Source of the DNA: Mogibacterium sp.
GTDB lineage: Bacteria > Bacillota > Clostridia > Peptostreptococcales > Anaerovoracaceae
Length of the DNA stretch: 64,000 nt
Reading direction: 5' to 3'
Assembly (NCBI GenBank): GCA_017431685.1
Contig: JAFRKO010000010.1
Coordinates: forward strand, 124,001-188,000
Made by a program: the position numbers and the translations under genes. The notes beneath the pieces were generated by a model. The model did no database searches and was not told where the DNA came from. It saw only the letters and a program-made list of their open reading frames with translations. Below are positions 1-64,000 of the stretch, piece after piece; position 1 is the first letter of the stretch; every line of letters begins with the position of its first letter.

Positions 1-647
1 ATGCGGGCTTCAGAGAGGCCCTTGGACCTCGCGGTCTTGATGTAATCCTGCGATGTTACCTCGAGCATGCTTGCACGCATTATACGGGATACAGACGCAA
101 GCGTATAGAACGCCAGCGCAGTCGCAGGGAGTATAGTGTACTCAAATCCTTTATATAAAGCTACCGGCAGAAGTCCCCACTTGATACCGAAGAAGTACTG
201 CAGCAGAGCTCCCATGATGAAGTCAGGAATACTTGTTCCGATTATCGCGATGATAACGCAGAAGAAGTCGATCTTTGTGCCTCTCTTGCGGGCGGCAAGG
301 ATGCCGAGCACCAGGCCGAATGAAATAGCCAGGCACAGAGCTCTGATTCCAAGGTCTGCAGAGAACGGGAATGTCTGTCCGATAATGTAATTTACAGTCT
401 TATTGGTGTACTTCATCGAAAATCCGAAGTCACCGTGGATCAGATTGCCCAGATACTGAAAATACTGAACAATCAGCGGTTTGTCGAAGCCATAATACTT
501 TGTCATATTTTCTATGACCTGTGGAGTCAGCTTCGGGTTAGTGAACGGTTCTCCCGGCATCAGCCTGGTTAGGAAGAAGACTATAGTCACCAGTGCCCAA
601 AGAGTCAATATGGCTGCGATGACACGTTTTATAACATACTTTGTCAT
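1..647 (-). CDS. oppB: Opp/Dpp-type peptide ABC transporter permease, 3' end cut by window edge
   Basis: Inner-membrane permease half of a peptide importer, working with the binding lipoprotein encoded just upstream (769-2415). The visible 215 residues begin with the OppB/DppB pattern: a hydrophobic first segment ending in RLMPGEPF, then a periplasmic loop with YYGFDKPL, QYFQYLGNL and DFGFSM, then several membrane segments. The cytoplasmic coupling-loop region (RIMRAS...DYIKTARSKGL) is reached just before the window ends. The ATG is set by a good CAGGAGGAA site 5-6 bases upstream. Further opp genes (oppC, D, F) probably follow outside the window. Family is clear; the substrate class (di- or oligopeptide) cannot be told. 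Confidence 0.9.
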   Translation of the reverse strand, partial: MTKYVIKRVIAAILTLWALVTIVFFLTRLMPGEPFTNPKLTPQVIENMTKYYGFDKPLIVQYFQYLGNLIHGDFGFSMKYTNKTVNYIIGQTFPFSADLGIRALCLAISFGLVLGILAARKRGTKIDFFCVIIAIIGTSIPDFIMGALLQYFFGIKWGLLPVALYKGFEYTILPATALAFYTLASVSRIMRASMLEVTSQDYIKTARSKGLSEAR

Positions 648-670
648 CGTGTTCCTCCTGATAGTTTAAC

Positions 671-700
671 GAAAGCCCCGGTATTTCTGCCGGGGCTTTC
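671..700 (-). terminator. GC-rich hairpin between oppA and oppB
   Basis: Arms GAAAGCCCCGG and CCGGGGCTTTC form an 11-bp stem with an 8-base loop. It lies after the oppA stop and before the oppB ribosome binding site. There is no clear U-run on the minus strand, so it more likely acts as a partial terminator or mRNA-protecting hairpin that keeps permease levels below binding-protein levels. Confidence 0.7.
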
Positions 701-768
701 ATTGGTTTAGCTATAAGCAGTTATTGAATTGATCTGTTGTTATGTAATTGATCTGTTGCTTTAACTGA

Positions 769-2415
769 TTATTCTGCTACGTCAGCGTATGCCCAGTCGA
801 TATTGATGCTGAATGAGTAGAATGTTACATCCTTCATCTTAGGGCTCAGCAGGTAGGACTGGTTCCTTGCCTGGAGAGGTACCCATGCACCATCCTCGAT
901 CAGGATCTGCTCAGCTTCGTTCAGAAGATCCATTCTTGCGTCAGGATCGTCAACTTCCTTCATAGCTGCATCGAGCTTAGCGTCGAAGTCCTTGTTGCCG
1001 TAAGGTGTGTACCAGTTGATGTCTGATCTGAAGAGGTTGAGGTATGTTGTAGGGTCGTCGAAGTCAGGGCCCCATCCTGCGTATCCGATCTCATAGTCGA
1101 ACTTAGGATATACTTCGCCGTAAATGTCAGCATAAGTTACCTGACGGATGTTGACCTTGATGCCGAGAGCGTTCTGCCACTGCTCCTGCAGTACCTCAGC
1201 GATCTTCTTGTTGGACTCAGCGTCTGTTGTTACGAACTCGATCTCGATCTCGGAAGGATCAGAGATGTTGAGCTCCTTCATAGCAGCGTCGAGGTAGTCC
1301 TTAGCCTTAGCTACATCGCCTTCCATAGGGTATGCATACGAATCAACGTCGTATGTCTCGCCGTATGTCTTGCCGTCCTTGCCGGAGAGGCCAGGGAAAC
1401 AAAGCGCGTTGTAAGGATTGTAGAGTCCGCTGTTAGCAAGCTGGTTGTACTCAACTCTGTTAAGAGCATAGTTCAGAGCAAGTCTGAAGTTCTTGTTAGC
1501 CCATACAGGATTATCACTGTCAGGGTTGATGTAGCAGTAGTCTACGTTACCGTTGAGGTAGATACCGTAATCATCGTTGTCCTTGTAGTTCTCAACAACT
1601 GCATTGTCGAGTCTTACGAAGTCGAGTTCGCCGTTCTCATACATAGCAAGCTGTGTATCAGGCTTCTCAATGTAGTTGAGCTCAACTCTGTCGAGCTTGA
1701 TGTTGTCTGCATCCCAGAACTCAGGGTTCTTCTCGAATACATACAGGTTGTTCTCTGTTGATGTGAGAACAAACGGACCGGAGTATACGTTCTTGTCAGC
1801 TGTAGCAGCAAACTCATCACCGTACTGCTCTACGATGTCCTTACGGATAGGCGCAAGGTTCGACTGCATGCCGAGTGCTGAAAGAAGCACTGTCATCGGC
1901 TGATCAAGTGTGACCTCGAGAGTCTTGTCATCGATAGCCTTGATTCCGAGTTCGTCAGGATCCTTCTCGCCTGCATTTACTGCAGCAGCGTTCTTGACAG
2001 CGATGGTGTCAAGGAACCATGCGTAAGGTGACGAAACCGCAGGATCTACCAGTCTCTGCCAGCTGTAAACGAAGTCGCCGGCTGTGATAGGCTGTCCGTC
2101 ACTCCACTTAGCGTCACGCAGATGGAATGTGTAGACAGTACCATCTTCAGAGATATCCCAGGATTCAGCGATACCAGGAGTTACCTCACCGCCTGTGTTA
2201 CGGGTAAGTCCTTCTGTGATAGCATGCTGGATCTCATTATCTCCGATGCTGTTGCCCTTTGTAGGATCGAAAGTAGTAGGCTCAGTATTGACAGCATACC
2301 TGAAAACCTTTTCGCCTCCTGCAGAGCCGCTGTCACTGCCAGGTGTGCTGCAGCTTGCCAGTACACCGATGATCAGAACAGCAACCATAGCCAGAGCTAA
2401 TAGTCTCTTCTTCAT
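769..2415 (-). CDS. oppA: Peptide-binding lipoprotein of ABC transporter (OppA/DppA family, SBP_bac_5)
   Basis: Extracytoplasmic solute-binding protein that captures peptides for the permease encoded downstream. The start is set by AAGGAGG seven bases before ATG 2415; a longer in-frame reading to 2544 overlaps the promoter and is rejected. The precursor is 548 residues. A lipoprotein signal (MKKRLLALA..., lipobox LASC, Cys22) is followed by a Ser/Gly linker and the family signature around FRYAVNTEPTTFDPTKG, ITEGLTR, and WSDGQPITAGDFVYSWQRLVDP. The C-terminal FDYEIGYAGWGPDFDDP also fits the family. The promoter is at 2516-2544, and the hairpin at 671-700 separates it from oppB. Peptide specificity is not visible. 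Confidence 0.93.
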   Translation of the reverse strand: MKKRLLALAMVAVLIIGVLASCSTPGSDSGSAGGEKVFRYAVNTEPTTFDPTKGNSIGDNEIQHAITEGLTRNTGGEVTPGIAESWDISEDGTVYTFHLRDAKWSDGQPITAGDFVYSWQRLVDPAVSSPYAWFLDTIAVKNAAAVNAGEKDPDELGIKAIDDKTLEVTLDQPMTVLLSALGMQSNLAPIRKDIVEQYGDEFAATADKNVYSGPFVLTSTENNLYVFEKNPEFWDADNIKLDRVELNYIEKPDTQLAMYENGELDFVRLDNAVVENYKDNDDYGIYLNGNVDYCYINPDSDNPVWANKNFRLALNYALNRVEYNQLANSGLYNPYNALCFPGLSGKDGKTYGETYDVDSYAYPMEGDVAKAKDYLDAAMKELNISDPSEIEIEFVTTDAESNKKIAEVLQEQWQNALGIKVNIRQVTYADIYGEVYPKFDYEIGYAGWGPDFDDPTTYLNLFRSDINWYTPYGNKDFDAKLDAAMKEVDDPDARMDLLNEAEQILIEDGAWVPLQARNQSYLLSPKMKDVTFYSFSINIDWAYADVAE

Positions 2416-2515
2416 AAAATCCTCCTTGAAAAAATGTACCCTTTCCATTGATCTGCATACTGTTTTCGCATGAGCGGAATTTCTGCTGTTTATGCAAAAA
2501 CAATAATACAAATGT

Positions 2516-2544
2516 ATTTTAATCCATTTTATACCGCAGTTCAA
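2516..2544 (-). promoter_or_regulatory. Probable promoter of oppA
   Basis: Minus strand: -35 TTGAAC (2539-2544), 17-base spacer, -10 TAAAAT (2516-2521). It lies about 100 bases before the oppA start. Confidence 0.55.
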
Positions 2545-2586
2545 TTTTTTTTAGAAAAAGAGTTTTGTACTAATAACAATTATTTA

Positions 2587-3681
2587 TTATTCGCCGTCAG
2601 GAACAACTATCATTTCTTCCTTAGGGTAGTTGTTGAGTGTGACGCATCCGTCCTCAGTAACGAGAACAATGTCCTCTATCCTTACACCAATGCCTTCATC
2701 GTAGAGATAAATTCCCGGTTCAACAGAGAAACACTGCCCCACTTCGATTATTTCATCGTTTGCAGACGATACATCGCCTGTTTCGTGGCATTCCATTCCA
2801 ATGGAGTGACCTGTTCTGTGTGTGAAATATTCGCCAAAGCCCTTCTCTGTAATATAGTCTCTTGCGGCCTTGTCTACATCGCTCATCTTTGCTCCCGGTC
2901 TGGCAGCAGCTATTCCGCGCTTGTTGGCCTCGAGCACTATGTTATAGATCTCCTTCTGCCTGTCGCTGTACTCTCCGATAAATACCGTTCTGGTCATATC
3001 TGAGCAGTAGTTTTTCCATACACCGCCGATGTCAAGGATGACGCAGTCTCCGTGCTTGCCCTTACTGTCATCTGTTATGTGATGCGGGTCTGCAGCTCCT
3101 CTGGCATATGCTGTTATAGGGTCGAAAGACTTGTCTTCGAATCCCTCTGCCTTGAGCAGTTCGATGCACTTTGCATTCAGTTCTTTTTCCGTAAGTCCTT
3201 TTACGACCCAAGGGATGAGCTTGCCCATCACCTTATCGAGCTTTGCGCCGGATTCCGTCATAAGCTTCTGCTCTTCTTCGCTTTTGATCTGACGCACCTT
3301 GTCAAAGATCACTGATCCGTTGCAGTACGCGCCGGCAGCGCCAAGCTCCTGCAGTCTCAGCAGGAATTTTGAAGGCAGATTCTTGTCGATGCCCAGAGCT
3401 GCGTCTTTATCTGTGAACTGTGCCATTACAGCGACACCGTCTTCAATATCATCGTAATAAGTTACAGGCACTCCCAGGTCTTCGTTCTGAGGGAAAAGTC
3501 TGTTCATGACAAAATGATTATCCCCATTGACATTGATATAAAGGGCGTGGAATCTTTCGCCAGGGAATATCCACTTTTCAATAAGATAGAAAATCGAGAC
3601 CGGGTCTGAGATGATCATCTGTGAAAGACCCTTCTCCTGCATTTTTGATGTGATTCTGTTAAGTTTGCTCTTATCCATCAT
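2587..3681 (-). CDS. M24 family Xaa-Pro peptidase (prolidase/aminopeptidase P-like)
   Basis: Cytoplasmic dinuclear-metal peptidase that cleaves the bond before proline in dipeptides or at peptide N-termini. It has 364 residues: a creatinase-type N-terminal domain (about 1-125) and a pita-bread catalytic domain. Visible metal-site motifs are DIGG and DMTRTVF (two Asp), HRTGHSIGME (His), EPGIYL (Glu) and GVRIED (Glu), all present. Two adjacent ATGs (3681 and 3678) are possible starts after a weak AGAGAGA site. It lies between the DUF3798 transporter operon, with a strong hairpin at 3731-3768 between them, and oppA. That context suggests it handles imported proline-containing peptides. Whether it is a prolidase or an aminopeptidase P cannot be decided. 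Confidence 0.88.
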   Translation of the reverse strand: MMDKSKLNRITSKMQEKGLSQMIISDPVSIFYLIEKWIFPGERFHALYINVNGDNHFVMNRLFPQNEDLGVPVTYYDDIEDGVAVMAQFTDKDAALGIDKNLPSKFLLRLQELGAAGAYCNGSVIFDKVRQIKSEEEQKLMTESGAKLDKVMGKLIPWVVKGLTEKELNAKCIELLKAEGFEDKSFDPITAYARGAADPHHITDDSKGKHGDCVILDIGGVWKNYCSDMTRTVFIGEYSDRQKEIYNIVLEANKRGIAAARPGAKMSDVDKAARDYITEKGFGEYFTHRTGHSIGMECHETGDVSSANDEIIEVGQCFSVEPGIYLYDEGIGVRIEDIVLVTEDGCVTLNNYPKEEMIVVPDGE

Positions 3682-3730
3682 GATCTCTCTTTCGAATTAC
3701 ATTATTTATTTCATTAATCAGTTTTAAGCA

Positions 3731-3768
3731 GAAGCCGGGACACTCTGAATTTTCAGCATCCCGGCTTC
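3731..3768 (-). terminator. Terminator of the DUF3798 transporter operon
   Basis: A 10-bp outer stem (GAAGCCGGGA / TCCCGGCTTC) encloses a second inner stem (CTGAA / TTCAG). It sits 24 bases after the last permease stop. The U-run is short. Confidence 0.7.
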
Positions 3769-3792
3769 TTCCATTTTTGATTAAGATTTTTA

Positions 3793-5145
3793 TTAGCCGG
3801 CGATCACTGTCTGATCTGATGCAGCTTCTTCCGGCATCTTCAGCTGTGCTCTCTTGTTTGCACGCCATACGTACAGTCCGAGTGACAGGCCGATAACGCC
3901 GTATACCATGAATGTACGGAAGTATTCACCGAGAGCCGCCTGACCAAACAGGGCTTTACCTATTTCAGGGCTCAGGATGAACATCGCATGGAAGAGAAGG
4001 CATCCGGTGATGGACTGTCCGATGGTGGCCTTGTCTACCGAAGCTCCTCCTACCAGGATGGCAGCAACTGAGAAGTAACCTACGTTGTTATGCGCGGTGT
4101 ATGTGTTCAGTGTTCCCATGTTCTGGAGATAGATTACCATTCCCCACGCAGCAAGAACAGTTGAAATAATAGTCGCGATTACACGTGTGCGGTTAACGTT
4201 GATTCCGTTAGCCTCAGCGATATTCTGGTTCATTCCGCATGAACGGAAATCCTGACCGAGCTTTGTATTCATGATCCATCTGATGAATACTGCCAGTACG
4301 GCAACTACCAGCATCAGCACTACAGGTACGTCACGTACCTTGTTAAGAACGCTGCCGGTAACAAGCTGGATGACGAAGTATACCATCACAGCAACGCAGA
4401 GCAAAGTATATACAGCAAACGCGAGGATGTTGAGCCTGGTCGAACGTCCGTCTGCCTTAGGTTTGCGCAGGAACTGGTTCCAGAGAAGGAACAGCAGTAT
4501 GACTGCGGATGCCCCTATCATGAACGGAACAAACGGTATCTGCAGTATCTTGTCGAGGGAGTAAGTTACACTTCCCATGTCGACGCTCATACGGATACCA
4601 ACGCCATCATACAGGATCATAGGGTGGCTGAGCGCTACAGGTATGACTGCTCCGATAACGAAGAGTACGATGAACTGATAAACACCGTTACCGAAGTAGC
4701 CTACAATGAGTGAGGCTATCATCTCCTGTCCTTTGGTTTTGTTATAGAGCGTTCCTGTGAGCCATCCGATTAGAACCGCGATAGGCAGCGAGATCAGAAT
4801 CATCAGAAGGAAACCTGTGAGACCGCCGAATGACTGCTCATTGGCAGCTATACCCCAGTAACGTACTGCTATGACTGCGAGCTGGCCCGCGATAGCTCCT
4901 ACAACGATACCGAAGTTGAGTCCCAGACCGGCAACTACCGGGATGATCAGTGACAGGATCAGGAAGATGTTACGGTAAAATCTGTTGCACAGCTCCGTAA
5001 AAAATCCGTCCATTGTGAGATTCTGTGCTGTCAGAAGACCCAGGATGATGAAGGCCCAGAACAGTATGGTTACTATATGGTCGAGTATCCATGTTTTAAG
5101 GTCGAATGAAGGCTGACCTGTGACCTTTGCAATCCAGTTATTCAT
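3793..5145 (-). CDS. ABC transporter permease (BPD_transp_2 type) of the DUF3798 system
   Basis: Integral membrane permease of 450 residues with about ten hydrophobic segments. It belongs to the ribose/branched-chain/nucleoside permease superfamily, as shown by the conserved coupling stretch around DFRSCGMNQNIAEANGINV and the ILVGGASVDKATIG motif. It is paired with a second permease (5145-6194), overlapping by one base in a TAATG junction, with GGAGGTGA before its ATG. With the ATPase (6187-7806) and DUF3798 lipoprotein (7954-9201) it makes a complete importer. The substrate is unknown; similarity to sugar and nucleoside permeases does not fix it. Confidence 0.88.
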   Translation of the reverse strand: MNNWIAKVTGQPSFDLKTWILDHIVTILFWAFIILGLLTAQNLTMDGFFTELCNRFYRNIFLILSLIIPVVAGLGLNFGIVVGAIAGQLAVIAVRYWGIAANEQSFGGLTGFLLMILISLPIAVLIGWLTGTLYNKTKGQEMIASLIVGYFGNGVYQFIVLFVIGAVIPVALSHPMILYDGVGIRMSVDMGSVTYSLDKILQIPFVPFMIGASAVILLFLLWNQFLRKPKADGRSTRLNILAFAVYTLLCVAVMVYFVIQLVTGSVLNKVRDVPVVLMLVVAVLAVFIRWIMNTKLGQDFRSCGMNQNIAEANGINVNRTRVIATIISTVLAAWGMVIYLQNMGTLNTYTAHNNVGYFSVAAILVGGASVDKATIGQSITGCLLFHAMFILSPEIGKALFGQAALGEYFRTFMVYGVIGLSLGLYVWRANKRAQLKMPEEAASDQTVIAG

Positions 5146-6194
5146 TAACGGTCACCTCCACTCTTTACTTTTGTCAATGCGTACAGGATTACACCATTCT
5201 GGATGATGATACGCATGATATCCGAAAGGTCTGTTCCTGTGAACAGCTGGTTCATTACCGGCATAGCCGTTGTCATCAGGCCCTGGAAGAGGCACACACC
5301 TATCAGTACGTTAGGTATGCTTGCCTTGCTTGCAGTAGCGCCTCCTACGAGTACGGCAGCAACTGCAGGGAACGCCATGTTCAGCGGTCCGTTATACAGC
5401 TGGGCATATCCGTAACCCTGTGAGTAGATGATGATGCCGATACCGGCTAATATTGTTGAAATGATATTTGCGATAACGCGGTTACGGTCAATGTTGAGAC
5501 CGGATGCTTCAGCGAATCTCGGGTTCTGTCCTCCGGCAAAGATGGCCATACCTGTCTTTGACTGGAAGAACATCCATACGAGGAAGCAGAACAGTGCGAA
5601 TACGAGCATCATGCCGAATGGTATCGCAACGCCTGCGATCTCGATCTTCAGAAGATCTGAAATGATTCTGCTGGCGTTGAAGTTCTTGAACTGAATAGTT
5701 TCTCTGAGTCCGTTTCCGAGCATCCAGCCCATCTTACGGTTGGAGAACGGAATAGCGAGCCAGAAAATGTTGAAGAACGCTACGATAGAGAATCCGGAGT
5801 ATGTAGCGATGGTCATCTCCGCGCCTTTTACAGCGTTCATCAGCTTGCCGTAAAGCCATCCGAGGATGGTGCAGAGCACTATGCTGAGAAGGAGCGATGT
5901 GAAGATGAGGAACCATCCGCTGAAGTCAAACTGCATGCAGATCATAAGAGCCATGAGTCCGCCTTCGATACCCACAGGCAGAGCGAAGTTAGGACCTGTT
6001 CCCGACTTGATGGCAGGCACCATCGCGAGTACAAGAAGACCGTTCATGCCTACACGGTTCAGAATATCGGTGATCAGTGTCGGTATGGACTGGCCCTGTA
6101 CACCGGCAGTTATCAGCAATACCAGCAGCAGTAATCCGACCGCAAAGGTTGGAATGCCGATCCTGTTGATCGCTTTTCCTATTGAATTAGTCAT
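5145..6194 (-). CDS. ABC transporter permease (BPD_transp_2 type), second subunit
   Basis: Membrane permease of 349 residues with the same fold as its neighbour at 3793. The core motifs are FAEASGLNIDRNRVIANIIS and AAVLVGGATASKASIPN. The start is placed at ATG 6194 because GGAGG lies eight bases before it; a longer reading from 6212 would put that site inside the gene. The gene overlaps the ATPase stop by 8 bases, so translation is probably coupled. The heterodimeric permease arrangement resembles sugar/nucleoside importers, but the DUF3798 binding protein marks a separate family whose ligand is not known. Confidence 0.88.
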   Translation of the reverse strand: MTNSIGKAINRIGIPTFAVGLLLLVLLITAGVQGQSIPTLITDILNRVGMNGLLVLAMVPAIKSGTGPNFALPVGIEGGLMALMICMQFDFSGWFLIFTSLLLSIVLCTILGWLYGKLMNAVKGAEMTIATYSGFSIVAFFNIFWLAIPFSNRKMGWMLGNGLRETIQFKNFNASRIISDLLKIEIAGVAIPFGMMLVFALFCFLVWMFFQSKTGMAIFAGGQNPRFAEASGLNIDRNRVIANIISTILAGIGIIIYSQGYGYAQLYNGPLNMAFPAVAAVLVGGATASKASIPNVLIGVCLFQGLMTTAMPVMNQLFTGTDLSDIMRIIIQNGVILYALTKVKSGGDR

Positions 6195-7806
6195 TCGGAC
6201 CACCTCCTGCATTCATAGAAGCTTCGATCGCTTCTTCTTTTGTCATGCCGGACATCATCATGCCGTAAACTTCATCTGAATCTGTAGGTGACAGCTCACC
6301 GGCGACTTTACCCTCGCATATGATAAGAACTCTGTCGCAGATGCTTCGGAGCTCTGCGAGCTCAGAGCTTGTCATGATAATTGTCATGCCCTGCTCTTCA
6401 GCCAGAGTCTTGAGAAGATCGAGTATCAGCTTTTTGGCTCCGATATCGATGCCTCGTGTAGGCTCAGATACCAGCAGCAGATCAGGATCAAGTGCAAGAG
6501 CTTTGCCGACGCAGACTTTCTGCTGGTTACCACCTGACAGCGCACCCGCATTCTGTGCTATGGAAGTACAGCGGATGTCGAGGTCCTTGACCATCTTCTC
6601 TGCGTTTGCCTTGATGGCAGCTGTATCTGTAAAGGTGAATGGTCCGATTTTTTTGAGGAACTTGCCCTGAACCTCCATAGCGTTGAATGCTATATTGAGG
6701 TCGATAGGACTCGTAAGCAGGAGACCTACGCCCTTTCTGTCTTCTGACAGGAAGGCGATTCCCTTCTTCAGTGTCTCATCTGTTTTGGAGACATCTAGCT
6801 TTTCGCCCTTGAATGTGACATCTCCTACTACCGGGTACATGCCCATAAGGCCATTGGCAATACCAAGCTTGCCCTGACCGGCAAGGCCTCCGATACCGAG
6901 GACTTCGCCCTTGCGTACGCTGAATGTTACGCCCTTGACTTCCTCACCCGGCATATTGACAAGAAGATTATTGACTTTAAGTATCTCCTCGTCGCTGATC
7001 TTTCGCTCAGTCTCTGAACGATCAAGAGTAAGTGCACGGCCGACCATGAGACGAGCTATCTCAGCGGCTGTAATATTTTTTGTTTCTTCTGTGGCTACCC
7101 ACTCTCCGTCACGGAGAACGGTAACTCTGTCGGATAATCTGATGATTTCATCAAGACGATGGCTGATGAAAATGATACCGATGCCCTGCGCAGCCAGTTT
7201 GCGGATCGCATCGAGCAGATGCTCGGTTTCGCTTTCTGTCAGAACTGCAGTAGGCTCGTCGAATACCAGGAAGCGTATACCGGTCTTATCGATCTCACGA
7301 GCGATCTCAACGAACTGCATGTGTCCGACAGGAAGGCCATGGACCCTGGTGTACTCCTCGATATCCATACCCATGGTGTCGAGGGCTTTTCTGGCATCCT
7401 GAGCCATGTGTTCGTGGTCGAGTGTCTCGAGTCGCTTTCCGAAGATCTTGGACATAGCTGAGCTCTTCGTAGTCTCACGGTTGAGCTTGATGTTCTCAGT
7501 GATGGTGAATCCCGGTATAAGCATGAACTCCTGATGCACCATGCCGATTCCGGCTTCCATGGCATCATGCGGGTTCATGATGTTGGCATTTTCGCCACCG
7601 ATACGCACCTCTCCCGTGAATCCACCTGTTTCGTGGATAACCGGCATACCGAACAGGATGTTCATCAGTGTGGACTTACCCGCGCCATTTTCACCGATCA
7701 GGGCGTGGATCTCGCCCGGACGTACGTCCATGTTGATCCCCTTCAGAACGGCATGACCCGAGTATTCCTTTCCGACATTGATAAATTCAAGAATCCCGTT
7801 GTTCAA
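6187..7806 (-). CDS. ABC transporter ATPase with two nucleotide-binding domains, DUF3798 system
   Basis: Cytoplasmic ATPase of 539 residues, built like MglA/RbsA. The first domain has Walker A GENGAGKST (about residue 38), Walker B FLVFDEPT and the H-loop ISHR. The second has an altered P-loop (GGLAGQGK), signature LSGGNQQK and Walker B LLVSEPTRGID. One active and one degenerate P-loop is normal for this family. No ATG exists near the N-terminus; the reading begins at TTG 7806 after AAAGGGGAT. It follows the binding-protein gene after a hairpin (7879-7908) and overlaps the next permease by 8 bases. Confidence 0.9.
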   Translation of the reverse strand: MNNGILEFINVGKEYSGHAVLKGINMDVRPGEIHALIGENGAGKSTLMNILFGMPVIHETGGFTGEVRIGGENANIMNPHDAMEAGIGMVHQEFMLIPGFTITENIKLNRETTKSSAMSKIFGKRLETLDHEHMAQDARKALDTMGMDIEEYTRVHGLPVGHMQFVEIAREIDKTGIRFLVFDEPTAVLTESETEHLLDAIRKLAAQGIGIIFISHRLDEIIRLSDRVTVLRDGEWVATEETKNITAAEIARLMVGRALTLDRSETERKISDEEILKVNNLLVNMPGEEVKGVTFSVRKGEVLGIGGLAGQGKLGIANGLMGMYPVVGDVTFKGEKLDVSKTDETLKKGIAFLSEDRKGVGLLLTSPIDLNIAFNAMEVQGKFLKKIGPFTFTDTAAIKANAEKMVKDLDIRCTSIAQNAGALSGGNQQKVCVGKALALDPDLLLVSEPTRGIDIGAKKLILDLLKTLAEEQGMTIIMTSSELAELRSICDRVLIICEGKVAGELSPTDSDEVYGMMMSGMTKEEAIEASMNAGGGPND

Positions 7807-7878
7807 AACGTATCCCCTTTCATTGTCTGTAGTTGAATAGTTGTCTGATCAGTCTAATAAATCCTTATAAGGTAATAA

Positions 7879-7908
7879 GCAGGGACACCGCATCAGCGGT
7901 GTCCCTGC
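7879..7908 (-). terminator. Hairpin between binding-protein and ATPase genes
   Basis: A perfect 13-bp stem (GCAGGGACACCGC / GCGGTGTCCCTGC) closes a 4-base loop. No U-run follows on the minus strand, so read-through into the ATPase is likely. It is probably an attenuator or stabiliser that lets the binding protein be made in excess. Confidence 0.7.
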
Positions 7909-7953
7909 GGTCTTACTTAATCTTGATTATTAAACTTGATTGATCCTAAAGGA

Positions 7954-9201
7954 TTATCTGTCCCTTGTCGGCTCACCGAAGTTCAGGAATCCCTGGAGAT
8001 ATACGAGGTAGTTGTCGAACTTCTCGTGTGAATCCGGATCTTCGTAAGGAACGAGGCTAACCTCTGTGTTGCAGTAATCAGCAATCAGATCCTGGATGGT
8101 CTGTGTGTCGCACTTGTCAACTTCGCCATTCATCCAGAGGAATGCGTACTCTGTGCAGGCAACTGTGTTAGCGATGGAAGCAGGTACACTCCATGTTGAG
8201 AAGTGTCCGCTGAGTCCGTCCTCTTCGAGCTTTGTGTTGATAGCGTCGATAGTTGTCTGGAGACCGTTTACGAGGTCCTCAGGGCTCTCGATACCAAGAG
8301 CACTCGGGAATCCGTGGTATGGGCTCGGGCAGCATGGGAGTGCATAGTATGCACCGCTGTCATGAACAGCCTCGATCAGAGGAACCTGCATAGCGCAGTT
8401 TGTTGAGAAGAAGCATGTGTCCTGTCCATACTTCTCAACCATCTTTGGAACATCCTCGAGGATGAACATCTGAGCACCGGAAACTCCTGCGTCGGATGTT
8501 GGGTCTGGAGCTGTAGCGTCTACGAATTCGATTCCGAGCTCTTCGCACTTAGCCTTGATGAGGTCACGGCATCCTGCGAGTGGAGCCTGTGCCATGTGAC
8601 GTGGGAAGCTGTAGTGAACGAATGTCTTGCAGCCCATGTCATAAGCCTGCTGAGCGATAGCTGTACCTTTGTTGATCTCATCGATCGAGAGGATGATGTC
8701 TGCACGCTTAACGATATCGTCAGCATTCTCCTGTGGTGTGCAGTATGCGATCAGAAGATCGTCTTTCTCTCTTGACTCAAGCACCTTGTCGATAGCAGCA
8801 TTCGAGCCCGGGCAAGCCTGGTTGATAATGATAGCCTTATACTCAGGGTCTGCGCCGTACTTGCTTACTACAGCAACGAACTGCTCCTGCTCTGTCATGA
8901 AGTTGTCAGGCATTACGTCGTGAGTAATGCGGTCTGAACCATACTTCTCGACCATGAAATCAGCCGAACGGAACTCTTCCTCGTTCTGTGAAAGAGTATT
9001 CGTGATGATAGCGATCTTACCTTCGCTTGCATCTCTTGCAGCCATTACTCTCTGCTCAAGTTCGCTGAGTTCTGCTGCTGCTGATTCTTCTGCTGCAGGC
9101 TCTTCTGTATCAGCTGCTCCGGAATCCTTGGATCCGCATGCTGTCATTGAAAGAACCATGAGCAGTGCTACCAGCAGGCAAAGTAATTTCTTCATCTTCA
9201 T
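7954..9201 (-). CDS. DUF3798-family substrate-binding lipoprotein
   Basis: Predicted extracytoplasmic binding protein of 415 residues and first gene of its importer operon. The lipoprotein signal ends at Cys22 (LSMTAC), followed by an acidic Ala/Glu linker. The body reads as a periplasmic-binding-protein fold (GKIAIITNTLSQNEEE, YKAIIINQACPG, ADIILSIDEINKGTAIAQQAYDMG) and matches what I know as DUF3798 proteins of Clostridia. The ligand is undescribed. AAGGAGG lies ten bases before ATG 9201; an in-frame ATG two codons later is an alternative. Its promoter carries a palindrome (9316-9347), so a regulator probably senses the substrate. No regulator gene lies next to it. Confidence 0.85.
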   Translation of the reverse strand: MKMKKLLCLLVALLMVLSMTACGSKDSGAADTEEPAAEESAAAELSELEQRVMAARDASEGKIAIITNTLSQNEEEFRSADFMVEKYGSDRITHDVMPDNFMTEQEQFVAVVSKYGADPEYKAIIINQACPGSNAAIDKVLESREKDDLLIAYCTPQENADDIVKRADIILSIDEINKGTAIAQQAYDMGCKTFVHYSFPRHMAQAPLAGCRDLIKAKCEELGIEFVDATAPDPTSDAGVSGAQMFILEDVPKMVEKYGQDTCFFSTNCAMQVPLIEAVHDSGAYYALPCCPSPYHGFPSALGIESPEDLVNGLQTTIDAINTKLEEDGLSGHFSTWSVPASIANTVACTEYAFLWMNGEVDKCDTQTIQDLIADYCNTEVSLVPYEDPDSHEKFDNYLVYLQGFLNFGEPTRDR

Positions 9202-9304
9202 TACTATTATTCCTCCTTAACCTAGTAACAATAAATGATTCTGCTCTTTTGATCTGAGCTTGGTTTCGCGGTGTGATTACACACTGCATAAATAATCTCC
9301 GTTA

Positions 9305-9347
9305 TTTATACCACGTTGATAGTAACATTATTCAAGTTAACTATCAA
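9305..9347 (-). promoter_or_regulatory. Promoter and palindromic operator of the DUF3798 transporter operon
   Basis: On the plus strand TTGATAGTAAC (9316-9326) and GTTAACTATCAA (9336-9347) form an inverted repeat with one bulged base around 9 bases. It covers the -35 zone. A TATAAA-like -10 lies at 9305-9310. The leader to ATG 9201 is about 100 bases. Confidence 0.55.
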
Positions 9348-9403
9348 TATTAAAAGCTATTTTGTGACGTCTTAAGAAATCAGCTTCAGTTACATGAAAC
9401 CGA

Positions 9404-9419
9404 TCAGATAATTATCTGA
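9404..9419. repeat. Perfect 16-bp palindrome at the end of the GH127-like gene
   Basis: TCAGATAATTATCTGA is its own reverse complement and spans the stop codon at 9412. With no loop it cannot be a terminator. It may be a protein-binding site or chance in AT-rich sequence. Confidence 0.4.
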
Positions 9420-11133
9420 AATAAATATGATATTTTTCTTTATCGATGCGGAACAGAGGCAGATAGTGCGTTTCTCCGTCAGTGAACGTTCCTCTGCCGC
9501 CGTCTGCAGACTCGTAAAGTTTAGAGATATCCGGATGAATAAATTCTGAGGAACCGGATATCGCAGCCAGCATATAAGGTCCCCATGCGATATTATAGTA
9601 CCCGCTGTCAGAAACCGCCGTTATGATCTGCAGCTTCATTGGCATCTCAAAAGTCACATTCTCTCCCGCTTTCAGTCTGCCGCAGTAAATATAACCATCC
9701 GCTGCATCCGGGAAGTCTTCCCTGGCCCATGCAGGGATCCTAACAGCCAGTTTTCTTTTCATGTCAGCGCCGGCTTTTATTATAAGCCTGCCGCCATCAG
9801 ACATCATTACAGTCAGTTTCTCTTCATCGTCAAGCACTGAAGGAACAGGTAGATTTACCCGCACAAGGGAATCGTCTTCCTCACCCTCGTATGAATAAAT
9901 ATCGGCCATGAACCTGAACCTGCTCTCCATACCCGTCCCATGGCAGCAGCTGTTCTCTTCCGTCTCATAGTGTTTGCAGCTGCCCGGCGCAAGCGGCATG
10001 AAGTACGTAGTGCCGCCGTCGCTGCAGTGACTGTGCGACATGAGTATGTGATTGAAAAGAGTCAGCTCATAGTAATCCATGAGATCGCAGCGGGCCTGCG
10101 TTTCGTATTCGAACAGTTTTGACGTGAGCCTCAGCATGTTTACGCTGGCGCAGCTTTCAGCTGTTTTCTCCGTCAGATATTCGCACTCGCTGTCCGCTGC
10201 CCGGAACCTTTCCTCATCGCCCACGCCTCCTATGGAATAGCAGTGATGCCCGGTCACGATGCTTACGAAGTTGCGCGCTATATCAAAGCAGTCTCTCCTG
10301 CCTGTTGCGGCATAAAGTTCAAGTGCTCCCGTGATCTGAGGTATATGCTGGTTGGCATGCATGCCGTCAAGCTCATCCCTTCCGGCAGCCATCTGGCCAA
10401 AGAGCCTTGCATTCTCAAACATGCCGGCAGCCTTGAGGTACTCTCTCTTTCCGCTTATCCGGTGAAGCCTCACGAGAGTCGCTATCATGGCTCCATATTC
10501 GCCGGCGATATATGTGTCCCACATCTTCGCCCTTGTTTCGTCGGGTACGCGTGAAAGGCGTTCGTATATCCAGTCCCCGAGCGGTATGAGTGCTTCTTTT
10601 GCCTGATCAATGCCGGCCAGCTCATACGCGTCCAGCAGTCCGGACATTATCTTGTCGAGCGTATAGTAAGGTGCCCATATTTCCGGATACGGTGTCAGCT
10701 TCTCGAGCAGATCAAACTGCTCTTCATCATATGCACTCAGAAAACCCGGATGAACTTTTCCGGATAAAGCAAAAGCCTTCTGGCATTCAGCCAGACCCTC
10801 TGTCAGAGCTTTCGCTTTTTCTCTGAACCGGATTTCTCCTGTTGCCGCATATGCCAGCGACACCGCGGACAAATAATGCCCTGTAGTATGGCCTTTCAGC
10901 TTGCAGTCTTCCGCATCCCACCCTGTCATCGGTGCGGCATCGCCCACAGGCAGCCCTGCAGCCTTTCTGAAGTTGTAGAGCATGCTGTCCACATCCTGCT
11001 TTGCAAGAAATGCAAGCATGTGCTGCTGGCTGTCGCAGAACGGTGAGCCGGGCAGAAGCCTTACTCTGCTGATTTCCGGATGAGTCCTTTCAGGTAGTAC
11101 CATATCTTTTACCCGTCGTGTCTGTTCATCCAT
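9412..11133 (-). CDS. DUF1680/GH127-type glycosidase (probable beta-L-arabinofuranosidase)
   Basis: Predicted cytoplasmic retaining glycosidase of 573 residues with no signal peptide. An (alpha/alpha)6-barrel N-terminal part includes KLKGHTTGHYLSA and EIWAPYYTLDKIMSGLLDAY. The family active site is visible: a Glu-x-Cys pair in TEKTAESCASVN, and adjacent Cys396-Cys397 in NSCCHGTG. In characterised GH127 enzymes these act as zinc ligands and the cysteine nucleophile. A small beta-sandwich C-terminus follows. It overlaps the proline iminopeptidase gene by 25 bases if ATG 11133 is used; ATG 11103 is an alternative. Known GH127 members remove beta-L-arabinose from hydroxyproline-linked arabinosides, which fits the adjacent hydroxyproline genes. 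DUF1680 covers several GH families, so specificity is inference. Confidence 0.85.
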   Translation of the reverse strand: MDEQTRRVKDMVLPERTHPEISRVRLLPGSPFCDSQQHMLAFLAKQDVDSMLYNFRKAAGLPVGDAAPMTGWDAEDCKLKGHTTGHYLSAVSLAYAATGEIRFREKAKALTEGLAECQKAFALSGKVHPGFLSAYDEEQFDLLEKLTPYPEIWAPYYTLDKIMSGLLDAYELAGIDQAKEALIPLGDWIYERLSRVPDETRAKMWDTYIAGEYGAMIATLVRLHRISGKREYLKAAGMFENARLFGQMAAGRDELDGMHANQHIPQITGALELYAATGRRDCFDIARNFVSIVTGHHCYSIGGVGDEERFRAADSECEYLTEKTAESCASVNMLRLTSKLFEYETQARCDLMDYYELTLFNHILMSHSHCSDGGTTYFMPLAPGSCKHYETEENSCCHGTGMESRFRFMADIYSYEGEEDDSLVRVNLPVPSVLDDEEKLTVMMSDGGRLIIKAGADMKRKLAVRIPAWAREDFPDAADGYIYCGRLKAGENVTFEMPMKLQIITAVSDSGYYNIAWGPYMLAAISGSSEFIHPDISKLYESADGGRGTFTDGETHYLPLFRIDKEKYHIYFR

Positions 11134-12005
11134 CTGATCAGTTCAACACAGTAATCATCGTGCCTGTCGACAAAGCATGTATGCCTTGCTCTCTCCCACA
11201 GGATCCACTCAGAACCCTTTATTCCGTCGTGCATTGTCTTTGCAACGAGCGGCGAGCAAAGGTCCGAAATACCGCTCATAATAAGCGATGGCACTTCTAT
11301 CTCGCCAAGACGGTCGACATATTCAAAATCTTTAAGGGTGCCTGTAGGTGCAAATTCATTCGGACCCCATCCGTATACGTATGCTTCCCTGCCTGCCTTT
11401 TTAGGCCTGGTGCAGCAATCCGGAAGGTCCTTCTCCCAGTAATCGCAGTACCTTGCCATGTATTCCTCAACAGCAGCATCATAGGCCTCGCCGCTGAAAT
11501 CTCCTGTCTCAAGTGCATGACGGATCGCTTCCTGCATTTCTGCAGGCATCATCTCTATCCTGCGAAGGCCCTCCTTCTCCCAGAGGCTGCTCGAAGGATG
11601 ACCGCTCGAGATGATAAAACTTTTTACACCTTTTGTCTGTTCTTTGTAATCTATACCGAGGCATATCTGCATCATCCCGCCCCACGACTGACCGATTATA
11701 TGGCATTCATCCAGTCCAAGGTGTTCCCTGAGCGCAAAGAGCTCGCTCATCCAGGTCTCTTTCGTCCAAAGCTCAGGATGGCCTTCAATGTAAGAAAGTC
11801 CGCACCCCAGCTGGTCATACATTACCACCATTCGGTCGTCTTCATCCGCTACATTGTCGAGCACTTCAAAATAGTTGTGAGTGCTCCCCGGGCCGCCATG
11901 CAGGCAGATAAGCGGAGCTTTTCCGTTATCCTTTCGGCTGCCGGCTATCCTGTAATATGTTTTATATCCCATAAAAGGCATGTAGCCTTCTGTTATTGCT
12001 GCCAT
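11109..12005 (-). CDS. pip: Proline iminopeptidase (S33 alpha/beta hydrolase)
   Basis: Cytosolic serine peptidase of 298 residues expected to release N-terminal proline (and in some members hydroxyproline) from short peptides. Hallmarks are the oxyanion motif CLHGGPGSTH (about residue 34), strand VVMYDQLGCGLS, nucleophile elbow IGQSWGG (Ser about 106), a cap domain, then the acid (SGISDLCSP) and His (ERARHTCF). GGGAGGA precedes ATG 12005. It is the first gene of a two-gene unit with the GH127-like enzyme, after the terminator of hypD. The peptidase-glycosidase overlap suggests a joint role on glycosylated proline-rich peptides. Confidence 0.87.
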   Translation of the reverse strand: MAAITEGYMPFMGYKTYYRIAGSRKDNGKAPLICLHGGPGSTHNYFEVLDNVADEDDRMVVMYDQLGCGLSYIEGHPELWTKETWMSELFALREHLGLDECHIIGQSWGGMMQICLGIDYKEQTKGVKSFIISSGHPSSSLWEKEGLRRIEMMPAEMQEAIRHALETGDFSGEAYDAAVEEYMARYCDYWEKDLPDCCTRPKKAGREAYVYGWGPNEFAPTGTLKDFEYVDRLGEIEVPSLIMSGISDLCSPLVAKTMHDGIKGSEWILWERARHTCFVDRHDDYCVELIRWMNRHDG

Positions 12006-12045
12006 TTAATCATCCTCCCCCGGGAATCTATTATATAAACAACAA

Positions 12046-12073
12046 CAGGCCGGACCCATAAAGAGCCGGCCTG
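12046..12073 (-). terminator. Terminator after hypD
   Basis: Stem CAGGCCGG / CCGGCCTG with a 12-base loop, followed on the minus strand by TTGTTGTTTATATAA. It separates hypE-hypD from the peptidase-glycosidase pair. Confidence 0.75.
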
Positions 12074-12136
12074 TATATTAACACCTGTATAATGCTTCAG
12101 ATGCCGGACCTTTTCACTTCTTAAAGTCCGCAGCTT

Positions 12137-14509
12137 TTAGAACGACTGAGCCGTTCTGTTGATGATCTCATTCTGAAGTTCTTCGTCGAGATTTCTGAAG
12201 TAGTCGGAGTAACCTGCTACGCGGACGATCAGATCCTTGTAATCATCAGGATGCTTCTGCGCTTCGAGCAGTGTCTCCTTATCAAAGACGTTGAACTGGA
12301 TGTGATGACCATCCATAGCAAAGTATGATCTGATGAGGCTTGCCAGGTTCTCGAGTCCTGTATCGCCTGCAAGAGCGCTCGGAGTGAACTTCTGGTTCAG
12401 AAGAGTTCCGCCTGTTGAGCAGTGATCCATCTTTGCGCACGACTTGATAACAGCTGTAGGTCCGTGTGTATCAGCGAATTTCTCTGGCGAGATACCCTCG
12501 GATACAGGCTTTTTAGCGAGTCTGCCATTAGCTGTAGCGCCGATGACTTCGCCGAAATAGATGTGGCATGTCGTAGGCAGCATGTCTACGTGATACTGGC
12601 CGCCGCTCATTGTAGGACGTCCTGTTACCTCGTCTCTGTACTGTCTGAAAACATCCTGCATGATATCGTCAGCATAGTCGTCGTCGTTACCGTACTTCGG
12701 TGTCTTGTTCTGCACCATGTTGAAGATCTCCTCGTGACCGACGAAGTTGTCGTCCATTGCTGTCATGAGCTCCTTCATGGTGAAGTTCTTCTTGTCATAT
12801 ACGTTGTATTTGATTGCAGCAAGGCAGTCTGTTACTGTTCCGATACCAACGCCCTGGATGTATCTGGTGTTGTATCTTGAACCGCCGTTGTTGTAGTCCT
12901 TGCCCTTCTTGATGCAGTCGTTTGTTACGATCGACAGGCATGGAGCAGGCATGTACTTAGCGTAGAGCTTTTCGATTACGTTGTTTCCGCGAACCTTTAC
13001 GTCTACCATGTGCTTCAGCTGGATCGTGAAAGCGTTCCAGAGCTCTTCATATGTTTCGAAGTCCCATGCATAACCGGTCTCAGGTCCGAGCTGCTTTCCG
13101 CTCTGATCATCGAATCCGTTGTAAAGAGTCAGCTGGAAGATCTTAGGGATGTTGAGGTATCCGGTAAGGATGTAAGCCTCATTTCCCCAGGAACCGGTCT
13201 CAACGCAGCCGGATGATCCGCCCTGACGTGCGTCTTCAAGAGTCTTTCCTGCGTTCAGCAGCTCCTGTACGATCTCATCAGTGTTATAGAATGCAGGCTG
13301 TCCCCATCCCTTTCTCGAGATCTCGCAGGCTCTCTTGAGGAACTTATGAGGAGTCTTCTTGCTTATCTGTACGTTCGAGTTAGGCTGAACGAGCTTCATC
13401 TCGTCCATGCAGTCGAGGATGAGATAGCTGACAGCGTTTACGCCGTTTGTACCGTCTTCCTTGATTCCGCCTGTATTGATGTTGGCAAAGTCTGTATAAG
13501 TGCCGCTCTCCTTGAGAGTTACGCCGACCTTGACAGGTGCAGGCTGGTTGTTGAACTTGACCCAGAGGCACTCAAGGAGCTCAAGAGCTCTTTCGTCATC
13601 GAGTCTGCCCTCTTTGACGTCCTTCTGATAATACGGATACAGATGCTGATCGAGTCTTCCCGGGCTGAAAGCGTCCCAAGGGTTGAGCTCAGTAGTAACA
13701 GCAAGATGTGTGAACCAGTAAAGCTGGATAGCCTGCCAGTAAGTCTGCGGAGCATGAGCAGGTATTACGTCCAGGTTTGCAGCCATCTGCTCGAGTTCTG
13801 CCTTGCGTACAGGATCCTCGCACTTTTCCGCCTCTGCCTTAAGCAGCTTCTGATATCTCTCGCCAAGGATCATTACTGCGTCGCAGTCGATAAGCATGGC
13901 ATCGAGCTCGTCTTTCTTGTCTACCGCTTCAGGATCGTTCATGAAATCGAGAGCATCGATAGCTGCCTGTATCTCTTCCTTATAATCAGCGTATCCCTTG
14001 ATGAATACGTTCTTGCCGCCGCATGTGTGTCCAGGGCCTCTCTGCTCCATGAACTCCGTGAACATACCGGCCGCATAGCACTTTCTCCACTCATGAGTCA
14101 TGCCTGCGATCAGCTTGTCTCTCATTGACTTGCCCTTCCAGTAAGGGATGATGAGCTCTTCCTGATCTTTGAGATCCTGCTTTGTCACACTGTAGTTAAC
14201 GACAGCACGGTCGTTCATGATGTACATGTCCTCGATAGTGTGGCATGTGAGCTCAGGGAAGGTAGGTGAAGACTGAGGGTCCTTGCCCTTTTCACCAACA
14301 ATGAGCTCACCTTCGCCGAGGTAGAGAGTCTTCTTGCTGAAATACTCCTTGAGCACGAGAGCTCTCAGTACAGGAAGGGATACCTTGTCTTCCCATTTCT
14401 TGTAAACTTCAGTCTCGATTATCGCTCTTTCAAGATCGATGTGAGGCTGAGTCTCCATGCTGACCTTTCTCAGAGCTTTGATCCTTGCGTTCATTCCACG
14501 TTCTTCCAT
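12137..14509 (-). CDS. hypD: trans-4-hydroxy-L-proline dehydratase (glycyl radical enzyme)
   Basis: Oxygen-sensitive cytosolic enzyme that dehydrates trans-4-hydroxy-L-proline to 1-pyrroline-5-carboxylate. It is 790 residues, the usual HypD length. The glycyl-radical loop is RVAGYSD near the C-terminus (Gly766). The thiyl-radical cysteine lies in GSSGCVETG (Cys435, Glu437), which is the HypD form of this motif; choline and glycerol lyases carry GCVEP instead. Long stretches (TTELNPWDAFSPGRLDQH, VKFNNQPAPVKVGVTLKES) also match HypD as I remember it. GGAGG precedes ATG 14509. The activase gene lies 17 bases upstream in the same unit. Expression is probably controlled by the palindrome at 15465-15484. 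Confidence 0.92.
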   Translation of the reverse strand: MEERGMNARIKALRKVSMETQPHIDLERAIIETEVYKKWEDKVSLPVLRALVLKEYFSKKTLYLGEGELIVGEKGKDPQSSPTFPELTCHTIEDMYIMNDRAVVNYSVTKQDLKDQEELIIPYWKGKSMRDKLIAGMTHEWRKCYAAGMFTEFMEQRGPGHTCGGKNVFIKGYADYKEEIQAAIDALDFMNDPEAVDKKDELDAMLIDCDAVMILGERYQKLLKAEAEKCEDPVRKAELEQMAANLDVIPAHAPQTYWQAIQLYWFTHLAVTTELNPWDAFSPGRLDQHLYPYYQKDVKEGRLDDERALELLECLWVKFNNQPAPVKVGVTLKESGTYTDFANINTGGIKEDGTNGVNAVSYLILDCMDEMKLVQPNSNVQISKKTPHKFLKRACEISRKGWGQPAFYNTDEIVQELLNAGKTLEDARQGGSSGCVETGSWGNEAYILTGYLNIPKIFQLTLYNGFDDQSGKQLGPETGYAWDFETYEELWNAFTIQLKHMVDVKVRGNNVIEKLYAKYMPAPCLSIVTNDCIKKGKDYNNGGSRYNTRYIQGVGIGTVTDCLAAIKYNVYDKKNFTMKELMTAMDDNFVGHEEIFNMVQNKTPKYGNDDDYADDIMQDVFRQYRDEVTGRPTMSGGQYHVDMLPTTCHIYFGEVIGATANGRLAKKPVSEGISPEKFADTHGPTAVIKSCAKMDHCSTGGTLLNQKFTPSALAGDTGLENLASLIRSYFAMDGHHIQFNVFDKETLLEAQKHPDDYKDLIVRVAGYSDYFRNLDEELQNEIINRTAQSF

Positions 14510-14526
14510 TTTTTCCTCCGTCCGGC

Positions 14527-15450
14527 TTAACCGCCGATCTTTACATTAGCAAAACCTGCTTTATTCCACTGTTTAACGAATGATTCCATTTCCTCATCGG
14601 ACGGTGCCGTCAGATCTTCTGCAGGATAATCGCGTCCGAGCTTACCGTATTTGTGAGAACCTGTGCTGTGATATGGCAGAAGATTCACCTGAGGCGTCTG
14701 TATGCCGTTCTCTTTCAGGAAATCTATGATCTGTGCCATGGATTCCGGGTCCCCGTTAACTTCTTTGATGGTCGGTATCCTTATGTAAATGCGGGCGCCT
14801 GCCTTCGCGATTTTCTTAAGGTTATCGAGGATGAGTCTGTTGCTTACGCCGATATACTTCTTGTGTTTGTCTTCATCTATCGCCTTGATGTCGTACAGCC
14901 ATGTATGAACATACGGCAGTATGGCCTCAAAGTTGCTGTAAGGGGCCTGTCCGCATGTGTCTATGTCAACGTCTACTCCTTCGCGGTAAAGTGTCTTTAC
15001 CAGAGACTTTATATAGCCGGAGTCCATCGCCATCACTTCTCCGCCCGACAGTGTGACACCGCCTCCTGACTGTTCGTAAAACATCTGATCCTGCATGCAG
15101 ATCTTAGCGAGCTCTTCGACAGTGTATTCCCTGCCGACCAGCACCCTGTAGTTTCCGAGACATGCGTCAACGCATTTGCCGCACCTGATGCATTTTGAAC
15201 GGTCGATGAGAGACTTTCTGCCGCCTTCCGCCGGCTCTGACATTGTAATTGCGCCTGTCGGACAGACTGCTTCGCATCTGCCGCATCCGGTGCACTTCGG
15301 CGTGTCTATCTGAAGCTCTGATTCAAACTTCTGAGTCTCGGGGTTGTGGCACCACCAGCATCTCAGCGGGCAGCCCTTAAAGAAGACTGTTGTTCTGATA
15401 CCGTCTCCATCATGTATTGAATATTTCTGTATGTTTGTAACTGCGTTCAT
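14527..15450 (-). CDS. hypE: Glycyl-radical enzyme activase for HypD (radical SAM)
   Basis: Radical-SAM protein that installs the glycyl radical on HypD. It is 307 residues. The S-adenosylmethionine cluster motif is CPLRCWWCHNPE (about residue 30). Two ferredoxin-like [4Fe-4S] motifs follow (CTGCGRCEAVCP and CIRCGKCVDACL), then GGGVTLSGGEVM. This is the dicluster activase layout of HypE-type and other non-PFL activases. ATG 15450 is chosen because the mapped promoter would start mRNA near 15490; a longer reading from GTG 15489 would begin at or before that point. No clear Shine-Dalgarno site is seen before this ATG, which is odd. First gene of the hypE-hypD operon. Confidence 0.9.
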   Translation of the reverse strand: MNAVTNIQKYSIHDGDGIRTTVFFKGCPLRCWWCHNPETQKFESELQIDTPKCTGCGRCEAVCPTGAITMSEPAEGGRKSLIDRSKCIRCGKCVDACLGNYRVLVGREYTVEELAKICMQDQMFYEQSGGGVTLSGGEVMAMDSGYIKSLVKTLYREGVDVDIDTCGQAPYSNFEAILPYVHTWLYDIKAIDEDKHKKYIGVSNRLILDNLKKIAKAGARIYIRIPTIKEVNGDPESMAQIIDFLKENGIQTPQVNLLPYHSTGSHKYGKLGRDYPAEDLTAPSDEEMESFVKQWNKAGFANVKIGG

Positions 15451-15464
15451 AATAATAAGCCAGG

Positions 15465-15484
15465 TTTTAGACCACGGTCTAAAA
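15465..15484. promoter_or_regulatory. Palindromic operator, probable TetR site
   Basis: TTTTAGACC-AC-GGTCTAAAA: two perfect 9-bp arms with a 2-base centre. It lies just downstream of the hypE -10 box, covering the transcription start, and next to a TetR gene. This is the position expected of a repressor site. Confidence 0.75.
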
Positions 15485-15496
15485 ATCACTGGCTAT

Positions 15497-15526
15497 ATTA
15501 TACCTTTTCATGTGATTGATGCGCAA
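15497..15526 (-). promoter_or_regulatory. Promoter of hypE-hypD
   Basis: Minus strand -10 TATAAT (15497-15502), 18-base spacer, -35 TTGCGC (15521-15526). The operator palindrome begins 12 bases beyond the -10. Confidence 0.7.
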
Positions 15527-15534
15527 CAGAATAA

Positions 15535-16110
15535 TCACGCTTTTTTAAGGCCCTGCATCAATTTAGGGAAGATTCTCTTACTGAATTCACCGAGTGAAAA
15601 GCTTCCGTTGTTCATGCACCACTCGGTTACAAGCGCTCTTTCTCCCATGCTGAAGTATCTGACCATTTCGCTTACCGACATTTCATCAGTCAGTTCGCCG
15701 CTTTTCTGGCCATGCTCCATTATTTTCTCGATGTATCTGTAATAATATCTGTTGCGGTTCAGCAGAGCCGAGAAGCTCTCTTTTACGATCTGTGCGGAAT
15801 ACAGGTATGAGAGAAGTCTGTAGTCCATATTCTTTTCCATGAAAGAATGCACTTCATAGTTCAGCCAGATGAGCTTATCGAAACAGCTCAGTCCTTCCGG
15901 TTCTTCCCCCTCCAGCCTCTCGTATTCGCGGTCAAGAACCTCGGAAAGCGTGCTGAGCAGATCGTCCTTGCTGTTGAAATAGTAATAGAACGTTCCCTTT
16001 GATATATCCGCTTCTCTGATTATGTCGTTTATAGTTGTTTCAGCGAAGCCCTCTTCATAGAAAAGCTTCCATGCTGTTTTAATGATCTTTTCTCTTGTGT
16101 TTTTTGCCAT
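15535..16110 (-). CDS. TetR/AcrR-family transcriptional regulator
   Basis: DNA-binding regulator of 191 residues. The N-terminal HTH is typical (TTINDIIREADISKGTFYYY, residues about 20-45). The all-alpha C-terminal ligand domain is not recognisably related to a known sensor. GGAGATC precedes ATG 16110. It lies 33 bases after ddl on the same strand, so it may be read through from ddl. The palindrome and promoter of hypE-hypD follow directly after its stop. I infer that it represses hypE-hypD, with hydroxyproline or a relative as the possible inducer. The ligand is not shown by the sequence. Confidence 0.88.
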   Translation of the reverse strand: MAKNTREKIIKTAWKLFYEEGFAETTINDIIREADISKGTFYYYFNSKDDLLSTLSEVLDREYERLEGEEPEGLSCFDKLIWLNYEVHSFMEKNMDYRLLSYLYSAQIVKESFSALLNRNRYYYRYIEKIMEHGQKSGELTDEMSVSEMVRYFSMGERALVTEWCMNNGSFSLGEFSKRIFPKLMQGLKKA

Positions 16111-16143
16111 CTCAGATCTCCGATGAGCCTTTGCTTTATTTCA

Positions 16144-17328
16144 TCACAGCTTCGCGTTTGCGAGAATGTTGGTATCAAATGTGAAAGTGAGTGATTCCTC
16201 AATGCGGGTCCTCTTCAAGGCGAGCTGTATCATGCGGTCGAGCAGTTCCTTATACGGAACTCCCACCGGCTCCCACAGGTAGAAAGAGAGGGAACCCGGA
16301 ATCGGATTGATCTCGTTGAAATAAAGCCTGTCTTCATCTTCATCTATCATAAAGTCTATGCGCGACACTCCGCAGCAGCCGAGAGCCTTGAACGACTTTA
16401 CAGCGAGCTCACGGATCTCCTCGCGCTTCTCAGGACTGAGTTCAGCAGGGATCTTTCTTGAAAGGTTGGCCATGCCGGCTCCCTTGGAACCTGTGCCGCC
16501 CTTTGCTCCGCCCTTCTTGCCGCCGCTGTTGACATACTTGTCTTCGTAGCTGAGTATTTCTCCTGAAGTCAGCGGCTCTTCGCACTCTGAAGCAAGCGCC
16601 TCGTTCTCATCTCCGAGAACTGAGCAGTTGATCTCCCTGAGTTTCGAGATGGCGTGCTCTGCCATCACGCGGGCAGCATATCTGAATGCGTCATCGATTG
16701 CATCAATCAGCTCATCCCTGCTCTTTGCAACGCCTATTCCCACGCTTGAGCCGAGGTTTACAGGCTTTATGATGACCGGATACCCGAAAGTCTTCTCGAT
16801 GTCTTCTGCGATCTTCTCAGGATACTCGTAGTCTGCCATCGTGTAGGCCTTAGCGTCGAGAACAGGCACACCTGCCTCCTTGAGCACAGCCTTGGTTATG
16901 AACTTGTCCATGCTTATGGCTGACGATGTGACATCAGGACCTACGAACGGTATGCCTACTGTTTTGAGATATCCCTGAAGAGCCCCATCTTCAACATTCG
17001 TTCCGTGAACTACTGGAAAGGCGATGTCGATGGCAACAGGCTTCTGCCCGCCGAACATCTTCGCAGGATAAGGCACGAGCTGCACCCTGCCCCCTTCGTT
17101 TACCATGATGACTCTCTGTGAACGCTTGAGGAGCGCAGGAATGTCTCTGTATGATTCGATCTTGCCGACATCCGCTCCGGTATACATGTCGTTCTCTTTG
17201 GTCATGTACACAGGTATTACTTCGTATTTGTCGGTATCCATTGCCTTAAGAGCCTGGATACCGGATATTACAGACACTTCATGCTCAACGGTCTTGCCGC
17301 CGAACAGCATCGCGACTTTTGTCTTCAT
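16144..17328 (-). CDS. ddl: D-alanine--D-alanine ligase
   Basis: ATP-grasp ligase making the D-Ala-D-Ala dipeptide for peptidoglycan. It is 394 residues, longer than the usual 300-370. N-terminal MLFGGKTVEHEVSVISG and VVHGTNVEDGALQGYL identify the family. The ATP-grasp parts (GYPVIIKPVNLGSSVGI, INCSVLG) and the C-terminal metal site (RIDFM, FNEINPIPGSL) are intact. An unusual Gly/Lys-rich run (GGKKGGAKGGTGSKGAG, about residues 263-279) sits in the flexible loop region near the active site. AGGAG precedes ATG 17328. A promoter is proposed at 17470-17497, giving a leader of about 135 bases. Confidence 0.93.
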   Translation of the reverse strand: MKTKVAMLFGGKTVEHEVSVISGIQALKAMDTDKYEVIPVYMTKENDMYTGADVGKIESYRDIPALLKRSQRVIMVNEGGRVQLVPYPAKMFGGQKPVAIDIAFPVVHGTNVEDGALQGYLKTVGIPFVGPDVTSSAISMDKFITKAVLKEAGVPVLDAKAYTMADYEYPEKIAEDIEKTFGYPVIIKPVNLGSSVGIGVAKSRDELIDAIDDAFRYAARVMAEHAISKLREINCSVLGDENEALASECEEPLTSGEILSYEDKYVNSGGKKGGAKGGTGSKGAGMANLSRKIPAELSPEKREEIRELAVKSFKALGCCGVSRIDFMIDEDEDRLYFNEINPIPGSLSFYLWEPVGVPYKELLDRMIQLALKRTRIEESLTFTFDTNILANAKL

Positions 17329-17469
17329 TATTCGTCTCCTAATGATAAAAATGAACGACTTTTTTTATTTCTTCTCCGTCTTCCGCTTTTGCAAAAACGC
17401 GAGGACGAGTTTTGGATGAGTCCAGGAGGAGTTTTGGGGAAATTGCTACATTTTTGAGGAAATAATCTT

Positions 17470-17497
17470 AATATATTTAGCATTTTTATTTTGCCAA
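17470..17497 (-). promoter_or_regulatory. Possible promoter and long leader of ddl
   Basis: Minus strand -35 TTGGCA (17492-17497), 16-base spacer, -10 TATATT (17470-17475). The leader contains two direct copies of a CCAAAACTC-TCCT element (17403-17438) of unknown role. No T-box or other known riboswitch core is visible. Confidence 0.4.
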
Positions 17498-17780
17498 TAG
17501 ACTTTTAATAATTATTCGCCTCAAAAGGACGTCAAATTACCATCCTCCTGCTTGATTTATGTAAATCTGTTCCTTCACCGCATACAATTGCAAGTATATG
17601 AGGAACACTTTCTGATTTCCCTTTCAAGGCAACCACTCTGAGTATACGGTCGGATTTGAAATGATAAATATATAAAATAAATTCTTCTATTTTTTTATCA
17701 ATTGTAAGGAAAGTCCTTTTCCTCATTGAAAGAAGCAGGTATTTAAATCAATTAGTATGAATAATCTTGCAATCAGCACA

Positions 17781-17895
17781 TTTGTCTGATTTTTGCCAGT
17801 CAGTTTGTCAGATTGTTGCCGGTCTATCCGACTGATTCTTCTCCTCCTTTTGCCTGATTCTTTCCGGTCGGTCTGACTGAATTTTTGCCAAGACC
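17781..17895. repeat. Degenerate tandem repeat, five units of about 20-25 bp
   Basis: Units at 17781, 17804, 17829, 17849 and 17872 share a core close to TTTGTCTGATTNTTGCCGGTC. The third and fifth are the most diverged. The array lies in the only gene-free stretch above 300 bp (17329-17927). The rest of that stretch holds the ddl leader and promoter, a long-range inverted pair (TTTTGAGG at 17452, CCTCAAAA at 17519), and otherwise AT-rich sequence. Two small readings there (17532-17726, 17723-17950) lack ribosome sites and are not called as genes. Confidence 0.5.
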
Positions 17896-17927
17896 CATAC
17901 CCGATTACCTTCAGGAAAGCAGGAAAA

Positions 17928-19562
17928 TCAGTAGTTGTCAGGTAAGTCATTCTCTAAAAGAATGTACTTATGCTGATCTGTTTTAACTGCATATGCGCGG
18001 CTGATCGCATCTTCTACCTTGTCGAATACTTCAAGATGCTTCTCCGGGAAGCCCTTGCTGAGTATCCCCTCTTTTATAGGCTCGGTGTGCTTTCTGCCGA
18101 CCAGGAATATCCTGTCGCAGCAGTCTGCTGCGTAAGTACCGAACTTTCTGTTGTATTCTGCCTCGTCTTCGCCAAGTTCTACCATGCCCGGCGTTATGAG
18201 TATTCTCATGCCGTCCATGATCGCGAGCGTTTCAACAGCTGCTCTTGATCCGATTGGGTTGGAGTTGAACGCGTCGTCAATGATAGTAACATCGCCGTGG
18301 TTCTTCATCTCCATGCGGTGGGGTACGCTCTGTATCCTTCTGACAGGTATGCGGAGCTCCGGGAGCGGAATATCGAACTCATGAGCAACGGCAATCGCAC
18401 CCATCACATTTATGACATTGTGCATGCCTACGAGCTTCATGGAAAACCTCTCCGTCTCTCCGTCCGGAGCGTTCACCGTAAAGTCAGTTCCGTGATTTGT
18501 GATAACTATGTCCGATGCGTAATAACCGCTGCCGATCTTCTGCGAATGATACATGACAGGGTTATTGTACAGCGGCCTGCTGCCCTTTCTTCGCTCCAGC
18601 TCTTCCGCGATATATTCATTGTCGCCGTTCAGGAAGAGTATGCCTCCGTCAGGGACAGCGTCAGCAAGCTCGAACTTCGTCTTCTGGATGTTCTCCATGC
18701 TTTCGAAGGTATCGAGGTGCTGAGGTCCTATCGACGTTATGAGTCCGTGATGCGGATGTACAAGATCGCAGTCTTCCTTGATCTCTCCCACATATCTGGC
18801 TCCCATCTCGCACACGAATATCTCGTGCGTCGGCTTTAGGAACTTCCTTATGGTGATAACTATACCCATCGGAGTGTTGTAGCTCTCCGGTGTAACAAGC
18901 ACTCTGTATCTCTGCCTCAGCAGTGTTTCAAGGTAGAACTTGACGCTCGTTTTTCCATAGCTTCCTGTAACGCCGATGATGGTGAGGTCCGGATTCTCCT
19001 TCAGTATGCGCTTAGCGTCGTTTATGTAATGGTTGTTCACGCCCTTTTCAACAGGACGGTTCACCTTGTTTGCGAACATGATCAGGTATTTCTGCATACC
19101 TACGCAAAGCGCCAGCCAGCTCGATACCGGGAACAGCAGCAGTTTCGCTTTTCCTCCCATTGCGGCCAGCAAAATAAACGGCAGAGCGAGGATAAGGATA
19201 CAGGTTACTATATCCGTTGCCGTCATTCTCTTGACTCTCGGAGTGAACTTTAAAGGCTTCTTAGAGTTCATTTCCTTAAGGAGTCTGTATACAAGTATGA
19301 TAACAACAAATGTAAGCCATATAAGGATATCGGCTGTAATACCGAACCAAGGCTTCTTTATGATGATCTCTCCGCCGAGGCGGATCAGTCCGAGTCCTGT
19401 AATGAAGTCCAGTATCCACTGAAGATGACTGTTCCTGCGCAGCCACTCTCTCTGCTCATTGTTCATGTATGTGTTGAGCTGGAACATGTGCATGTTGTAT
19501 CTGAGAACCAGCCAGAAAGCCGGGATGCCCAGAAGCAGTGAGATCAGATTGCGTATTATCAT
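17928..19562 (-). CDS. Membrane-anchored Mur ligase (MurF-like)
   Basis: Mur-ligase family enzyme of 544 residues. The first 170 residues carry about four hydrophobic segments in place of the normal MurF substrate domain. The ATP site GVTGSYGKTSVK (about residue 200) follows, then Mur signatures CEMGARYVGEIKEDC, HPHHGLITSIGPQHLDTF, GMHNVINVMGAIAVA, and C-terminal IDDAFNSNP and LITPGMVELG. Soluble MurF adds D-Ala-D-Ala to UDP-MurNAc-tripeptide; nearby ddl makes that dipeptide, so a cell-wall role fits. It overlaps the upstream hydrolase by 4 bases (ATGA) with GGAGGTG before its ATG. The precise substrate is uncertain, and a true murF could exist elsewhere. Confidence 0.8.
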   Translation of the reverse strand: MIIRNLISLLLGIPAFWLVLRYNMHMFQLNTYMNNEQREWLRRNSHLQWILDFITGLGLIRLGGEIIIKKPWFGITADILIWLTFVVIILVYRLLKEMNSKKPLKFTPRVKRMTATDIVTCILILALPFILLAAMGGKAKLLLFPVSSWLALCVGMQKYLIMFANKVNRPVEKGVNNHYINDAKRILKENPDLTIIGVTGSYGKTSVKFYLETLLRQRYRVLVTPESYNTPMGIVITIRKFLKPTHEIFVCEMGARYVGEIKEDCDLVHPHHGLITSIGPQHLDTFESMENIQKTKFELADAVPDGGILFLNGDNEYIAEELERRKGSRPLYNNPVMYHSQKIGSGYYASDIVITNHGTDFTVNAPDGETERFSMKLVGMHNVINVMGAIAVAHEFDIPLPELRIPVRRIQSVPHRMEMKNHGDVTIIDDAFNSNPIGSRAAVETLAIMDGMRILITPGMVELGEDEAEYNRKFGTYAADCCDRIFLVGRKHTEPIKEGILSKGFPEKHLEVFDKVEDAISRAYAVKTDQHKYILLENDLPDNY

Positions 19563-20353
19563 GCCGCACCTCCGATCCCCAGGAACGCCCTCAGTATGTT
19601 CCTGAATTCAACAGGCTTGTAAAGGAATGAGTAGTGATCTGTCCCTTCCAGCACAACAAGAGCCGCATTCGGCATCCTGGCTTCCATCTTGTGGGCGTCG
19701 CTGATAGGCGTATCCAGATCGAGGTCTCCCCATACGAGCAGTACTTCCTGCTTCACCGAAGGCATCAGATGCTGAAGGTCCTCGTTGACAGCCAGCACAA
19801 GGCATCTCTTCATTATCGGGCTCGCGTTTCTGTAATCTTCGGAGCCCTGCTTGCTCATCCAGTAATCGATTACCTCAGGGAACATCGCATGCACCGGCTT
19901 GCTCATAAGGAAAGTCCTCTTGATCTTGTAAAGTTTTACCCTGAACTTCTGTGATGCACTGCGTTCTGGCATCACGCCTGCGCTGTCTACGAGCACGATC
20001 TTTTCTATCTCAAACGGAAGGCTGTCTCTTGCAGCAAGTTTGATGATAACTCTGCCGCCATATGAATGGCCTAGAAGCGTTGCTTTCTTTATGCTGAGTT
20101 TCTCCATGAAACTGCAGAAGAAGTCCGCATATGCATCGACGTCCCATGGCTCTTCAGGCTCATCACTTGCGCCGAATCCCGGAAGGTCGAACTGCACAAC
20201 ACGGTACCTGTCATTTACTGCAGCAGCGACTGAATCGTATATTTCCAATCCTGTACCCCATCCCTGGAGCACCACAAGAACAGGAGTCTCATTGCCCCTG
20301 TCCGGACCGCTTATTTTATAATTTATGTTTAATCCGCTGATATTTATATTCAT
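19559..20353 (-). CDS. Alpha/beta hydrolase
   Basis: Serine hydrolase of 264 residues, cytosolic by lack of signal. Features are the HG-like oxyanion strand VVLQGWGTG, DLPGFGASDEP, the nucleophile elbow LLGHSYGGR (Ser about 96), the acid in WGDLDLDTP, and a late His in GTDHYSF. The substrate is not predictable. Its 4-base overlap with the membrane Mur ligase gene and position before ddl suggest a function tied to the cell envelope. The ATG at 20353 has only a weak ribosome site, and the gene follows xpt by 16 bases, so coupling to xpt is possible. Confidence 0.8.
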   Translation of the reverse strand: MNINISGLNINYKISGPDRGNETPVLVVLQGWGTGLEIYDSVAAAVNDRYRVVQFDLPGFGASDEPEEPWDVDAYADFFCSFMEKLSIKKATLLGHSYGGRVIIKLAARDSLPFEIEKIVLVDSAGVMPERSASQKFRVKLYKIKRTFLMSKPVHAMFPEVIDYWMSKQGSEDYRNASPIMKRCLVLAVNEDLQHLMPSVKQEVLLVWGDLDLDTPISDAHKMEARMPNAALVVLEGTDHYSFLYKPVEFRNILRAFLGIGGAA

Positions 20354-20369
20354 TCGTTATGTGCTTTTA

Positions 20370-20945
20370 TTACTGTTCGCGGAATGTTATTCCGTCGTCT
20401 GTCATCTCGTCGATGATGGCAAGGGACTCGATCCTGTAGCCCTGGGCTCTGAGCTTGTCTCCGCCTTCCTGGAAGCCCTTCTCGATTGCTGCAACACAGC
20501 CTGCAAGAGTGGCTCCTGACTGTCTGACTATATCTATTAAGCCTGTGAGAGCACTTCCGTGAGCCAGGAAGTCATCGACTACGAGAATGCGGTCATCAGG
20601 GGAAAGATATTCCTTTGTAACTACGACATTGTTGGTAACTCCATGCGTAAACGACTTGACAGGAGTCGAATAAACATCGCCCGATACGTTCGAAGACTTG
20701 TTCTTCTTGGCATAAACTACTTTGACCTTCATTGCGAATCCTGCAGATATGGCAATAGGAATACCCGATGATTCAATAGTGAGGATCTTAGTTATTCCCT
20801 CGCCCTCGTACAGATGTGCGATCTCGTCTCCGATCTCTTTCATGAATTTTGTATCCACCTGCTGATTGAGGAAGCTTCCTACCTTGAGCACTCCGCCCGG
20901 CAGCACCTTACCCTCTTTCAGTATCATTTCTTCCATTTTTTTCAT
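20370..20945 (-). CDS. xpt: Xanthine phosphoribosyltransferase
   Basis: Purine salvage enzyme converting xanthine and PRPP to XMP. It is 191 residues from ATG 20945, matching the family; a longer upstream reading runs through the promoter and is rejected. The PRPP loop is visible as RILVVDDFLAHGSALTGL (about residue 125). MEEMILKEGKVLPGGVLKV and FLNQQVD are the typical N-terminus. It sits at the edge of the purine island, where it would compete for xanthine with the degradative dehydrogenases. The 5' leader shows no purine-riboswitch core, unlike xpt in Bacillus. Confidence 0.92.
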   Translation of the reverse strand: MKKMEEMILKEGKVLPGGVLKVGSFLNQQVDTKFMKEIGDEIAHLYEGEGITKILTIESSGIPIAISAGFAMKVKVVYAKKNKSSNVSGDVYSTPVKSFTHGVTNNVVVTKEYLSPDDRILVVDDFLAHGSALTGLIDIVRQSGATLAGCVAAIEKGFQEGGDKLRAQGYRIESLAIIDEMTDDGITFREQ

Positions 20946-20997
20946 CGGTTTTCCCTCTCTTTTTAAGTATGTTTTGTAAAGTTGCCCATACATAGTG

Positions 20998-21026
20998 AGA
21001 ATATCATAAATAGAGCGCTTAAACAA
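20998..21026 (-). promoter_or_regulatory. Probable promoter of xpt
   Basis: Minus strand -35 TTGTTT (21021-21026), 17-base spacer, -10 TATTCT (20998-21003). The -35 overlaps the U-run of the upstream ygeY terminator. Confidence 0.45.
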
Positions 21027-21033
21027 CAAAAGC

Positions 21034-21057
21034 CCCGCACCCTCACGAGGATGCGGG
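21034..21057 (-). terminator. Rho-independent terminator of ygeY
   Basis: A 10-bp stem (CCCGCATCCT / AGGGTGCGGG with one G-U pair) closes a CGTG loop and is followed on the minus strand by GCTTTTGTTGTTT. Confidence 0.88.
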
Positions 21058-21082
21058 ACCGTATTTCATATTTCAGAAAATT

Positions 21083-22483
21083 TTATTTGATATCGTTGTT
21101 TGTTTTGCCCTGACGGAACTGGCTTACATCACCTGTCTTCTCCTGATCAGGATACAGAGGAATTGCTGCAGCATAGAGAGCAGCGCATGTCACGAGGTCC
21201 TGCTTCCATGTGATCTCGTTAGGCGCATGTGCCTGGCTCTCAGCTCCAGGTCCGAATCCTACGCAAGGGATTCCGTAACGGCCCTGGATGGATACGCCGT
21301 TTGTAGAGAATGTCCACTTGTCGCAGAGCGGACGTCCGTCCCTGAGGTGCATAGCGCTTGGTGAGCCGATCCTCTTGTCTCCGAAGAGAGCCTTGTGAGC
21401 CTCTACGAGAGCCTTTACGTGAGCCGAGCTCTCCTTGTTGATCCATGTCGGGAAGTAGCACTCTGTCTCATATACTTCGCCTGTCCATGACGGACGGTCA
21501 TACATGTACATCGAAACCTTTACATCATCGCCGTATTTCTGCACGCTTGGGAGCTGTCTGATCTCTTCGAGGCAGCTGTCCCATGTCTCGCCTGCTGTCA
21601 TACGTCTGTCGATCGAGATAGCGCAGGAGTCTGCTACAGCGCAGCGGCTCGGTGATGTGTAGAAGATCTGGGATACAGTGCATGTGCCGCGTCCGAGGAA
21701 TCTTGCATCCTCATAGTGATCCGGATTGAACTTAGGATCGAGCATCTTTGCCAGTCCGCGGATCGAAGTGCTCTCCGTGCAGTCGTTGTTGTTGAGAGCT
21801 CTTACGTCGCTGATTATGTCAGCCATCTTGTAGACAGCGTTGTCGCCTCTCTCAGGAGCACTGCCGTGGCAGGAAATGCCCTTGACGTCTACTCTGATCT
21901 CCATACGGCCTCTGTGTCCTCTGTAGATGCCTCCGTCTGTAGGCTCTGTCGAGATTACGAAGTCGATCTTTGAAGCTGCGTCTTCAGGACCATTGAAGTA
22001 CTTGTTTACGATATACTGCCAGCACATTCCGTCGCAGTCCTCTTCCATTACGGAACCTACTACCATGATCTTGTAGCCTTCAGGAATGAGTCCGAGATCC
22101 TTCATGATCTTTGTACCGTATACAGCCGAAGCCATTCCGCCTTCCTGGTCTGATCCGCCGCGTCCGTAGATGATGTCATCTGTCTCATATCCCTCATAAG
22201 GGTCATTTGTCCAGTTGTTGATGTTTCCGATACCTACTGTATCGATGTGGGAATCGATGGCGATGATCTTGTCTCCGTCTCCCATCCATCCGATAACATT
22301 GCCGAGACCGTCAACTTCGACTTTGTCATAGCCCAGCTTCTCCATCTCAGCCTTGATGCATGCTACTACTTCTTTTTCTTCAGCACTTTCGCTCGGATGC
22401 GAGATCATGTCTCTCAGGAACCTGCTGATCTCCGGTCCGTAGTTTTCTGCGGCTTTTTTTATAGCTTCATAATCCGGAATCAT
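21083..22483 (-). CDS. ygeY: YgeY-type M20 hydrolase of purine/selenium metabolism
   Basis: Cytosolic zinc hydrolase of the ArgE/DapE/M20 group, 466 residues. It shows DSHIDTVG (metal His-Asp), [11 protein letters not shown], the Glu pair in SVMEEDCDG, and the dimerisation region [20 protein letters not shown]. The YgeY subfamily is linked to the selenium-dependent Mo hydroxylase gene set and to anaerobic purine/urate breakdown. Its exact substrate (probably a ring-opened ureido or acyl intermediate) is not established. GGAGGT precedes ATG 22483. It is divergent from the YheO-type regulator and ends in a strong terminator, so it is a single-gene unit. Confidence 0.9.
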
Positions 22484-22520
22484 TGTTATCTACCTCCGTG
22501 TCCTTAATGAATTATTTTTA

Positions 22521-22549
22521 TTGTGTAAAAATTTTTTTGTTGCTAAAAT
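22521..22549 (+). promoter_or_regulatory. Promoter of the YheO-type regulator
   Basis: Plus strand -35 TTGTGT (22521-22526), 17-base spacer, -10 TAAAAT (22544-22549). It lies in the 111-bp divergent gap shared with ygeY. Confidence 0.55.
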
Positions 22550-22594
22550 AATTATCAGTATTAATCAAAGCGTCATACGAAAGAGGGAGCACAT

Positions 22595-23242
22595 ATGAAG
22601 CCTGATAAACGATTTGAGTTTGCCGCTCATGTAGCCAAGGGTCTTGCGGGCCAGTTCGGCCGCAACTGCGAAGTTGTTATACATGACCTCAGAGGCGATA
22701 ACCATGAGCATACCATCGTAGCGATCGAGAACGGTCATGTTACCGGCCGCTCCATAGGTGACGGTCCTTCGCACATAGTGCTGGAATCTCTGAGGGAAAA
22801 CCCTGAGATGATCGAGGACCGCATCTCATACCTCACGAAAACATCTGACGGAAGAGTCCTTAAGTCCACTACCCTTTTCATCCGTGATGATGATGAAAAG
22901 GTGATCGGACTCATGGGCATTAATTACGACATAAGCATGTTCGTAGCGGTGGATGATGCCATCCGCGCCTTTACCGGCCAGGATCAGCCTGCCCAGGAGC
23001 CTGAATCGATATCCGGAAACGTTTCCGACCTGCTCGATGAGCTGCTCGACCACAGCGTGAAGCTTGTTGGTAAGCCTACAGCTCTCATGAGCAAGGACGA
23101 GAAGATACGCGCCATAAGGTTCCTCGATGAACGCGGAGCCTTCCTGATAACAAAGTCAGGACCAAAGGTCTGCCAGTACTTCGGCATCTCGACCTACACC
23201 CTGTACAGCTATCTCGACGAGATCAGATCATCAGTCGAGTGA
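22595..23242 (+). CDS. YheO/DauR-type transcriptional regulator (PAS_6 + HTH)
   Basis: Regulator of 215 residues. The N-terminal YheO-like PAS domain (about 8-120) has NCEVVIHDL, NGHVTGRSIGDG and GLMGINYDIS. A linker is followed by the C-terminal HTH_22 domain (KIRAIRFLDERGAFLITKSG, then ISTYTLYSYLDEIR). GAGGGAG precedes the ATG. It is divergent from ygeY and convergent with yqeA, so it sits at the junction of the two arms of the island. It is a good candidate for a purine-responsive regulator. Family members that are known sense small metabolites such as D-amino acids, so the ligand here is open. Confidence 0.85.
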   Translation: MKPDKRFEFAAHVAKGLAGQFGRNCEVVIHDLRGDNHEHTIVAIENGHVTGRSIGDGPSHIVLESLRENPEMIEDRISYLTKTSDGRVLKSTTLFIRDDDEKVIGLMGINYDISMFVAVDDAIRAFTGQDQPAQEPESISGNVSDLLDELLDHSVKLVGKPTALMSKDEKIRAIRFLDERGAFLITKSGPKVCQYFGISTYTLYSYLDEIRSSVE

Positions 23243-23256
23243 AACTGATCAAAGCT

Positions 23257-23283
23257 GCGCGCCTCAGTGAGGCGCGCTTTTTA
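23257..23283 (+). terminator. Terminator between convergent regulator and yqeA
   Basis: A perfect 9-bp stem (GCGCGCCTC / GAGGCGCGC) with loop AGT and a TTTTT run on the plus strand. The yqeA stop follows at once, so the hairpin may end both transcripts. Confidence 0.9.
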
Positions 23284-24228
23284 TTATGCGTGGATGCGGG
23301 TTCCGGTCTCTCCCCTGATGCCTTCTCTTGCTTTCTCAAGCAGAGTGATAAGAGCTACTCTTCCAGGTTTTGACTCTGCGAACTTTACAGCTGCCTCTAC
23401 CTTCGGAAGCATCGAGCCCGGTGCAAACTGACCTTCTGCAATGTACTTCTTTGCTTCTTCGACAGTGATGTCACCCAGTTTCTTTTCACCCGGCTTTTTG
23501 TAGTTTATCATCGCATTCTCAACAGCAGTGAGAATGATCAGGAAATCAGCGTCCAGCTCTTCTGCAAGAAGCTCGGATGCGCGGTCCTTGTCGATAACAG
23601 CTGGTGAGCCCTTGAGGTGATTATTCTCTGCCTTTGTCACAGGGATACCGCCGCCGCCTGCAGCTATAACGATATGGCCTGCATCAGCAAGTGTTCTGAT
23701 CGTATCGATCTCGATAATTGCTTTCGGTTCAGGACTTGCAACAACTCGTCTGTATCCTCTGCCGGCATCCTCGATGAAGACGTGGTTTCTCAGCTTCTTC
23801 TTGGCTTCAGCTTCCTCCTTGGTCAGGAAAGGGCCGATAGGCTTTGTAGGATTCTGGAATGCAGGGTCGTCAGGATCTACCAGCACCTGAGTAAGCACGC
23901 TTGTAACATCTTTTTTGATACCCCTGTCAAGGAGTTCCTCTCTGAGTTTGTTCTGGATATCGTATCCGATATAGCCCTGGCTCATGGCAGTACATACGGA
24001 CAGAGGGAAATGCGGATGCTTTTCAGGATTCTCCCTTGAGAGAAGTGTCATGGCATCCTGTATAACTCCGACCTGCGGACCGTTTCCATGAGAAACGACC
24101 ACTTCATATCCTTCTTCTATGAGATCAGCAATCGGCTTGACTGCATCCGTCACGGATCTCATCTGCTCTACAAGATTGCTGCCCAAAGCGTTTCCGCCGA
24201 GCGCGACTACTATTTTCTTCGTACCCAT
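23284..24228 (-). CDS. yqeA: Carbamate kinase
   Basis: Transfers phosphate from carbamoyl phosphate to ADP, giving ATP, CO2 and ammonia. It is 314 residues from ATG 24228, set by AAGGAAGGA; longer readings upstream overlap ygeW. Motifs are KIVVALGGNALG, VVVSHGNGPQVG, VASPEPKAIIE, IAAGGGGIPV, VIDKDRASELLA and GSMLPKVEAAVKF. In the purine island this is the substrate-level phosphorylation step at the end of the pathway, fed by the adjacent carbamoyltransferase-like protein. It is the last gene of the minus-strand arm and follows ygeW by 16 bases. The symbol follows E. coli island naming; it is a member of the arcC family. Confidence 0.94.
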   Translation of the reverse strand: MGTKKIVVALGGNALGSNLVEQMRSVTDAVKPIADLIEEGYEVVVSHGNGPQVGVIQDAMTLLSRENPEKHPHFPLSVCTAMSQGYIGYDIQNKLREELLDRGIKKDVTSVLTQVLVDPDDPAFQNPTKPIGPFLTKEEAEAKKKLRNHVFIEDAGRGYRRVVASPEPKAIIEIDTIRTLADAGHIVIAAGGGGIPVTKAENNHLKGSPAVIDKDRASELLAEELDADFLIILTAVENAMINYKKPGEKKLGDITVEEAKKYIAEGQFAPGSMLPKVEAAVKFAESKPGRVALITLLEKAREGIRGETGTRIHA

Positions 24229-24244
24229 TTGAATCCTTCCTTCT

Positions 24245-25444
24245 TTAATAGAATGATCTTCTTGGATTTGCTTCCTCATCGAGCTTTTTGAGTGCAGCAA
24301 CAGGATCTTTGACCTTAGCAAGGAAGATCATAGCTGCGATGATGTAAGGCTTGTTGGATGCCTCTTTGTAGAGCGAGTCACGTGCGTGGTCAAACACTTT
24401 TGCAGTAACTTCGCCGTGCTCACAGGATATGCCCTGAATGTCCGCAGGAAGCGGATGCATGTACAAAGTATCGAGGCCGTTCTTTGTCAGCTTCATCATC
24501 TCGTCATCGACGAGCCAGTCCTGATGTGTTGCATTCTGTGCGAGCAGTTCCTTTTCGAGCTTATCGATGCCATCGAAATCGCCTTTGCCATAGAGGTCTG
24601 TACGTACTTCCATTGCTGCGAAAGGTGCCCAGCTCTTAGGATACACAACATCTGCGTCCTTGAAAGCTTCCTTCATGTCGTTTGTTACAGTGAACTTTCC
24701 GCCGTTTTCAGCTGCGTTCTTCTTTGCCACCTCGACTACATCGCCCATTACTTCATATCCTTCCGGATGAGCAAGAACGACATCCATTCCGAAGCGGGTC
24801 AGCAGTCCGATGATTCCCTGAGGAACCGAAAGAGGTTTGCCGTATGATGGGGAGTATGCCCAGCTCATTGCGATTTTCTTTCCCTTCAGGTTCTCTACGC
24901 CGCCAAACTCGTGGATGATGTGCAGAGCATCGGCCATTGACTGTGTCGGATGGTCGATATCGCACTGCAGGTTGACAAGTGTCGGCTTCTGCTCGAGTTC
25001 TCCATCCTCATGTGCCTGTGTGACCGAGTCCATGAACTCATGCATGTAAGCATTACCCTTGCCGATGTACATGTCATCACGAATACCGATGACATCTGCC
25101 ATGAACGAGATCATGGTAGCTGTTTCACGCACGGTCTCTCCGTGAGCGATCTGCGACTTCTTCTCGTCGAGGTCTGCCACCTCAAGGCCGAGCAGATTGC
25201 AGGCGCTGGCAAATGAAAAGCGTGTCCTTGTTGAATTGTCGCGGAAGATCGAGATTCCAAGTCCCGAGTCGAAGATCTTTGTGGATTTGTTACGCTCCCT
25301 CAGATCTCTCAGCGCGTCTGCTACAGCGAATACCGCCTCGATCTCATCGTCTGTCTTCTCCCATGTCAGAAAGAAATCGTTCTCATACATGTCTGCGATA
25401 TTAAGCTTCGCGAGCTTTTCTGCCAGTTCTTTTGTCTTTGACAT
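24245..25444 (-). CDS. ygeW: Knotted carbamoyltransferase YgeW
   Basis: Aspartate/ornithine carbamoyltransferase-fold protein of 399 residues. It keeps the carbamoyl-phosphate motif SIFRDNSTRTRFSF (about residue 65) and the HPTQSMAD loop. The C-terminal HPLPADIQGISCEHGEV departs from the OTC and ATC amino-acid-binding signatures, as in the YgeW subgroup. The natural substrate of that subgroup is not established. In purine degradation it is thought to produce carbamoyl phosphate by phosphorolysis of a ureido intermediate for YqeA, which is directly downstream. It has its own promoter with two palindromes (25512-25571), so ygeW-yqeA can be expressed apart from the long upstream operon. Confidence 0.92.
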   Translation of the reverse strand: MSKTKELAEKLAKLNIADMYENDFFLTWEKTDDEIEAVFAVADALRDLRERNKSTKIFDSGLGISIFRDNSTRTRFSFASACNLLGLEVADLDEKKSQIAHGETVRETATMISFMADVIGIRDDMYIGKGNAYMHEFMDSVTQAHEDGELEQKPTLVNLQCDIDHPTQSMADALHIIHEFGGVENLKGKKIAMSWAYSPSYGKPLSVPQGIIGLLTRFGMDVVLAHPEGYEVMGDVVEVAKKNAAENGGKFTVTNDMKEAFKDADVVYPKSWAPFAAMEVRTDLYGKGDFDGIDKLEKELLAQNATHQDWLVDDEMMKLTKNGLDTLYMHPLPADIQGISCEHGEVTAKVFDHARDSLYKEASNKPYIIAAMIFLAKVKDPVAALKKLDEEANPRRSFY

Positions 25445-25511
25445 AGTTTCTCTCCTTGTGTTTCTCAGTTATATCTTCCTTAAAAATATTTTGCTTCCCT
25501 TAATTAATTTT

Positions 25512-25539
25512 ATTATATACCTGTCGCCAGGTAATTCAA
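25512..25539 (-). promoter_or_regulatory. Promoter of ygeW-yqeA with a palindrome filling the spacer
   Basis: Minus strand -35 TTGAAT (25534-25539), -10 TATAAT (25512-25517), 16-base spacer. The spacer itself is the inverted repeat TACCTG-GCGA-CAGGTA (25518-25533), an unusual operator-like layout. Confidence 0.7.
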
Positions 25540-25556
25540 CAGATTTTGATATAAAA

Positions 25557-25571
25557 CTAAAATAGTTTTAG
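25557..25571. promoter_or_regulatory. Palindrome CTAAAA-N3-TTTTAG upstream of ygeW (site B)
   Basis: Perfect 6-3-6 palindrome whose centre is about 60 bases before the inferred ygeW start point, the distance typical of an activator site. A near-identical site lies at the same distance from the merR-xdhA promoter. Confidence 0.55.
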
Positions 25572-25593
25572 CTTTTTCTCTTATACAACTTTT

Positions 25594-26988
25594 TTATTTT
25601 GCGAGTATGCTGTTCCCGCGCTTCAGATACCTTCCGTCGCCGCGCTTTCCGAGGAATTCCCCATCGCTTACGATCTCTTCACCTCTCAGGAGCACCTTTT
25701 CTATGCACCCCTCGAGTTCCATTCCGTCGTAGCATGAGTAGTCAGAAGCACCGCGGATGTAATCTTCATTGATCAGGGTCTTTCTGTCCGGATCGATGAT
25801 GACTATGTCAGCGTCAGTACCCGGTTCTAAGCTTCCCTTCTGAGGGTACATTCCGAACATTCGGCAAGGATTCGAAGAGCTGTACTTAACCACCTGAGGC
25901 AGGCTTATGCGCCCCTTCATGAAACCCTCCGAAAAGAGAAGAATCAGTCTCTCCTGTACACCCGGAGCTCCGTTCGGACACTTGGTAAAATCATCCTTTC
26001 CGTATTGTTTTTCGGCTTTACCGACCTTGTAATGGAATGGACAGTGGTCGGTAGCGACGGTATCAATGGTGCCGTCCGCCAGAGCCTGCCACAGCTCCTC
26101 TCTGTCCTGATCCTTGCGGAGAGGCGGTGACATGATTGCCTTGAGTCCTTCCTCAGGATCCTCATATTCTTTATCCGTAAGTATAAGATACTGTATGCAT
26201 GTCTCAACGCCGAGGTTAGGTCTGTGCTCAGATCTGGCTTTCAGCACTTCGTGCAGTCCTTCGGCACTGGAGAGATGCACGATATATAAAGGAGCATCCC
26301 CTGCCATCGCGGCAAGATGTATCATCCTGTTGACGGCCTCTGCCTCGCACCTGTCAGGTCTGCTGATCGGATGGTATTTCGCCTCGGTCTTGCCTTCTTC
26401 AACGAATTCCTTCCTTAGCTGCGTGATGACCCCGTGGTTCTCACAGTGAACGGTTATTACGATCCCGGCCTCCTTAGCAGCCCTCAGCACCTGGAAGATC
26501 TCATCATCGTGCAGCCTGTAGTCGTATGTCATATAGACCTTGAAGCTGCTTATGCCTTCTTCTTCCTTGATCTCCTTCATCTCATCAAGAGTTGCGCCGT
26601 GCAGGTGCTGAAACACTCCATGGAATCCGTAGTCTACGACTGCATTGCCGTCCGCCAGGCGATGGTATTCATTCACCTGATGCCAGAGGCTGCAGTCTTT
26701 GGGGCCGAAGGCCATGTGGTCCACTATGGTCGTTGTGCCTCCGCATGCCGCAGCGACTGTGCCATCATAAAAATCGTCTATAGCCCTTGCAAATCCAACA
26801 TCAAGATCCATATGCGTGTGCACGTCAACTGCACCCGGGATCACATATTTGCCGGCAGCATCGATCACTTCGGCGCCTGCGGCTTCTATGCCTTCTCTGA
26901 TTTCGATAATCTTTTCTCCGTCAATCAGGATATCGCCCTTGAAAACATCAGTATCAGTAGCGATAATTCCGTTTTTTATGAGTTTCAT
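25594..26988 (-). CDS. hyuA: Dihydropyrimidinase/D-hydantoinase-type cyclic amidohydrolase
   Basis: Cytosolic dinuclear-zinc amidohydrolase of 464 residues that opens cyclic imides and hydantoins. Metal motifs are VDVHTHMD (two His), the carboxylated lysine in SFKVYMTYD (about residue 150), ITVHCENHG, IVHLSSAEG, and ATDHCPF. CAGGAGGA precedes ATG 26988. It follows the selenium-type xanthine dehydrogenase by 24 bases and is the last gene of the long operon before the ygeW promoter. In this context it most likely opens a purine-derived five- or six-membered ring (hydantoin or pyrimidine type) rather than a nutrient pyrimidine. Confidence 0.92.
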   Translation of the reverse strand: MKLIKNGIIATDTDVFKGDILIDGEKIIEIREGIEAAGAEVIDAAGKYVIPGAVDVHTHMDLDVGFARAIDDFYDGTVAAACGGTTTIVDHMAFGPKDCSLWHQVNEYHRLADGNAVVDYGFHGVFQHLHGATLDEMKEIKEEEGISSFKVYMTYDYRLHDDEIFQVLRAAKEAGIVITVHCENHGVITQLRKEFVEEGKTEAKYHPISRPDRCEAEAVNRMIHLAAMAGDAPLYIVHLSSAEGLHEVLKARSEHRPNLGVETCIQYLILTDKEYEDPEEGLKAIMSPPLRKDQDREELWQALADGTIDTVATDHCPFHYKVGKAEKQYGKDDFTKCPNGAPGVQERLILLFSEGFMKGRISLPQVVKYSSSNPCRMFGMYPQKGSLEPGTDADIVIIDPDRKTLINEDYIRGASDYSCYDGMELEGCIEKVLLRGEEIVSDGEFLGKRGDGRYLKRGNSILAK

Positions 26989-27012
26989 TCTGTTCCTCCT
27001 GTCAATGAAGGA

Positions 27013-29895
27013 CTACTTTTTTTCAGATTTTGTGTAATATGTGTTTTCGAGCGGAAGCTTCGTTCTGAGGACTCCGTCCCTCGCGTAATATGCTCCGGCA
27101 ATCGCAGGTGCCGCAGGTATCGATGTGATCTCGCCTACGCCCTTCGCGCCGTATGATGCTTTCAGAAGCTCATCTTTTTCTACATGTATCGCATGGAGTT
27201 CCGGAATATCCGTCGAACGCAGCAGACCGAGAGTTCCGTACTTAGCCGTAGGCACACAATCTTTGAGAGGCCAGCTCTCAGTAAGCGCATACCCCATACT
27301 CATCAGTACTCCGCCCTCTATCTGACCTGACATTGACAGCGGATTCACTACCTTTCCGGCATCAAATGCCGCATATATATCGGTGACCCTTCCTTCTGCG
27401 TCAAGCACTGCCACGTTTGTAGCAAAGCCATATGCGATATGGCTCTTCGGATGAGGCTTGTCTGAACCCAGCTTGTCTGTAGGCTCAAAGTACTCATAGA
27501 AGAACTTCCTGCCTTCCAGCTTATCCAGAGTGTCCTCATTGACGCCCTCTTCATCCATGGCTTTCCTGAGCATCAGAGCGGCGCCTCTTACTGCCTCGCC
27601 CGTTACCAGCGTCTGCCTGGATCCGGATGTAGTTCCTGAATCCGGCGCGTTCTCTGTATTGCTGTTGCCGATCCAGATTTTTGTTATAGGCAGATCCGTT
27701 GCCTGAGCAACATCCTGAAGGAATACAGTCTGGCATCCCTGGCCTATATCTGAAGCAGCAGTGAATACCCACACCAGACCGTCCTTTATTCTGAGTTCTG
27801 CCCTGCCTTTATCCGGAAGTCCTACTCCGACACCTGCGTTCTTCATTGCGCAGGCTATGCCTACCCTGTCTTCCGGCGCATCATCAAAGTATGGCTTCAC
27901 AGCGACGAGAGTTTCTTTCAGTGCAGTCGATACATCCGCGATCTGTCCGTTCGGGAGCTCAAGACCCGGTTCAATCGCGTTGCGGTATCTTATTTCCCAC
28001 GGACTGATCCCGACCTTTTTTGCCAGTACGTTCAGGAGTGATTCAAGAGCGAACTGGCTCTGGCATACACCAAATCCTCTGAATGCTCCCGCAGGAGGAT
28101 TGTTGGTATAATAACCGAATCCTCTGATGTCCGTATTGTGATAATTGTATGGGCCTACGCTGTGCGTGCATGCTCTCTCAAGAACAGGTCCGCACAGGCT
28201 TGCGTAAGCGCCCGTATCGAAATTGATCTCACAGTCGAGACCCTTCAGTATGCCGTTCTCATCACAGCCAACAGTGAAAGTCCCTTCCATGTAGTGCCTT
28301 TTAGGATGTACTCTTAGGGATTCCGCACGGCTGAACTTCATCTTCACCGGTCTGTTGTACTTCAGCGCTGCCAGAGCAGTCAGGTGCTGCGTCGTAACAT
28401 CTTCCTTGCCGCCAAAGCCTCCGCCGATAAGCTGGTTCTCTACCACGATGCGTTCCTGGCAATCTTCCCAGCCGAGCATGATAGCCACCTCGTGTCTGGT
28501 GTCATATGCTCCCTGGTCTGTCGAGAGTATCTTGACTCCGTCCCCGTACGGGAATGACACGGCACACTCCGGCTCAAGGAAGGCGTGCTCCGTGAATGGG
28601 GTCGTAAACGATGCCGTCGCAGTATATGCTGATTCCGCCAACGCTTTCGCTGCATCACCGCGAGTGACGTGTCTCGTCTGACAGAGATTCCCGCCTGAAT
28701 GGATCTTCGGCGCTCCTTCAGCTCTGGCCTCGGATATGCTTCTCACAGGCTCGAGAGGTTCGTACTCTACTTTTACCGCCTTCTTGGCCTGCTCAAGTAT
28801 GTAAGGTGATTCAGCAACTACGACGCATATGGTGTCCCCCACCATCCTTGTCGTATCGCCTTCTGCTATCATAACATCCCAGTCCTGCTGTATATGGCCC
28901 ACCTTGTTGTTCGGCACGTCGGCTGCTGTCAGAACTCCAAGAACGCCCGGCAGTGACTCGGCTTTTTCCTTTATTATTTTCTTTACTATCGCTCTTGGAT
29001 ACTGCGAGCGGACGGCCGATGCGTATGCCATAGGCGGCATTTCAGGATCGACTGCGACGCAGATATTAACAAGAGGCTCTTCTTTCATGTAAATAGTCTT
29101 ACCCGGCTTGATAAGGCCCTTTGCAGAGGCATCCGCGTACTCTTTTTCTCCCCAGCCGGTCTGTTCCATTATCAGATCAGGTCTGTCCACAGGTACGAAG
29201 TATTCAGGCCCGATATCGTCCGGATACTTTCCGTAACCCAGCACCTTCTTTCTGACATCGATACGGAACACGTTCTGTCCCATGCCGTACTGTGAGCTGT
29301 TGCCCTTGTTTTCGTAATTTTCTATTCCCGAAGCACGTTCAGGATCGTAGTTTGAGCCTACAACTGAGATGAATTCATTCTGCTCAGGCATCATCTTGCC
29401 CGTAAACTGGCTTATCTGCCTGACCTCTTCTTCGCCCCGCAAAATGGACGCAGCTCTCCTGATGCCGTTAATGATTTTCTTGTAACCGGTGCAGCGGCAT
29501 ATATTGCCCCTTATAGCTTTCTTTATTTCATCCTCCGTAGGATCCGGATTGCGGTCAATAAGAGCCTTTCCGGCCATTACCATGCCCGGTATGCAAAAGC
29601 CGCACTGCACCGATCCTGCTGTTCCGAAAGCATAGACAAATGCTTCCTTTTCACGCAGGCTGAGGCCTTCTACTGTGATGATGTTTTTGCCCACTGCCCT
29701 GTCTGTGGTGAGGACACAGGCCTTTACTGCGCAGCCGTCTACAACTATGGTGCATGTGCCGCATGCTCCTTCCGAGCAGCCGTCCTTTACCGAATACAGC
29801 TTGAGATCATCCCTGAGATACCTGATCAGAGGCTTCTTTTCGTCAGTAGTTCTTTCTATTCCGTTTACTGTAAATGTGTAAGAAATGGTACTCAC
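27013..29895 (-). CDS. xdh: Selenium-dependent-type xanthine dehydrogenase, fused [2Fe-2S] and Mo domains
   Basis: Molybdenum hydroxylase of 960 residues in one chain. The N-terminal [2Fe-2S] domain is complete (GCSEGACGTCT, then VQCGFCIPG and GNICRCTGY). The molybdopterin part begins near residue 215 and includes GGGFGGKED, PPAGAFRGFGV, AASDIGQG, and the catalytic glutamate in KGVGEI near the C-terminus. No FAD domain is present, so electrons must leave through iron-sulfur partners; the ferredoxin gene 13 bases upstream is the obvious one. The start is unclear: GTG 29895 is directly abutted by GGAG, and an ATT four codons in has the better spacing. Selenium dependence is inferred from family and yqeB, not from a Sec codon. 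Confidence 0.9.
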   Translation of the reverse strand: MSTISYTFTVNGIERTTDEKKPLIRYLRDDLKLYSVKDGCSEGACGTCTIVVDGCAVKACVLTTDRAVGKNIITVEGLSLREKEAFVYAFGTAGSVQCGFCIPGMVMAGKALIDRNPDPTEDEIKKAIRGNICRCTGYKKIINGIRRAASILRGEEEVRQISQFTGKMMPEQNEFISVVGSNYDPERASGIENYENKGNSSQYGMGQNVFRIDVRKKVLGYGKYPDDIGPEYFVPVDRPDLIMEQTGWGEKEYADASAKGLIKPGKTIYMKEEPLVNICVAVDPEMPPMAYASAVRSQYPRAIVKKIIKEKAESLPGVLGVLTAADVPNNKVGHIQQDWDVMIAEGDTTRMVGDTICVVVAESPYILEQAKKAVKVEYEPLEPVRSISEARAEGAPKIHSGGNLCQTRHVTRGDAAKALAESAYTATASFTTPFTEHAFLEPECAVSFPYGDGVKILSTDQGAYDTRHEVAIMLGWEDCQERIVVENQLIGGGFGGKEDVTTQHLTALAALKYNRPVKMKFSRAESLRVHPKRHYMEGTFTVGCDENGILKGLDCEINFDTGAYASLCGPVLERACTHSVGPYNYHNTDIRGFGYYTNNPPAGAFRGFGVCQSQFALESLLNVLAKKVGISPWEIRYRNAIEPGLELPNGQIADVSTALKETLVAVKPYFDDAPEDRVGIACAMKNAGVGVGLPDKGRAELRIKDGLVWVFTAASDIGQGCQTVFLQDVAQATDLPITKIWIGNSNTENAPDSGTTSGSRQTLVTGEAVRGAALMLRKAMDEEGVNEDTLDKLEGRKFFYEYFEPTDKLGSDKPHPKSHIAYGFATNVAVLDAEGRVTDIYAAFDAGKVVNPLSMSGQIEGGVLMSMGYALTESWPLKDCVPTAKYGTLGLLRSTDIPELHAIHVEKDELLKASYGAKGVGEITSIPAAPAIAGAYYARDGVLRTKLPLENTYYTKSEKK

Positions 29896-29908
29896 CTCCT
29901 CTGCCAGA

Positions 29909-30448
29909 TCAGTCAGCAGTCATAATACCGTTTGAATCTCTGATGACTCCGCGAGGGCACTTGACTGCGCACATACCGCAGCATATGCAGGCTGCAGGGT
30001 CGATCACAGGTTTTCCTTCCGCAACAGTGATCGCGCCAGCAGGGCATTCCCTCTCGCATATGCGGCAGGCGATGCACGAGTTATCGCATGCCTCGCGTGC
30101 GGTCTTTCCGGAGTCACGGTTGCTGCATTTCGGCTGTATGTTTCTATCCGGTAATATGATCTCAATGAGGTTCTGCGGGCAGACTCGAGCGCAGAGTCCG
30201 CATCCGACACATTTATCATTATCAACTGCAGGAGGGCCTCCGGGTCTGACCTTTATGGCCGCAAGATGGCATGCAGCTTCGCACGAGCCGCCTCCCAGGC
30301 ATCCGTATCTGCACTTGCTGATACCGTCGGGATATAACTTGAGTATCGCGCTGCAGTCCCTGGGGAGCGACGCTCTGTCTATCCCTTCGAGCATCGGGCT
30401 TCCGCCCCTGCAGCGGACATATGCTGTTTTCCTGATCCTCTTAGCCAT
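29909..30448 (-). CDS. Soluble RnfB-like polyferredoxin
   Basis: Iron-sulfur electron carrier of 179 residues. It resembles the C-terminal two thirds of RnfB: a first Cys set CRYGCLGGGSCEAAC, then three ferredoxin motifs CVGCGLCARVCP, CIACRICERECP and CICCGMCAVKCP. It lacks the hydrophobic N-terminal anchor that ties RnfB to the membrane Rnf complex. GGAGATG precedes ATG 30448. It lies between yqeB (18 bases) and xdh (13 bases), so it probably carries electrons to or from the FAD-less xanthine dehydrogenase, and possibly to YgfK. The partner is inference. Confidence 0.82.
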   Translation of the reverse strand: MAKRIRKTAYVRCRGGSPMLEGIDRASLPRDCSAILKLYPDGISKCRYGCLGGGSCEAACHLAAIKVRPGGPPAVDNDKCVGCGLCARVCPQNLIEIILPDRNIQPKCSNRDSGKTAREACDNSCIACRICERECPAGAITVAEGKPVIDPAACICCGMCAVKCPRGVIRDSNGIMTAD

Positions 30449-30466
30449 TTTTCATCTCCATATTTT

Positions 30467-31258
30467 TCAAAGCCGTTCCCCGGCATACGACAGAATAGCT
30501 TCAAGGACTCCGCCGCCGATGGACGCAGCCTTGTCAGATACTGTCATGTGATCTACCGTAGCACCTCTCGGATCGACATCTCCTGACTTCAATCCTTTTG
30601 TGACAGGTACACCGTCCTGAAGCAGCCCCCTGACTTTTCCATCAGTCAGTGCATATACAGGCACCCCGTCAACATTTCCGACACGGTCACCTTCTTTGAC
30701 AAGGTCGCCGATCTCCTTTTCAGGATGGAATATCCCGTCAGTAGGTGCTTTGATCAGCCTTCTTATGGTCTGGCCTCCCACGTTTCCCGGCACGCCGGTG
30801 TTCGGGATGGCAGATCCTTTTCTAATGACTCTTCCCAGAGTGTGGCCGCGTTTTGTTTCGATCACTGCGTGGCAGTCCTTGCCTGCAGTAAAGCCCGGGC
30901 CGACCCCAATGACCATTTTTGCATCATTTTTTGTCGTTCCCGTATTTATTTTGGCGAGGATAGCGTCTACGACGACCTCCGGTTTCATGGTCTTTACGAT
31001 CTCTGCTTCCGGATCTGCCAGTACAGGGATAACTCCCCTTGCGAGACAATCCTTCACCTCGTCTATATTTTCGGCTCTTTCTGCCTTTACATCTTCAACT
31101 TCAGTACTGCCAAGACGGATGGCTTCCGAGAAAGCCACCGTCCTGCGTACCGCCAGAGGCACCGGCAGATCCGTCATGACCACATCGATTTTCGAATGAT
31201 GCAGCCTCAGAGCTATTCCGCTGGCGAGGTCGCCGGCGCCTTTAATAACAACTAACAT
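30467..31258 (-). CDS. yqeB: YqeB (EF2563)-family selenium-dependent Mo hydroxylase accessory protein
   Basis: Accessory protein of 263 residues with an N-terminal Rossmann-like stretch (VVIKGAGDLASGIALRLHH). Conserved family blocks follow (IGVGPGFTAGKDCHAVIET, RGHTLGRVI, GSAIPNTGVPGNVGG, DVDPRG). This family is found with selenium-dependent molybdenum hydroxylases and is believed to serve insertion of the labile selenium into their cofactor; the biochemistry is not settled. Its presence is the main reason to call the neighbouring hydroxylases selenium-dependent. AAAGG sites precede ATG 31258. It follows ygfK by 19 bases in the long operon. Confidence 0.9.
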   Translation of the reverse strand: MLVVIKGAGDLASGIALRLHHSKIDVVMTDLPVPLAVRRTVAFSEAIRLGSTEVEDVKAERAENIDEVKDCLARGVIPVLADPEAEIVKTMKPEVVVDAILAKINTGTTKNDAKMVIGVGPGFTAGKDCHAVIETKRGHTLGRVIRKGSAIPNTGVPGNVGGQTIRRLIKAPTDGIFHPEKEIGDLVKEGDRVGNVDGVPVYALTDGKVRGLLQDGVPVTKGLKSGDVDPRGATVDHMTVSDKAASIGGGVLEAILSYAGERL

Positions 31259-31277
31259 TAATAAAAACCTTTACCTT

Positions 31278-34271
31278 TTATGCTAATAAATATGCGTAGT
31301 TTTCCTTTACTGCTTTGATGAATGCAGCTATACCTTCAGGCAGAGCGCACTTCGGATCTGCCATATCGTAGTCTGCGGCATTTCCGAACAGTCTTACGCG
31401 CACCTTTTCTCCTTCGAGCGGCAGGAAACCGTTGTTCTCGCTATCTGCGAAGTCTTCCTCGCTCCAGAACAGAGTGAATTTGTCCTTGTATGGACGTCCG
31501 CTGTACGGGCAGAATATTGCGCAGTTGCCGCACTCGTTGCACATTCCGTCGACGTGCAGGATCTGCGGTTTTTCGAAGAACGGAACATCGATGACGACAT
31601 TGGCTCTGTTAGGGCATACGTCTGCGCAGACCTCACATACTGTTGAGCATCCGAGGCATCTGTTATCCGGCTTGTCTGCAGGAGGATCAACAAGGTCGCC
31701 CTTACGTGCGAGCAGCTTCTCCATGTCACCCTTTGCATCCAGATCAGCATACTTGCTGAAGTCAGCTCCGATGATTGCCGCAGCAATGGTCTGTGCATCA
31801 GCGATAGCCTTTACTACTGTAGCCGGACCTCTTCTGCAGTCTCCTGCTGCGTAGAGTCCAGGTACTGTTGTCATGAGATTCTCATCAACGACAGGTTTGC
31901 CCTTGCCGTCGATCTCCGCGCCTGCAGCTTCGTACAGACCGGTCTTTATTCTCTCACCAACAGCGCAGATAACTGCTGTTGCAGGTACCTCACAGAATTC
32001 GCCTGTTCCCACAGGTGAACGTCTGCCGCTTGCGTCAGGCTCTCCGAGCACGTTCTTCTCGCACTTCAGAACGCCGTTCTCGACGCCTTCCGGTGCGAGG
32101 AGTTCCATGAACTCTACTCCGTCCTCGATTGCCATTACCAGCTCTTCCTCGTCAGCAGGCATGTTTCTTCTGTCTCTTCTGTAAACGAGGCGTACATGCT
32201 CTACTCCCGGCTGTATCTTTGCAGCTCTTGCAACGTCCATTGCGGTATTGCCGCCGCCGATGACGACTACGTCAGTGCCGAGATCGATCGATCCAGGTGC
32301 AGCCTTTACTTTCTCGAGGAACTCGAGAGCATCATACTCTTCGCCATATTTCAGAGCCTTGCGGCCGTGTGCCCATGCTCCGATCGCAACGATGATGTCC
32401 GTGAAGCCCTCATCCTTAAGCTCCTGTACTGAAGCGATCTCTCTGCCAGTTACCATTTTTGCGCCATATGCAGAGCAGAGTGCAACATCCTTGTCGAGAG
32501 CGTCATCGCCGATCCTGAAGCCAGGAATTACGTAGCGAGGTACTCCGCCCATCTTGTCATTCTTCTCGAACACTGTTACATCTGCGCCTGCGCGGCTGAG
32601 GAACGATGCTGCTGCAAGGCCTGCAGGGCCTCCGCCGATAACAGCTACCTTCTTGTCTGCAGCTGCTGCAGCCTTGAGCTGAGGCAGCACCTTGTCGAAT
32701 CCTGCTTCGGCAGCCATCAGCTTCACCTCGCGGATCCTGAGTGCGGATTCATAGTGGTTTCTCATGCACCTGTCAGCGCATGTGTGCGGACAAATCGTTC
32801 CTGTAGTGAAAGGCAGAGCGTTCTTTTCGAGAATAATCTTAAGAGCGTCTTCTACTCTGCCCTCTTCCATAGCCTCCAGATATGCAGGGATATCCTGCTC
32901 GATCGGGCATCCGCCGCTGCATGGAGCGTGGAAGCAGTCGAGCATCGGAAGTTCCTCATCGCTCTTGCGATTAGGAAGCGGCTTGATAGGCTTCTGGTTC
33001 CTCGGTCCCTGAGACATCTCAACAAGAGCTCCTACCTTTTCGATATCCACTCCGCTGAATCTCTCATTGCCGCAGTCCATCAGCTTCTCGCCTATCTGCG
33101 ACATTCTCTGATATCCGCCCGGTTTCAGGATGGTTGTAGCCATCGTGATAGGCCAGATGCCTGCTTCGAAGATCTCCTTGATGTTGAAGTAGTCAGCACC
33201 GCCGGAGTAGCTGATCCTGAGCTTGCCGTTGAACTGTTTCGAAATCTTTTCAGCAAGGTAAATGCTCAGCGGGAACAGGCTGCGTCCGGCCATGTACATT
33301 TCTTCCGAAGGAAGCTCGCCGGCTTTTACATCTACAGGGAATGTGTTGGTCAGCTTTACGCCGAACTCGAGACCCTTCTCGTCACAGAGTGCCTGCAGTC
33401 TCTCAAACATCGGGACTGCATCTTCCCACTGAAGGTCTTCGAGGAAGTGGTGATCGTCAAATGCGATGTAGTCGAATCCGAGCGAGTCGAGGCGCTTTCT
33501 GGCGAATTCGTATCCGAGCAGTGTCGGGTTGCACTTTATGAATGTGTTGAGGCCCTTCTCTGTGATGAGATAGGAAGCTATTCTCTCGATCTCATCCGGC
33601 GGGCATCCGTGCAGAGTCGACTCGGTGATGGAGTTCGAGATCCTTGCAGGAATTGCCTTTATGAAGTCCTCATCTACGTTTTTGAATCTGCCGTCCTTTG
33701 CAGCCTGCAGCGATACTGCCATGGCTTCCCTGAACACATCCGTGTCCGATGCATCCTTCATCTCTTCGATGTACTTGTTTACCTTTGGTGTCTTGATACC
33801 TTCCAGGTCATATCCTACCGACATGTTGAATACGAAACCGTCAGGATCACCGAGTCCAAGCTCCTTAGCGAGGATCTTGCAGACGAACCAGGCCTTTACG
33901 TACTCTTCGTAAGCCTGCGGTACATACAGCTCTGTAGACCACTCGCAGTTGTAGCATTCATCGTGAGCGGTGATGCATGGCTTTGCAACGCATGCTGCAA
34001 GTTCTGCACCGTCCATTACCTGTACTGTCTTGAGCTCGAAGAATCTTGAGCCGGCAACATATGATGCGATTATGTTCTGAGCCAGCTGCGTATTAGGACC
34101 GGCAGCAGGTCCGAACGGTGACTCTATCTTCTCATCAAAGATAGGAAGAGCCTGGCCGTTTGTGTGTTTTACCAGTTTGGAAACACCGAAGATGCTTCCG
34201 CTTTTTTCATACTCGTCCAGTACCCAGTTCAGCAGTTGCTTATAAGGCATTGGTCGCATAATATCACTCAT
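31278..34271 (-). CDS. ygfK: YgfK-type oxidoreductase (putative selenate reductase subunit family)
   Basis: Large cytosolic flavin/iron-sulfur protein of 997 residues. The N-terminal third resembles dihydroorotate-dehydrogenase-type barrels (FFELKTVQVMDGAELAACVA). A glutamate-synthase-small-subunit-like module follows: CPIEQDIPAYL, then the FAD site VIGGGPAGLAAASFLSRAGA (about residue 550) and a second dinucleotide site VVIGGGNTAMDVARAA. The C-terminus has CLGCSTVCEVCADVCP and CNECGNCAIFCP clusters. Despite its database name, genetics in gut anaerobes ties it to purine/urate breakdown, where it may perform a reductive or reverse-pyrimidine-type step. GGAGGT precedes ATG 34271. Confidence 0.92.
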   Translation of the reverse strand: MSDIMRPMPYKQLLNWVLDEYEKSGSIFGVSKLVKHTNGQALPIFDEKIESPFGPAAGPNTQLAQNIIASYVAGSRFFELKTVQVMDGAELAACVAKPCITAHDECYNCEWSTELYVPQAYEEYVKAWFVCKILAKELGLGDPDGFVFNMSVGYDLEGIKTPKVNKYIEEMKDASDTDVFREAMAVSLQAAKDGRFKNVDEDFIKAIPARISNSITESTLHGCPPDEIERIASYLITEKGLNTFIKCNPTLLGYEFARKRLDSLGFDYIAFDDHHFLEDLQWEDAVPMFERLQALCDEKGLEFGVKLTNTFPVDVKAGELPSEEMYMAGRSLFPLSIYLAEKISKQFNGKLRISYSGGADYFNIKEIFEAGIWPITMATTILKPGGYQRMSQIGEKLMDCGNERFSGVDIEKVGALVEMSQGPRNQKPIKPLPNRKSDEELPMLDCFHAPCSGGCPIEQDIPAYLEAMEEGRVEDALKIILEKNALPFTTGTICPHTCADRCMRNHYESALRIREVKLMAAEAGFDKVLPQLKAAAAADKKVAVIGGGPAGLAAASFLSRAGADVTVFEKNDKMGGVPRYVIPGFRIGDDALDKDVALCSAYGAKMVTGREIASVQELKDEGFTDIIVAIGAWAHGRKALKYGEEYDALEFLEKVKAAPGSIDLGTDVVVIGGGNTAMDVARAAKIQPGVEHVRLVYRRDRRNMPADEEELVMAIEDGVEFMELLAPEGVENGVLKCEKNVLGEPDASGRRSPVGTGEFCEVPATAVICAVGERIKTGLYEAAGAEIDGKGKPVVDENLMTTVPGLYAAGDCRRGPATVVKAIADAQTIAAAIIGADFSKYADLDAKGDMEKLLARKGDLVDPPADKPDNRCLGCSTVCEVCADVCPNRANVVIDVPFFEKPQILHVDGMCNECGNCAIFCPYSGRPYKDKFTLFWSEEDFADSENNGFLPLEGEKVRVRLFGNAADYDMADPKCALPEGIAAFIKAVKENYAYLLA

Positions 34272-34315
34272 ACAATACCTCCGTTCATATCTTTATCTAC
34301 ATCTAAATTACGATT

Positions 34316-34360
34316 GTGAAGGCTCAAAAGTGTCCGAGCGAGGAACTTTTGAGGCTTCAC
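34316..34360 (-). terminator. Long intercistronic hairpin between ssnA and ygfK
   Basis: Two 16-base arms (GTGAAGGCTCAAAAGT / ACTTTTGAGGCTTCAC) pair with a single internal mismatch around a 13-base loop. It starts at the ssnA stop codon. No U-run follows, so it is more likely an attenuator or RNA-processing/stability element than a full terminator. Confidence 0.65.
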
Positions 34361-35701
34361 CTAGTATTCGCGATGATTTAATTCGCCCCAGAGCTTCTTG
34401 CTCTGCTCGAGTGTCCAGGCGTTGATTGCTTCTTCGTCTATATCTACGAATTCTCTGTCCTTATACAGGACCTTACCGTTGATTATCGTTGTTCTGCAGT
34501 TCTTGCCCATCATTCCGAAGATCATATGGCCGTCGATGTTCTCGTCTGAGAACGGTGTGAACGGCTTGTAATCCATTACGATGACGTCGGCTGCAGCGCC
34601 CTCCTTCAGGATGCCCAGAGGCTTCTTGAAGTACTTGGCAGCGATCTTTCTGTTGTTCTCGAAGAGCATCGTGACATCCTCACCCCATGCGACGTTCGGC
34701 ATTGCTGCGTTGTGTCTCTGGATGATAAGGAATACCTTAAGGCTCTCGAGCATGTCGTGTGTATATGCGTCGGTGCCCATGCCGACCGTGATGCCTTTTG
34801 CCATCATCTGAAGCACAGGAGCGCATCCTACTGCGTTGCCCATGTTGGACTCAGGATTGTTGACTACCATTGTGCCGGTCTCCTTGATGATGTCCATCTC
34901 AGCCGGGCTCACGTGGATGCAGTGTCCGAGCAGTGTCCTGTCTCCGAGCAGGCCGTTGTAGAGCAGTCTGTTGATTGGCTTGCAGCCGTAGTTTCTGAGG
35001 CTGTCATAAACGTCGTTCATGCCCTCGGATACATGGATGTGGAATCCTGTCATGCCGTTATTGGCCTCTACCATCTTTTCGAATGTCTTGTCCGAAATGG
35101 TGAAGAGAGCATGTCCGCCGAACATGGCTTTGATCATGTCGTCATCCTCTTTGATGGCCCACTTAGCGAACTCAGCGTTCTCCTGGATGCTCTGAGCGGT
35201 CTTCTCTTCTCCGTCTCTCTCAGATACCTCGTAGCAGAGGCATGATCTCATTCCGAGCTCCTTTGCGACATCCTTGATAGCGAAGAGTGATCCAGGAATC
35301 TCGCAGAAGCTTGCGTGATGGTCGAAGATCGTAGTAACACCGTCTCTGATGCAGTCCAGGATCGTTGCATATGCACATGCTTTGGTGCCGTCAATCGTCA
35401 GATGTCTGTCGATGTTCCACCATGTGCCGTCAAGCACCTCGAAGAAGTTTGTCGGGTTGTTTCCTGCAATTGCGAGTCCCCTGGCAAGGCCTGAGTAGAT
35501 ATGTGTATGCGCATTGATAAGACCCGGCATGATGATGCCGCCTTTTGCATCTACAAACTCCGCATCAGGATAAGCTGCCTTCATGTCTGCGAACGATCCA
35601 ACCGCCTTGATGACTTCTCCATCGATGACGACCGCGCCGTCCTTCAGATAAGGAAACTCCGGATCCCTTGTAATTAGTTGTCCGTTACCTATTAAAAGCA
35701 T
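34361..35701 (-). CDS. ssnA: SsnA-type aminohydrolase
   Basis: Amidohydrolase-superfamily enzyme of 446 residues, close to guanine/chlorohydrolase-type deaminases. Metal site motifs are NAHTHIYSG, FHIHVSEG, LGHCIHVSP and GMGTDAYTHD. It is a standard member of the ygfK-ssnA-ygfM-xdhD block, in E. coli order. Its substrate is not established; removal of an amino group from a purine or a derived ring is the reasonable reading. GGGAGGA precedes ATG 35701. It lies 21 bases after xdhD and 89 bases before ygfK, with the hairpin at 34316-34360 between. Confidence 0.92.
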   Translation of the reverse strand: MLLIGNGQLITRDPEFPYLKDGAVVIDGEVIKAVGSFADMKAAYPDAEFVDAKGGIIMPGLINAHTHIYSGLARGLAIAGNNPTNFFEVLDGTWWNIDRHLTIDGTKACAYATILDCIRDGVTTIFDHHASFCEIPGSLFAIKDVAKELGMRSCLCYEVSERDGEEKTAQSIQENAEFAKWAIKEDDDMIKAMFGGHALFTISDKTFEKMVEANNGMTGFHIHVSEGMNDVYDSLRNYGCKPINRLLYNGLLGDRTLLGHCIHVSPAEMDIIKETGTMVVNNPESNMGNAVGCAPVLQMMAKGITVGMGTDAYTHDMLESLKVFLIIQRHNAAMPNVAWGEDVTMLFENNRKIAAKYFKKPLGILKEGAAADVIVMDYKPFTPFSDENIDGHMIFGMMGKNCRTTIINGKVLYKDREFVDIDEEAINAWTLEQSKKLWGELNHREY

Positions 35702-35722
35702 GTCTGATCCTCCCTTCCTGTG

Positions 35723-38605
35723 TTACTGTATCTTTCCAAGTTCTCTAAGTATCTTTTCAGGTGTCATAGGCCAGCTGCGTATCCATACGCCGCAGGCATC
35801 GTGTATGGCGTTTCCGATCGCCGGAGCTGCGCCGTTGCAGGCGATCTCAGATATGGACTTGGCGCCGAACGGTCCGTCCGGGTCATCCACGTCGATAAGC
35901 ACTGCCTTGAAGTCATCCGGCTGCTCAGAGATCATCGGCACACCGTAATCAGTCATTGTTGCGTTCACACAGCGTCCGTCTTTATCGAGTATCATGTCCT
36001 CATACAGGGTATGTCCGATCGACTTGAGAGCCGCACCGTACATCTGGCAGAGCGCAGCCTCTGGGTTTATAGGCGTGCCTGCATCCTGTATCGCATAGAA
36101 CTTCTGAACCTTGACTTCACCGGTCTTAACGTTCACAGCTACCTGTGCAAAGTGTGCTCCGTAAGGTACAGACGATGCTGCTGTAGTGAAGCTTCCCGGT
36201 GCGATGAGGTGCCCGCGTCCGGTTCCTGAAGTAGCTGTGTGGATGATATCGTAATACGATAACTCTTTACCGGTCTTCTTCGATCTTGCCACTCCAGGCC
36301 AGTCAACTTCTATGTCTTCCTTGTCTTCTCCGAGCTGATATGCCGCCTCATCCAGGATCTTTTCCTTCAGATTCGTGGATGCAACTACTGCTGCATTGCC
36401 GCTGAAGAAGGTTCCTGATGAAGCGTATGAGCCTGTATCGAAAGCACCGGAGTCAGTATCGCCTGAAAGCACGGTTATCCTCTCCAATGGTACGCAGAGA
36501 ATGTCGCTGGCGACCTTTGCAATGATGGTGTCAAGTCCGGTTCCGATATCCGCTGCTCCTGAGAGCACGATTATCGATCCGTCCATCTCGAGCTTGGCTA
36601 TTGCGTTCGCGTGGTCAAGTCCAGGGAGTCCCGAACCCTGCATTATCATCGCAAAGCCCTTGCCGATCTTCCAGTCAGGATCATCGCTTTCTTCACGCTT
36701 GCCCCACTCTATCATGTCGCAGCCCTTCTCGACCGCCTCTCTGAGTCCGCAGGATCCTACAGGTACTACATTTCCTTCACGGCCTTCGCCGAGTCCCTTG
36801 AGGATCTCGAGCATGTAGCCCTCTTCGACGTGGTTTTTGAGCACCATCTCCTTGTAGTCGACACCCAGCTTGTCTGCGAGCTCGCACATCGCCATCATGA
36901 GGCCGTATGTGCCCTTAGGCGTGCCGTAGCCCTGATAAGCTCCTGCCGGAGGAGTATTGGTGTAGTAGATCGTGAGATCGTATTTCATGTTGTCGCACTT
37001 GAACAGCGGCAGGGTCTTTGAGCAGCTGTTCATAGGCACTGTCAGTGCGTGGTTTCCGTAAGGTCCGGTATTTGCGTCTACTTTCATGTAGATGCCTGTG
37101 ATGGATCCGTCCTTCTTGCCGCCCATCTTTACATGGACGCGCATCGGGTGCCTTGTGGAGTTGGCGATGAACTCCTCTTCACGTGTGTTGTGGTAAAGCA
37201 CAGGTCTGCCGGTGACGAAAGCCGCGTATGCAGTCAGATCCTCTACCAGAATGTCCTGTTTGGATCCGTATCCGCCTCCTACTCTGGTCTTTATTACGTG
37301 TATCTTGTTTTCAGAGAGACCTGTGACCCAGCTGACGATGCGGCGCACATGGTAAGGGACCTGCGTGCTCGCATATATGATGAGTCTTCCGTTCTCGATT
37401 TTAGAGAAGCAGATATGTGTCTCAAGAGGCGTGTGCTGGATCTGGCTGGTCTGGTACGTAGCCTCGACGACTGCGTCAGCTTCTTCGAATGCCTTGTCGA
37501 CATCTCCTATGCCGCCGTGGTTTGCCGCAGCCACATTATGCAGTATGTCACCGTGCAGAGGGAACTGGTATACTACCTTTCCCTCTCTCTCATCGCCCGA
37601 GAGCTTCGCGTTATACTCATCCAGGTCAGCCGGTGCGCCTGAGTTATACTGTACTCTTCCGTTATGCACCAGCGGAGCACCTTCTGCCATTGCCTCCTCG
37701 ACCGTAAATACGGCATCCAGAGGCTCGTATTCCACTTCGATGAGATCACGTGCCTTTATCGCTTCTTCGAGCGTCTCAGCAACGATAGCGGCCACACGGT
37801 CACCTACGTGTCTTACTTTCTTATTGATCAGCTTCCTGTCATGAGGTGACGGTTCAGGGTTGCCCTGTCCGGCCGACATGTAGGTCGCATCCGAGCAGTT
37901 AAATGCCGTGATTATCTTTAAAACTCCCGGCAGAGCTTCTGCTTTCGATGTATCTATTTTATTGACATATGCCTGTGCGTAAGGCGAGCGGAGAACCACC
38001 ATGTAGCAGGTGTCATCGTCCACATAATCCTCAACGAACGCCCTCTCGCCCGATACGAGCTGTGGAGCATCGATCTTAGGTTTCACTTTGCCTACAGCCT
38101 TGAGATGAGGTCTGAACTCAGGCGCTATCTTCGACTGGTATTTCCCCGTAGCGATCTTTTCTTTTATCAGATCGGCCGCCAGGTAATAATGCTCGTAACT
38201 GGCATCTCTTATGAATATTCCGGACAGTGCATCTTTTACTTCTTCTCTTGACGGCATCGGATTGTTCTCGAACAGCCATGTCATCAGAAGTGCTGCTGCA
38301 GGAGCGTTATACGCGCTCTGTACGACTCCCGCATCGATTAGAGCCTGCTGCACTACCGAAAGGTGCATCGAATCTCCGAGGCTGTCAGGAGTAACGATCT
38401 TGCATCCTTCCACTTCACCTGCAAGTATCAGATTCGAGAATACCGGCGTACCGTTGAGCAGTACTGTATCACTTCCGCAGAATCCTTCAGCATCATCGCT
38501 GTCGCGGACGGCAAAGTTGCCGTTCATCAGAAGCATCTCACGAAGCCTCTTTGTAGGGTCGATATCGAATGACCGTTTTTTGCCGTTTATGGTACAACTG
38601 ATCAT
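35723..38605 (-). CDS. xdhD: XdhD-type molybdenum hydroxylase with a degenerate [2Fe-2S] domain
   Basis: Molybdopterin oxidoreductase of 960 residues, ortholog-like to E. coli XdhD by alignment from memory and by gene order. The Mo part is intact (GGGYGSKQD, PPAGAYQGYG, GAADIGTG, FGAKSISEI with the catalytic Glu). The first 165 residues keep the fold of a [2Fe-2S] domain, but seven of eight cluster cysteines are gone: EGFCGSDTV in place of a CGAC-type loop, VFSN in place of the fourth ligand, VVQSAYNAPA in place of the CGFC loop, and FIRDAS in place of CRCTG. It cannot bind clusters itself and probably borrows the YgfM FAD subunit or XdhC. GGAGGTA precedes ATG 38605, two bases after ygfM. Confidence 0.9.
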   Translation of the reverse strand: MISCTINGKKRSFDIDPTKRLREMLLMNGNFAVRDSDDAEGFCGSDTVLLNGTPVFSNLILAGEVEGCKIVTPDSLGDSMHLSVVQQALIDAGVVQSAYNAPAAALLMTWLFENNPMPSREEVKDALSGIFIRDASYEHYYLAADLIKEKIATGKYQSKIAPEFRPHLKAVGKVKPKIDAPQLVSGERAFVEDYVDDDTCYMVVLRSPYAQAYVNKIDTSKAEALPGVLKIITAFNCSDATYMSAGQGNPEPSPHDRKLINKKVRHVGDRVAAIVAETLEEAIKARDLIEVEYEPLDAVFTVEEAMAEGAPLVHNGRVQYNSGAPADLDEYNAKLSGDEREGKVVYQFPLHGDILHNVAAANHGGIGDVDKAFEEADAVVEATYQTSQIQHTPLETHICFSKIENGRLIIYASTQVPYHVRRIVSWVTGLSENKIHVIKTRVGGGYGSKQDILVEDLTAYAAFVTGRPVLYHNTREEEFIANSTRHPMRVHVKMGGKKDGSITGIYMKVDANTGPYGNHALTVPMNSCSKTLPLFKCDNMKYDLTIYYTNTPPAGAYQGYGTPKGTYGLMMAMCELADKLGVDYKEMVLKNHVEEGYMLEILKGLGEGREGNVVPVGSCGLREAVEKGCDMIEWGKREESDDPDWKIGKGFAMIMQGSGLPGLDHANAIAKLEMDGSIIVLSGAADIGTGLDTIIAKVASDILCVPLERITVLSGDTDSGAFDTGSYASSGTFFSGNAAVVASTNLKEKILDEAAYQLGEDKEDIEVDWPGVARSKKTGKELSYYDIIHTATSGTGRGHLIAPGSFTTAASSVPYGAHFAQVAVNVKTGEVKVQKFYAIQDAGTPINPEAALCQMYGAALKSIGHTLYEDMILDKDGRCVNATMTDYGVPMISEQPDDFKAVLIDVDDPDGPFGAKSISEIACNGAAPAIGNAIHDACGVWIRSWPMTPEKILRELGKIQ

Positions 38606-38607
38606 GT

Positions 38608-39411
38608 CTATACCTCCTTCCCTGCGAGCTTACTGTGTAAGCCGAAAGCTGTCACACCTATCAGATAGCGTTTATACGCATCGCTCCCGAACATATCATC
38701 TGCAGTCTCGAGCCCGGTGCAGACTCTGACCATTTCAATGATCTCATCCTCACTTATTTCCGGGTTTTCGCGGAATGCTTTTTCGAGGTCACAGAAATAC
38801 AGCAGACCGACGTTTTTGACGGCACCATACAGAGATATGCCTTCATCGGTCATTGCTGCGCTCATGGTGAGCACCGCGTGACTCTGGGCAGTGTTAGCAT
38901 AGCGCTTTGATACTGCCTTTATGTTTTTCGGTACGATGACTGCCGTAATAAGCATGTCCCCGCCTGCTTCCACAGCTTCCATATAGGAATAGGCAGACAT
39001 TTTTTCCGTTCCGTCTGCCCTGAGGACTTCAAGCTCAGCGTGCACGGCGAAGAGCACAGGCAGCATATACGAGTCGTCTCTGAGAGCCGCGATGTTGCCG
39101 CCTATCGTCGCCATATTTCGCTTTGTACGAGAAGCCATGAAGTGTGCCGCTTCCTTAAGATATGCCGGCACTTTTTCTGACTCTGCGATCTGCTGAAAGG
39201 TACACATCGCTCCGATGCACACATTGTCACCTGCGTCTTTGATTTCATTAAGGCCGGCGCATTTTTTCAGCGAAATCAGCGTGTCTGCAGCTGCCGCGGC
39301 ATCAGAACCCAGACGGTTGACCTCGGTTCCGCCTGCGATAAAGACTGCCGTCGCATTCTTTGCGCCGATAGCCTCTTCAGGGCTTTTTGCCATTAACAGT
39401 TGAGTTGCCAT
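38608..39411 (-). CDS. ygfM: YgfM-type FAD-binding subunit of molybdenum hydroxylase
   Basis: FAD subunit of 267 residues (CO-dehydrogenase-type flavoprotein fold). FAD-loop motifs are VFIAGGTEVNRL (about residue 28) and NMATIGGNIA (about 99). It lies between xdhC and xdhD with gaps of 27 and 2 bases, so it is the likely redox partner of XdhD, which lacks its own usable iron-sulfur domain. AAGGAG precedes ATG 39411. It is more diverged than XdhB encoded 570 bases upstream. Two FAD subunits with three Mo subunits imply mixed complexes. Confidence 0.88.
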   Translation of the reverse strand: MATQLLMAKSPEEAIGAKNATAVFIAGGTEVNRLGSDAAAAADTLISLKKCAGLNEIKDAGDNVCIGAMCTFQQIAESEKVPAYLKEAAHFMASRTKRNMATIGGNIAALRDDSYMLPVLFAVHAELEVLRADGTEKMSAYSYMEAVEAGGDMLITAVIVPKNIKAVSKRYANTAQSHAVLTMSAAMTDEGISLYGAVKNVGLLYFCDLEKAFRENPEISEDEIIEMVRVCTGLETADDMFGSDAYKRYLIGVTAFGLHSKLAGKEV

Positions 39412-39438
39412 AATTGATCTCCTTTTTGTTCCTGTACC

Positions 39439-39990
39439 CTATTTGAAAGGCATCGGTTCAGGATATTCCGTGATGCCCTGCGAATTGACAAGTTCTGCCT
39501 CTTCATACTTGCCGAGATGTCTCAGCATGGTCTTCTTGACTGCGCGGAAGATGTTCTCATATCCGGTGCATCTGCAGAGATGTCCGGAAAGAGCTTTCCT
39601 GAGCTCGTCATCTGTATACTCCCTGCCCGAATTTACTATCTCCCAGCTCGTCATGATGAAGCCCGGTGTGCAGAATCCGCACTGTATGGCTCCCTCATCG
39701 ACGAAAGCCTGCTGGATATCCGAGAGTTCTCCGCCCGGACCTGTAAGTCCCTCGAGAGTCCAGATTTCCTTGCCTTCAGCCCATACTGCGAGATATATGC
39801 AGGAGTTGAAGCCCTCACCGTTGATGATAACAGTGCAGGCGCCGCACTCTCCCACTTCGCAGCCCTTCTTGACTGAGGTCAGATGAAGGTCATTACGCAG
39901 CATGTCAGTGAGTGACGAGCGTACGTCAACGATCTGCTCTATCTCCTTGCCGTTGACAGTGCAGTGAACCACTTTATACTGTTTAGCCAT
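39439..39990 (-). CDS. xdhC: [2Fe-2S] subunit of xanthine dehydrogenase
   Basis: Small iron-sulfur subunit of 183 residues, slightly longer than the usual 155-165 because of a C-terminal tail. Both clusters are complete: GCEVGECGACT with NSC, and IQCGFCTPGF with GHLCRCTGYE. It passes electrons from the Mo site of XdhA to the FAD of XdhB. Its start overlaps the xdhB stop by 8 bases after GGGAGGTG. Symbol in the E. coli sense; the unrelated XdhC/CoxI maturation factor is at 47011. Confidence 0.93.
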   Translation of the reverse strand: MAKQYKVVHCTVNGKEIEQIVDVRSSLTDMLRNDLHLTSVKKGCEVGECGACTVIINGEGFNSCIYLAVWAEGKEIWTLEGLTGPGGELSDIQQAFVDEGAIQCGFCTPGFIMTSWEIVNSGREYTDDELRKALSGHLCRCTGYENIFRAVKKTMLRHLGKYEEAELVNSQGITEYPEPMPFK

Positions 39991-40870
39991 TTATCTCACC
40001 TCCCGCCAGAATTATGCACTCACGCAGAGCTCTTTCAGCCATGACCACCGATATGTGACGGCGAAGCGCCCTTCCGGCACGCCAGCTGTTACGCGGATTG
40101 ATGTCCTGGAGTACTGTCTCTGCAAAAGTTTTTATGTTTTCTTCTGTTATCTCTTTGCCGTTTATGAACGCTTCGGCGCTCGGAGCGCGAACAGGTACAG
40201 GCGATGCTACTCCGTATCCGATGCGGACTCTTTCGAAGGTCTTCTTGTCTTCGCTGAGCCTAACGTTGACCGAGCAGCCTGTAGTCGCTATGTCAAGCGC
40301 ATTTCGCATCGAGTATTTAATGTAGTGGCCGAAACAGTTATCATAGGATTCCTTCGGAATCAGTATTGCAGTCTGTATCTCGGCAGGCCTTATGTCCACT
40401 ACCTTAGCCTTTATGTAAAAGTCTTTGATAGGTACGCGTCTTATTCCGTCCGGACCTGTCAGCTCGATAATGGCATCCCATGCCATGAGTGTGGATGCCG
40501 AATCCGCCGACGTTACGCCATTGCAGGTGTTGCCTCCGATCGTTCCGATCGCTCTGATCTGAGGACCCCCTACCATATCAACGGCTTCACCGAGTACGTT
40601 GATGTATTTCTGTATGATCGGATCTTTTGTTATATGTGAGAAGCTGGTCAGCGAGCCTATGCGGATGTTCTCCTCCTCATCGATCGTGATACCGCGCAGC
40701 TCATCGAGCATGTAAATGCTTACGAACTCGCATCCGGCCCTGCGGCCTTCTCGAATCTGGACAAGTACATCCGAGCCTCCGGCAAGTATCTGCGCTTCCG
40801 GATGCTCCTGAAGCAGTCTGATGGCATCCTGCACGCTCTCAGCTTCATAAAGTGCTTTTATGTCGTACAT
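39983..40870 (-). CDS. xdhB: FAD-binding subunit of xanthine dehydrogenase
   Basis: Flavin subunit of 295 residues. FAD contacts are in AQILAGGSDVLVQI (about residue 30) and RAIGTIGGNTCNGVTSADSA (about 106-125). A C-terminal CO_deh_flav_C domain ends in RRHISVVMAERAL. It receives electrons from XdhC and passes them to NAD+ or another acceptor. GGAG precedes ATG 40870. It is cotranscribed with xdhA (21-base gap) and xdhC (8-base overlap). Confidence 0.93.
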   Translation of the reverse strand: MYDIKALYEAESVQDAIRLLQEHPEAQILAGGSDVLVQIREGRRAGCEFVSIYMLDELRGITIDEEENIRIGSLTSFSHITKDPIIQKYINVLGEAVDMVGGPQIRAIGTIGGNTCNGVTSADSASTLMAWDAIIELTGPDGIRRVPIKDFYIKAKVVDIRPAEIQTAILIPKESYDNCFGHYIKYSMRNALDIATTGCSVNVRLSEDKKTFERVRIGYGVASPVPVRAPSAEAFINGKEITEENIKTFAETVLQDINPRNSWRAGRALRRHISVVMAERALRECIILAGGEING

Positions 40871-40891
40871 TGTAGTCTCCTTTCACTGCTT

Positions 40892-43210
40892 CTATTCTGC
40901 AAACGAATCGTTGATCAGCCCTGCATCCGTAAACTCGCGGAAAAGCGTATGCGGTGACAGAGGCAGTTCGTTTATATATACACCTGTCGCCTGGCCGATG
41001 GCATTTCTGATCGCAGGTGCAACAGGGCATGTAGGAGGCTCACCGAGACCCTTTGTGCCGTACGCACTTGTAGGCTCGTAATTCTCCACAAAATCCGCCA
41101 CCAGTCTCGGGTGATCCATGAACGACGACATCTTGTAGTCGAGCAGGTTGTTGTTGAGCGGTTTACCGGTCTTTTCATCCCACAGAAGCTTCTCTGAGAG
41201 GGCGTATCCTATACCCATGCTCTGGCCGCCGTGTACCTGTCCCGCTGCCAGCAGAGGGTTGATGACCTGTCCGCAGTCGTGCACGTTTACTATATTCAGC
41301 ACTCTTACGCGGCACATCGGTATGTCTACCTCTACCTCTGCGAAGCAGACTCCGAAAGAGTATGCGTTCGACTTTATCTGATATGTAGACTCGGCAGTCA
41401 GATGCTGTGAGCCTTCTGTGGTGTACAGCTTTGAAAGAGCGAGCTCGCCTATGGTCATAAGCTCACGTCCGTCTGTCGTCCTGATGATCTTTCCGTCAAC
41501 CAGATCGAGGTTGTAGACAGGCATGCGGGTGAACTGATGTGCAGCCTCGAGTATCTTTTCTTTAAGCAGCAATGCCGTCTGCCGTACCGAGAAACCGAGA
41601 GTGTATGTTCCTCTTGAAGCGTATACACCTGTACCGAACGGTGTGATATCAGTATCCTGACAGGACACCGGATGCACCATGCTTAGAGGAATGCCGACTG
41701 TATCAGCTATCATCTGAGCGGCGACTGTATCGGCCCCCTGACCGATTTCTGTCTCGCCCAGCTGGAACTGTACCGATCCGTCCTGGTTCATTACTATACG
41801 GCATGATGATGTCTCGAGTGCGATCGGATAAACAGCCGTGTTATACCAGAATGTTGATGCTGCTATTCCGCGCCTTATGTCTCCGGTCTGGTTTGCGTAT
41901 TTCTTTACTTTATCGTAATAGCCGATGATCTCCGCGCCTTTGTCGAAGCACTGGTTGAATGTATCTGAATACAGCTCGTTCTTCGAGAAAGCATGATAGT
42001 ATCCGACCGGCATGAGGTTTTTGCGGCGGAACTCCAGCGGATCCATTCCGACAGCCCTTGCGCAGTCTTCAGCATGCACTTCAAATGCGTAGCTTGCCTG
42101 TGGCATTCCATAGCCCCTCATCGCTCCCGCTACAGAGCGGTTTGTGTATACCGTCCAAGTCTCACCGTCGATGTTGTCACACGGATAGAGCTGCGGGAAC
42201 GCGTTGAGGCCCTTGGCAGCGATCGCGTGACCGTGTGAGCTGTACGCTCCGTTGTTGCACCATGCCTTGAATGTACGTGCAGCAAAGCTTCCGTCAGGGC
42301 GCATCCACGAAGTAATGTGATACTTGATCGCGTGTCTTATACGGTTGCAGATGAAAGTCTCCTCACGCGGAACGTCCAGTTTCACAAGACGTCCGCCAAG
42401 CTGAATGCTTATCCACGCGCACAGCGGCTCGTAAAGAACATCCTGTTTGTTTCCGAAGCCGCCTCCTACATAAGGCTTAATGACTCTGAACTTGCCCCAG
42501 TCCATGCCTGTAGCCTGACCGATAACGCGGCGGACGATGTGCGGGATCTGTGTGGATGTAACCACCACTGTTCTTTCACCTTCGCCGTATGCATAGCAGA
42601 TAAAGTTCTCTATGTGGCAGTGCTGTACAGGCTGAGTCTCATACCAGCCCTCACACTTTATAAGTCCCGGTTCCTTGATAGCTTCCTCTACGCTTCCCAT
42701 GTGTATCTCGGTGTGGGCGAGTACGTTGTTCGGGTATTTCTCGTGAAGCAGAGGAGCGCCCTCCTCCATGGCTTCCTGGGCATCGAGTACGAAAGGCAGT
42801 TCCTCGTATACTACACTCTTTTCAAGTATGCTCAGGGCCTGTGAAGCAGCGACCTCATCCTCAGCAACAACAGCGCCGATATCATCGCCGTAGAAAAGCG
42901 GATGATCCGTCATGATGAGACGGTCGGCTATGTCCTGATGATGCGGGTCTGTTGACCACGGATGGCCCGCGGTCGGGAAATAGTGTTTTTCTTTAAGGTC
43001 GAAGCATGTGAAGATGCGGACTACTCCGGGTACCTTCTCGGCCTCGCTCGTGTCGATGGACTTGACGATACCGTTGGCTACGGTCGAATGGAGCACCCTG
43101 ATGACGAGCGCGCTTTTATCGCACATGTCGTCTGTGTACTTGATGCGTCCTCTCGCCTTATCATAAGCGTCGAGCCTTGTTACCGCCTGTCCGATGTATT
43201 TGTTGGACAT
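40892..43210 (-). CDS. xdhA: Molybdopterin subunit of xanthine dehydrogenase
   Basis: Mo-binding catalytic subunit of 772 residues, full length for a separate Mo chain. It shows GGGFGNKQDVL, AGAMRGYGMPQ, LGETEIGQGADT and the C-terminal GTKGLGEPP with the catalytic glutamate. It hydroxylates hypoxanthine/xanthine, or acts in reverse on urate-like rings, in a three-subunit enzyme with XdhB and XdhC. AGGAGGG precedes ATG 43210. It is the first structural gene of the long operon, 28 bases after the MerR regulator. Confidence 0.93.
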   Translation of the reverse strand: MSNKYIGQAVTRLDAYDKARGRIKYTDDMCDKSALVIRVLHSTVANGIVKSIDTSEAEKVPGVVRIFTCFDLKEKHYFPTAGHPWSTDPHHQDIADRLIMTDHPLFYGDDIGAVVAEDEVAASQALSILEKSVVYEELPFVLDAQEAMEEGAPLLHEKYPNNVLAHTEIHMGSVEEAIKEPGLIKCEGWYETQPVQHCHIENFICYAYGEGERTVVVTSTQIPHIVRRVIGQATGMDWGKFRVIKPYVGGGFGNKQDVLYEPLCAWISIQLGGRLVKLDVPREETFICNRIRHAIKYHITSWMRPDGSFAARTFKAWCNNGAYSSHGHAIAAKGLNAFPQLYPCDNIDGETWTVYTNRSVAGAMRGYGMPQASYAFEVHAEDCARAVGMDPLEFRRKNLMPVGYYHAFSKNELYSDTFNQCFDKGAEIIGYYDKVKKYANQTGDIRRGIAASTFWYNTAVYPIALETSSCRIVMNQDGSVQFQLGETEIGQGADTVAAQMIADTVGIPLSMVHPVSCQDTDITPFGTGVYASRGTYTLGFSVRQTALLLKEKILEAAHQFTRMPVYNLDLVDGKIIRTTDGRELMTIGELALSKLYTTEGSQHLTAESTYQIKSNAYSFGVCFAEVEVDIPMCRVRVLNIVNVHDCGQVINPLLAAGQVHGGQSMGIGYALSEKLLWDEKTGKPLNNNLLDYKMSSFMDHPRLVADFVENYEPTSAYGTKGLGEPPTCPVAPAIRNAIGQATGVYINELPLSPHTLFREFTDAGLINDSFAE

Positions 43211-43238
43211 GCTCTGCCCTCCTTTCTGAGAATAGTGC

Positions 43239-44024
43239 TTACTCTCTATTAATTTTTATCATTACCTTCGTAACAAAGTTTTTCTTATCTGCTTCAATGA
43301 ACTGGTCGATTATGTCAATGCAGATCTCGGTATCGCTGAGACTGCATCCCTCATCGAGCATCCCTTCCGCGGCCTCGCGCATCCTATCAAAGGTTTCCCT
43401 GATTTTTGTATGAGGACCCTTATGGTATCCAACCAGATATTCGTCAGGATTAAGGACGCGGATACGGTCGCTGTATCTGTCGAAATTCGCTGTCTCCTCA
43501 CCCGGTATCATCACGGCAAATGTCGTTTTATCACCCTTGTAAAAGACAAGCGTAGGATACAGGTAGAAGAGCTCATTTACAAAAATCTCCTCTATGCCCC
43601 CGATTTCTATGTAGTAGATATCGTCTTCAGAGCAAACAAAAACCTGATCGAACGCAGCGTATTTCATCTCACGATTGACCATCGCAAATCTGTCGTTCAT
43701 CACTGACTCCATCTTGAGCAGCTTCTCGTAATTTGCGCGGACCATCTTCATGCGTTTTCTCAGGTATTTTTCAGTGCTATCCGGGTTGCGTCCAGGCATA
43801 AAACAGCCTATCTCGTCGAGCGAACAATCGAGCTGTCGGAGGAAACGTATCATTCCCAGCGGATAAATCTGGTCATATTTATAGGAGCGCCAATTATTAT
43901 GCGGATTTCTGATCTCCGGCACCAGCAGTCCCTCTTTGTCATAGTGTCTGAGGAGCTGTACATTTATGTCGAACATCCTGGCAAGCTCGCCTATTTTCCA
44001 TGTCCGGTCATAGTAGTTTTTCAT
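43239..44024 (-). CDS. MerR-family regulator heading the purine operon
   Basis: Regulator of 261 residues. The N-terminal MerR winged helix (about 8-75) has WKIGELARMFDINVQLLRHY and RFLRQLDCSLDEI. A coiled stretch (about 90-125) is followed by a C-terminal effector domain resembling the GyrI/BmrR type (VGYHKGPHTKIRETFDRMRE). Only a weak GGGG site precedes ATG 44024. It is the first gene of the transcript that continues into xdhA, so it probably controls its own operon in answer to a purine. The promoter ahead has normal 17-base spacing, not the stretched 19-20 bases of classic MerR targets, which leaves its true target open. Confidence 0.87.
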   Translation of the reverse strand: MKNYYDRTWKIGELARMFDINVQLLRHYDKEGLLVPEIRNPHNNWRSYKYDQIYPLGMIRFLRQLDCSLDEIGCFMPGRNPDSTEKYLRKRMKMVRANYEKLLKMESVMNDRFAMVNREMKYAAFDQVFVCSEDDIYYIEIGGIEEIFVNELFYLYPTLVFYKGDKTTFAVMIPGEETANFDRYSDRIRVLNPDEYLVGYHKGPHTKIRETFDRMREAAEGMLDEGCSLSDTEICIDIIDQFIEADKKNFVTKVMIKINRE

Positions 44025-44071
44025 CAGTCTACCCCGCAGAAATAAACACCATATTACAATTTATCAATATA

Positions 44072-44100
44072 ATTATAAGAGCTTGATTGTACCAAAACAA
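44072..44100 (-). promoter_or_regulatory. Promoter of the merR-xdhABC operon
   Basis: Minus strand -35 TTGTTT (44095-44100), 17-base spacer, -10 TATAAT (44072-44077), about 48 bases before the regulator start. Confidence 0.7.
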
Positions 44101-44118
44101 GAACATATCAGCAAAAAC

Positions 44119-44133
44119 CTAAAATAATTTTGG
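44119..44133. promoter_or_regulatory. Palindrome CTAAAA-N3-TTTTGG upstream of merR-xdhA (site A)
   Basis: Matches site B at 14 of 15 symmetric positions or better outside the centre. It lies 18 bases above the -35, against 17 for site B, so both are centred near -60. Confidence 0.5.
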
Positions 44134-44181
44134 GTTATGTTTTTGTCATGAATCGATTGTCCGTTTTTGCGCTTCCGGCAC

Positions 44182-44209
44182 AAAAAAACCGGCAGTTTTT
44201 TACTGCCGG
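44182..44209 (-). terminator. Terminator of the xanthine/uracil-type permease gene
   Basis: An 8-bp stem (CCGGCAGT / ACTGCCGG) is followed on the minus strand by a run of seven T (44182-44188). Strong Rho-independent terminator. Confidence 0.92.
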
Positions 44210-44239
44210 CTGTTCAGTTCTTTATGCTGCTGTTACATA

Positions 44240-45670
44240 TTATTCATCATTCTGATTGTGCAGGAGCGCCGGATCAAGGTCGATGCCGTCAAGTCCATGC
44301 TCTACATATGCTTCGTACTTTGCAGGATCCTTCGGAAGCAGAATCTCCATTATGAGTCCTACTACAAATACTCCTGCCACCATGTTCCCCGCGAAGATCT
44401 CGCCGAAAATCGACGGCAGATAATCAAAGAAACCTTCTACCTGAGTAACACCTACTCCAAGGCATAACGAAGTAGCAGCTATCAGAGTGTTACGGTTGTC
44501 GAGCCCGGCATCTATCATCATCTTTACGCCTGCCATCATGATGGAACCGAACATGATAACTGTGCATCCGCCGAGTACACAGTCAGGCAGCGTTGTGAAG
44601 AATGCGCCGATAGGAGGGAACAGTCCGCCGAGTATCATGGCCAGTGCTCCGAACATGATGCAGAAGCGGTTGACTACATGAGTCATGGCGATGAGTCCTA
44701 CGTTCTGGCTGAACGATGTGATAGGCGAAACGCCGAATACTCCGCCCGAGATCGCAGACATGAATCCGTCGCAGCAGAGAGATCCGGAGACTTCCTTTTC
44801 AGTGATGTCCCTGCCAAGACCTCCCGTACATGCTGCTGTAGTATCTCCGATCGTCTCTACCGCAGATACCATGAACACCAGACAGAATGAGATTATGGCT
44901 CCTGCCTGGAATTTAGGCTTGAACGCGAAGAGCTCAGGTACTGAGAATACTCCCATCTCCCTGATGGTATCTCCCATTGCACCGAAGTCTACCATTCCGA
45001 AGAATATCGAGATGACATATCCGAATATCAGACCGAAGAGAACGTACATCTGCTTCGCGACACCCTTCATCTTAATGTGAAATACCAGGGCAGCTATGAG
45101 TGTGAGAGTAGCTACAAGGAGATTCTGCCATGCGCCTACCGGATATTTGCCTGATGACGCATATGATGATACACCTACATTAAGAATGCTGAGTCCGATC
45201 GCAACTACTACGCATGACGAGAGCAGCGGCGATATGATCTTTCTCCAGTATTTTGCCGTAAGACCGAGGATACCTTCAAAAATACCACCGACTATGATGG
45301 CTCCTACCATTATGCCGTAGTCTTTGGAAGCGGCAGACATGGCTGCTGCCAGGAACGTGAATGACAGTCCCATTACGATCGGCAGGCCTGAACCGATTTT
45401 CCATACAGGATACAGCTGAACCATTGTACCTATACCGGCTATCAGCATACAGTTCTGTATCAGTCTTGCTGTCTCTACTGCGCTGAACGGCTGTCCGTCA
45501 TATACAGCGACCGAAGCGATGATGATAAGCGGTGCCACGTTTGCTACAAACATAGCCAAAACGTGCTGGAGTCCGAACGGGATCGCTCTGCTGACAGGAA
45601 CTCTTCCATCCAGCTGATATACATTACTTACACTTACACTGGTATCTTTTACCTTTTTCTCTTTTTTCAT
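44240..45670 (-). CDS. Nucleobase permease, xanthine/urate type (NCS2 family)
   Basis: Twelve- to fourteen-segment membrane symporter of 476 residues. NCS2 signatures are PFGLQHVLAMFVANVAPLII near the N-terminus, MVSAVETIGDTTAACTG (about residue 280) and the QNVGLIAMTHVVNRF block. It imports a purine base, most likely xanthine or urate given the island; uracil cannot be excluded from sequence. ATG 45670 is chosen because GGAGGTTAT lies directly before it; a longer reading from 45694 would contain that site. It is divergent from yqeC-mocA and ends in a strong terminator. Confidence 0.9.
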   Translation of the reverse strand: MKKEKKVKDTSVSVSNVYQLDGRVPVSRAIPFGLQHVLAMFVANVAPLIIIASVAVYDGQPFSAVETARLIQNCMLIAGIGTMVQLYPVWKIGSGLPIVMGLSFTFLAAAMSAASKDYGIMVGAIIVGGIFEGILGLTAKYWRKIISPLLSSCVVVAIGLSILNVGVSSYASSGKYPVGAWQNLLVATLTLIAALVFHIKMKGVAKQMYVLFGLIFGYVISIFFGMVDFGAMGDTIREMGVFSVPELFAFKPKFQAGAIISFCLVFMVSAVETIGDTTAACTGGLGRDITEKEVSGSLCCDGFMSAISGGVFGVSPITSFSQNVGLIAMTHVVNRFCIMFGALAMILGGLFPPIGAFFTTLPDCVLGGCTVIMFGSIMMAGVKMMIDAGLDNRNTLIAATSLCLGVGVTQVEGFFDYLPSIFGEIFAGNMVAGVFVVGLIMEILLPKDPAKYEAYVEHGLDGIDLDPALLHNQNDE

Positions 45671-45722
45671 ATAACCTCCTCCCCCATTTTCCATTTATGG
45701 TCTCATACCCTAATATGGTTTC

Positions 45723-45728
45723 ATTATA
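45723..45728 (-). promoter_or_regulatory. Probable -10 box of the permease gene
   Basis: TATAAT on the minus strand, about 53 bases before ATG 45670. The matching -35 is weak (TGGAAA at 17 bases), which suggests activation. It lies in the 99-bp divergent gap with yqeC-mocA. Confidence 0.45.
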
Positions 45729-45769
45729 GTCCCGTTGACCGATCATTTCCATAACTGTAAAATACAAAT

Positions 45770-46999
45770 ATGGAATTATGGAATTTCAGAGGAAAGCAGA
45801 ATACTATCACGGAGGCCTTGCAGATCAGGCTGCCTGAGCATGCTGTGGTAAGCGTCGTAGGAGCAGGCGGCAAGACCTCGCTCATTTTTGCGTGGGCACG
45901 GGAGCTTGCTGCTTCCGGAAAGAAGGTCGTTATAACGACAACAACACATATGTACCGTCCTGACCGCATGGAAGAAGACGGTATCAGGATAGTGGTATCC
46001 GATGATCCGGAAAGACCGGATAAAGTCTCGGCCCCTCATGCAGAGGTGCTGGACAGCCTTCGCGATACAGCAGACGTAGTGCTTATCGAGGCTGACGGTT
46101 CACGCCGCATGCCGCTTAAATGGCCTGCCGACCATGAGCCTGTCATACCTGATTATACCGATGTCACCGTGTGCGTAGCCGGGCTCTCCGCTTTGGGACG
46201 CAGGACTGCAGATGTTGTATATAATGCCGCAGGGCTTCCTGATGTGCTGAAGCGCGAGACTGTAGACATGAACTTCATGCATGCTATCGTTTCATCGCGC
46301 GACGGCGGCCAGAAAGGCGTTCGTGGTGATTTTCGCGTGTTCATGAACCAAATCGACGATGACATCGACAGACTGGCAGCTGCCTACAGGATGCAGCAGA
46401 TATTCGCCGTAATGGGGATACAGAGCGCGTGGGGAACACTTATGCCTGAAGAGCCGAAAATCGCGGTAATACTGGAAGCTGCAGGCAACAGCACAAGATT
46501 CGGCAGCAACAAACTGCTGCATATCATGGATGACGGGCGTCCGATGATTGCGTACATCTTCGATGCGGTGCGTCCTCTTGACGTCTATAAAAAAGTACTC
46601 GTCACCCAGTATGACGATATCGCTGAAATGGCAGCCGGATTTGATGTCGTTATGAACGACAGGCCCGATCTCGGCATCTCACGCAGCATGCAGCTGGGAC
46701 TGACAGCAGCCGGAGATGCTGACGCGTACATGTTCTGCGTATGCGATCAGCCGGGTCTCAATACATCAACTATAGAAAGGCTGATCGAAGCATATAAAAA
46801 AGGAACTGCCGGCATCGTTTCCCTTGCGTGGCAGGGAAAGATGTGCAATCCCAAGATTTTCTCATCCCGATACAGGGAAGAACTCATGAAGCTTTCAGGT
46901 GATACCGGCGGGCGTCAGATCATCGCTTCTCATAAAGATGACCTTCTTCTCGTCGAGGCTGAAAGCGAAAACGAAGTGAAGGACATCGACAGGCTGTAA
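45770..46999 (+). CDS. YqeC-MocA fusion: selenium cofactor protein plus molybdopterin cytidylyltransferase
   Basis: Two-domain cytosolic protein of 409 residues. The N-terminal YqeC-like half (about 1-225) has a P-loop (VVGAGGKTSLIF), TTTTHMYRP, LIEADGSRRMPLK and FMNQIDD. The C-terminal half (about 228-409) is a MocA-type nucleotidyltransferase: AVILEAAGNSTRFGSNKLL, NDRPDLGISRSMQLGL and the metal-site CDQPG. MocA makes molybdopterin cytosine dinucleotide for xanthine-dehydrogenase-class enzymes. YqeC is tied to selenium-dependent Mo hydroxylases. In E. coli these are separate genes (yqeC and ygfJ/mocA). No clear Shine-Dalgarno precedes ATG 45770. It is one of only two plus-strand genes. Confidence 0.88.
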   Translation: MELWNFRGKQNTITEALQIRLPEHAVVSVVGAGGKTSLIFAWARELAASGKKVVITTTTHMYRPDRMEEDGIRIVVSDDPERPDKVSAPHAEVLDSLRDTADVVLIEADGSRRMPLKWPADHEPVIPDYTDVTVCVAGLSALGRRTADVVYNAAGLPDVLKRETVDMNFMHAIVSSRDGGQKGVRGDFRVFMNQIDDDIDRLAAAYRMQQIFAVMGIQSAWGTLMPEEPKIAVILEAAGNSTRFGSNKLLHIMDDGRPMIAYIFDAVRPLDVYKKVLVTQYDDIAEMAAGFDVVMNDRPDLGISRSMQLGLTAAGDADAYMFCVCDQPGLNTSTIERLIEAYKKGTAGIVSLAWQGKMCNPKIFSSRYREELMKLSGDTGGRQIIASHKDDLLLVEAESENEVKDIDRL

Positions 47000-47010
47000 C
47001 CTGCTGAGAA

Positions 47011-48051
47011 TCAGACAACCTCGAGGAGCACTTCTATCGCTCCTCCGCAGATCATACCTGATTCAGCAACATCCTTTCCGGTCATATCCACATTCATTAT
47101 CACGGGGTTTACCGCCTCGTGTTTTTCTTTGCCCTCAAGATTCCTGAGCACTTCAGCAGCATATAGTATTACTGTTGCTTCGGCGCATCCTCCTCCAATA
47201 GTGCCGGTAATGACTCCGCCCTCTTCTACCAGCATTCGTGTACCTGCAGCTCTCGGCGATGATCCCCGCTTTGAGATTATTGTAGCAAGCACGGCAGGGC
47301 TTCTGTCTCCGGACTGAAGTACAGCCATTATCTCAGAAGGTATGTTTGTGCTTCTCTTATTTTTATTCTTTACATCAATTATCTCAGCAATTATGGATAC
47401 AGCGATCTCTTCCGGCGTCTCGGCGCCAATGCTTAACCCTATCGGAGTGTGGACCGATTCTATCACATCATGTGGAATACCTGCATCGGCAAGCATCTGC
47501 TTTACCAGGCCCACCTTGCGGCGGCTGCCTATCATGCCCACATATGCGTGAGGTTTATTTACAATGCTCAGCAGACATTCAGAATCAGACATGTGGCCTC
47601 TGGTAACAATGATGAAGAACGTATCCGGATCACCCGGGATGCCTGCGAGCGCCTCTTCGAAGCCGCTGCATATACCCTCGTCAGCTCCGTGATCGAGTGC
47701 ATTCTGTACGAACTGTTCCCTGTCATCGATGGCAGTCACGCGGAAACCAAGCATTTTTGCGATCTCAATGACAGGCATGGAAACATGTCCGGCGCCACAG
47801 ATAACGATCTTCTTTTCGTTTCCGAGGAGCTCCGCAAACACCCTGCTGCCGTCAATCACAGTCAGTTTGCCGTCTCCTGCAGAAACAGCCTCAGATGCAT
47901 GCACCGAAAAGAAACCGGCGTCATCGCTTTTCCAGACAGGTTCGCCGCCGGATACGATCATTTTTTCTCCGGCGTGGATTCCATCGCAAACTGTGAACAT
48001 GCGGTTTTCCAGGTTTATATTAAGTTCACTTACAGCATCATAAAAATACAT
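47011..48051 (-). CDS. XdhC/CoxI-family Mo hydroxylase maturation factor with swapped domain order
   Basis: Accessory protein of 346 residues that in this family binds the Mo cofactor and helps its sulfuration or insertion. The Rossmann XdhC_C domain comes first (KIVICGAGHVSMPVIEIA, then VTRGHMSD, YVGMIGSRRK, PIGLSIGAETPEEIAVSI; about residues 77-225). The XdhC_CoxI domain comes second (TIISKRGSSPRAAGTRM, GTIGGGCAEA; about 255-345). The classical order is the reverse. ATG 48051 is chosen from GGAG eight bases upstream; GTG 48060 is the alternative. Last gene of the molybdate/cofactor operon and convergent with yqeC-mocA (11 bases). Confidence 0.88.
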   Translation of the reverse strand: MYFYDAVSELNINLENRMFTVCDGIHAGEKMIVSGGEPVWKSDDAGFFSVHASEAVSAGDGKLTVIDGSRVFAELLGNEKKIVICGAGHVSMPVIEIAKMLGFRVTAIDDREQFVQNALDHGADEGICSGFEEALAGIPGDPDTFFIIVTRGHMSDSECLLSIVNKPHAYVGMIGSRRKVGLVKQMLADAGIPHDVIESVHTPIGLSIGAETPEEIAVSIIAEIIDVKNKNKRSTNIPSEIMAVLQSGDRSPAVLATIISKRGSSPRAAGTRMLVEEGGVITGTIGGGCAEATVILYAAEVLRNLEGKEKHEAVNPVIMNVDMTGKDVAESGMICGGAIEVLLEVV

Positions 48052-48056
48052 AATAC

Positions 48057-49106
48057 TCACTCCAGAAGCAGTATATCATCTTCGTTCAGTCTCAGATAGT
48101 CCGGGAGTCCCCTCTCGTCCAGTACCCTTTGTTCTTCTCCCTGTACGAACCAGCAGAGCGGCGCTTCACTGTTGCGGGAGCGTATATAGTAGTTTTTCTC
48201 GAAAGGCAGATCATCGACTCTGATGAGATCGCATTTTATGCAATTCTCCTCTGCCTCTCCCCATACGGGCTCAAAGGAATGTGCCCTGTAACCTACCCAG
48301 CTTGTGGACTGCGGCACTGTTCTTTTCAGGTCAAGGATAATCCCCCAGTCAGGAACTTCAACGGTATGCTCATCGATCCGCCTTGCTGCTGAAAGATTTT
48401 TGCAGCCGGTAAGCCTTGCAGCCATGGCTTTCTCAGGCTCCCGGAAAACAGATTTTGTATCTCCGTGTCTTATTATGCATCCTTCGCTGACGATGAACAG
48501 TTCCTCACTGAATCTGTATAACTCATCCCTGCTGTGGGAGACCATCACTACCTGCCCGGCATAGTCTTCGAGCATCTCAAGCATCTCAACCTGCATGCGG
48601 TCCCGCAGATAGCTGTCAAGGGCTGAGTACGGTTCGTCCAGAAGTATGAGAGACGGCTCCGTTACCATTATTCGCGCAAGAGCCACCCTTTGCTGCTGAC
48701 CTCCCGAGAGTTCGCCAGGCAGTTTGTCTTCATATCCGTCCATGCGGAAACGTCTGAGCATGTCTGCAGCTTTACTGAGGTTTTCTTCCGTCGCGCGGCC
48801 CAGTCCCGCCATTACATTCTTCAGAACGCTCATTGTCGGGAACAGCGCGTAGTTCTGGAACATGTATCCGACATTGCGCTTCTGTGGCTTAAGGTCGATC
48901 TTTCTGTCAGAATCATACAGCACCCTGCCGTCAATCTCTATATGGCCTGAATCGACAGCCTCTATGCCGGCTATGCTCTTAAGAGTCATGCTCTTGCCGC
49001 TTCCGGATTCACCAAGAATGCCTATCCGGGATGCATCGCTTTCGATAAGTACGTTCAGTTCGAATCCGCCTGTTTTTTTGTGTATGTCCGCATACAGTCT
49101 GCTCAT
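48057..49106 (-). CDS. modC: Molybdate ABC transporter ATPase
   Basis: Cytoplasmic ATPase of 349 residues from ATG 49106 (AGGTG upstream; a GTG at 49115 is also possible). The nucleotide-binding domain has Walker A GESGSGKSM, signature LSGGQQQRVALAR and Walker B LILLDEPYSALD. The C-terminal 110 residues are a mop/TOBE-like extension of reduced similarity. It powers ModAB import. It lies 9 bases after modB and 5 bases before the maturation factor gene, so molybdate uptake and cofactor handling are cotranscribed. Confidence 0.9.
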   Translation of the reverse strand: MSRLYADIHKKTGGFELNVLIESDASRIGILGESGSGKSMTLKSIAGIEAVDSGHIEIDGRVLYDSDRKIDLKPQKRNVGYMFQNYALFPTMSVLKNVMAGLGRATEENLSKAADMLRRFRMDGYEDKLPGELSGGQQQRVALARIMVTEPSLILLDEPYSALDSYLRDRMQVEMLEMLEDYAGQVVMVSHSRDELYRFSEELFIVSEGCIIRHGDTKSVFREPEKAMAARLTGCKNLSAARRIDEHTVEVPDWGIILDLKRTVPQSTSWVGYRAHSFEPVWGEAEENCIKCDLIRVDDLPFEKNYYIRSRNSEAPLCWFVQGEEQRVLDERGLPDYLRLNEDDILLLE

Positions 49107-49115
49107 GACGCGCAC

Positions 49116-49820
49116 CTACCACTTCCTGATGTTCTTCATATGCTTCCCGGTGATCATATTGATTATAAAGATCGCAAGGAAAGCTATGACAAGTACGACG
49201 ATCACCCAGAAACCTGCAGTGGCATAATCCCCGTCCTGTATTACCATCGCAATGCGCTGTGAGACTGTACCTGTCTTGCCCGGTATATTGCCTGCAAGCA
49301 TCGATGTGGCTCCATATTCACCCATTGCGCGGGCAAAGGTCAGTATAGTGCCGCTTGCTATTCCCGGGCCGGCAGTAGGTACCACTATGCGCCAGAATAT
49401 TGCAGTCTCTGACATACCCAGGGTACGGCCCGCGTAAACCAGGTTTGCATCGATCTGCTCAAAGGCAGCTCTGGCATTTCTGTACATCAGAGGGAATGCT
49501 ATTACAGTTGCTGCAAGTATGCATCCCAGCCATGTATGAACTACCTGGATATCAAAAGTATCGTTCAGGAATATTCCAAAAGGTCTCCTGCGGCTGAATA
49601 TAAGCAGCAAAAAGAAACCCGCTACGGTAGGAGGAAGAACCATAGGCAGAGTCAGTATCCCGTCAAGGATCGACTTTGTTCTATAATCCTTCTTTATTAC
49701 CTTGCGGGCAGCCCAAAGGCCGAGGAAGAACGATATGATGGTCGCCACGACCCCGGTCTTAAGGGATATCCATAAAGGACTCCAGTCCAGTGTTTTTGCC
49801 AGCTCAATAAAACCGTTCAC
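49116..49820 (-). CDS. modB: Molybdate ABC transporter permease
   Basis: Membrane permease of 234 residues with about five to six segments. ModB traits are DGILTLPMVLPPTVAGFFLL, FPLMYRNARAAFEQID and the EAA loop region RTLGMSETAIFWRIVVPTAG followed by ARAMGEYGATSML. The only available start is GTG 49820 with AAAGGG close upstream. It follows modA by 11 bases. Tungstate transporters share this fold, but the Mo-enzyme context favours molybdate. Confidence 0.92.
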   Translation of the reverse strand: MNGFIELAKTLDWSPLWISLKTGVVATIISFFLGLWAARKVIKKDYRTKSILDGILTLPMVLPPTVAGFFLLLIFSRRRPFGIFLNDTFDIQVVHTWLGCILAATVIAFPLMYRNARAAFEQIDANLVYAGRTLGMSETAIFWRIVVPTAGPGIASGTILTFARAMGEYGATSMLAGNIPGKTGTVSQRIAMVIQDGDYATAGFWVIVVLVIAFLAIFIINMITGKHMKNIRKW

Positions 49821-49831
49821 TTGCCCTTTTA

Positions 49832-50689
49832 TTATTCTACGTCTGTATCGAATCCGTACTTCTGATATAAAGCTTTTGCATCATCATTGGTGATGAATGT
49901 GATAAAGTCAGCAGCCGCTGCAGATTCGGCGTCATCAGCATCCGGATTCGCGATCTGTGCTACAGGATAGATGATGTTGCCTGTTACGTCATACCCTACA
50001 GTTTCGAGAATCTTTACGCTGTCCTCATGTCCTATCGTGTCAGACAGATATGTGGTTCCGACCTCACAGGATGCTTCTTCAACTGCGGCAAGCACCTTGC
50101 TGACGTTGCCCTGCTCACTGATCTCAACTCCGCCGAGCTGTTCGGATACTTCCTGAGTTGTAATGGCTGCAGGGTCTTCGACCTCCTTGAGAAGTCCGAG
50201 ATTGATCATTGCCTGTCTTGTGTACTTGCCAACAGGAACGCTGCCGTCAGCAAGAGCTATGCTCTTGGCATTAGCGATGTCAGCAAGTCCTGTAACAGCA
50301 GTATCGCTGTCAGGCTGTGTCACTACTACCAGCTGGTTGTTGACAACATTTGTCCTTGTGCCATCGACTACCATTCCCGCGCCTTCAAGCTCGTCCATCT
50401 GCTTCTGTGCTGCGCTGAAGAATACATCGCAAGGAGCGCCTTCCTGGATCTGTGTGAGAAGTGCTCCGGAGCTGTCAGCATTAACGACTATGTCCACATC
50501 CGGATTAGCGTCCTCATAAGATGCCTCAAAATCCGCCATTACCGCACTGAGTGATGCAGCTGCAAATACATTTACCGCAGTCCTCTCTGCCGGTGCAGTT
50601 TCTTCACTGTCATTGCTTCCGCCACCGCAGGCTGCGAGAGCAAAAATCATCGCAAAAACAATGGCGAGTGCCAGAAATTTCTTCTTCAT
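49832..50689 (-). CDS. modA: Molybdate-binding lipoprotein
   Basis: Extracytoplasmic oxyanion-binding protein of 285 residues. A lipoprotein signal ends at Cys21 (ALAAC), followed by GGGSNDSEE. Ligand-site motifs of the family are visible: FAAASLSAVM, NADSSGALLTQIQEGAPCDVFFSA, and GSVPVGKYTRQAM. ATG 50689 is chosen by the GGAAGGGATGG site; ATGs further upstream are less likely. Unlike the other three binding-protein genes in this window, no hairpin separates it from its permease gene. Confidence 0.93.
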   Translation of the reverse strand: MKKKFLALAIVFAMIFALAACGGGSNDSEETAPAERTAVNVFAAASLSAVMADFEASYEDANPDVDIVVNADSSGALLTQIQEGAPCDVFFSAAQKQMDELEGAGMVVDGTRTNVVNNQLVVVTQPDSDTAVTGLADIANAKSIALADGSVPVGKYTRQAMINLGLLKEVEDPAAITTQEVSEQLGGVEISEQGNVSKVLAAVEEASCEVGTTYLSDTIGHEDSVKILETVGYDVTGNIIYPVAQIANPDADDAESAAAADFITFITNDDAKALYQKYGFDTDVE

Positions 50690-50788
50690 AAAAACCATCC
50701 CTTCCGCAATTGCCGCTTTAGGCAGCAATAAATAGAAATAATAGATTTATGTTAAAGTCCAGCGCGCTTTTGGATTGTAACACCTTAT

Positions 50789-51811
50789 TTATTTACCGAA
50801 TCCACAGTTAGGGAAAGTGCAGACATCGCAGTTGAGGCATAGTCCTCCCTCCCCGAGCCTGTCAAAGTCTTTCTTTTTCAGAATCTCACCTGTCATTATT
50901 CTTGGCAGTACGATGTCGAATATCGTTCTGCGGGCATACATTACGCAGCCCGGAAGGCCCATGACAGGTATGTTGTTTTCACCGTAATATGCAAGCATGA
51001 ACATTGCTCCCGGAAGCACCGGTGCTCCGTATGTGACAGCGCTGCCGCAAACGTTGCGGATGGCAAGCGGCGTTCTGTCATCAGGGTCTACGCTCATACC
51101 TCCGGTACATACCACCAGGTCACAGCCCTCATCGATGAACGCCCTGATGCATTTTTCGATGTTCTCGTTTCTGTCATCGGACACCCTGATGCCCGCGACC
51201 TCAGCGCCGTACTCTTCAAGCTTAGCCTTTACGACCGGTGTGAACTCGTCCTTTATGCGTCCGTAGAAAACCTCGTTGCCTGTGCTGACGATACCGGCCC
51301 TGCGGTAAATGAAAGGTTCGACTCTCATGATAGGATCTCTTCCGGCAGCTGTCTTCACCTGTTCCATCTTTTCTTTCTCGATGACAAGCGGGATTATGCG
51401 TGTGCCTGCAAGCTTGTCACCCTTTTTCACCGGGAAGTCACCATGGCGTGTAGCTATCATCATCTGCCCGAAAGAATTGACAGCAAACAGCTTTTCTCTG
51501 TCGATCCTTAAAACGCCATCGCATTCTGCCGTGAGTTCGATCTTGCCTTCCTTTACCTTGCCGCGGCTCATGTTTTCGCCCTTGCAGATGGCGCACAGCA
51601 CTTCTGCCGCATCGTTCTCGTGCATCATGGTCTCATCGTTTTCCCAGACATATATGTGGTCTTTCCCGACAGAAAGCAGTACAGGTATGTCCTCTTTCTC
51701 TATGATATGTCCCTTGCGGAACACGGCGTCTTTTTTGACGTCCTTTATGATTTGTGTGATGTCGTGGCAAATAACCTGCCCCACGGCATCCTCTGTTCTC
51801 ATCAGTCTCAT
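50789..51811 (-). CDS. Molybdopterin-binding protein with C-terminal Cys motif
   Basis: MoeA/MogA-related protein of 340 residues. Its central-to-C-terminal MoCF_biosynth domain has GIVSTGNEVFYGR, DLVVCTGGMSVDPDD and GLPGCVMYARRTIFDIVLPR. The N-terminal 170 residues are not MoeA-like in an obvious way. The tail carries four cysteines, CLNCDVCTFPNCGFGK, that could bind an iron-sulfur cluster or zinc. This form is associated with clostridial Mo hydroxylase clusters; a role in cofactor handling is inferred. AGGA precedes ATG 51811. First gene of the unit that runs through modABC to the maturation factor; promoter at 51871-51900. Confidence 0.83.
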   Translation of the reverse strand: MRLMRTEDAVGQVICHDITQIIKDVKKDAVFRKGHIIEKEDIPVLLSVGKDHIYVWENDETMMHENDAAEVLCAICKGENMSRGKVKEGKIELTAECDGVLRIDREKLFAVNSFGQMMIATRHGDFPVKKGDKLAGTRIIPLVIEKEKMEQVKTAAGRDPIMRVEPFIYRRAGIVSTGNEVFYGRIKDEFTPVVKAKLEEYGAEVAGIRVSDDRNENIEKCIRAFIDEGCDLVVCTGGMSVDPDDRTPLAIRNVCGSAVTYGAPVLPGAMFMLAYYGENNIPVMGLPGCVMYARRTIFDIVLPRIMTGEILKKKDFDRLGEGGLCLNCDVCTFPNCGFGK

Positions 51812-51870
51812 CTCAGTCCTCGTTTATTTGATAGTGCTTTGCGGTTAACAAGAGTTAAAACCGTTGTATA

Positions 51871-51900
51871 ATTATAGGCACGAGAAGAACGCAAAATCAA
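51871..51900 (-). promoter_or_regulatory. Promoter of the molybdopterin/mod operon
   Basis: Minus strand -35 TTGATT (51895-51900), 18-base spacer, -10 TATAAT (51871-51876). Confidence 0.6.
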
Positions 51901-51901
51901 T

Positions 51902-51929
51902 AAAAACAGCCCAAAATCAGGCTGTTTTT
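51902..51929 (-). terminator. Terminator after the M20 amidohydrolase gene
   Basis: A 10-bp stem (AAAAACAGCC / GGCTGTTTTT) with an 8-base loop; the A/T flanks make it work in either direction. It separates the adenine deaminase-amidohydrolase unit from the mod operon. Confidence 0.85.
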
Positions 51930-51941
51930 TGAAGTTTATAA

Positions 51942-51956
51942 CTAAAACCATTTTAG
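51942..51956. promoter_or_regulatory. Palindrome CTAAAA-N3-TTTTAG upstream of the mod operon (site C)
   Basis: Perfect 6-3-6 palindrome, the same arms as site B. It is centred about 85 bases before the inferred start point of the molybdopterin/mod operon, with the terminator hairpin in between. Confidence 0.5.
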
Positions 51957-51957
51957 C

Positions 51958-53088
51958 TTATTTGATCAAAACCGATGAGCAAAGAACCGGTACGGCAGTC
52001 TCCAAGTAGTGCGGATCGACGCAGAATGCCGGGTCATGCCAGGAAGCACATTCTTTGCCGGGTGTTCCGCTTCCTACCCAGTAAAAGAAAGAAGGAATCT
52101 TCTCGCCGAATACGGCGAAGTCTTCTGAAGCAAGGCATGCCCTGCTGTCGACTATATGCTCCCTGCCGACAGCTGCTTCTGCCGCGCGCAGGGCTATGAG
52201 ATACATTTCCTCTGTATTGTCCACTGCCGGTACTGCATGGACGATGCTGATATCACATCCGCACTCATAGGCTTCAGCAGTACTTTCTGCGAGCTGTCTG
52301 AGCCGCTCTTCCATCCGGATATGCGTCTCATGATTGAAAGATCTGAAATATCCGGTTATGACCGCTTCCTTAGGAACCGGAATATCCGGTGCTCCGGCTG
52401 TAACGCTGTTGACAGTGCAGATAACAGGATCGAACGGATCAACGTTTCTGCTGACTACGGTCTGCAGACCGGTCACAAATGAAGCGGCTGCTATTATCGG
52501 ATCTACGCACTTATGAGGCAGTGATCCATGCCCCGGAACACCAATATATGTGATCTTATATATATTCTTCTCGGACATGAGCGGGCCTTTATGAACTACC
52601 ACGTCACCGCAGTCTATCTCAGGCCTGTTATGTATACTGAACATCCTCACAGGCTTCTGCGGCACCTTTTCAAACAGTCCATGGTCTATCATGGCCTTTG
52701 CACCGCGGGTCCCTTCCTCTGCCGGCTGGAATATGAAGAGTACGTTGTAAGGAAGCTCTTCTTTTAAAGCGCAGAGATAATGCATCGCACCAAGCAGCGT
52801 CGACGAATGTGCATCATGGCCGCAAAGGTGCTGCGGACCCTGTTCAGTCGGCAGCGCATCGATGTCTGCCCTTAAAGCTACTGTCTCGTTACGCCCCGCA
52901 TCGAGGTAATAGACAGCCCCGGTCTCCATTCCGATATCTATCAGCTTTACCGGATAATCCGAGCATGCTTTCTTTATGTACGCCGTTGTTTTGCGTTCCG
53001 TGAACGCACTTTCCGGGATGCTATGAAGAACCTTGCGGTGGTTATCCGCAAGGTTCACAGCTTCAGTCATTATACTTTTGTCAAACAT
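51958..53088 (-). CDS. M20D-type metal-dependent amidohydrolase
   Basis: Cytosolic peptidase-fold amidase of 376 residues from the aminoacylase/IAA-amino-acid hydrolase group. Metal motifs are LCGHDAHSS, the Glu pair in QPAEEGTRGA, and SIHNRPE. The N-terminal LHSIPESAFTE is a variant of the family HxxPE pattern. It removes an acyl or carbamoyl-type group from an amino acid. It starts three bases after adenine deaminase with no separate ribosome site, so translation is coupled. Being tied to a purine deaminase, it may act on a purine-derived acyl or ureido intermediate, but that is only context. Confidence 0.82.
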   Translation of the reverse strand: MFDKSIMTEAVNLADNHRKVLHSIPESAFTERKTTAYIKKACSDYPVKLIDIGMETGAVYYLDAGRNETVALRADIDALPTEQGPQHLCGHDAHSSTLLGAMHYLCALKEELPYNVLFIFQPAEEGTRGAKAMIDHGLFEKVPQKPVRMFSIHNRPEIDCGDVVVHKGPLMSEKNIYKITYIGVPGHGSLPHKCVDPIIAAASFVTGLQTVVSRNVDPFDPVICTVNSVTAGAPDIPVPKEAVITGYFRSFNHETHIRMEERLRQLAESTAEAYECGCDISIVHAVPAVDNTEEMYLIALRAAEAAVGREHIVDSRACLASEDFAVFGEKIPSFFYWVGSGTPGKECASWHDPAFCVDPHYLETAVPVLCSSVLIK

Positions 53089-53091
53089 TTC

Positions 53092-54798
53092 TTATTTTAT
53101 AAATCCGGATCCCTTATCTGATACTCTGTAAAGTCCTCTAGGTGTTATGCGGAGCTCAGGGATAACAGTGAGAGCCATGAATGATAGCGTTATGAACGGA
53201 TCAAAATCCTTTGACACGCCCATGGCATATGCTTTCTCTTTCATGACCGCGAGTTTTTCGTTGACCTCCTTGAAGTGAACGTCTGTCATGAGCCCCATGA
53301 TAGGCAGCGGCAGAGTCTCAAAGACCTTTCCGTTCTCGACGACGGTATATCCGCCCTGCACACGGGCTATCTCATTGACGGCAAGTGCGATATCTTCGTC
53401 GTTGTCGCCTATTACGATGATATTGTGCGAGTCATGGGAAACAGACGACGCTATGGCTCCGCCCTTTATGCCGTAACCCTTGGTAACAGCGACACCTATC
53501 TTGCCGCTGTTCTGATGCCTTTCGACAGCAGCAATCTTGAGATAACCGTCATGAGGAACGAAGTTCTCAGTCTTTGGGAAGTGAGCAACGATGTGATTGG
53601 TCACGATCTGCTTAGGCTCCATTCCGATGACATGAGTAGTCTTTGACCTTATTGGAAGAGCAAAATCTTCTGCATGTACCTTGCCGATATTCACCGTGTG
53701 TTTGAGGTGCGGCGGGCACTTTTTGACCTTTACAGGAGCATTCCTGTCGATGCGCTTCCCCTTGAAGTAAACGTCAAGCACGTTGAAATCCTTCATGTTG
53801 TCGAAGATGACGAAATCCGCCTGGTAACCCGGTGCGATGGCGCCGATATGCTTAAGCCCGTAACACTTTGCGGTGTTTATGGTAGCCATCTTGATCGCCT
53901 TGAACGGGTTGAGACCCAGCTGTACTGCTCTCCTGACGTTGTAAACGATATGGCCTTCCCTCAGGATATCCTCGATATGCTTGTCGTCTGTGCAGAAGCT
54001 GAAATGCTCTGTATCAATGCCGGTTCTGACAATTCCGCTGATGATGTCATCCACATTGTGAGCAGCAGATCCTTCACGTACATGAACATGTATGCCTCTT
54101 CTTGCTTCCTCGAGAGCGTACTCAAATGATGAAGCTTCATGGTCAGTATCGACACCTGCGAGCTTATACGCTGAGAGTTTTCTGTTTGGCAGGAATGGCG
54201 CGTGACCGTCGATCGTCTGATGATCAAACAGTGCAAACTTCGCAAACATTCTCGGGTCTCCGTCGATGACGGCATCGTCGTCCATCACCTCTCCAAGGCC
54301 GAGGATACGTTCGTTACCTACAAATGGGTACATATCGTTGGCTGCAAACATGCATCCGTTGTCATCGATGTTTGTTGCAGGTACGCAGGAAGGCATCATG
54401 ACGAATACATTAGCGTTCGACTTCTCAGTCTGATCGAGAATGTACTGGATACCATCAGCTCCGGATACATTGCACGCTTCATGCGGGTCTACAATGAATG
54501 TTGTAGTTCCGAACGATGCCGCTGTTGCTACAAGTTCCGCCGGAGCAACCATGGTTGACTCAAGATGCAGGTGGGCATCAATAAACCCCGGTGCTATGCA
54601 TGCACCATTGAGATCGATCTCCTTCTTTCCCTGGATCGATCTTGAAACGCCGATGATGATGCCGTCTTTAACGCCTATGTTTCCCTGAACGATTTCACCG
54701 GTGAATACATCGACAATACTGCAGTTTTTGAAAATGAGGTCAGCTTTTACTTTTCCCAATGCAGCAGGCGCCAGTTTCTTATATGTTTCGTATTTCAA
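53092..54798 (-). CDS. adeC: Adenine deaminase
   Basis: Converts adenine to hypoxanthine and ammonia, feeding the Mo hydroxylases. It is 568 residues, standard for bacterial Ade. Motifs are PGFIDAHLHLEST (metal His pair), FIVDPHEACNVSG, VPATNIDDNG, HAPFLPNRKLSAY, SFCTDDKHIED and the C-terminal MALTVIPELRITPRGLY. AAAGGAGGGG precedes ATG 54798. It follows the nucleoside-type importer genes after a hairpin (54827-54852) and is coupled to the M20D amidohydrolase gene. Confidence 0.94.
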   Translation of the reverse strand: MKYETYKKLAPAALGKVKADLIFKNCSIVDVFTGEIVQGNIGVKDGIIIGVSRSIQGKKEIDLNGACIAPGFIDAHLHLESTMVAPAELVATAASFGTTTFIVDPHEACNVSGADGIQYILDQTEKSNANVFVMMPSCVPATNIDDNGCMFAANDMYPFVGNERILGLGEVMDDDAVIDGDPRMFAKFALFDHQTIDGHAPFLPNRKLSAYKLAGVDTDHEASSFEYALEEARRGIHVHVREGSAAHNVDDIISGIVRTGIDTEHFSFCTDDKHIEDILREGHIVYNVRRAVQLGLNPFKAIKMATINTAKCYGLKHIGAIAPGYQADFVIFDNMKDFNVLDVYFKGKRIDRNAPVKVKKCPPHLKHTVNIGKVHAEDFALPIRSKTTHVIGMEPKQIVTNHIVAHFPKTENFVPHDGYLKIAAVERHQNSGKIGVAVTKGYGIKGGAIASSVSHDSHNIIVIGDNDEDIALAVNEIARVQGGYTVVENGKVFETLPLPIMGLMTDVHFKEVNEKLAVMKEKAYAMGVSKDFDPFITLSFMALTVIPELRITPRGLYRVSDKGSGFIK

Positions 54799-54826
54799 GA
54801 CTCCCCTCCTTTCTGCGCGTATGCAG

Positions 54827-54852
54827 TGAAAGGCGCAGTAAAGCGCCTTTCA
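54827..54852 (-). terminator. Hairpin between importer permease and adenine deaminase
   Basis: A perfect 10-bp stem (TGAAAGGCGC / GCGCCTTTCA) with a 6-base loop and no U-run. Probably partial termination or message stabilisation. Confidence 0.6.
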
Positions 54853-54879
54853 TGTTGTGTTATCTGAAGTAAAGATCTG

Positions 54880-55866
54880 CTATCGGTCCTCTCTGAAGTA
54901 CGGCAGTCCGAGAGCTTCAGGAGGTTGATTTTCGTGTCTGTTTCTAAGGCTTATAGCGATCAGTACGATGATCGTTACAAGGTACGGAAGCATTTTGTAA
55001 ATCTCTTTGACAGCAAAGTTTGCACCTGTAGGGATATACAGATAGAGAATGTATAATCCTCCGAAGAGCATCGATTCCCAGATAGCCCAGTTAGGACGCC
55101 AGATCGAGAAGATTACAAGTGCTATCGCAAGCCATCCTCTGTCTCCGAATGCATCGTTTGACCATACTCCGCTTGCGTAGTCGAGCACGTAGTAGAGTCC
55201 GCCGATTCCCGCGATCATGCAGCCGATGCAGATCGAGAAGTATTTGTATCTGTTGATATTGATACCGGCGGCATCTGCTGTAGCAGGGTTCTCACCTACA
55301 GCCCTCAGTTCAAGTCCTGTACGGGTCTTCTTCAGCATATATGATGTGAAAATAGCGATAGCGATTGCCACATATGTCATAAAGCTGTAAGACAGCAGCA
55401 GCTCGCCTACAACTCCGGCTTTTCCTGCGAACGGCAGCGAGGTCTTGAATGCCTTACTGGTAGCAGAAAGAATGATCGATGGAACTTCACTGCCGGTCAG
55501 CTTCATGATAGATCCGCCGAAGAAGTTTCCGAAACCGACACCGAAGGTCGTCATGGCAAGTCCTGTTACGTTCTGGTTTGCCCTGAGTGTTACTGTCAGG
55601 AAGCAGAAAAGCAGTCCCATCAGCAATGAACCCAGCATACAGCACAGTATCGGTATCAGCAGACCTATTACAGGATTAAAATTCGCTGCAGAGTTTTCAT
55701 AAATGAATGATCCTATTACTCCGGATATGGCTCCTACATACATGACACCCGGAATACCGAGGTTAAGGCTGCCGGCTTTTTCGTTCAGTGTCTCACCTAC
55801 GCAGCCGAGCAAAAGCGGTACGCTTTGTACGATAGCTCTTGGTATAAATGTTACAAGACTAAACAT
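54880..55866 (-). CDS. Nucleoside ABC transporter permease (NupQ type)
   Basis: Membrane permease of 328 residues of the BPD_transp_2 family. The pattern GETLNEKAGSLNLGIPGVMYVGA near the N-terminus and ELRAVGENPATADAAGININRYKY in the coupling region is typical of the BmpA-linked nucleoside/purine importers. It overlaps the previous permease by one base (TGATG) with GGAAAGGAGG upstream. It pairs with the 370-residue-class permease at 55866-56969. Together with adenine deaminase downstream this importer most likely brings in purine nucleosides or bases. Confidence 0.9.
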   Translation of the reverse strand: MFSLVTFIPRAIVQSVPLLLGCVGETLNEKAGSLNLGIPGVMYVGAISGVIGSFIYENSAANFNPVIGLLIPILCCMLGSLLMGLLFCFLTVTLRANQNVTGLAMTTFGVGFGNFFGGSIMKLTGSEVPSIILSATSKAFKTSLPFAGKAGVVGELLLSYSFMTYVAIAIAIFTSYMLKKTRTGLELRAVGENPATADAAGININRYKYFSICIGCMIAGIGGLYYVLDYASGVWSNDAFGDRGWLAIALVIFSIWRPNWAIWESMLFGGLYILYLYIPTGANFAVKEIYKMLPYLVTIIVLIAISLRNRHENQPPEALGLPYFREDR

Positions 55867-56969
55867 CAGGCAGCCTCCTTTCCATGTGCTTTACGGAAAT
55901 GTACTTTGTAATTGATGAAGAACTCGCTTCCTATTACGAAGAACAGGATGACTCCGGTAAGGATATCTCCGAAAGAGTTGTTCAGTCCGAATGCTGTGGA
56001 TATCTCAGATCCTCCGCGGCTCATGAATACCATCAGCAGTCCCGACAATATCATTCCGATAGGATTGAAATGGGCCAGCCATGCGACCATAACTCCGAGG
56101 AAGCCTCTGCCGGCTTCGATTGTAGTAGTCATCGTGTGGTCGGTACCGGCAACAAGCAGCCATCCTGTAAGACCGCAGATCAGTCCGCACAATACCAGTG
56201 TACGGATAATTACCTTTCCTACATTGATTCCTACGTATCTGGCGGTGTTCTGGCTCTCACCTACTACTGAGAGTTCGTAACCATGTTTGCTGTATTTCAG
56301 ATAGATATACATGAATATGGTCACAACTATTGAGACCAGTACCGGCAGGAGATACTGTTTTTCCGCTATTACCGGAAGCCAGCCGGCATTAGTGTTAGGG
56401 TTGATGATACCAATCTTTCCGGAACCCTTCGGGTTCTCCCAGATGATAATGTAGTAAGCTACGATCTGTGTTGCTACATAGTTCATCATCAGGGTGAAGA
56501 GTGTCTCGTTAGTGTTCCATTTTGCCTTGCAGAACGCAGGGATAAATGCCCAGAGAGCACCTGCGGCAAGAGCTGCTATAAGCGACACAAGAATGAGTGC
56601 AGCATTAGGAAGCTTATCATCAAGTGTTATCATGCATGTGGCAGTAGCAAGTACTCCGGCCATTACCTGTCCGCCTCCGCCGAGGTTCCAGAACTTCATC
56701 TTGAAAGCCGGAGCAAGCGCTACCGAGACCATCAGTAATATGGACAACTCCTTGAGAAGAGCCCACATCTTTCTCGGGCTTCCGAATGACCCCTCCCACA
56801 TAGCGCCGTATACGCTGATAGGATTCAGATGTGTGGTTATGGTCGTGATGAAAGCGCAGACTATGAGAGCGATCAGGATACTGCCAAGGCGGATACCCCA
56901 TTCATGCGTTTTCGAGATCGCCTTTCTCTTAGTGATATGGATCAACGGTTCTTTCTTTTGCTTATCCAA
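55866..56969 (-). CDS. Nucleoside ABC transporter permease (NupP type)
   Basis: Membrane permease of 367 residues. Family marks are LKELSILLMVSVALAPAFKMKFWNLG-type N-terminal half, NETLFTLMMNYVATQ, ELSVVGESQNTARYVGINVGK and GRGFLGVMVAWLAHFNPIG. The start is uncertain: two GTG codons (56978, 56975) sit on the GGAGGTGGTG ribosome site, while TTG 56969 has the eight-base spacing also seen at the paralogous gene 5145-6194, so I prefer the TTG. It overlaps the ATPase gene stop by 8 bases. Confidence 0.88.
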   Translation of the reverse strand: MDKQKKEPLIHITKRKAISKTHEWGIRLGSILIALIVCAFITTITTHLNPISVYGAMWEGSFGSPRKMWALLKELSILLMVSVALAPAFKMKFWNLGGGGQVMAGVLATATCMITLDDKLPNAALILVSLIAALAAGALWAFIPAFCKAKWNTNETLFTLMMNYVATQIVAYYIIIWENPKGSGKIGIINPNTNAGWLPVIAEKQYLLPVLVSIVVTIFMYIYLKYSKHGYELSVVGESQNTARYVGINVGKVIIRTLVLCGLICGLTGWLLVAGTDHTMTTTIEAGRGFLGVMVAWLAHFNPIGMILSGLLMVFMSRGGSEISTAFGLNNSFGDILTGVILFFVIGSEFFINYKVHFRKAHGKEAA

Positions 56970-58530
56970 TTTCACCACCTCCGAGTTTTGTCATTAGCAG
57001 TCCGACACTATTCTTGTCTGCCGTCCTGCCGTCAACGATCCCGCTTACCTTGCCGCCGCACAGCACCAGGATACGGTCGCTGAGCTCAAGCAGAACATCG
57101 AGGTCTTCTCCGACGAATATAACTGCTACTCCGCGTTCTTTCTGCTGGTTTATAAGATCGTAAATCGTATATGAAGCATTGATATCAAGTCCTCTGACTG
57201 CGTATGCCGACATCAGCACAGTAGGGTTCATAGCTATCTCGCGGCCTACGAGCACCTTCTGGACGTTTCCGCCGGACAGGCGTCGTACCGGAGTCTCAAT
57301 TCCCGGTGTGACAACCTCAAGTTCTTTGACGACCTTCTCCGCAAGATCTCTAGGCGTCTTGCGGTCCGTAAAGCCGGCGATGCTTCCTTTTCTTCTGAAT
57401 GACCTCAGCATCATATTGTCTGCCAGGTCCATGTTGGCTACAAGTCCCATACCAAGCCTGTCTTCAGGAACGAAAGCAAGTGAGACGCCCTTGGTATCGA
57501 TTTCAAGAGAATCCATACCGACAAGATTAGTTCTGGATCCGTCATCCTCTACATAAAGGATTTCGCCTTTCTCAATAGGCTGAAGTCCTGCAATGGCCTC
57601 AAGGAGTTCCTTCTGTCCGCATCCGGATATTCCGGCAATACCGAGCACTTCTCCCGTATTTGCAGTGAAGGATACATCATCTAGTTTCAGGATCCCGTCT
57701 TCACTTCTTACCGTAAGGCCTTTTATCTCAAGTCTTGGCTTTACGTTCTTAGGTTCAGGTCTGTCTATGTTCAGTTTGACCTCACGCCCTACCATCATGT
57801 TGGTCATCTCCTGGGCATTGGTCTCCTTTGTTATCAGTGTTCCGATATACTCACCTTTACGGAGTATCGCGACTTTATCCGAGATCGATTCTACCTCGTG
57901 CAGCTTGTGTGTAATGATGATAACGGTTTTCCCGTCTTCCCTCATGTTCCTCAGAACCTTGAACAGCTTTTCCGTCTCCTGCGGAGTCAGTACAGCCGTA
58001 GGCTCGTCAAGAATAAGGATATCCGCACCCTTATAAAGGACTTTTACGATCTCAACAGTCTGCTTCTGAGATACCGACATGTCATATACTTTCTGATCAG
58101 GATCGACATCAAATCCGTAAGCATCGCAAATCTCACGGATCTTCTTCGAAGCTTTTTCAACATCGAGTTTGTTCCATCTCGGTACCTTTTTGCCGTCTGT
58201 CTCACTTATACCCAAAATAATGTTCTGTGCTGCAGTGAATACATTGACCAGCTTAAAATGCTGGTGGATCATGCCGATGCCGTAGTCATAGGCATCTTTC
58301 GGAGATGTTATCTGAACAGGATGTCCATCAATAAAAATCTCACCCTCGTCAGGATAATAAATACCTGAGAGCATATTCATCAAAGTAGTCTTGCCGGAAC
58401 CGTTCTCACCAAGCAGAGATAAGATCTCTCCACGGTAAATATCCAAGTCGACCTTATTATTGGCTACTATTGTTCCGAAAGTCTTGGTTATGTTTCTCAT
58501 CGAAACTGCGGGTGTTCTGCTGTCCTGCAA
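56962..58530 (-). CDS. Nucleoside ABC transporter ATPase (NupO type, twin domain)
   Basis: ATPase of 522 residues with two nucleotide-binding domains. The first has Walker A GENGSGKTTLMN, MIHQHFKLVNVFTAAQN, Walker B ILILDEPTAVLTPQE and HKLHEV. The second has GISGCGQKELLEAIAG and signature RLSGGNVQKVLVGRE. MIHQHF is characteristic of BmpA-linked nucleoside importers. TTG 58530 is taken as start because AAAGGGGAG lies six bases upstream; a longer reading to 58605 would run through the hairpin at 58573-58604. Binding protein upstream, permeases downstream. Confidence 0.9.
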   Translation of the reverse strand: MQDSRTPAVSMRNITKTFGTIVANNKVDLDIYRGEILSLLGENGSGKTTLMNMLSGIYYPDEGEIFIDGHPVQITSPKDAYDYGIGMIHQHFKLVNVFTAAQNIILGISETDGKKVPRWNKLDVEKASKKIREICDAYGFDVDPDQKVYDMSVSQKQTVEIVKVLYKGADILILDEPTAVLTPQETEKLFKVLRNMREDGKTVIIITHKLHEVESISDKVAILRKGEYIGTLITKETNAQEMTNMMVGREVKLNIDRPEPKNVKPRLEIKGLTVRSEDGILKLDDVSFTANTGEVLGIAGISGCGQKELLEAIAGLQPIEKGEILYVEDDGSRTNLVGMDSLEIDTKGVSLAFVPEDRLGMGLVANMDLADNMMLRSFRRKGSIAGFTDRKTPRDLAEKVVKELEVVTPGIETPVRRLSGGNVQKVLVGREIAMNPTVLMSAYAVRGLDINASYTIYDLINQQKERGVAVIFVGEDLDVLLELSDRILVLCGGKVSGIVDGRTADKNSVGLLMTKLGGGEIG

Positions 58531-58572
58531 AATAATCTCCCCTTTCCGATATCGAATCTTGTTTTTATAATT

Positions 58573-58604
58573 TGACCGGTTCCGTATCAAAACGGAACCG
58601 GTCA
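58573..58604 (-). terminator. Hairpin between bmpA and the ATPase gene
   Basis: A perfect 13-bp stem (TGACCGGTTCCGT / ACGGAACCGGTCA) with a 6-base loop, followed by AATTATAAAAAC. It is the third case in this window of a strong hairpin directly after a binding-protein gene. Confidence 0.7.
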
Positions 58605-58639
58605 TAACTATTGAAATGCCTTCTTAAATGAGTTGTGAT

Positions 58640-59863
58640 TTAGAACTTAGTATCGAGCAGGTTGATTCCGTCGATCTGGAGATCGAAGTACGGAGCTGAT
58701 CTGTACTCAGATTCATGGAAGTATCCGTCAGAAATGACTTCTGTTTCATGCTCATAGTTCTCATCAGCCTCTACGTCTGCCTTGTAGGAATCAAGTGTCT
58801 TGCCTTCTACTGTGAATGTGCTTGTGTCGAATACGTGGATCGAACCATCCTTCAGTCCTGCCTCAACCTCTTCGAGCTTAGCAGCAGTACCTTCAGCAGC
58901 AACGTTCTCGTTGAGCTCTGTCAGCTCAACTGATCCTGTATCGAGAGTTCCTGTCCAGTTAGTGTCAAATGCCTCTCCGTTCTGAACTGCAGTGATTGCA
59001 TATTCATAGAACGGTGACCAGTTGATTCTGGATGAAATGATGTAGGAATCCGGGCAGGCTTCCATTGTGCTTCCGTTGTAGGAAACGTCAGGGATACCAG
59101 CCTCTTTGCATGCTGTAGGAGCTCCCATGGAGTCAGCGTGCTGCGAGATGAGATCTGCGCCGCCCTGGATCAGCTTGTTAGCGCCTTCCTTTTCAGCTGT
59201 CTCATCATACCATGAACCGGTGAATGTAACGTCCATTGTTACATCCGGAACGATGCTCTTAGCTCCGAGATAGAATGATGTGTATCCGGATACTACCTCA
59301 GCATATGTGAACGCACCTACATAACCCATCTTAGGAGCATCGCCCTTAAGCTTTCCTGCATCCTGGAGCTCTTTGAGCTTCATTCCTGCAGCAACACCTG
59401 CAAGGTAACGTCCTTCATAAATCGAAGCGAATGCGTTGTGGAAGTTGTCGACTCCTGCAACCAGAGCGCTGTCGCCGGTGCAGCTTACGAACTGAACATC
59501 CGGATTGTCTTTAGCAGCCTGAAGCATGAATCCCTGATGACCGAACGAGTCTGAGAAGATGAGGGTACATCCCTTATCTACGAGCTCGCCTGCTGCATCG
59601 TAGCATTCCTGTCCTTCCGGCACGTTCTTCATGATGATGCCCTCTACTCCCAGCTTGTCGCAGGATGCCTGGAACGAATCGAGGAAGTTCTTATCGTAAG
59701 TGGAGTTCTCATCGTGAAGTGTGATCAGGCCGACCTTCATTGCAGCGCCGCCCTCATCTGCAGGAGCAGCATCTTCACCGCCGCCACCGCCGCCGCAGGC
59801 TGCCAGCATTGGCATCATTACCATTACTAAGCAAACCAATAAAGCAATAAGTCTTTTCTTCAT
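58640..59863 (-). CDS. BmpA-family nucleoside-binding lipoprotein
   Basis: Extracytoplasmic binding protein of 407 residues. The lipoprotein signal ends at Cys23 (MLAAC) and runs into a Gly-rich linker. The Bmp/PnrA fold shows KVGLITLHDENSTYDKNFLDSF, GCTLIFSDSFGHQGFM, NFHNAFASIYEGRYLAGVAAG and KMGYVGAFTYAEVVSGYTSFYLGAK. Known PnrA-like proteins bind purine nucleosides. ATG 59863 has GGAGG nine bases upstream; an ATG at 59869 is too close. Promoter at 59965-59993. First gene of the importer operon that probably continues into adeC. Confidence 0.9.
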   Translation of the reverse strand: MKKRLIALLVCLVMVMMPMLAACGGGGGGEDAAPADEGGAAMKVGLITLHDENSTYDKNFLDSFQASCDKLGVEGIIMKNVPEGQECYDAAGELVDKGCTLIFSDSFGHQGFMLQAAKDNPDVQFVSCTGDSALVAGVDNFHNAFASIYEGRYLAGVAAGMKLKELQDAGKLKGDAPKMGYVGAFTYAEVVSGYTSFYLGAKSIVPDVTMDVTFTGSWYDETAEKEGANKLIQGGADLISQHADSMGAPTACKEAGIPDVSYNGSTMEACPDSYIISSRINWSPFYEYAITAVQNGEAFDTNWTGTLDTGSVELTELNENVAAEGTAAKLEEVEAGLKDGSIHVFDTSTFTVEGKTLDSYKADVEADENYEHETEVISDGYFHESEYRSAPYFDLQIDGINLLDTKF

Positions 59864-59964
59864 AATCATTATCCTCCCTGTTATATAAATACACAGAAAA
59901 CTCTGCCGATCGCATTTTGAGTACACTATCCTAACGTATCAGCAGATAGGTTTATGATGAATTT

Positions 59965-59993
59965 ATTATAATTCCAATAAATCTTAAAGACAA
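59965..59993 (-). promoter_or_regulatory. Promoter of the bmpA importer operon
   Basis: Minus strand -35 TTGTCT (59988-59993), 17-base spacer, -10 TATAAT (59965-59970). The leader is about 95 bases. Confidence 0.65.
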
Positions 59994-60002
59994 GAAAAAA
60001 AG

Positions 60003-60017
60003 GCAAAATGGTTTTAT
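60003..60017. promoter_or_regulatory. Weak relative of the CTAAAA-N3-TTTTAG palindrome upstream of bmpA (site D)
   Basis: GCAAAA-TGG-TTTTAT keeps the AAAA-N3-TTTT core but loses three outer positions. Centre about 52 bases before the inferred start point. Confidence 0.3.
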
Positions 60018-60053
60018 GTTTCAATTGTTTTATTAAGCTTATTTCTGTAAACA

Positions 60054-60082
60054 AAAGGAGGCTGTTTTTAACAGCCTCCTTT
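60054..60082 (-). terminator. Terminator of the PLP-enzyme gene
   Basis: A 13-bp stem (AAAGGAGGCTGTT / AACAGCCTCCTTT) followed on the minus strand by TTGTTT. Confidence 0.88.
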
Positions 60083-60111
60083 GTGATTTTTTATAAAAAA
60101 ATCTGTGATTA

Positions 60112-61584
60112 TTACAGGTTCTTGAGCAGTCCTGTAGCCTCGTTGAACTCGTTGATGAGTTCGTCTACCTTGCTCGCTTCCTTGCGGAGAGCGCCCCATG
60201 TGTTCTCCTCGTCATACCAGAGAGCATTGATCTCGTCAACAGTCTTGCCCTGCTGCTCGACCCATGTGTAGTACTTGAGGTTGTGGATCCTCTTTCTGTC
60301 CTTATAGGTCAGTTCCATGAGGTTGTCATCCTTCTCGTCGAGAATGTGCTTGTTGTAGTGGAGTGCAGCCTTCTCGTGTGTGTACTCACCCTGCTCATCC
60401 TGGAGTTCTTTGATTCTTGACTGATACATGACTGAAGAGTCTGTCATGACTGTTGCCAGCACGTCATTCTCTGTCAGCTCATAGTACTTAGCCATCTTGA
60501 TGCAGCAGAGCAGGTTAGCTATGCCGCTGATGCCGAAGTATCCGAGAAGGTCAACGAGTTCAGGGTCAACACCCTGCTCCTTGAGGTAGTCGCGACCGAC
60601 AGGCTCATTGAAGAGTCTGAGGAGGTTCTGGGAGTCTTCGTCGTCAATAGCGATGACCATATCAGTATTTTTGATGTTGTGGATCCATGGAACGTGCTTG
60701 TCGCCGATTCCTTCGATTCTATGTGCGCCGAATCCGTTGTCAAGGAGTGTCGGGCACTGCAGAGCTTCACCGACAGCCAGTTTAGCGCCAGGATAGAGCT
60801 CTTTGAGTCTGTCGCCTGAAGCCATTGTTCCTGCGGAGCCGGATGTGAATGCCATGCCGAAGAGTCTGTCATTCTCACCCTTCATCTCTTCGAATGCTTC
60901 TGCAATGGCATTACCTGTTACATTATAGTGCCACATGTAGTTGCCCATCTGCTCAAACTGGTTGAGGATCCATACGTCTTCTCTTGTCTCTCTCAGCTCG
61001 TGAGTCTTGTCGAAGATCTCCTTTACGTTGGACTCTGTTCCTGGTGTAGCGATAACCTCGCTGGCGACGTTCTTGAGCCAGTCGAATCTCTCACGGCTCA
61101 TTCCTTCAGGAAGGATAGCGATCGAATAAACTCCGAGGAGTGCGCTGTCGAACGCGCCGCCTCTGCAGTAGTTGCCTGTCGAAGGCCATACTGCCTTGTG
61201 ATAGCCGGAGTCAAACTGACCTGTAACGAGCTCAGGTACGAGACATCCATAAGATGCACCTACCTTGTGGCAGCCTGTAGGGAACCACTTGCCGATCATG
61301 CAGATAATCTTGCACTTTACACCTGAGAGTTCAGGAGGGATAACGATGTAGTTAGGTCCGTGGAAGAGTCCGCCGGAGTCCTTCTGCTCGTTCTTCCATG
61401 TGATACGGAAGAGGTTTACAGGATCGATGTCCCAGAGTCCTACGCCTTTCAGCTTTTCAAGGATCTTTTCAGGGACTTTCTCAGGATGCATCTGCTGATC
61501 GATAGTCGGCAGGATGATGTTCTGAGCCTTGGCACGCTCGATATTGTTTTTCAACCCTTTTTCTTTAATAGTGAGATCAAGCAT
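60112..61584 (-). CDS. Fold-type-II PLP enzyme of unknown reaction
   Basis: Cytosolic enzyme of 490 residues, longer than cysteine synthase or threonine dehydratase (310-420). Cofactor features are visible: a Lys in TGCHKVGASYG (Lys107, likely Schiff base), STGNYCRGGAFDSAL where such enzymes bind substrate and PLP, and SGSAGTMASGD resembling the phosphate-binding glycine loop. A C-terminal helical extension of about 100 residues is specific to this group. I recognise the family as clostridial PLP proteins related to cysteine synthase, but no reaction is established. GGAGGT precedes the ATG, a TTGACA promoter lies upstream and a strong terminator follows, so it is a single-gene unit at the edge of the purine island. 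Confidence 0.75.
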   Translation of the reverse strand: MLDLTIKEKGLKNNIERAKAQNIILPTIDQQMHPEKVPEKILEKLKGVGLWDIDPVNLFRITWKNEQKDSGGLFHGPNYIVIPPELSGVKCKIICMIGKWFPTGCHKVGASYGCLVPELVTGQFDSGYHKAVWPSTGNYCRGGAFDSALLGVYSIAILPEGMSRERFDWLKNVASEVIATPGTESNVKEIFDKTHELRETREDVWILNQFEQMGNYMWHYNVTGNAIAEAFEEMKGENDRLFGMAFTSGSAGTMASGDRLKELYPGAKLAVGEALQCPTLLDNGFGAHRIEGIGDKHVPWIHNIKNTDMVIAIDDEDSQNLLRLFNEPVGRDYLKEQGVDPELVDLLGYFGISGIANLLCCIKMAKYYELTENDVLATVMTDSSVMYQSRIKELQDEQGEYTHEKAALHYNKHILDEKDDNLMELTYKDRKRIHNLKYYTWVEQQGKTVDEINALWYDEENTWGALRKEASKVDELINEFNEATGLLKNL

Positions 61585-61656
61585 TTTGTACCTCCGTTAT
61601 TTTAAGACTATAACAGTATATTTTCAACGTGATAATTAATTGTCTAGCATATTTTT

Positions 61657-61685
61657 ATGATGCCAAAAAATTTTTTATATGTCAA
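61657..61685 (-). promoter_or_regulatory. Promoter of the PLP-enzyme gene
   Basis: Minus strand perfect -35 TTGACA (61680-61685), 17-base spacer, weaker -10 CATCAT (61657-61662). Confidence 0.45.
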
Positions 61686-61715
61686 TAAATAATTGTTTTT
61701 TCCTGCCGTATTTGC

Positions 61716-62948
61716 TTATTTATTCAATTCTTCATAAACCTCACGGAACTTGTCGATATCCGGTTCAAGTCTGATAGGCTCACCGGCGGCCTTGATGCCG
61801 TTCGCAGTATCCTTGAGGCCATTTCCTGTAACTATTGCGACTACGCTTGCATCAGCAGGGATCTTCCCTTCTCTGCAGAGCTTTGTAAGTCCTGCCATGC
61901 CTGTAACACCTGCAGGTTCTCCGAATACTCCGCATTCTCTGCCGGTGACCCTCATCGCTTCAAGTATCTCATCATCAGTTACTTCTACAGGGATGCCGCC
62001 TGACTCAAGTATCGCATTGATAGCCTTGTCAGGGTTGCGAGGTACACCCACCGATATGGAGTCAGCAAGAGTGTTCTCTTCCATCGGCTCCCATGGTTCT
62101 CCGGTGCGCGCCGCCCTGTTGATAGGACAAGTGTTGACAGACTGTACTGAGATGATCTTAGGGAGCTTGTTTGTGAATCCTGCATTGTAAAGGTCTTTGA
62201 ATCCTTTCCAGACTCCGCCGATCGTGCAGCCGTCGCCGACTGAGAGAGCAACGTAGTCAGGGACCTCCCATCCCAGCTGCTCAGCTATCTCGAGGGCGAC
62301 AGTCTTTTTGCCTTCCATAAGATAGCAGTTTATGGCAGCATTTCTGTTGTACCAGCCGTACTCATCAATTGCCGCCTTTGACAGTTCGAATGTTTCTTCA
62401 TAATTACCCTTGACTGAAACAACTGTTGCTCCGAAGATGAGGAGCTGAGCTACCTTGCCGATCGGAGCTCTTTCAGGAACGAAGATGTAAGTCTTGAGTC
62501 CTGCCGCAGCAGCATTGCCGGCCAGCGAGCTGGCCGCATTTCCTGTTGAGGAGCACGCGATCGTGTCATAGCCCGCCTCGATCGCTTTAGCAACTCCCAT
62601 GGAGCTTGCTCTGTCTTTCAGTGAGGCTGTAGGATTGAGGCCGTCATCCTTGAGCCAGAACTTTCTGATTCCAAGCTTATCAGCCATTCTCGGCTCTTCG
62701 TATAAAGGCGACCAGCCTACTCTGAGAGGCGGCTGAACGGTGTCCTCCTCTACCGGGAGGAACGGACGGTAACGCCACATCGTATAGTTGTCACTTGACG
62801 ATATGTCATCAGGCGTAAAGTTTTTCCTGATGTAATCATAGTCATAAATTACATCGAGAATACCTCCGCATTCGCATGTAGTAGCGTCAGGAAGTGCCTC
62901 ATATTCCCTGCCGCACTTGATGCACTTAAGACATTTAACGTTTTTCAT
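61716..62948 (-). CDS. thrC: Threonine synthase
   Basis: PLP enzyme converting O-phosphohomoserine to threonine, 410 residues. An N-terminal zinc ribbon (CIKCG, then CECGG; about residues 9-29) and the PLP lysine in PTASLKDRASS (about 110) define the family. Further marks are ACSSTGNAASSLAGNAAAAG, PERAPIGKVAQ, SVGDGCTIGG and IVTGNGLKD. AGGAG lies ten bases before ATG 62948. It follows the FAD protein gene by 24 bases and may be cotranscribed with it. A different beta-replacing or eliminating activity on a phosphorylated or amino substrate cannot be fully excluded. Confidence 0.85.
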   Translation of the reverse strand: MKNVKCLKCIKCGREYEALPDATTCECGGILDVIYDYDYIRKNFTPDDISSSDNYTMWRYRPFLPVEEDTVQPPLRVGWSPLYEEPRMADKLGIRKFWLKDDGLNPTASLKDRASSMGVAKAIEAGYDTIACSSTGNAASSLAGNAAAAGLKTYIFVPERAPIGKVAQLLIFGATVVSVKGNYEETFELSKAAIDEYGWYNRNAAINCYLMEGKKTVALEIAEQLGWEVPDYVALSVGDGCTIGGVWKGFKDLYNAGFTNKLPKIISVQSVNTCPINRAARTGEPWEPMEENTLADSISVGVPRNPDKAINAILESGGIPVEVTDDEILEAMRVTGRECGVFGEPAGVTGMAGLTKLCREGKIPADASVVAIVTGNGLKDTANGIKAAGEPIRLEPDIDKFREVYEELNK

Positions 62949-62972
62949 GGATGCTGTGCTCCTTTCAATAAA

Positions 62973-64000
62973 TTAAAATTGTCCTAATATATCTCTGGCC
63001 ACAAACACACCGCTTGCAGAAGCGTGTGAAAGTGAATGAGTAACTCCGCTTCCGTCTCCTATCATGTAGAGACCGTCGTATTTTGTTTCCAGACGTTCAT
63101 TCACGCTTACTTCCATGTTATAGAACTTGACCTCGACTCCATAGAGCAGAGTATCATCGTTAGCAGTTCCCGGAGCGATCTTGTCGAGCGCATATATCAT
63201 TTCGATGATTCCGTCGAGTATCCTCTTTGGAAGCACAAGGCTAAGATCTCCCGGCTCAGCCTTGAGAGTCGGTGTCACAAAACTGTCAGCCAGTCTCTTG
63301 TAATTCGTTCTTCTGCCACGGATGAGGTCTCCGAACCTCTGTACTATAACCCCTCCGCCAAGCATGTTGGAGAGCCTCGCGATGCTCTCGCCGTATCCGT
63401 TGCTGTCCTTGAACGGCACCGAGAAGTGTTTGGATACCAGCAGAGCAAAATTGGTCATATTGGTCTGCTTTTCCGGATCCTCATAGCTGTGGCCGTTAAC
63501 TGTGACTATCCCGTTCGTGTTCTCGTTAACGACACTTCCGCGCGGATTCATGCAGAATGTTCTTACTTTATCTTCAAATTTTTCAGTCTTATATACGATC
63601 TTGCTTTCATAGAGTTCATCCGTAATATGCGAAAACAGCTCCGCAGGAAGCTCTACTCTTACGCCTATATCAACTCTGTTTGATTCCGTAGGTATACCGA
63701 GTTCATGACAGATTTCTTCTATCCATTTGCTTCCGCTTCGTCCTACCGAAACTATGCACTTTTTACAGGTAAATCTGCCTTCTGCAGTGATAACACAGTA
63801 GCCGCCGTCGATCACTTCTATGTGTTCAACAGGAGTCCTGAAGCAGAAGTCCACTTTGTCTTTGAGTTCATCGTACAGATTTGACAGAACAACATAGTTA
63901 ATGTCTGTTCCGAGATGCCGTACAGACGCGTCAAGGAGTATCAGATTATTCTGTCGGCACAGCTTTTTGAACGAAGAATTGGCTGTCGAATAGAGCTTTG
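62973..64000 (-). CDS. FAD-dependent oxidoreductase, COG2509 type, 5' end outside window
   Basis: C-terminal 342 residues of a flavoprotein; the reading stays open through the window end, so the N-terminal FAD-binding GxGxxG part is missing. Visible parts are KLYSTANSSFKKLC at the edge, CIVSVGRSGSKWIEEICHELG, VDIGVRVELPAELF, VRTFCMNPRG, FGDLIRGRRT and the final FAD-contact DGSGVTHSLSHASASG. These match the uncharacterised FAD-dependent dehydrogenase group. The function is unknown. It lies just upstream of threonine synthase. The call of family is good; the substrate is not predictable. Confidence 0.8.
   Translation of the reverse strand, partial: KLYSTANSSFKKLCRQNNLILLDASVRHLGTDINYVVLSNLYDELKDKVDFCFRTPVEHIEVIDGGYCVITAEGRFTCKKCIVSVGRSGSKWIEEICHELGIPTESNRVDIGVRVELPAELFSHITDELYESKIVYKTEKFEDKVRTFCMNPRGSVVNENTNGIVTVNGHSYEDPEKQTNMTNFALLVSKHFSVPFKDSNGYGESIARLSNMLGGGVIVQRFGDLIRGRRTNYKRLADSFVTPTLKAEPGDLSLVLPKRILDGIIEMIYALDKIAPGTANDDTLLYGVEVKFYNMEVSVNERLETKYDGLYMIGDGSGVTHSLSHASASGVFVARDILGQF

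What the first reader, a model, noticed from the sequence alone, without database searches (positions are those of the whole stretch)
9412..16110. Candidate utilisation system for arabinosylated hydroxyproline peptides
A GH127-type glycosidase overlaps a proline iminopeptidase gene, next to HypD/HypE (hydroxyproline dehydratase and activase) and a TetR regulator, with a peptide importer, an Xaa-Pro peptidase and an orphan importer close by. Established: characterised GH127 enzymes release beta-L-arabinose from hydroxyproline-linked arabinosides of plant extensins, and HypD turns free hydroxyproline into pyrroline-5-carboxylate. Inference: imported Hyp-arabinoside or glycopeptide is deglycosylated and trimmed in the cytosol and the freed Hyp is fermented. 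The glycosidase has no signal peptide, which fits cytosolic action. I know of no described locus joining GH127 to HypD.
Basis: partly seen in the sequence, partly recalled or inferred. Interest (0 to 1): 0.75.

Follow-up and report, generated by a model that had tools for sequence, protein, structure and literature searches.

The report
Arabinosyl-hydroxyproline peptide utilisation gene cluster
A gut bacterium carries a conserved gene set that looks built to import sugar-capped hydroxyproline peptides such as those of plant cell walls, strip the sugar inside the cell and break down the hydroxyproline; the set is real and recurs elsewhere, but no activity has been measured.

Summary
HypD, HypE and a proline iminopeptidase pass curated cut-offs and adjoin a PF07944 glycosidase. 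One correction: by profile, active site and predicted fold the glycosidase is GH146-like, not GH127. That helps the reading: two characterised GH146 enzymes act on Araf-beta-Hyp (PMC10850190, PMC6085000). The cluster runs on past the window edge with OppBCDF and two M24-type peptidases; four related species add an adjacent P5C dehydrogenase homologue. GH-HypD linkage sits in 11 of 80 loci and needs at least three changes on the glycosidase tree. In the genus, OppA at 79% identity or more occurs in 9 of 47 genomes, all of them glycosidase carriers. Best reading: Opp imports O-arabinosylated Hyp peptides, the cytosolic GH146 removes arabinose, peptidases free Hyp, HypD makes P5C. AraA was not found in 4 of 5 linked genomes, so the sugar may be a cap rather than food. 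Against: 5 of 10 carriers keep the glycosidase away from HypD, HypD presence is not significantly associated with it (p 0.17), and the substrate is inferred.

The parts
15535..16110 (-).
   Evidence: homologue next to HypE in L014 and L016; in G010 (L157)
14527..15489 (-). HypE, activase of HypD (start codon as called is probably too early)
   Evidence: NF043069 431.7 bits, cut-off 425, match from residue 15
12137..14509 (-). HypD, trans-4-hydroxy-L-proline dehydratase (glycyl radical enzyme)
   Evidence: NF043068 1441.8 bits, cut-off 1100; ungapped alignment to 6vxc; ten functional residues kept
11109..12005 (-). Proline iminopeptidase
   Evidence: NF045945 443 bits, cut-off 400
9412..11133 (-). 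GH146-like beta-L-arabinofuranosidase, no signal peptide seen
7954..9201 (-). DUF3798 protein, putative lipoprotein binding protein of an importer
   Evidence: PF12683 323.8 bits; 3qi7 E 1.1e-27
6187..7806 (-). Importer ATPase with two ABC domains (sugar-type)
5145..6212 (-). Importer permease, BPD_transp_2
3793..5145 (-). Importer permease, BPD_transp_2
2587..3681 (-). M24 peptidase, Xaa-Pro type by similarity (below equivalog cut-offs)
769..2544 (-). OppA-type peptide-binding protein; OppBCDF and two M24-type ORFs follow outside the window

Best explanation
A catabolic cluster for O-arabinosylated hydroxyproline peptides, most plausibly from plant extensin-type glycoproteins. (1) OppABCDF imports Pro/Hyp-rich peptides, some carrying Araf-beta-Hyp; (2) the signal-less GH146-like cysteine glycosidase removes L-arabinofuranose from Hyp in the cytosol; (3) M24 peptidases and the iminopeptidase release free trans-4-Hyp; (4) HypD, activated by HypE, dehydrates Hyp to pyrroline-5-carboxylate (P5C); (5) a P5C dehydrogenase (in relatives) or P5C reductase carries it on. 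Shown: family identity and active-site residues for steps 2 and 4, family identity for 1, 3 and 5, conservation and recurrence of the set, Opp/glycosidase co-occurrence. Inferred: substrate, linkage cleaved, order of deglycosylation and peptide cleavage, regulation.
For: HypD/HypE identity and functional residues. Glycosidase nearest in score to Bll4HypBA1 (263 bits) of five references, the enzyme said to act on Araf-beta-Hyp (PMC10850190 introduction); it shares Gln-His after HAN with Bll4HypBA1, where the beta1,3-specific Bll3HypBA1 has Thr-Thr. Linked cluster in 5 of 10 carriers in the genus. HypD within about 10 kb in 11 of 80 loci, at least 3 changes on the tree; OppB orthologue in 18 of 80, at least 5 changes. 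OppA at 79% or more in 9 of 47 genomes, all carriers, Fisher p 7e-9; P5C dehydrogenase in 8 of 47, 7 of them carriers, p 1.4e-5 (kinship ignored). Opp of carriers is followed by M24 ORFs also where it lies away from the glycosidase (4 of 4 fetched). ProC in the Muricomes cluster and in L233.
Against: No activity measured. Five of ten carriers have the glycosidase away from HypD, and two carriers (G008, G013) have no HypD over the cut-off. HypD: 8 of 10 carriers against 21 of 37 others, p 0.17. None of 25 other HypD regions in the genus has the glycosidase or an Opp orthologue, though several are short contigs. The window genome itself has no P5C dehydrogenase match at E 1e-150. In the family of Muricomes 8 of 13 OppB orthologues show no glycosidase nearby, one of them on a contig too short to tell. 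GH146 also holds enzymes for arabinan and AGP termini; references lie on long branches, so subgroup placement is unsure.
Confidence: 0.68

Rival explanations
1. The glycosidase cleaves beta-L-arabinofuranosides of arabinan, arabinogalactan or RG-II fragments for the sugar; its place beside HypD is shared plant-wall context or chance, and the Hyp genes serve unglycosylated peptides.
For: Characterised GH146 BT0349 and Bll3HypBA1 act on such glycans (PMC10850190). Five of ten carriers have it away from HypD. The window genome and four other carriers have AraA.
Against: HypD linkage arises in three separate clades and Opp linkage in more; co-occurrence with a peptide importer rather than a sugar importer in the genus; AraA not found in four of five linked genomes; best match is Bll4HypBA1.
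Confidence: 0.2
2. The cluster mainly serves collagen- or gelatin-derived Hyp peptides; the glycosidase is a passenger or serves an unrelated minor glycoside.
For: HypD, Opp and M24 genes occur together without the glycosidase (L182; L233). Among 13 OppB orthologues in 348 genomes of the Muricomes family the glycosidase is near in 5.
Against: Arabinosyl-Hyp is a plant modification (PMC10850190); record titles of relatives name goat and sheep gut among others; repeated pairing argues against a passenger.
Confidence: 0.1

Closest known systems
HypD/HypE trans-4-hydroxy-L-proline dehydratase pathway (PMC7077986; passages seen)
   Same: HypD passes the equivalog model and keeps the ten tested residues; HypE passes its model.
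   Different: Here joined to a GH146-like glycosidase, an iminopeptidase and a peptide importer; in passages searched in that paper the words plant, glycoside, arabin and gene cluster gave no hit.
GH146 Araf-beta-Hyp hydrolases Bll4HypBA1 (BLLJ_0089) and XeHypBA1 (PMC10850190 sections read; PMC6085000 abstract and passages)
   Same: GH146 family, catalytic and zinc residues, best score to Bll4HypBA1.
   Different: Only 31.6% identity to Bll4HypBA1; XeHypBA1 has a signal peptide of 43 residues and was not compared by sequence. Next to HypD and a peptide importer here.
Bifidobacterium longum beta-L-arabinooligosaccharide system (HypBA1 GH127, HypBA2 GH121, HypAA GH43 and an importer; PMC7263609 abstract start in a listing, PMC10850190 sections)
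   Same: Plant Hyp-rich glycoprotein arabinosides as target, ABC import.
   Different: That system releases sugars outside the cell and imports them; here the peptide is inferred to be imported and the amino acid used. The window enzyme is not GH127.

Membership tests
GH146 | Sequence and predicted fold closer to GH146 than to GH127 | tested here: met
GH146 | Zn-Glu-Cys3 site, Cys nucleophile and Glu acid/base | tested here: met
   E326, C328, C396, C397, E308; same letters in all 80 rows compared (residues from PMC10850190).
GH146 | Beta-L-arabinofuranosidase activity, here on Araf-beta-Hyp | not testable with these tools
   Needs a bench assay.
GH127 | Closest relatives in GH127; GH127 middle and C-terminal Pfam domains | tested here: not met
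   only PF07944 in the window enzyme, while the GH127 of L114 also has PF20736 and PF20737.
HypD (trans-4-hydroxyproline dehydratase) | Passes NF043068 and keeps thiyl Cys, glycyl radical Gly and substrate residues | tested here: met
HypD activase | Passes NF043069 | tested here: met
   431.7 against 425, a narrow pass.
Proline iminopeptidase | Passes NF045945 | tested here: met
   443 against 400.
B. longum beta-arabinooligosaccharide system | GH121 arabinobiosidase and GH43 partner enzymes | not tested
   Not sought in the whole genome.

The most novel reading that the evidence does not exclude
Some gut anaerobes import intact O-arabinosylated Hyp peptides and deglycosylate them in the cytosol not to eat the sugar but to uncap the amino acid for HypD. 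The arabinose would be a discarded protecting group, since AraA was not found in 4 of the 5 linked genomes. Plant extensins would then be a direct Hyp source for HypD bacteria of herbivores.
Probability: 0.4. Interest if true: 0.75.

Novelty: new variant of a known kind. Interest (0 to 1): 0.6.

Why it matters
[quoted passage not shown] A recurrent cluster tying HypD to a glycosidase family that can cleave Araf-beta-Hyp and to a peptide importer gives a direct, testable route from plant Hyp-rich glycoproteins to Hyp fermentation, and predicts deglycosylation of imported glycopeptides inside the cell.

Tried and rejected
GH127 membership: rejected. HypD as another glycyl radical enzyme: rejected, the next models score 618 bits or less against 1441.8. 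HypD/glycosidase co-occurrence across the genus: tested, not significant. Glycosidase confined to genomes with HypD: false (G008, G013). Opp confined to carriers: true for OppA at 79% or more (9 of 9); three further genomes have OppA matches at 53-56% without the glycosidase (G025, G030, G046), and G040 has a 3.4-kb contig with OppBCDF at 93-99% and no glycosidase, possibly a stray contig. Chance adjacency: my rough arithmetic (one HypD per genome of some Mb, about 20 kb looked at per locus) gives well under one of 80 loci; no formal null was run. The letter Gln at the Thr631 position in all rows is partly built in, because MHANQHI was one of the two scan patterns; only Bll4HypBA1 is free of that. 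Literature: no paper listed joins bacterial HypD to GH127/GH146. Lists (20 of 73; 15 of 156; 10 of 123) were capped; searches found none; one search found two papers, both on Aspergillus flavus from their titles. The library lacks most subscription papers; the 2023 paper on Bll4HypBA1 was not seen and is cited through PMC10850190. The sequence of XeHypBA1 was not fetched. The fold comparison covers only Foldseek's own matches.
Full report
OBSERVATION. The window is G000:C28:124001-188000. Its relatives carry record titles such as Mogibacterium sp. from goat and sheep gut, others uncultured Clostridiales or Lachnospiraceae. In transcript order: TetR-type ORF, HypE, HypD, proline iminopeptidase, glycosidase, DUF3798 importer (four genes), M24 peptidase, OppA. 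HypD, HypE and the iminopeptidase pass curated equivalog cut-offs, HypE narrowly. HypD aligns without gaps to C. difficile HypD and keeps the ten residues changed in the mutants listed in passages of PMC7077986. Beyond the window edge follow OppBCDF and two M24-type ORFs (L151). The M24 proteins score below the Xaa-Pro equivalog cut-offs, so their exact type is open.

CONSERVATION IN THE GENUS. Of 47 genomes, 10 hold the glycosidase and 29 a HypD over the cut-off. In five (G000, G010, G016, G036, G042) glycosidase, iminopeptidase and HypD lie together. In G016, G036 and G042 the order is HypE-HypD-iminopeptidase-glycosidase-P5C dehydrogenase-Opp genes; G010 has the same parts with the DUF3798 importer and M24 between HypD and the iminopeptidase. 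The dehydrogenase of G036 passes NF002852 (679.3 against 648); the others are 95-98% identical to it. In the other five carriers the glycosidase lies elsewhere. OppA at 79% identity or more is in 9 of 47 genomes, all carriers; three more genomes have 53-56% matches and no glycosidase. In the four carriers where Opp lies away from the glycosidase (G008, G014, G018, G032) it is followed by an M24-type ORF. P5C dehydrogenase: 8 of 47, 7 of them carriers, not in the window genome. Fisher tests: OppA 7e-9, P5C dehydrogenase 1.4e-5, HypD 0.17 with 8 of 10 carriers against 21 of 37 others; kinship is ignored in these. In 25 HypD regions from the 24 other genomes over the cut-off plus G003 (below it), several on short contigs, no glycosidase and no Opp orthologue was seen; the iminopeptidase was near in three. 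In the family, 349 genomes and 92 genera, only 11 genomes of 2 genera matched the glycosidase at 1e-60.

RECURRENCE OUTSIDE THE GENUS. The genome-contig scan kept 80 of 95 loci. A HypD homologue lies within about 10 kb of the glycosidase in 11 of 80: five close relatives of the window (L053-L056 and L058; four of them are genomes named above), four Lachnospiraceae-type loci (L091 Muricomes intestini, L093, L096, L105) and two Defluviitaleaceae MAG loci (L114, L117; termite origin is my recollection). HypD of L091 and L117 and of the genomes of L093 and L105 passes the cut-off; L114 holds only the first 161 residues, and L096 was judged by 71% identity. An OppB orthologue at 60% or more is near in 18 of 80. 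On a quick ML tree of 85 rows the HypD linkage needs at least 3 changes and the Opp linkage at least 5. L091 runs HypE-HypD, ProC, a TetR homologue, NrdG2, glycosidase, OppABCDF. L114 combines HypD-HypE, a DUF885 protein, a true GH127 (4qjy at 2.7e-221), a sugar-type binding protein and the GH146. L233 has OppBCD, an M24-type ORF, HypE, HypD and a P5C reductase without a glycosidase; L182 has HypE-HypD and M24-OppABCDF-M24 without one. The peptide-to-HypD part therefore also exists alone. In 348 genomes of the Muricomes family, 13 OppB orthologues were found; 11 neighbourhoods were fetched and two are known from L091 and L103: glycosidase near in 5 of 13, HypD in 3 of 13, one contig too short to tell. 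Some of these are the same loci as.

SUGAR FATE. AraA (PF02610) is in the window genome but was not found in the other four linked genomes; 5 of 10 carriers have it. The four drafts are 79-95% complete, and other arabinose routes were not sought.

MECHANISM AND LIMITS. Best reading: Opp imports Pro/Hyp peptides, the GH146 removes Araf from Hyp in the cytosol, M24 and iminopeptidase enzymes free Hyp, HypD makes P5C. Enzyme identity and conservation of the set are shown; substrate, transport and flux are inferred. The DUF3798 importer (3 of 47 genomes, all carriers) sits in the same DUF3798-ATPase-permeases-M24-iminopeptidase run in G010 and G014 and probably handles a related proline or Hyp compound; this is inference. 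No paper listed in my searches joined bacterial HypD to GH127/GH146 (some lists capped).

Noticed in passing
L114:1-18081: A Defluviitaleaceae MAG locus joins HypD-HypE, a DUF885 protein, an AraC-type regulator, a true GH127, sugar-type importer genes, the GH146 and a DUF5695 protein: a fuller candidate extensin-arabinoside cluster.
   Followed up: partly
3793-9201: DUF3798 binding protein with sugar-type ABC importer genes, present in 3 of 47 genus genomes and always with M24 and iminopeptidase genes; substrate unknown.
   Followed up: partly
25594-54798: Several molybdenum hydroxylase-type genes with amidohydrolases, a xanthine/uracil permease family gene and an adenine deaminase-type gene: looks like purine catabolism.
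   Followed up: no
54880-59926: A second importer with a PnrA-like (Bmp) binding protein, ABC ATPase and BPD_transp_2 permease next to the purine-type genes.
   Followed up: no
L095: A contig titled Buttiauxella warmboldiae holds a glycosidase homologue (51% best segment) that groups with Lentilactobacillus rows in the tree; transfer or contamination not decided.
   Followed up: no
L181 (G040:C123): OppBCDF at 93-99% identity to the cluster's Opp on a 3.4-kb contig in a genome without the glycosidase.
   Followed up: no
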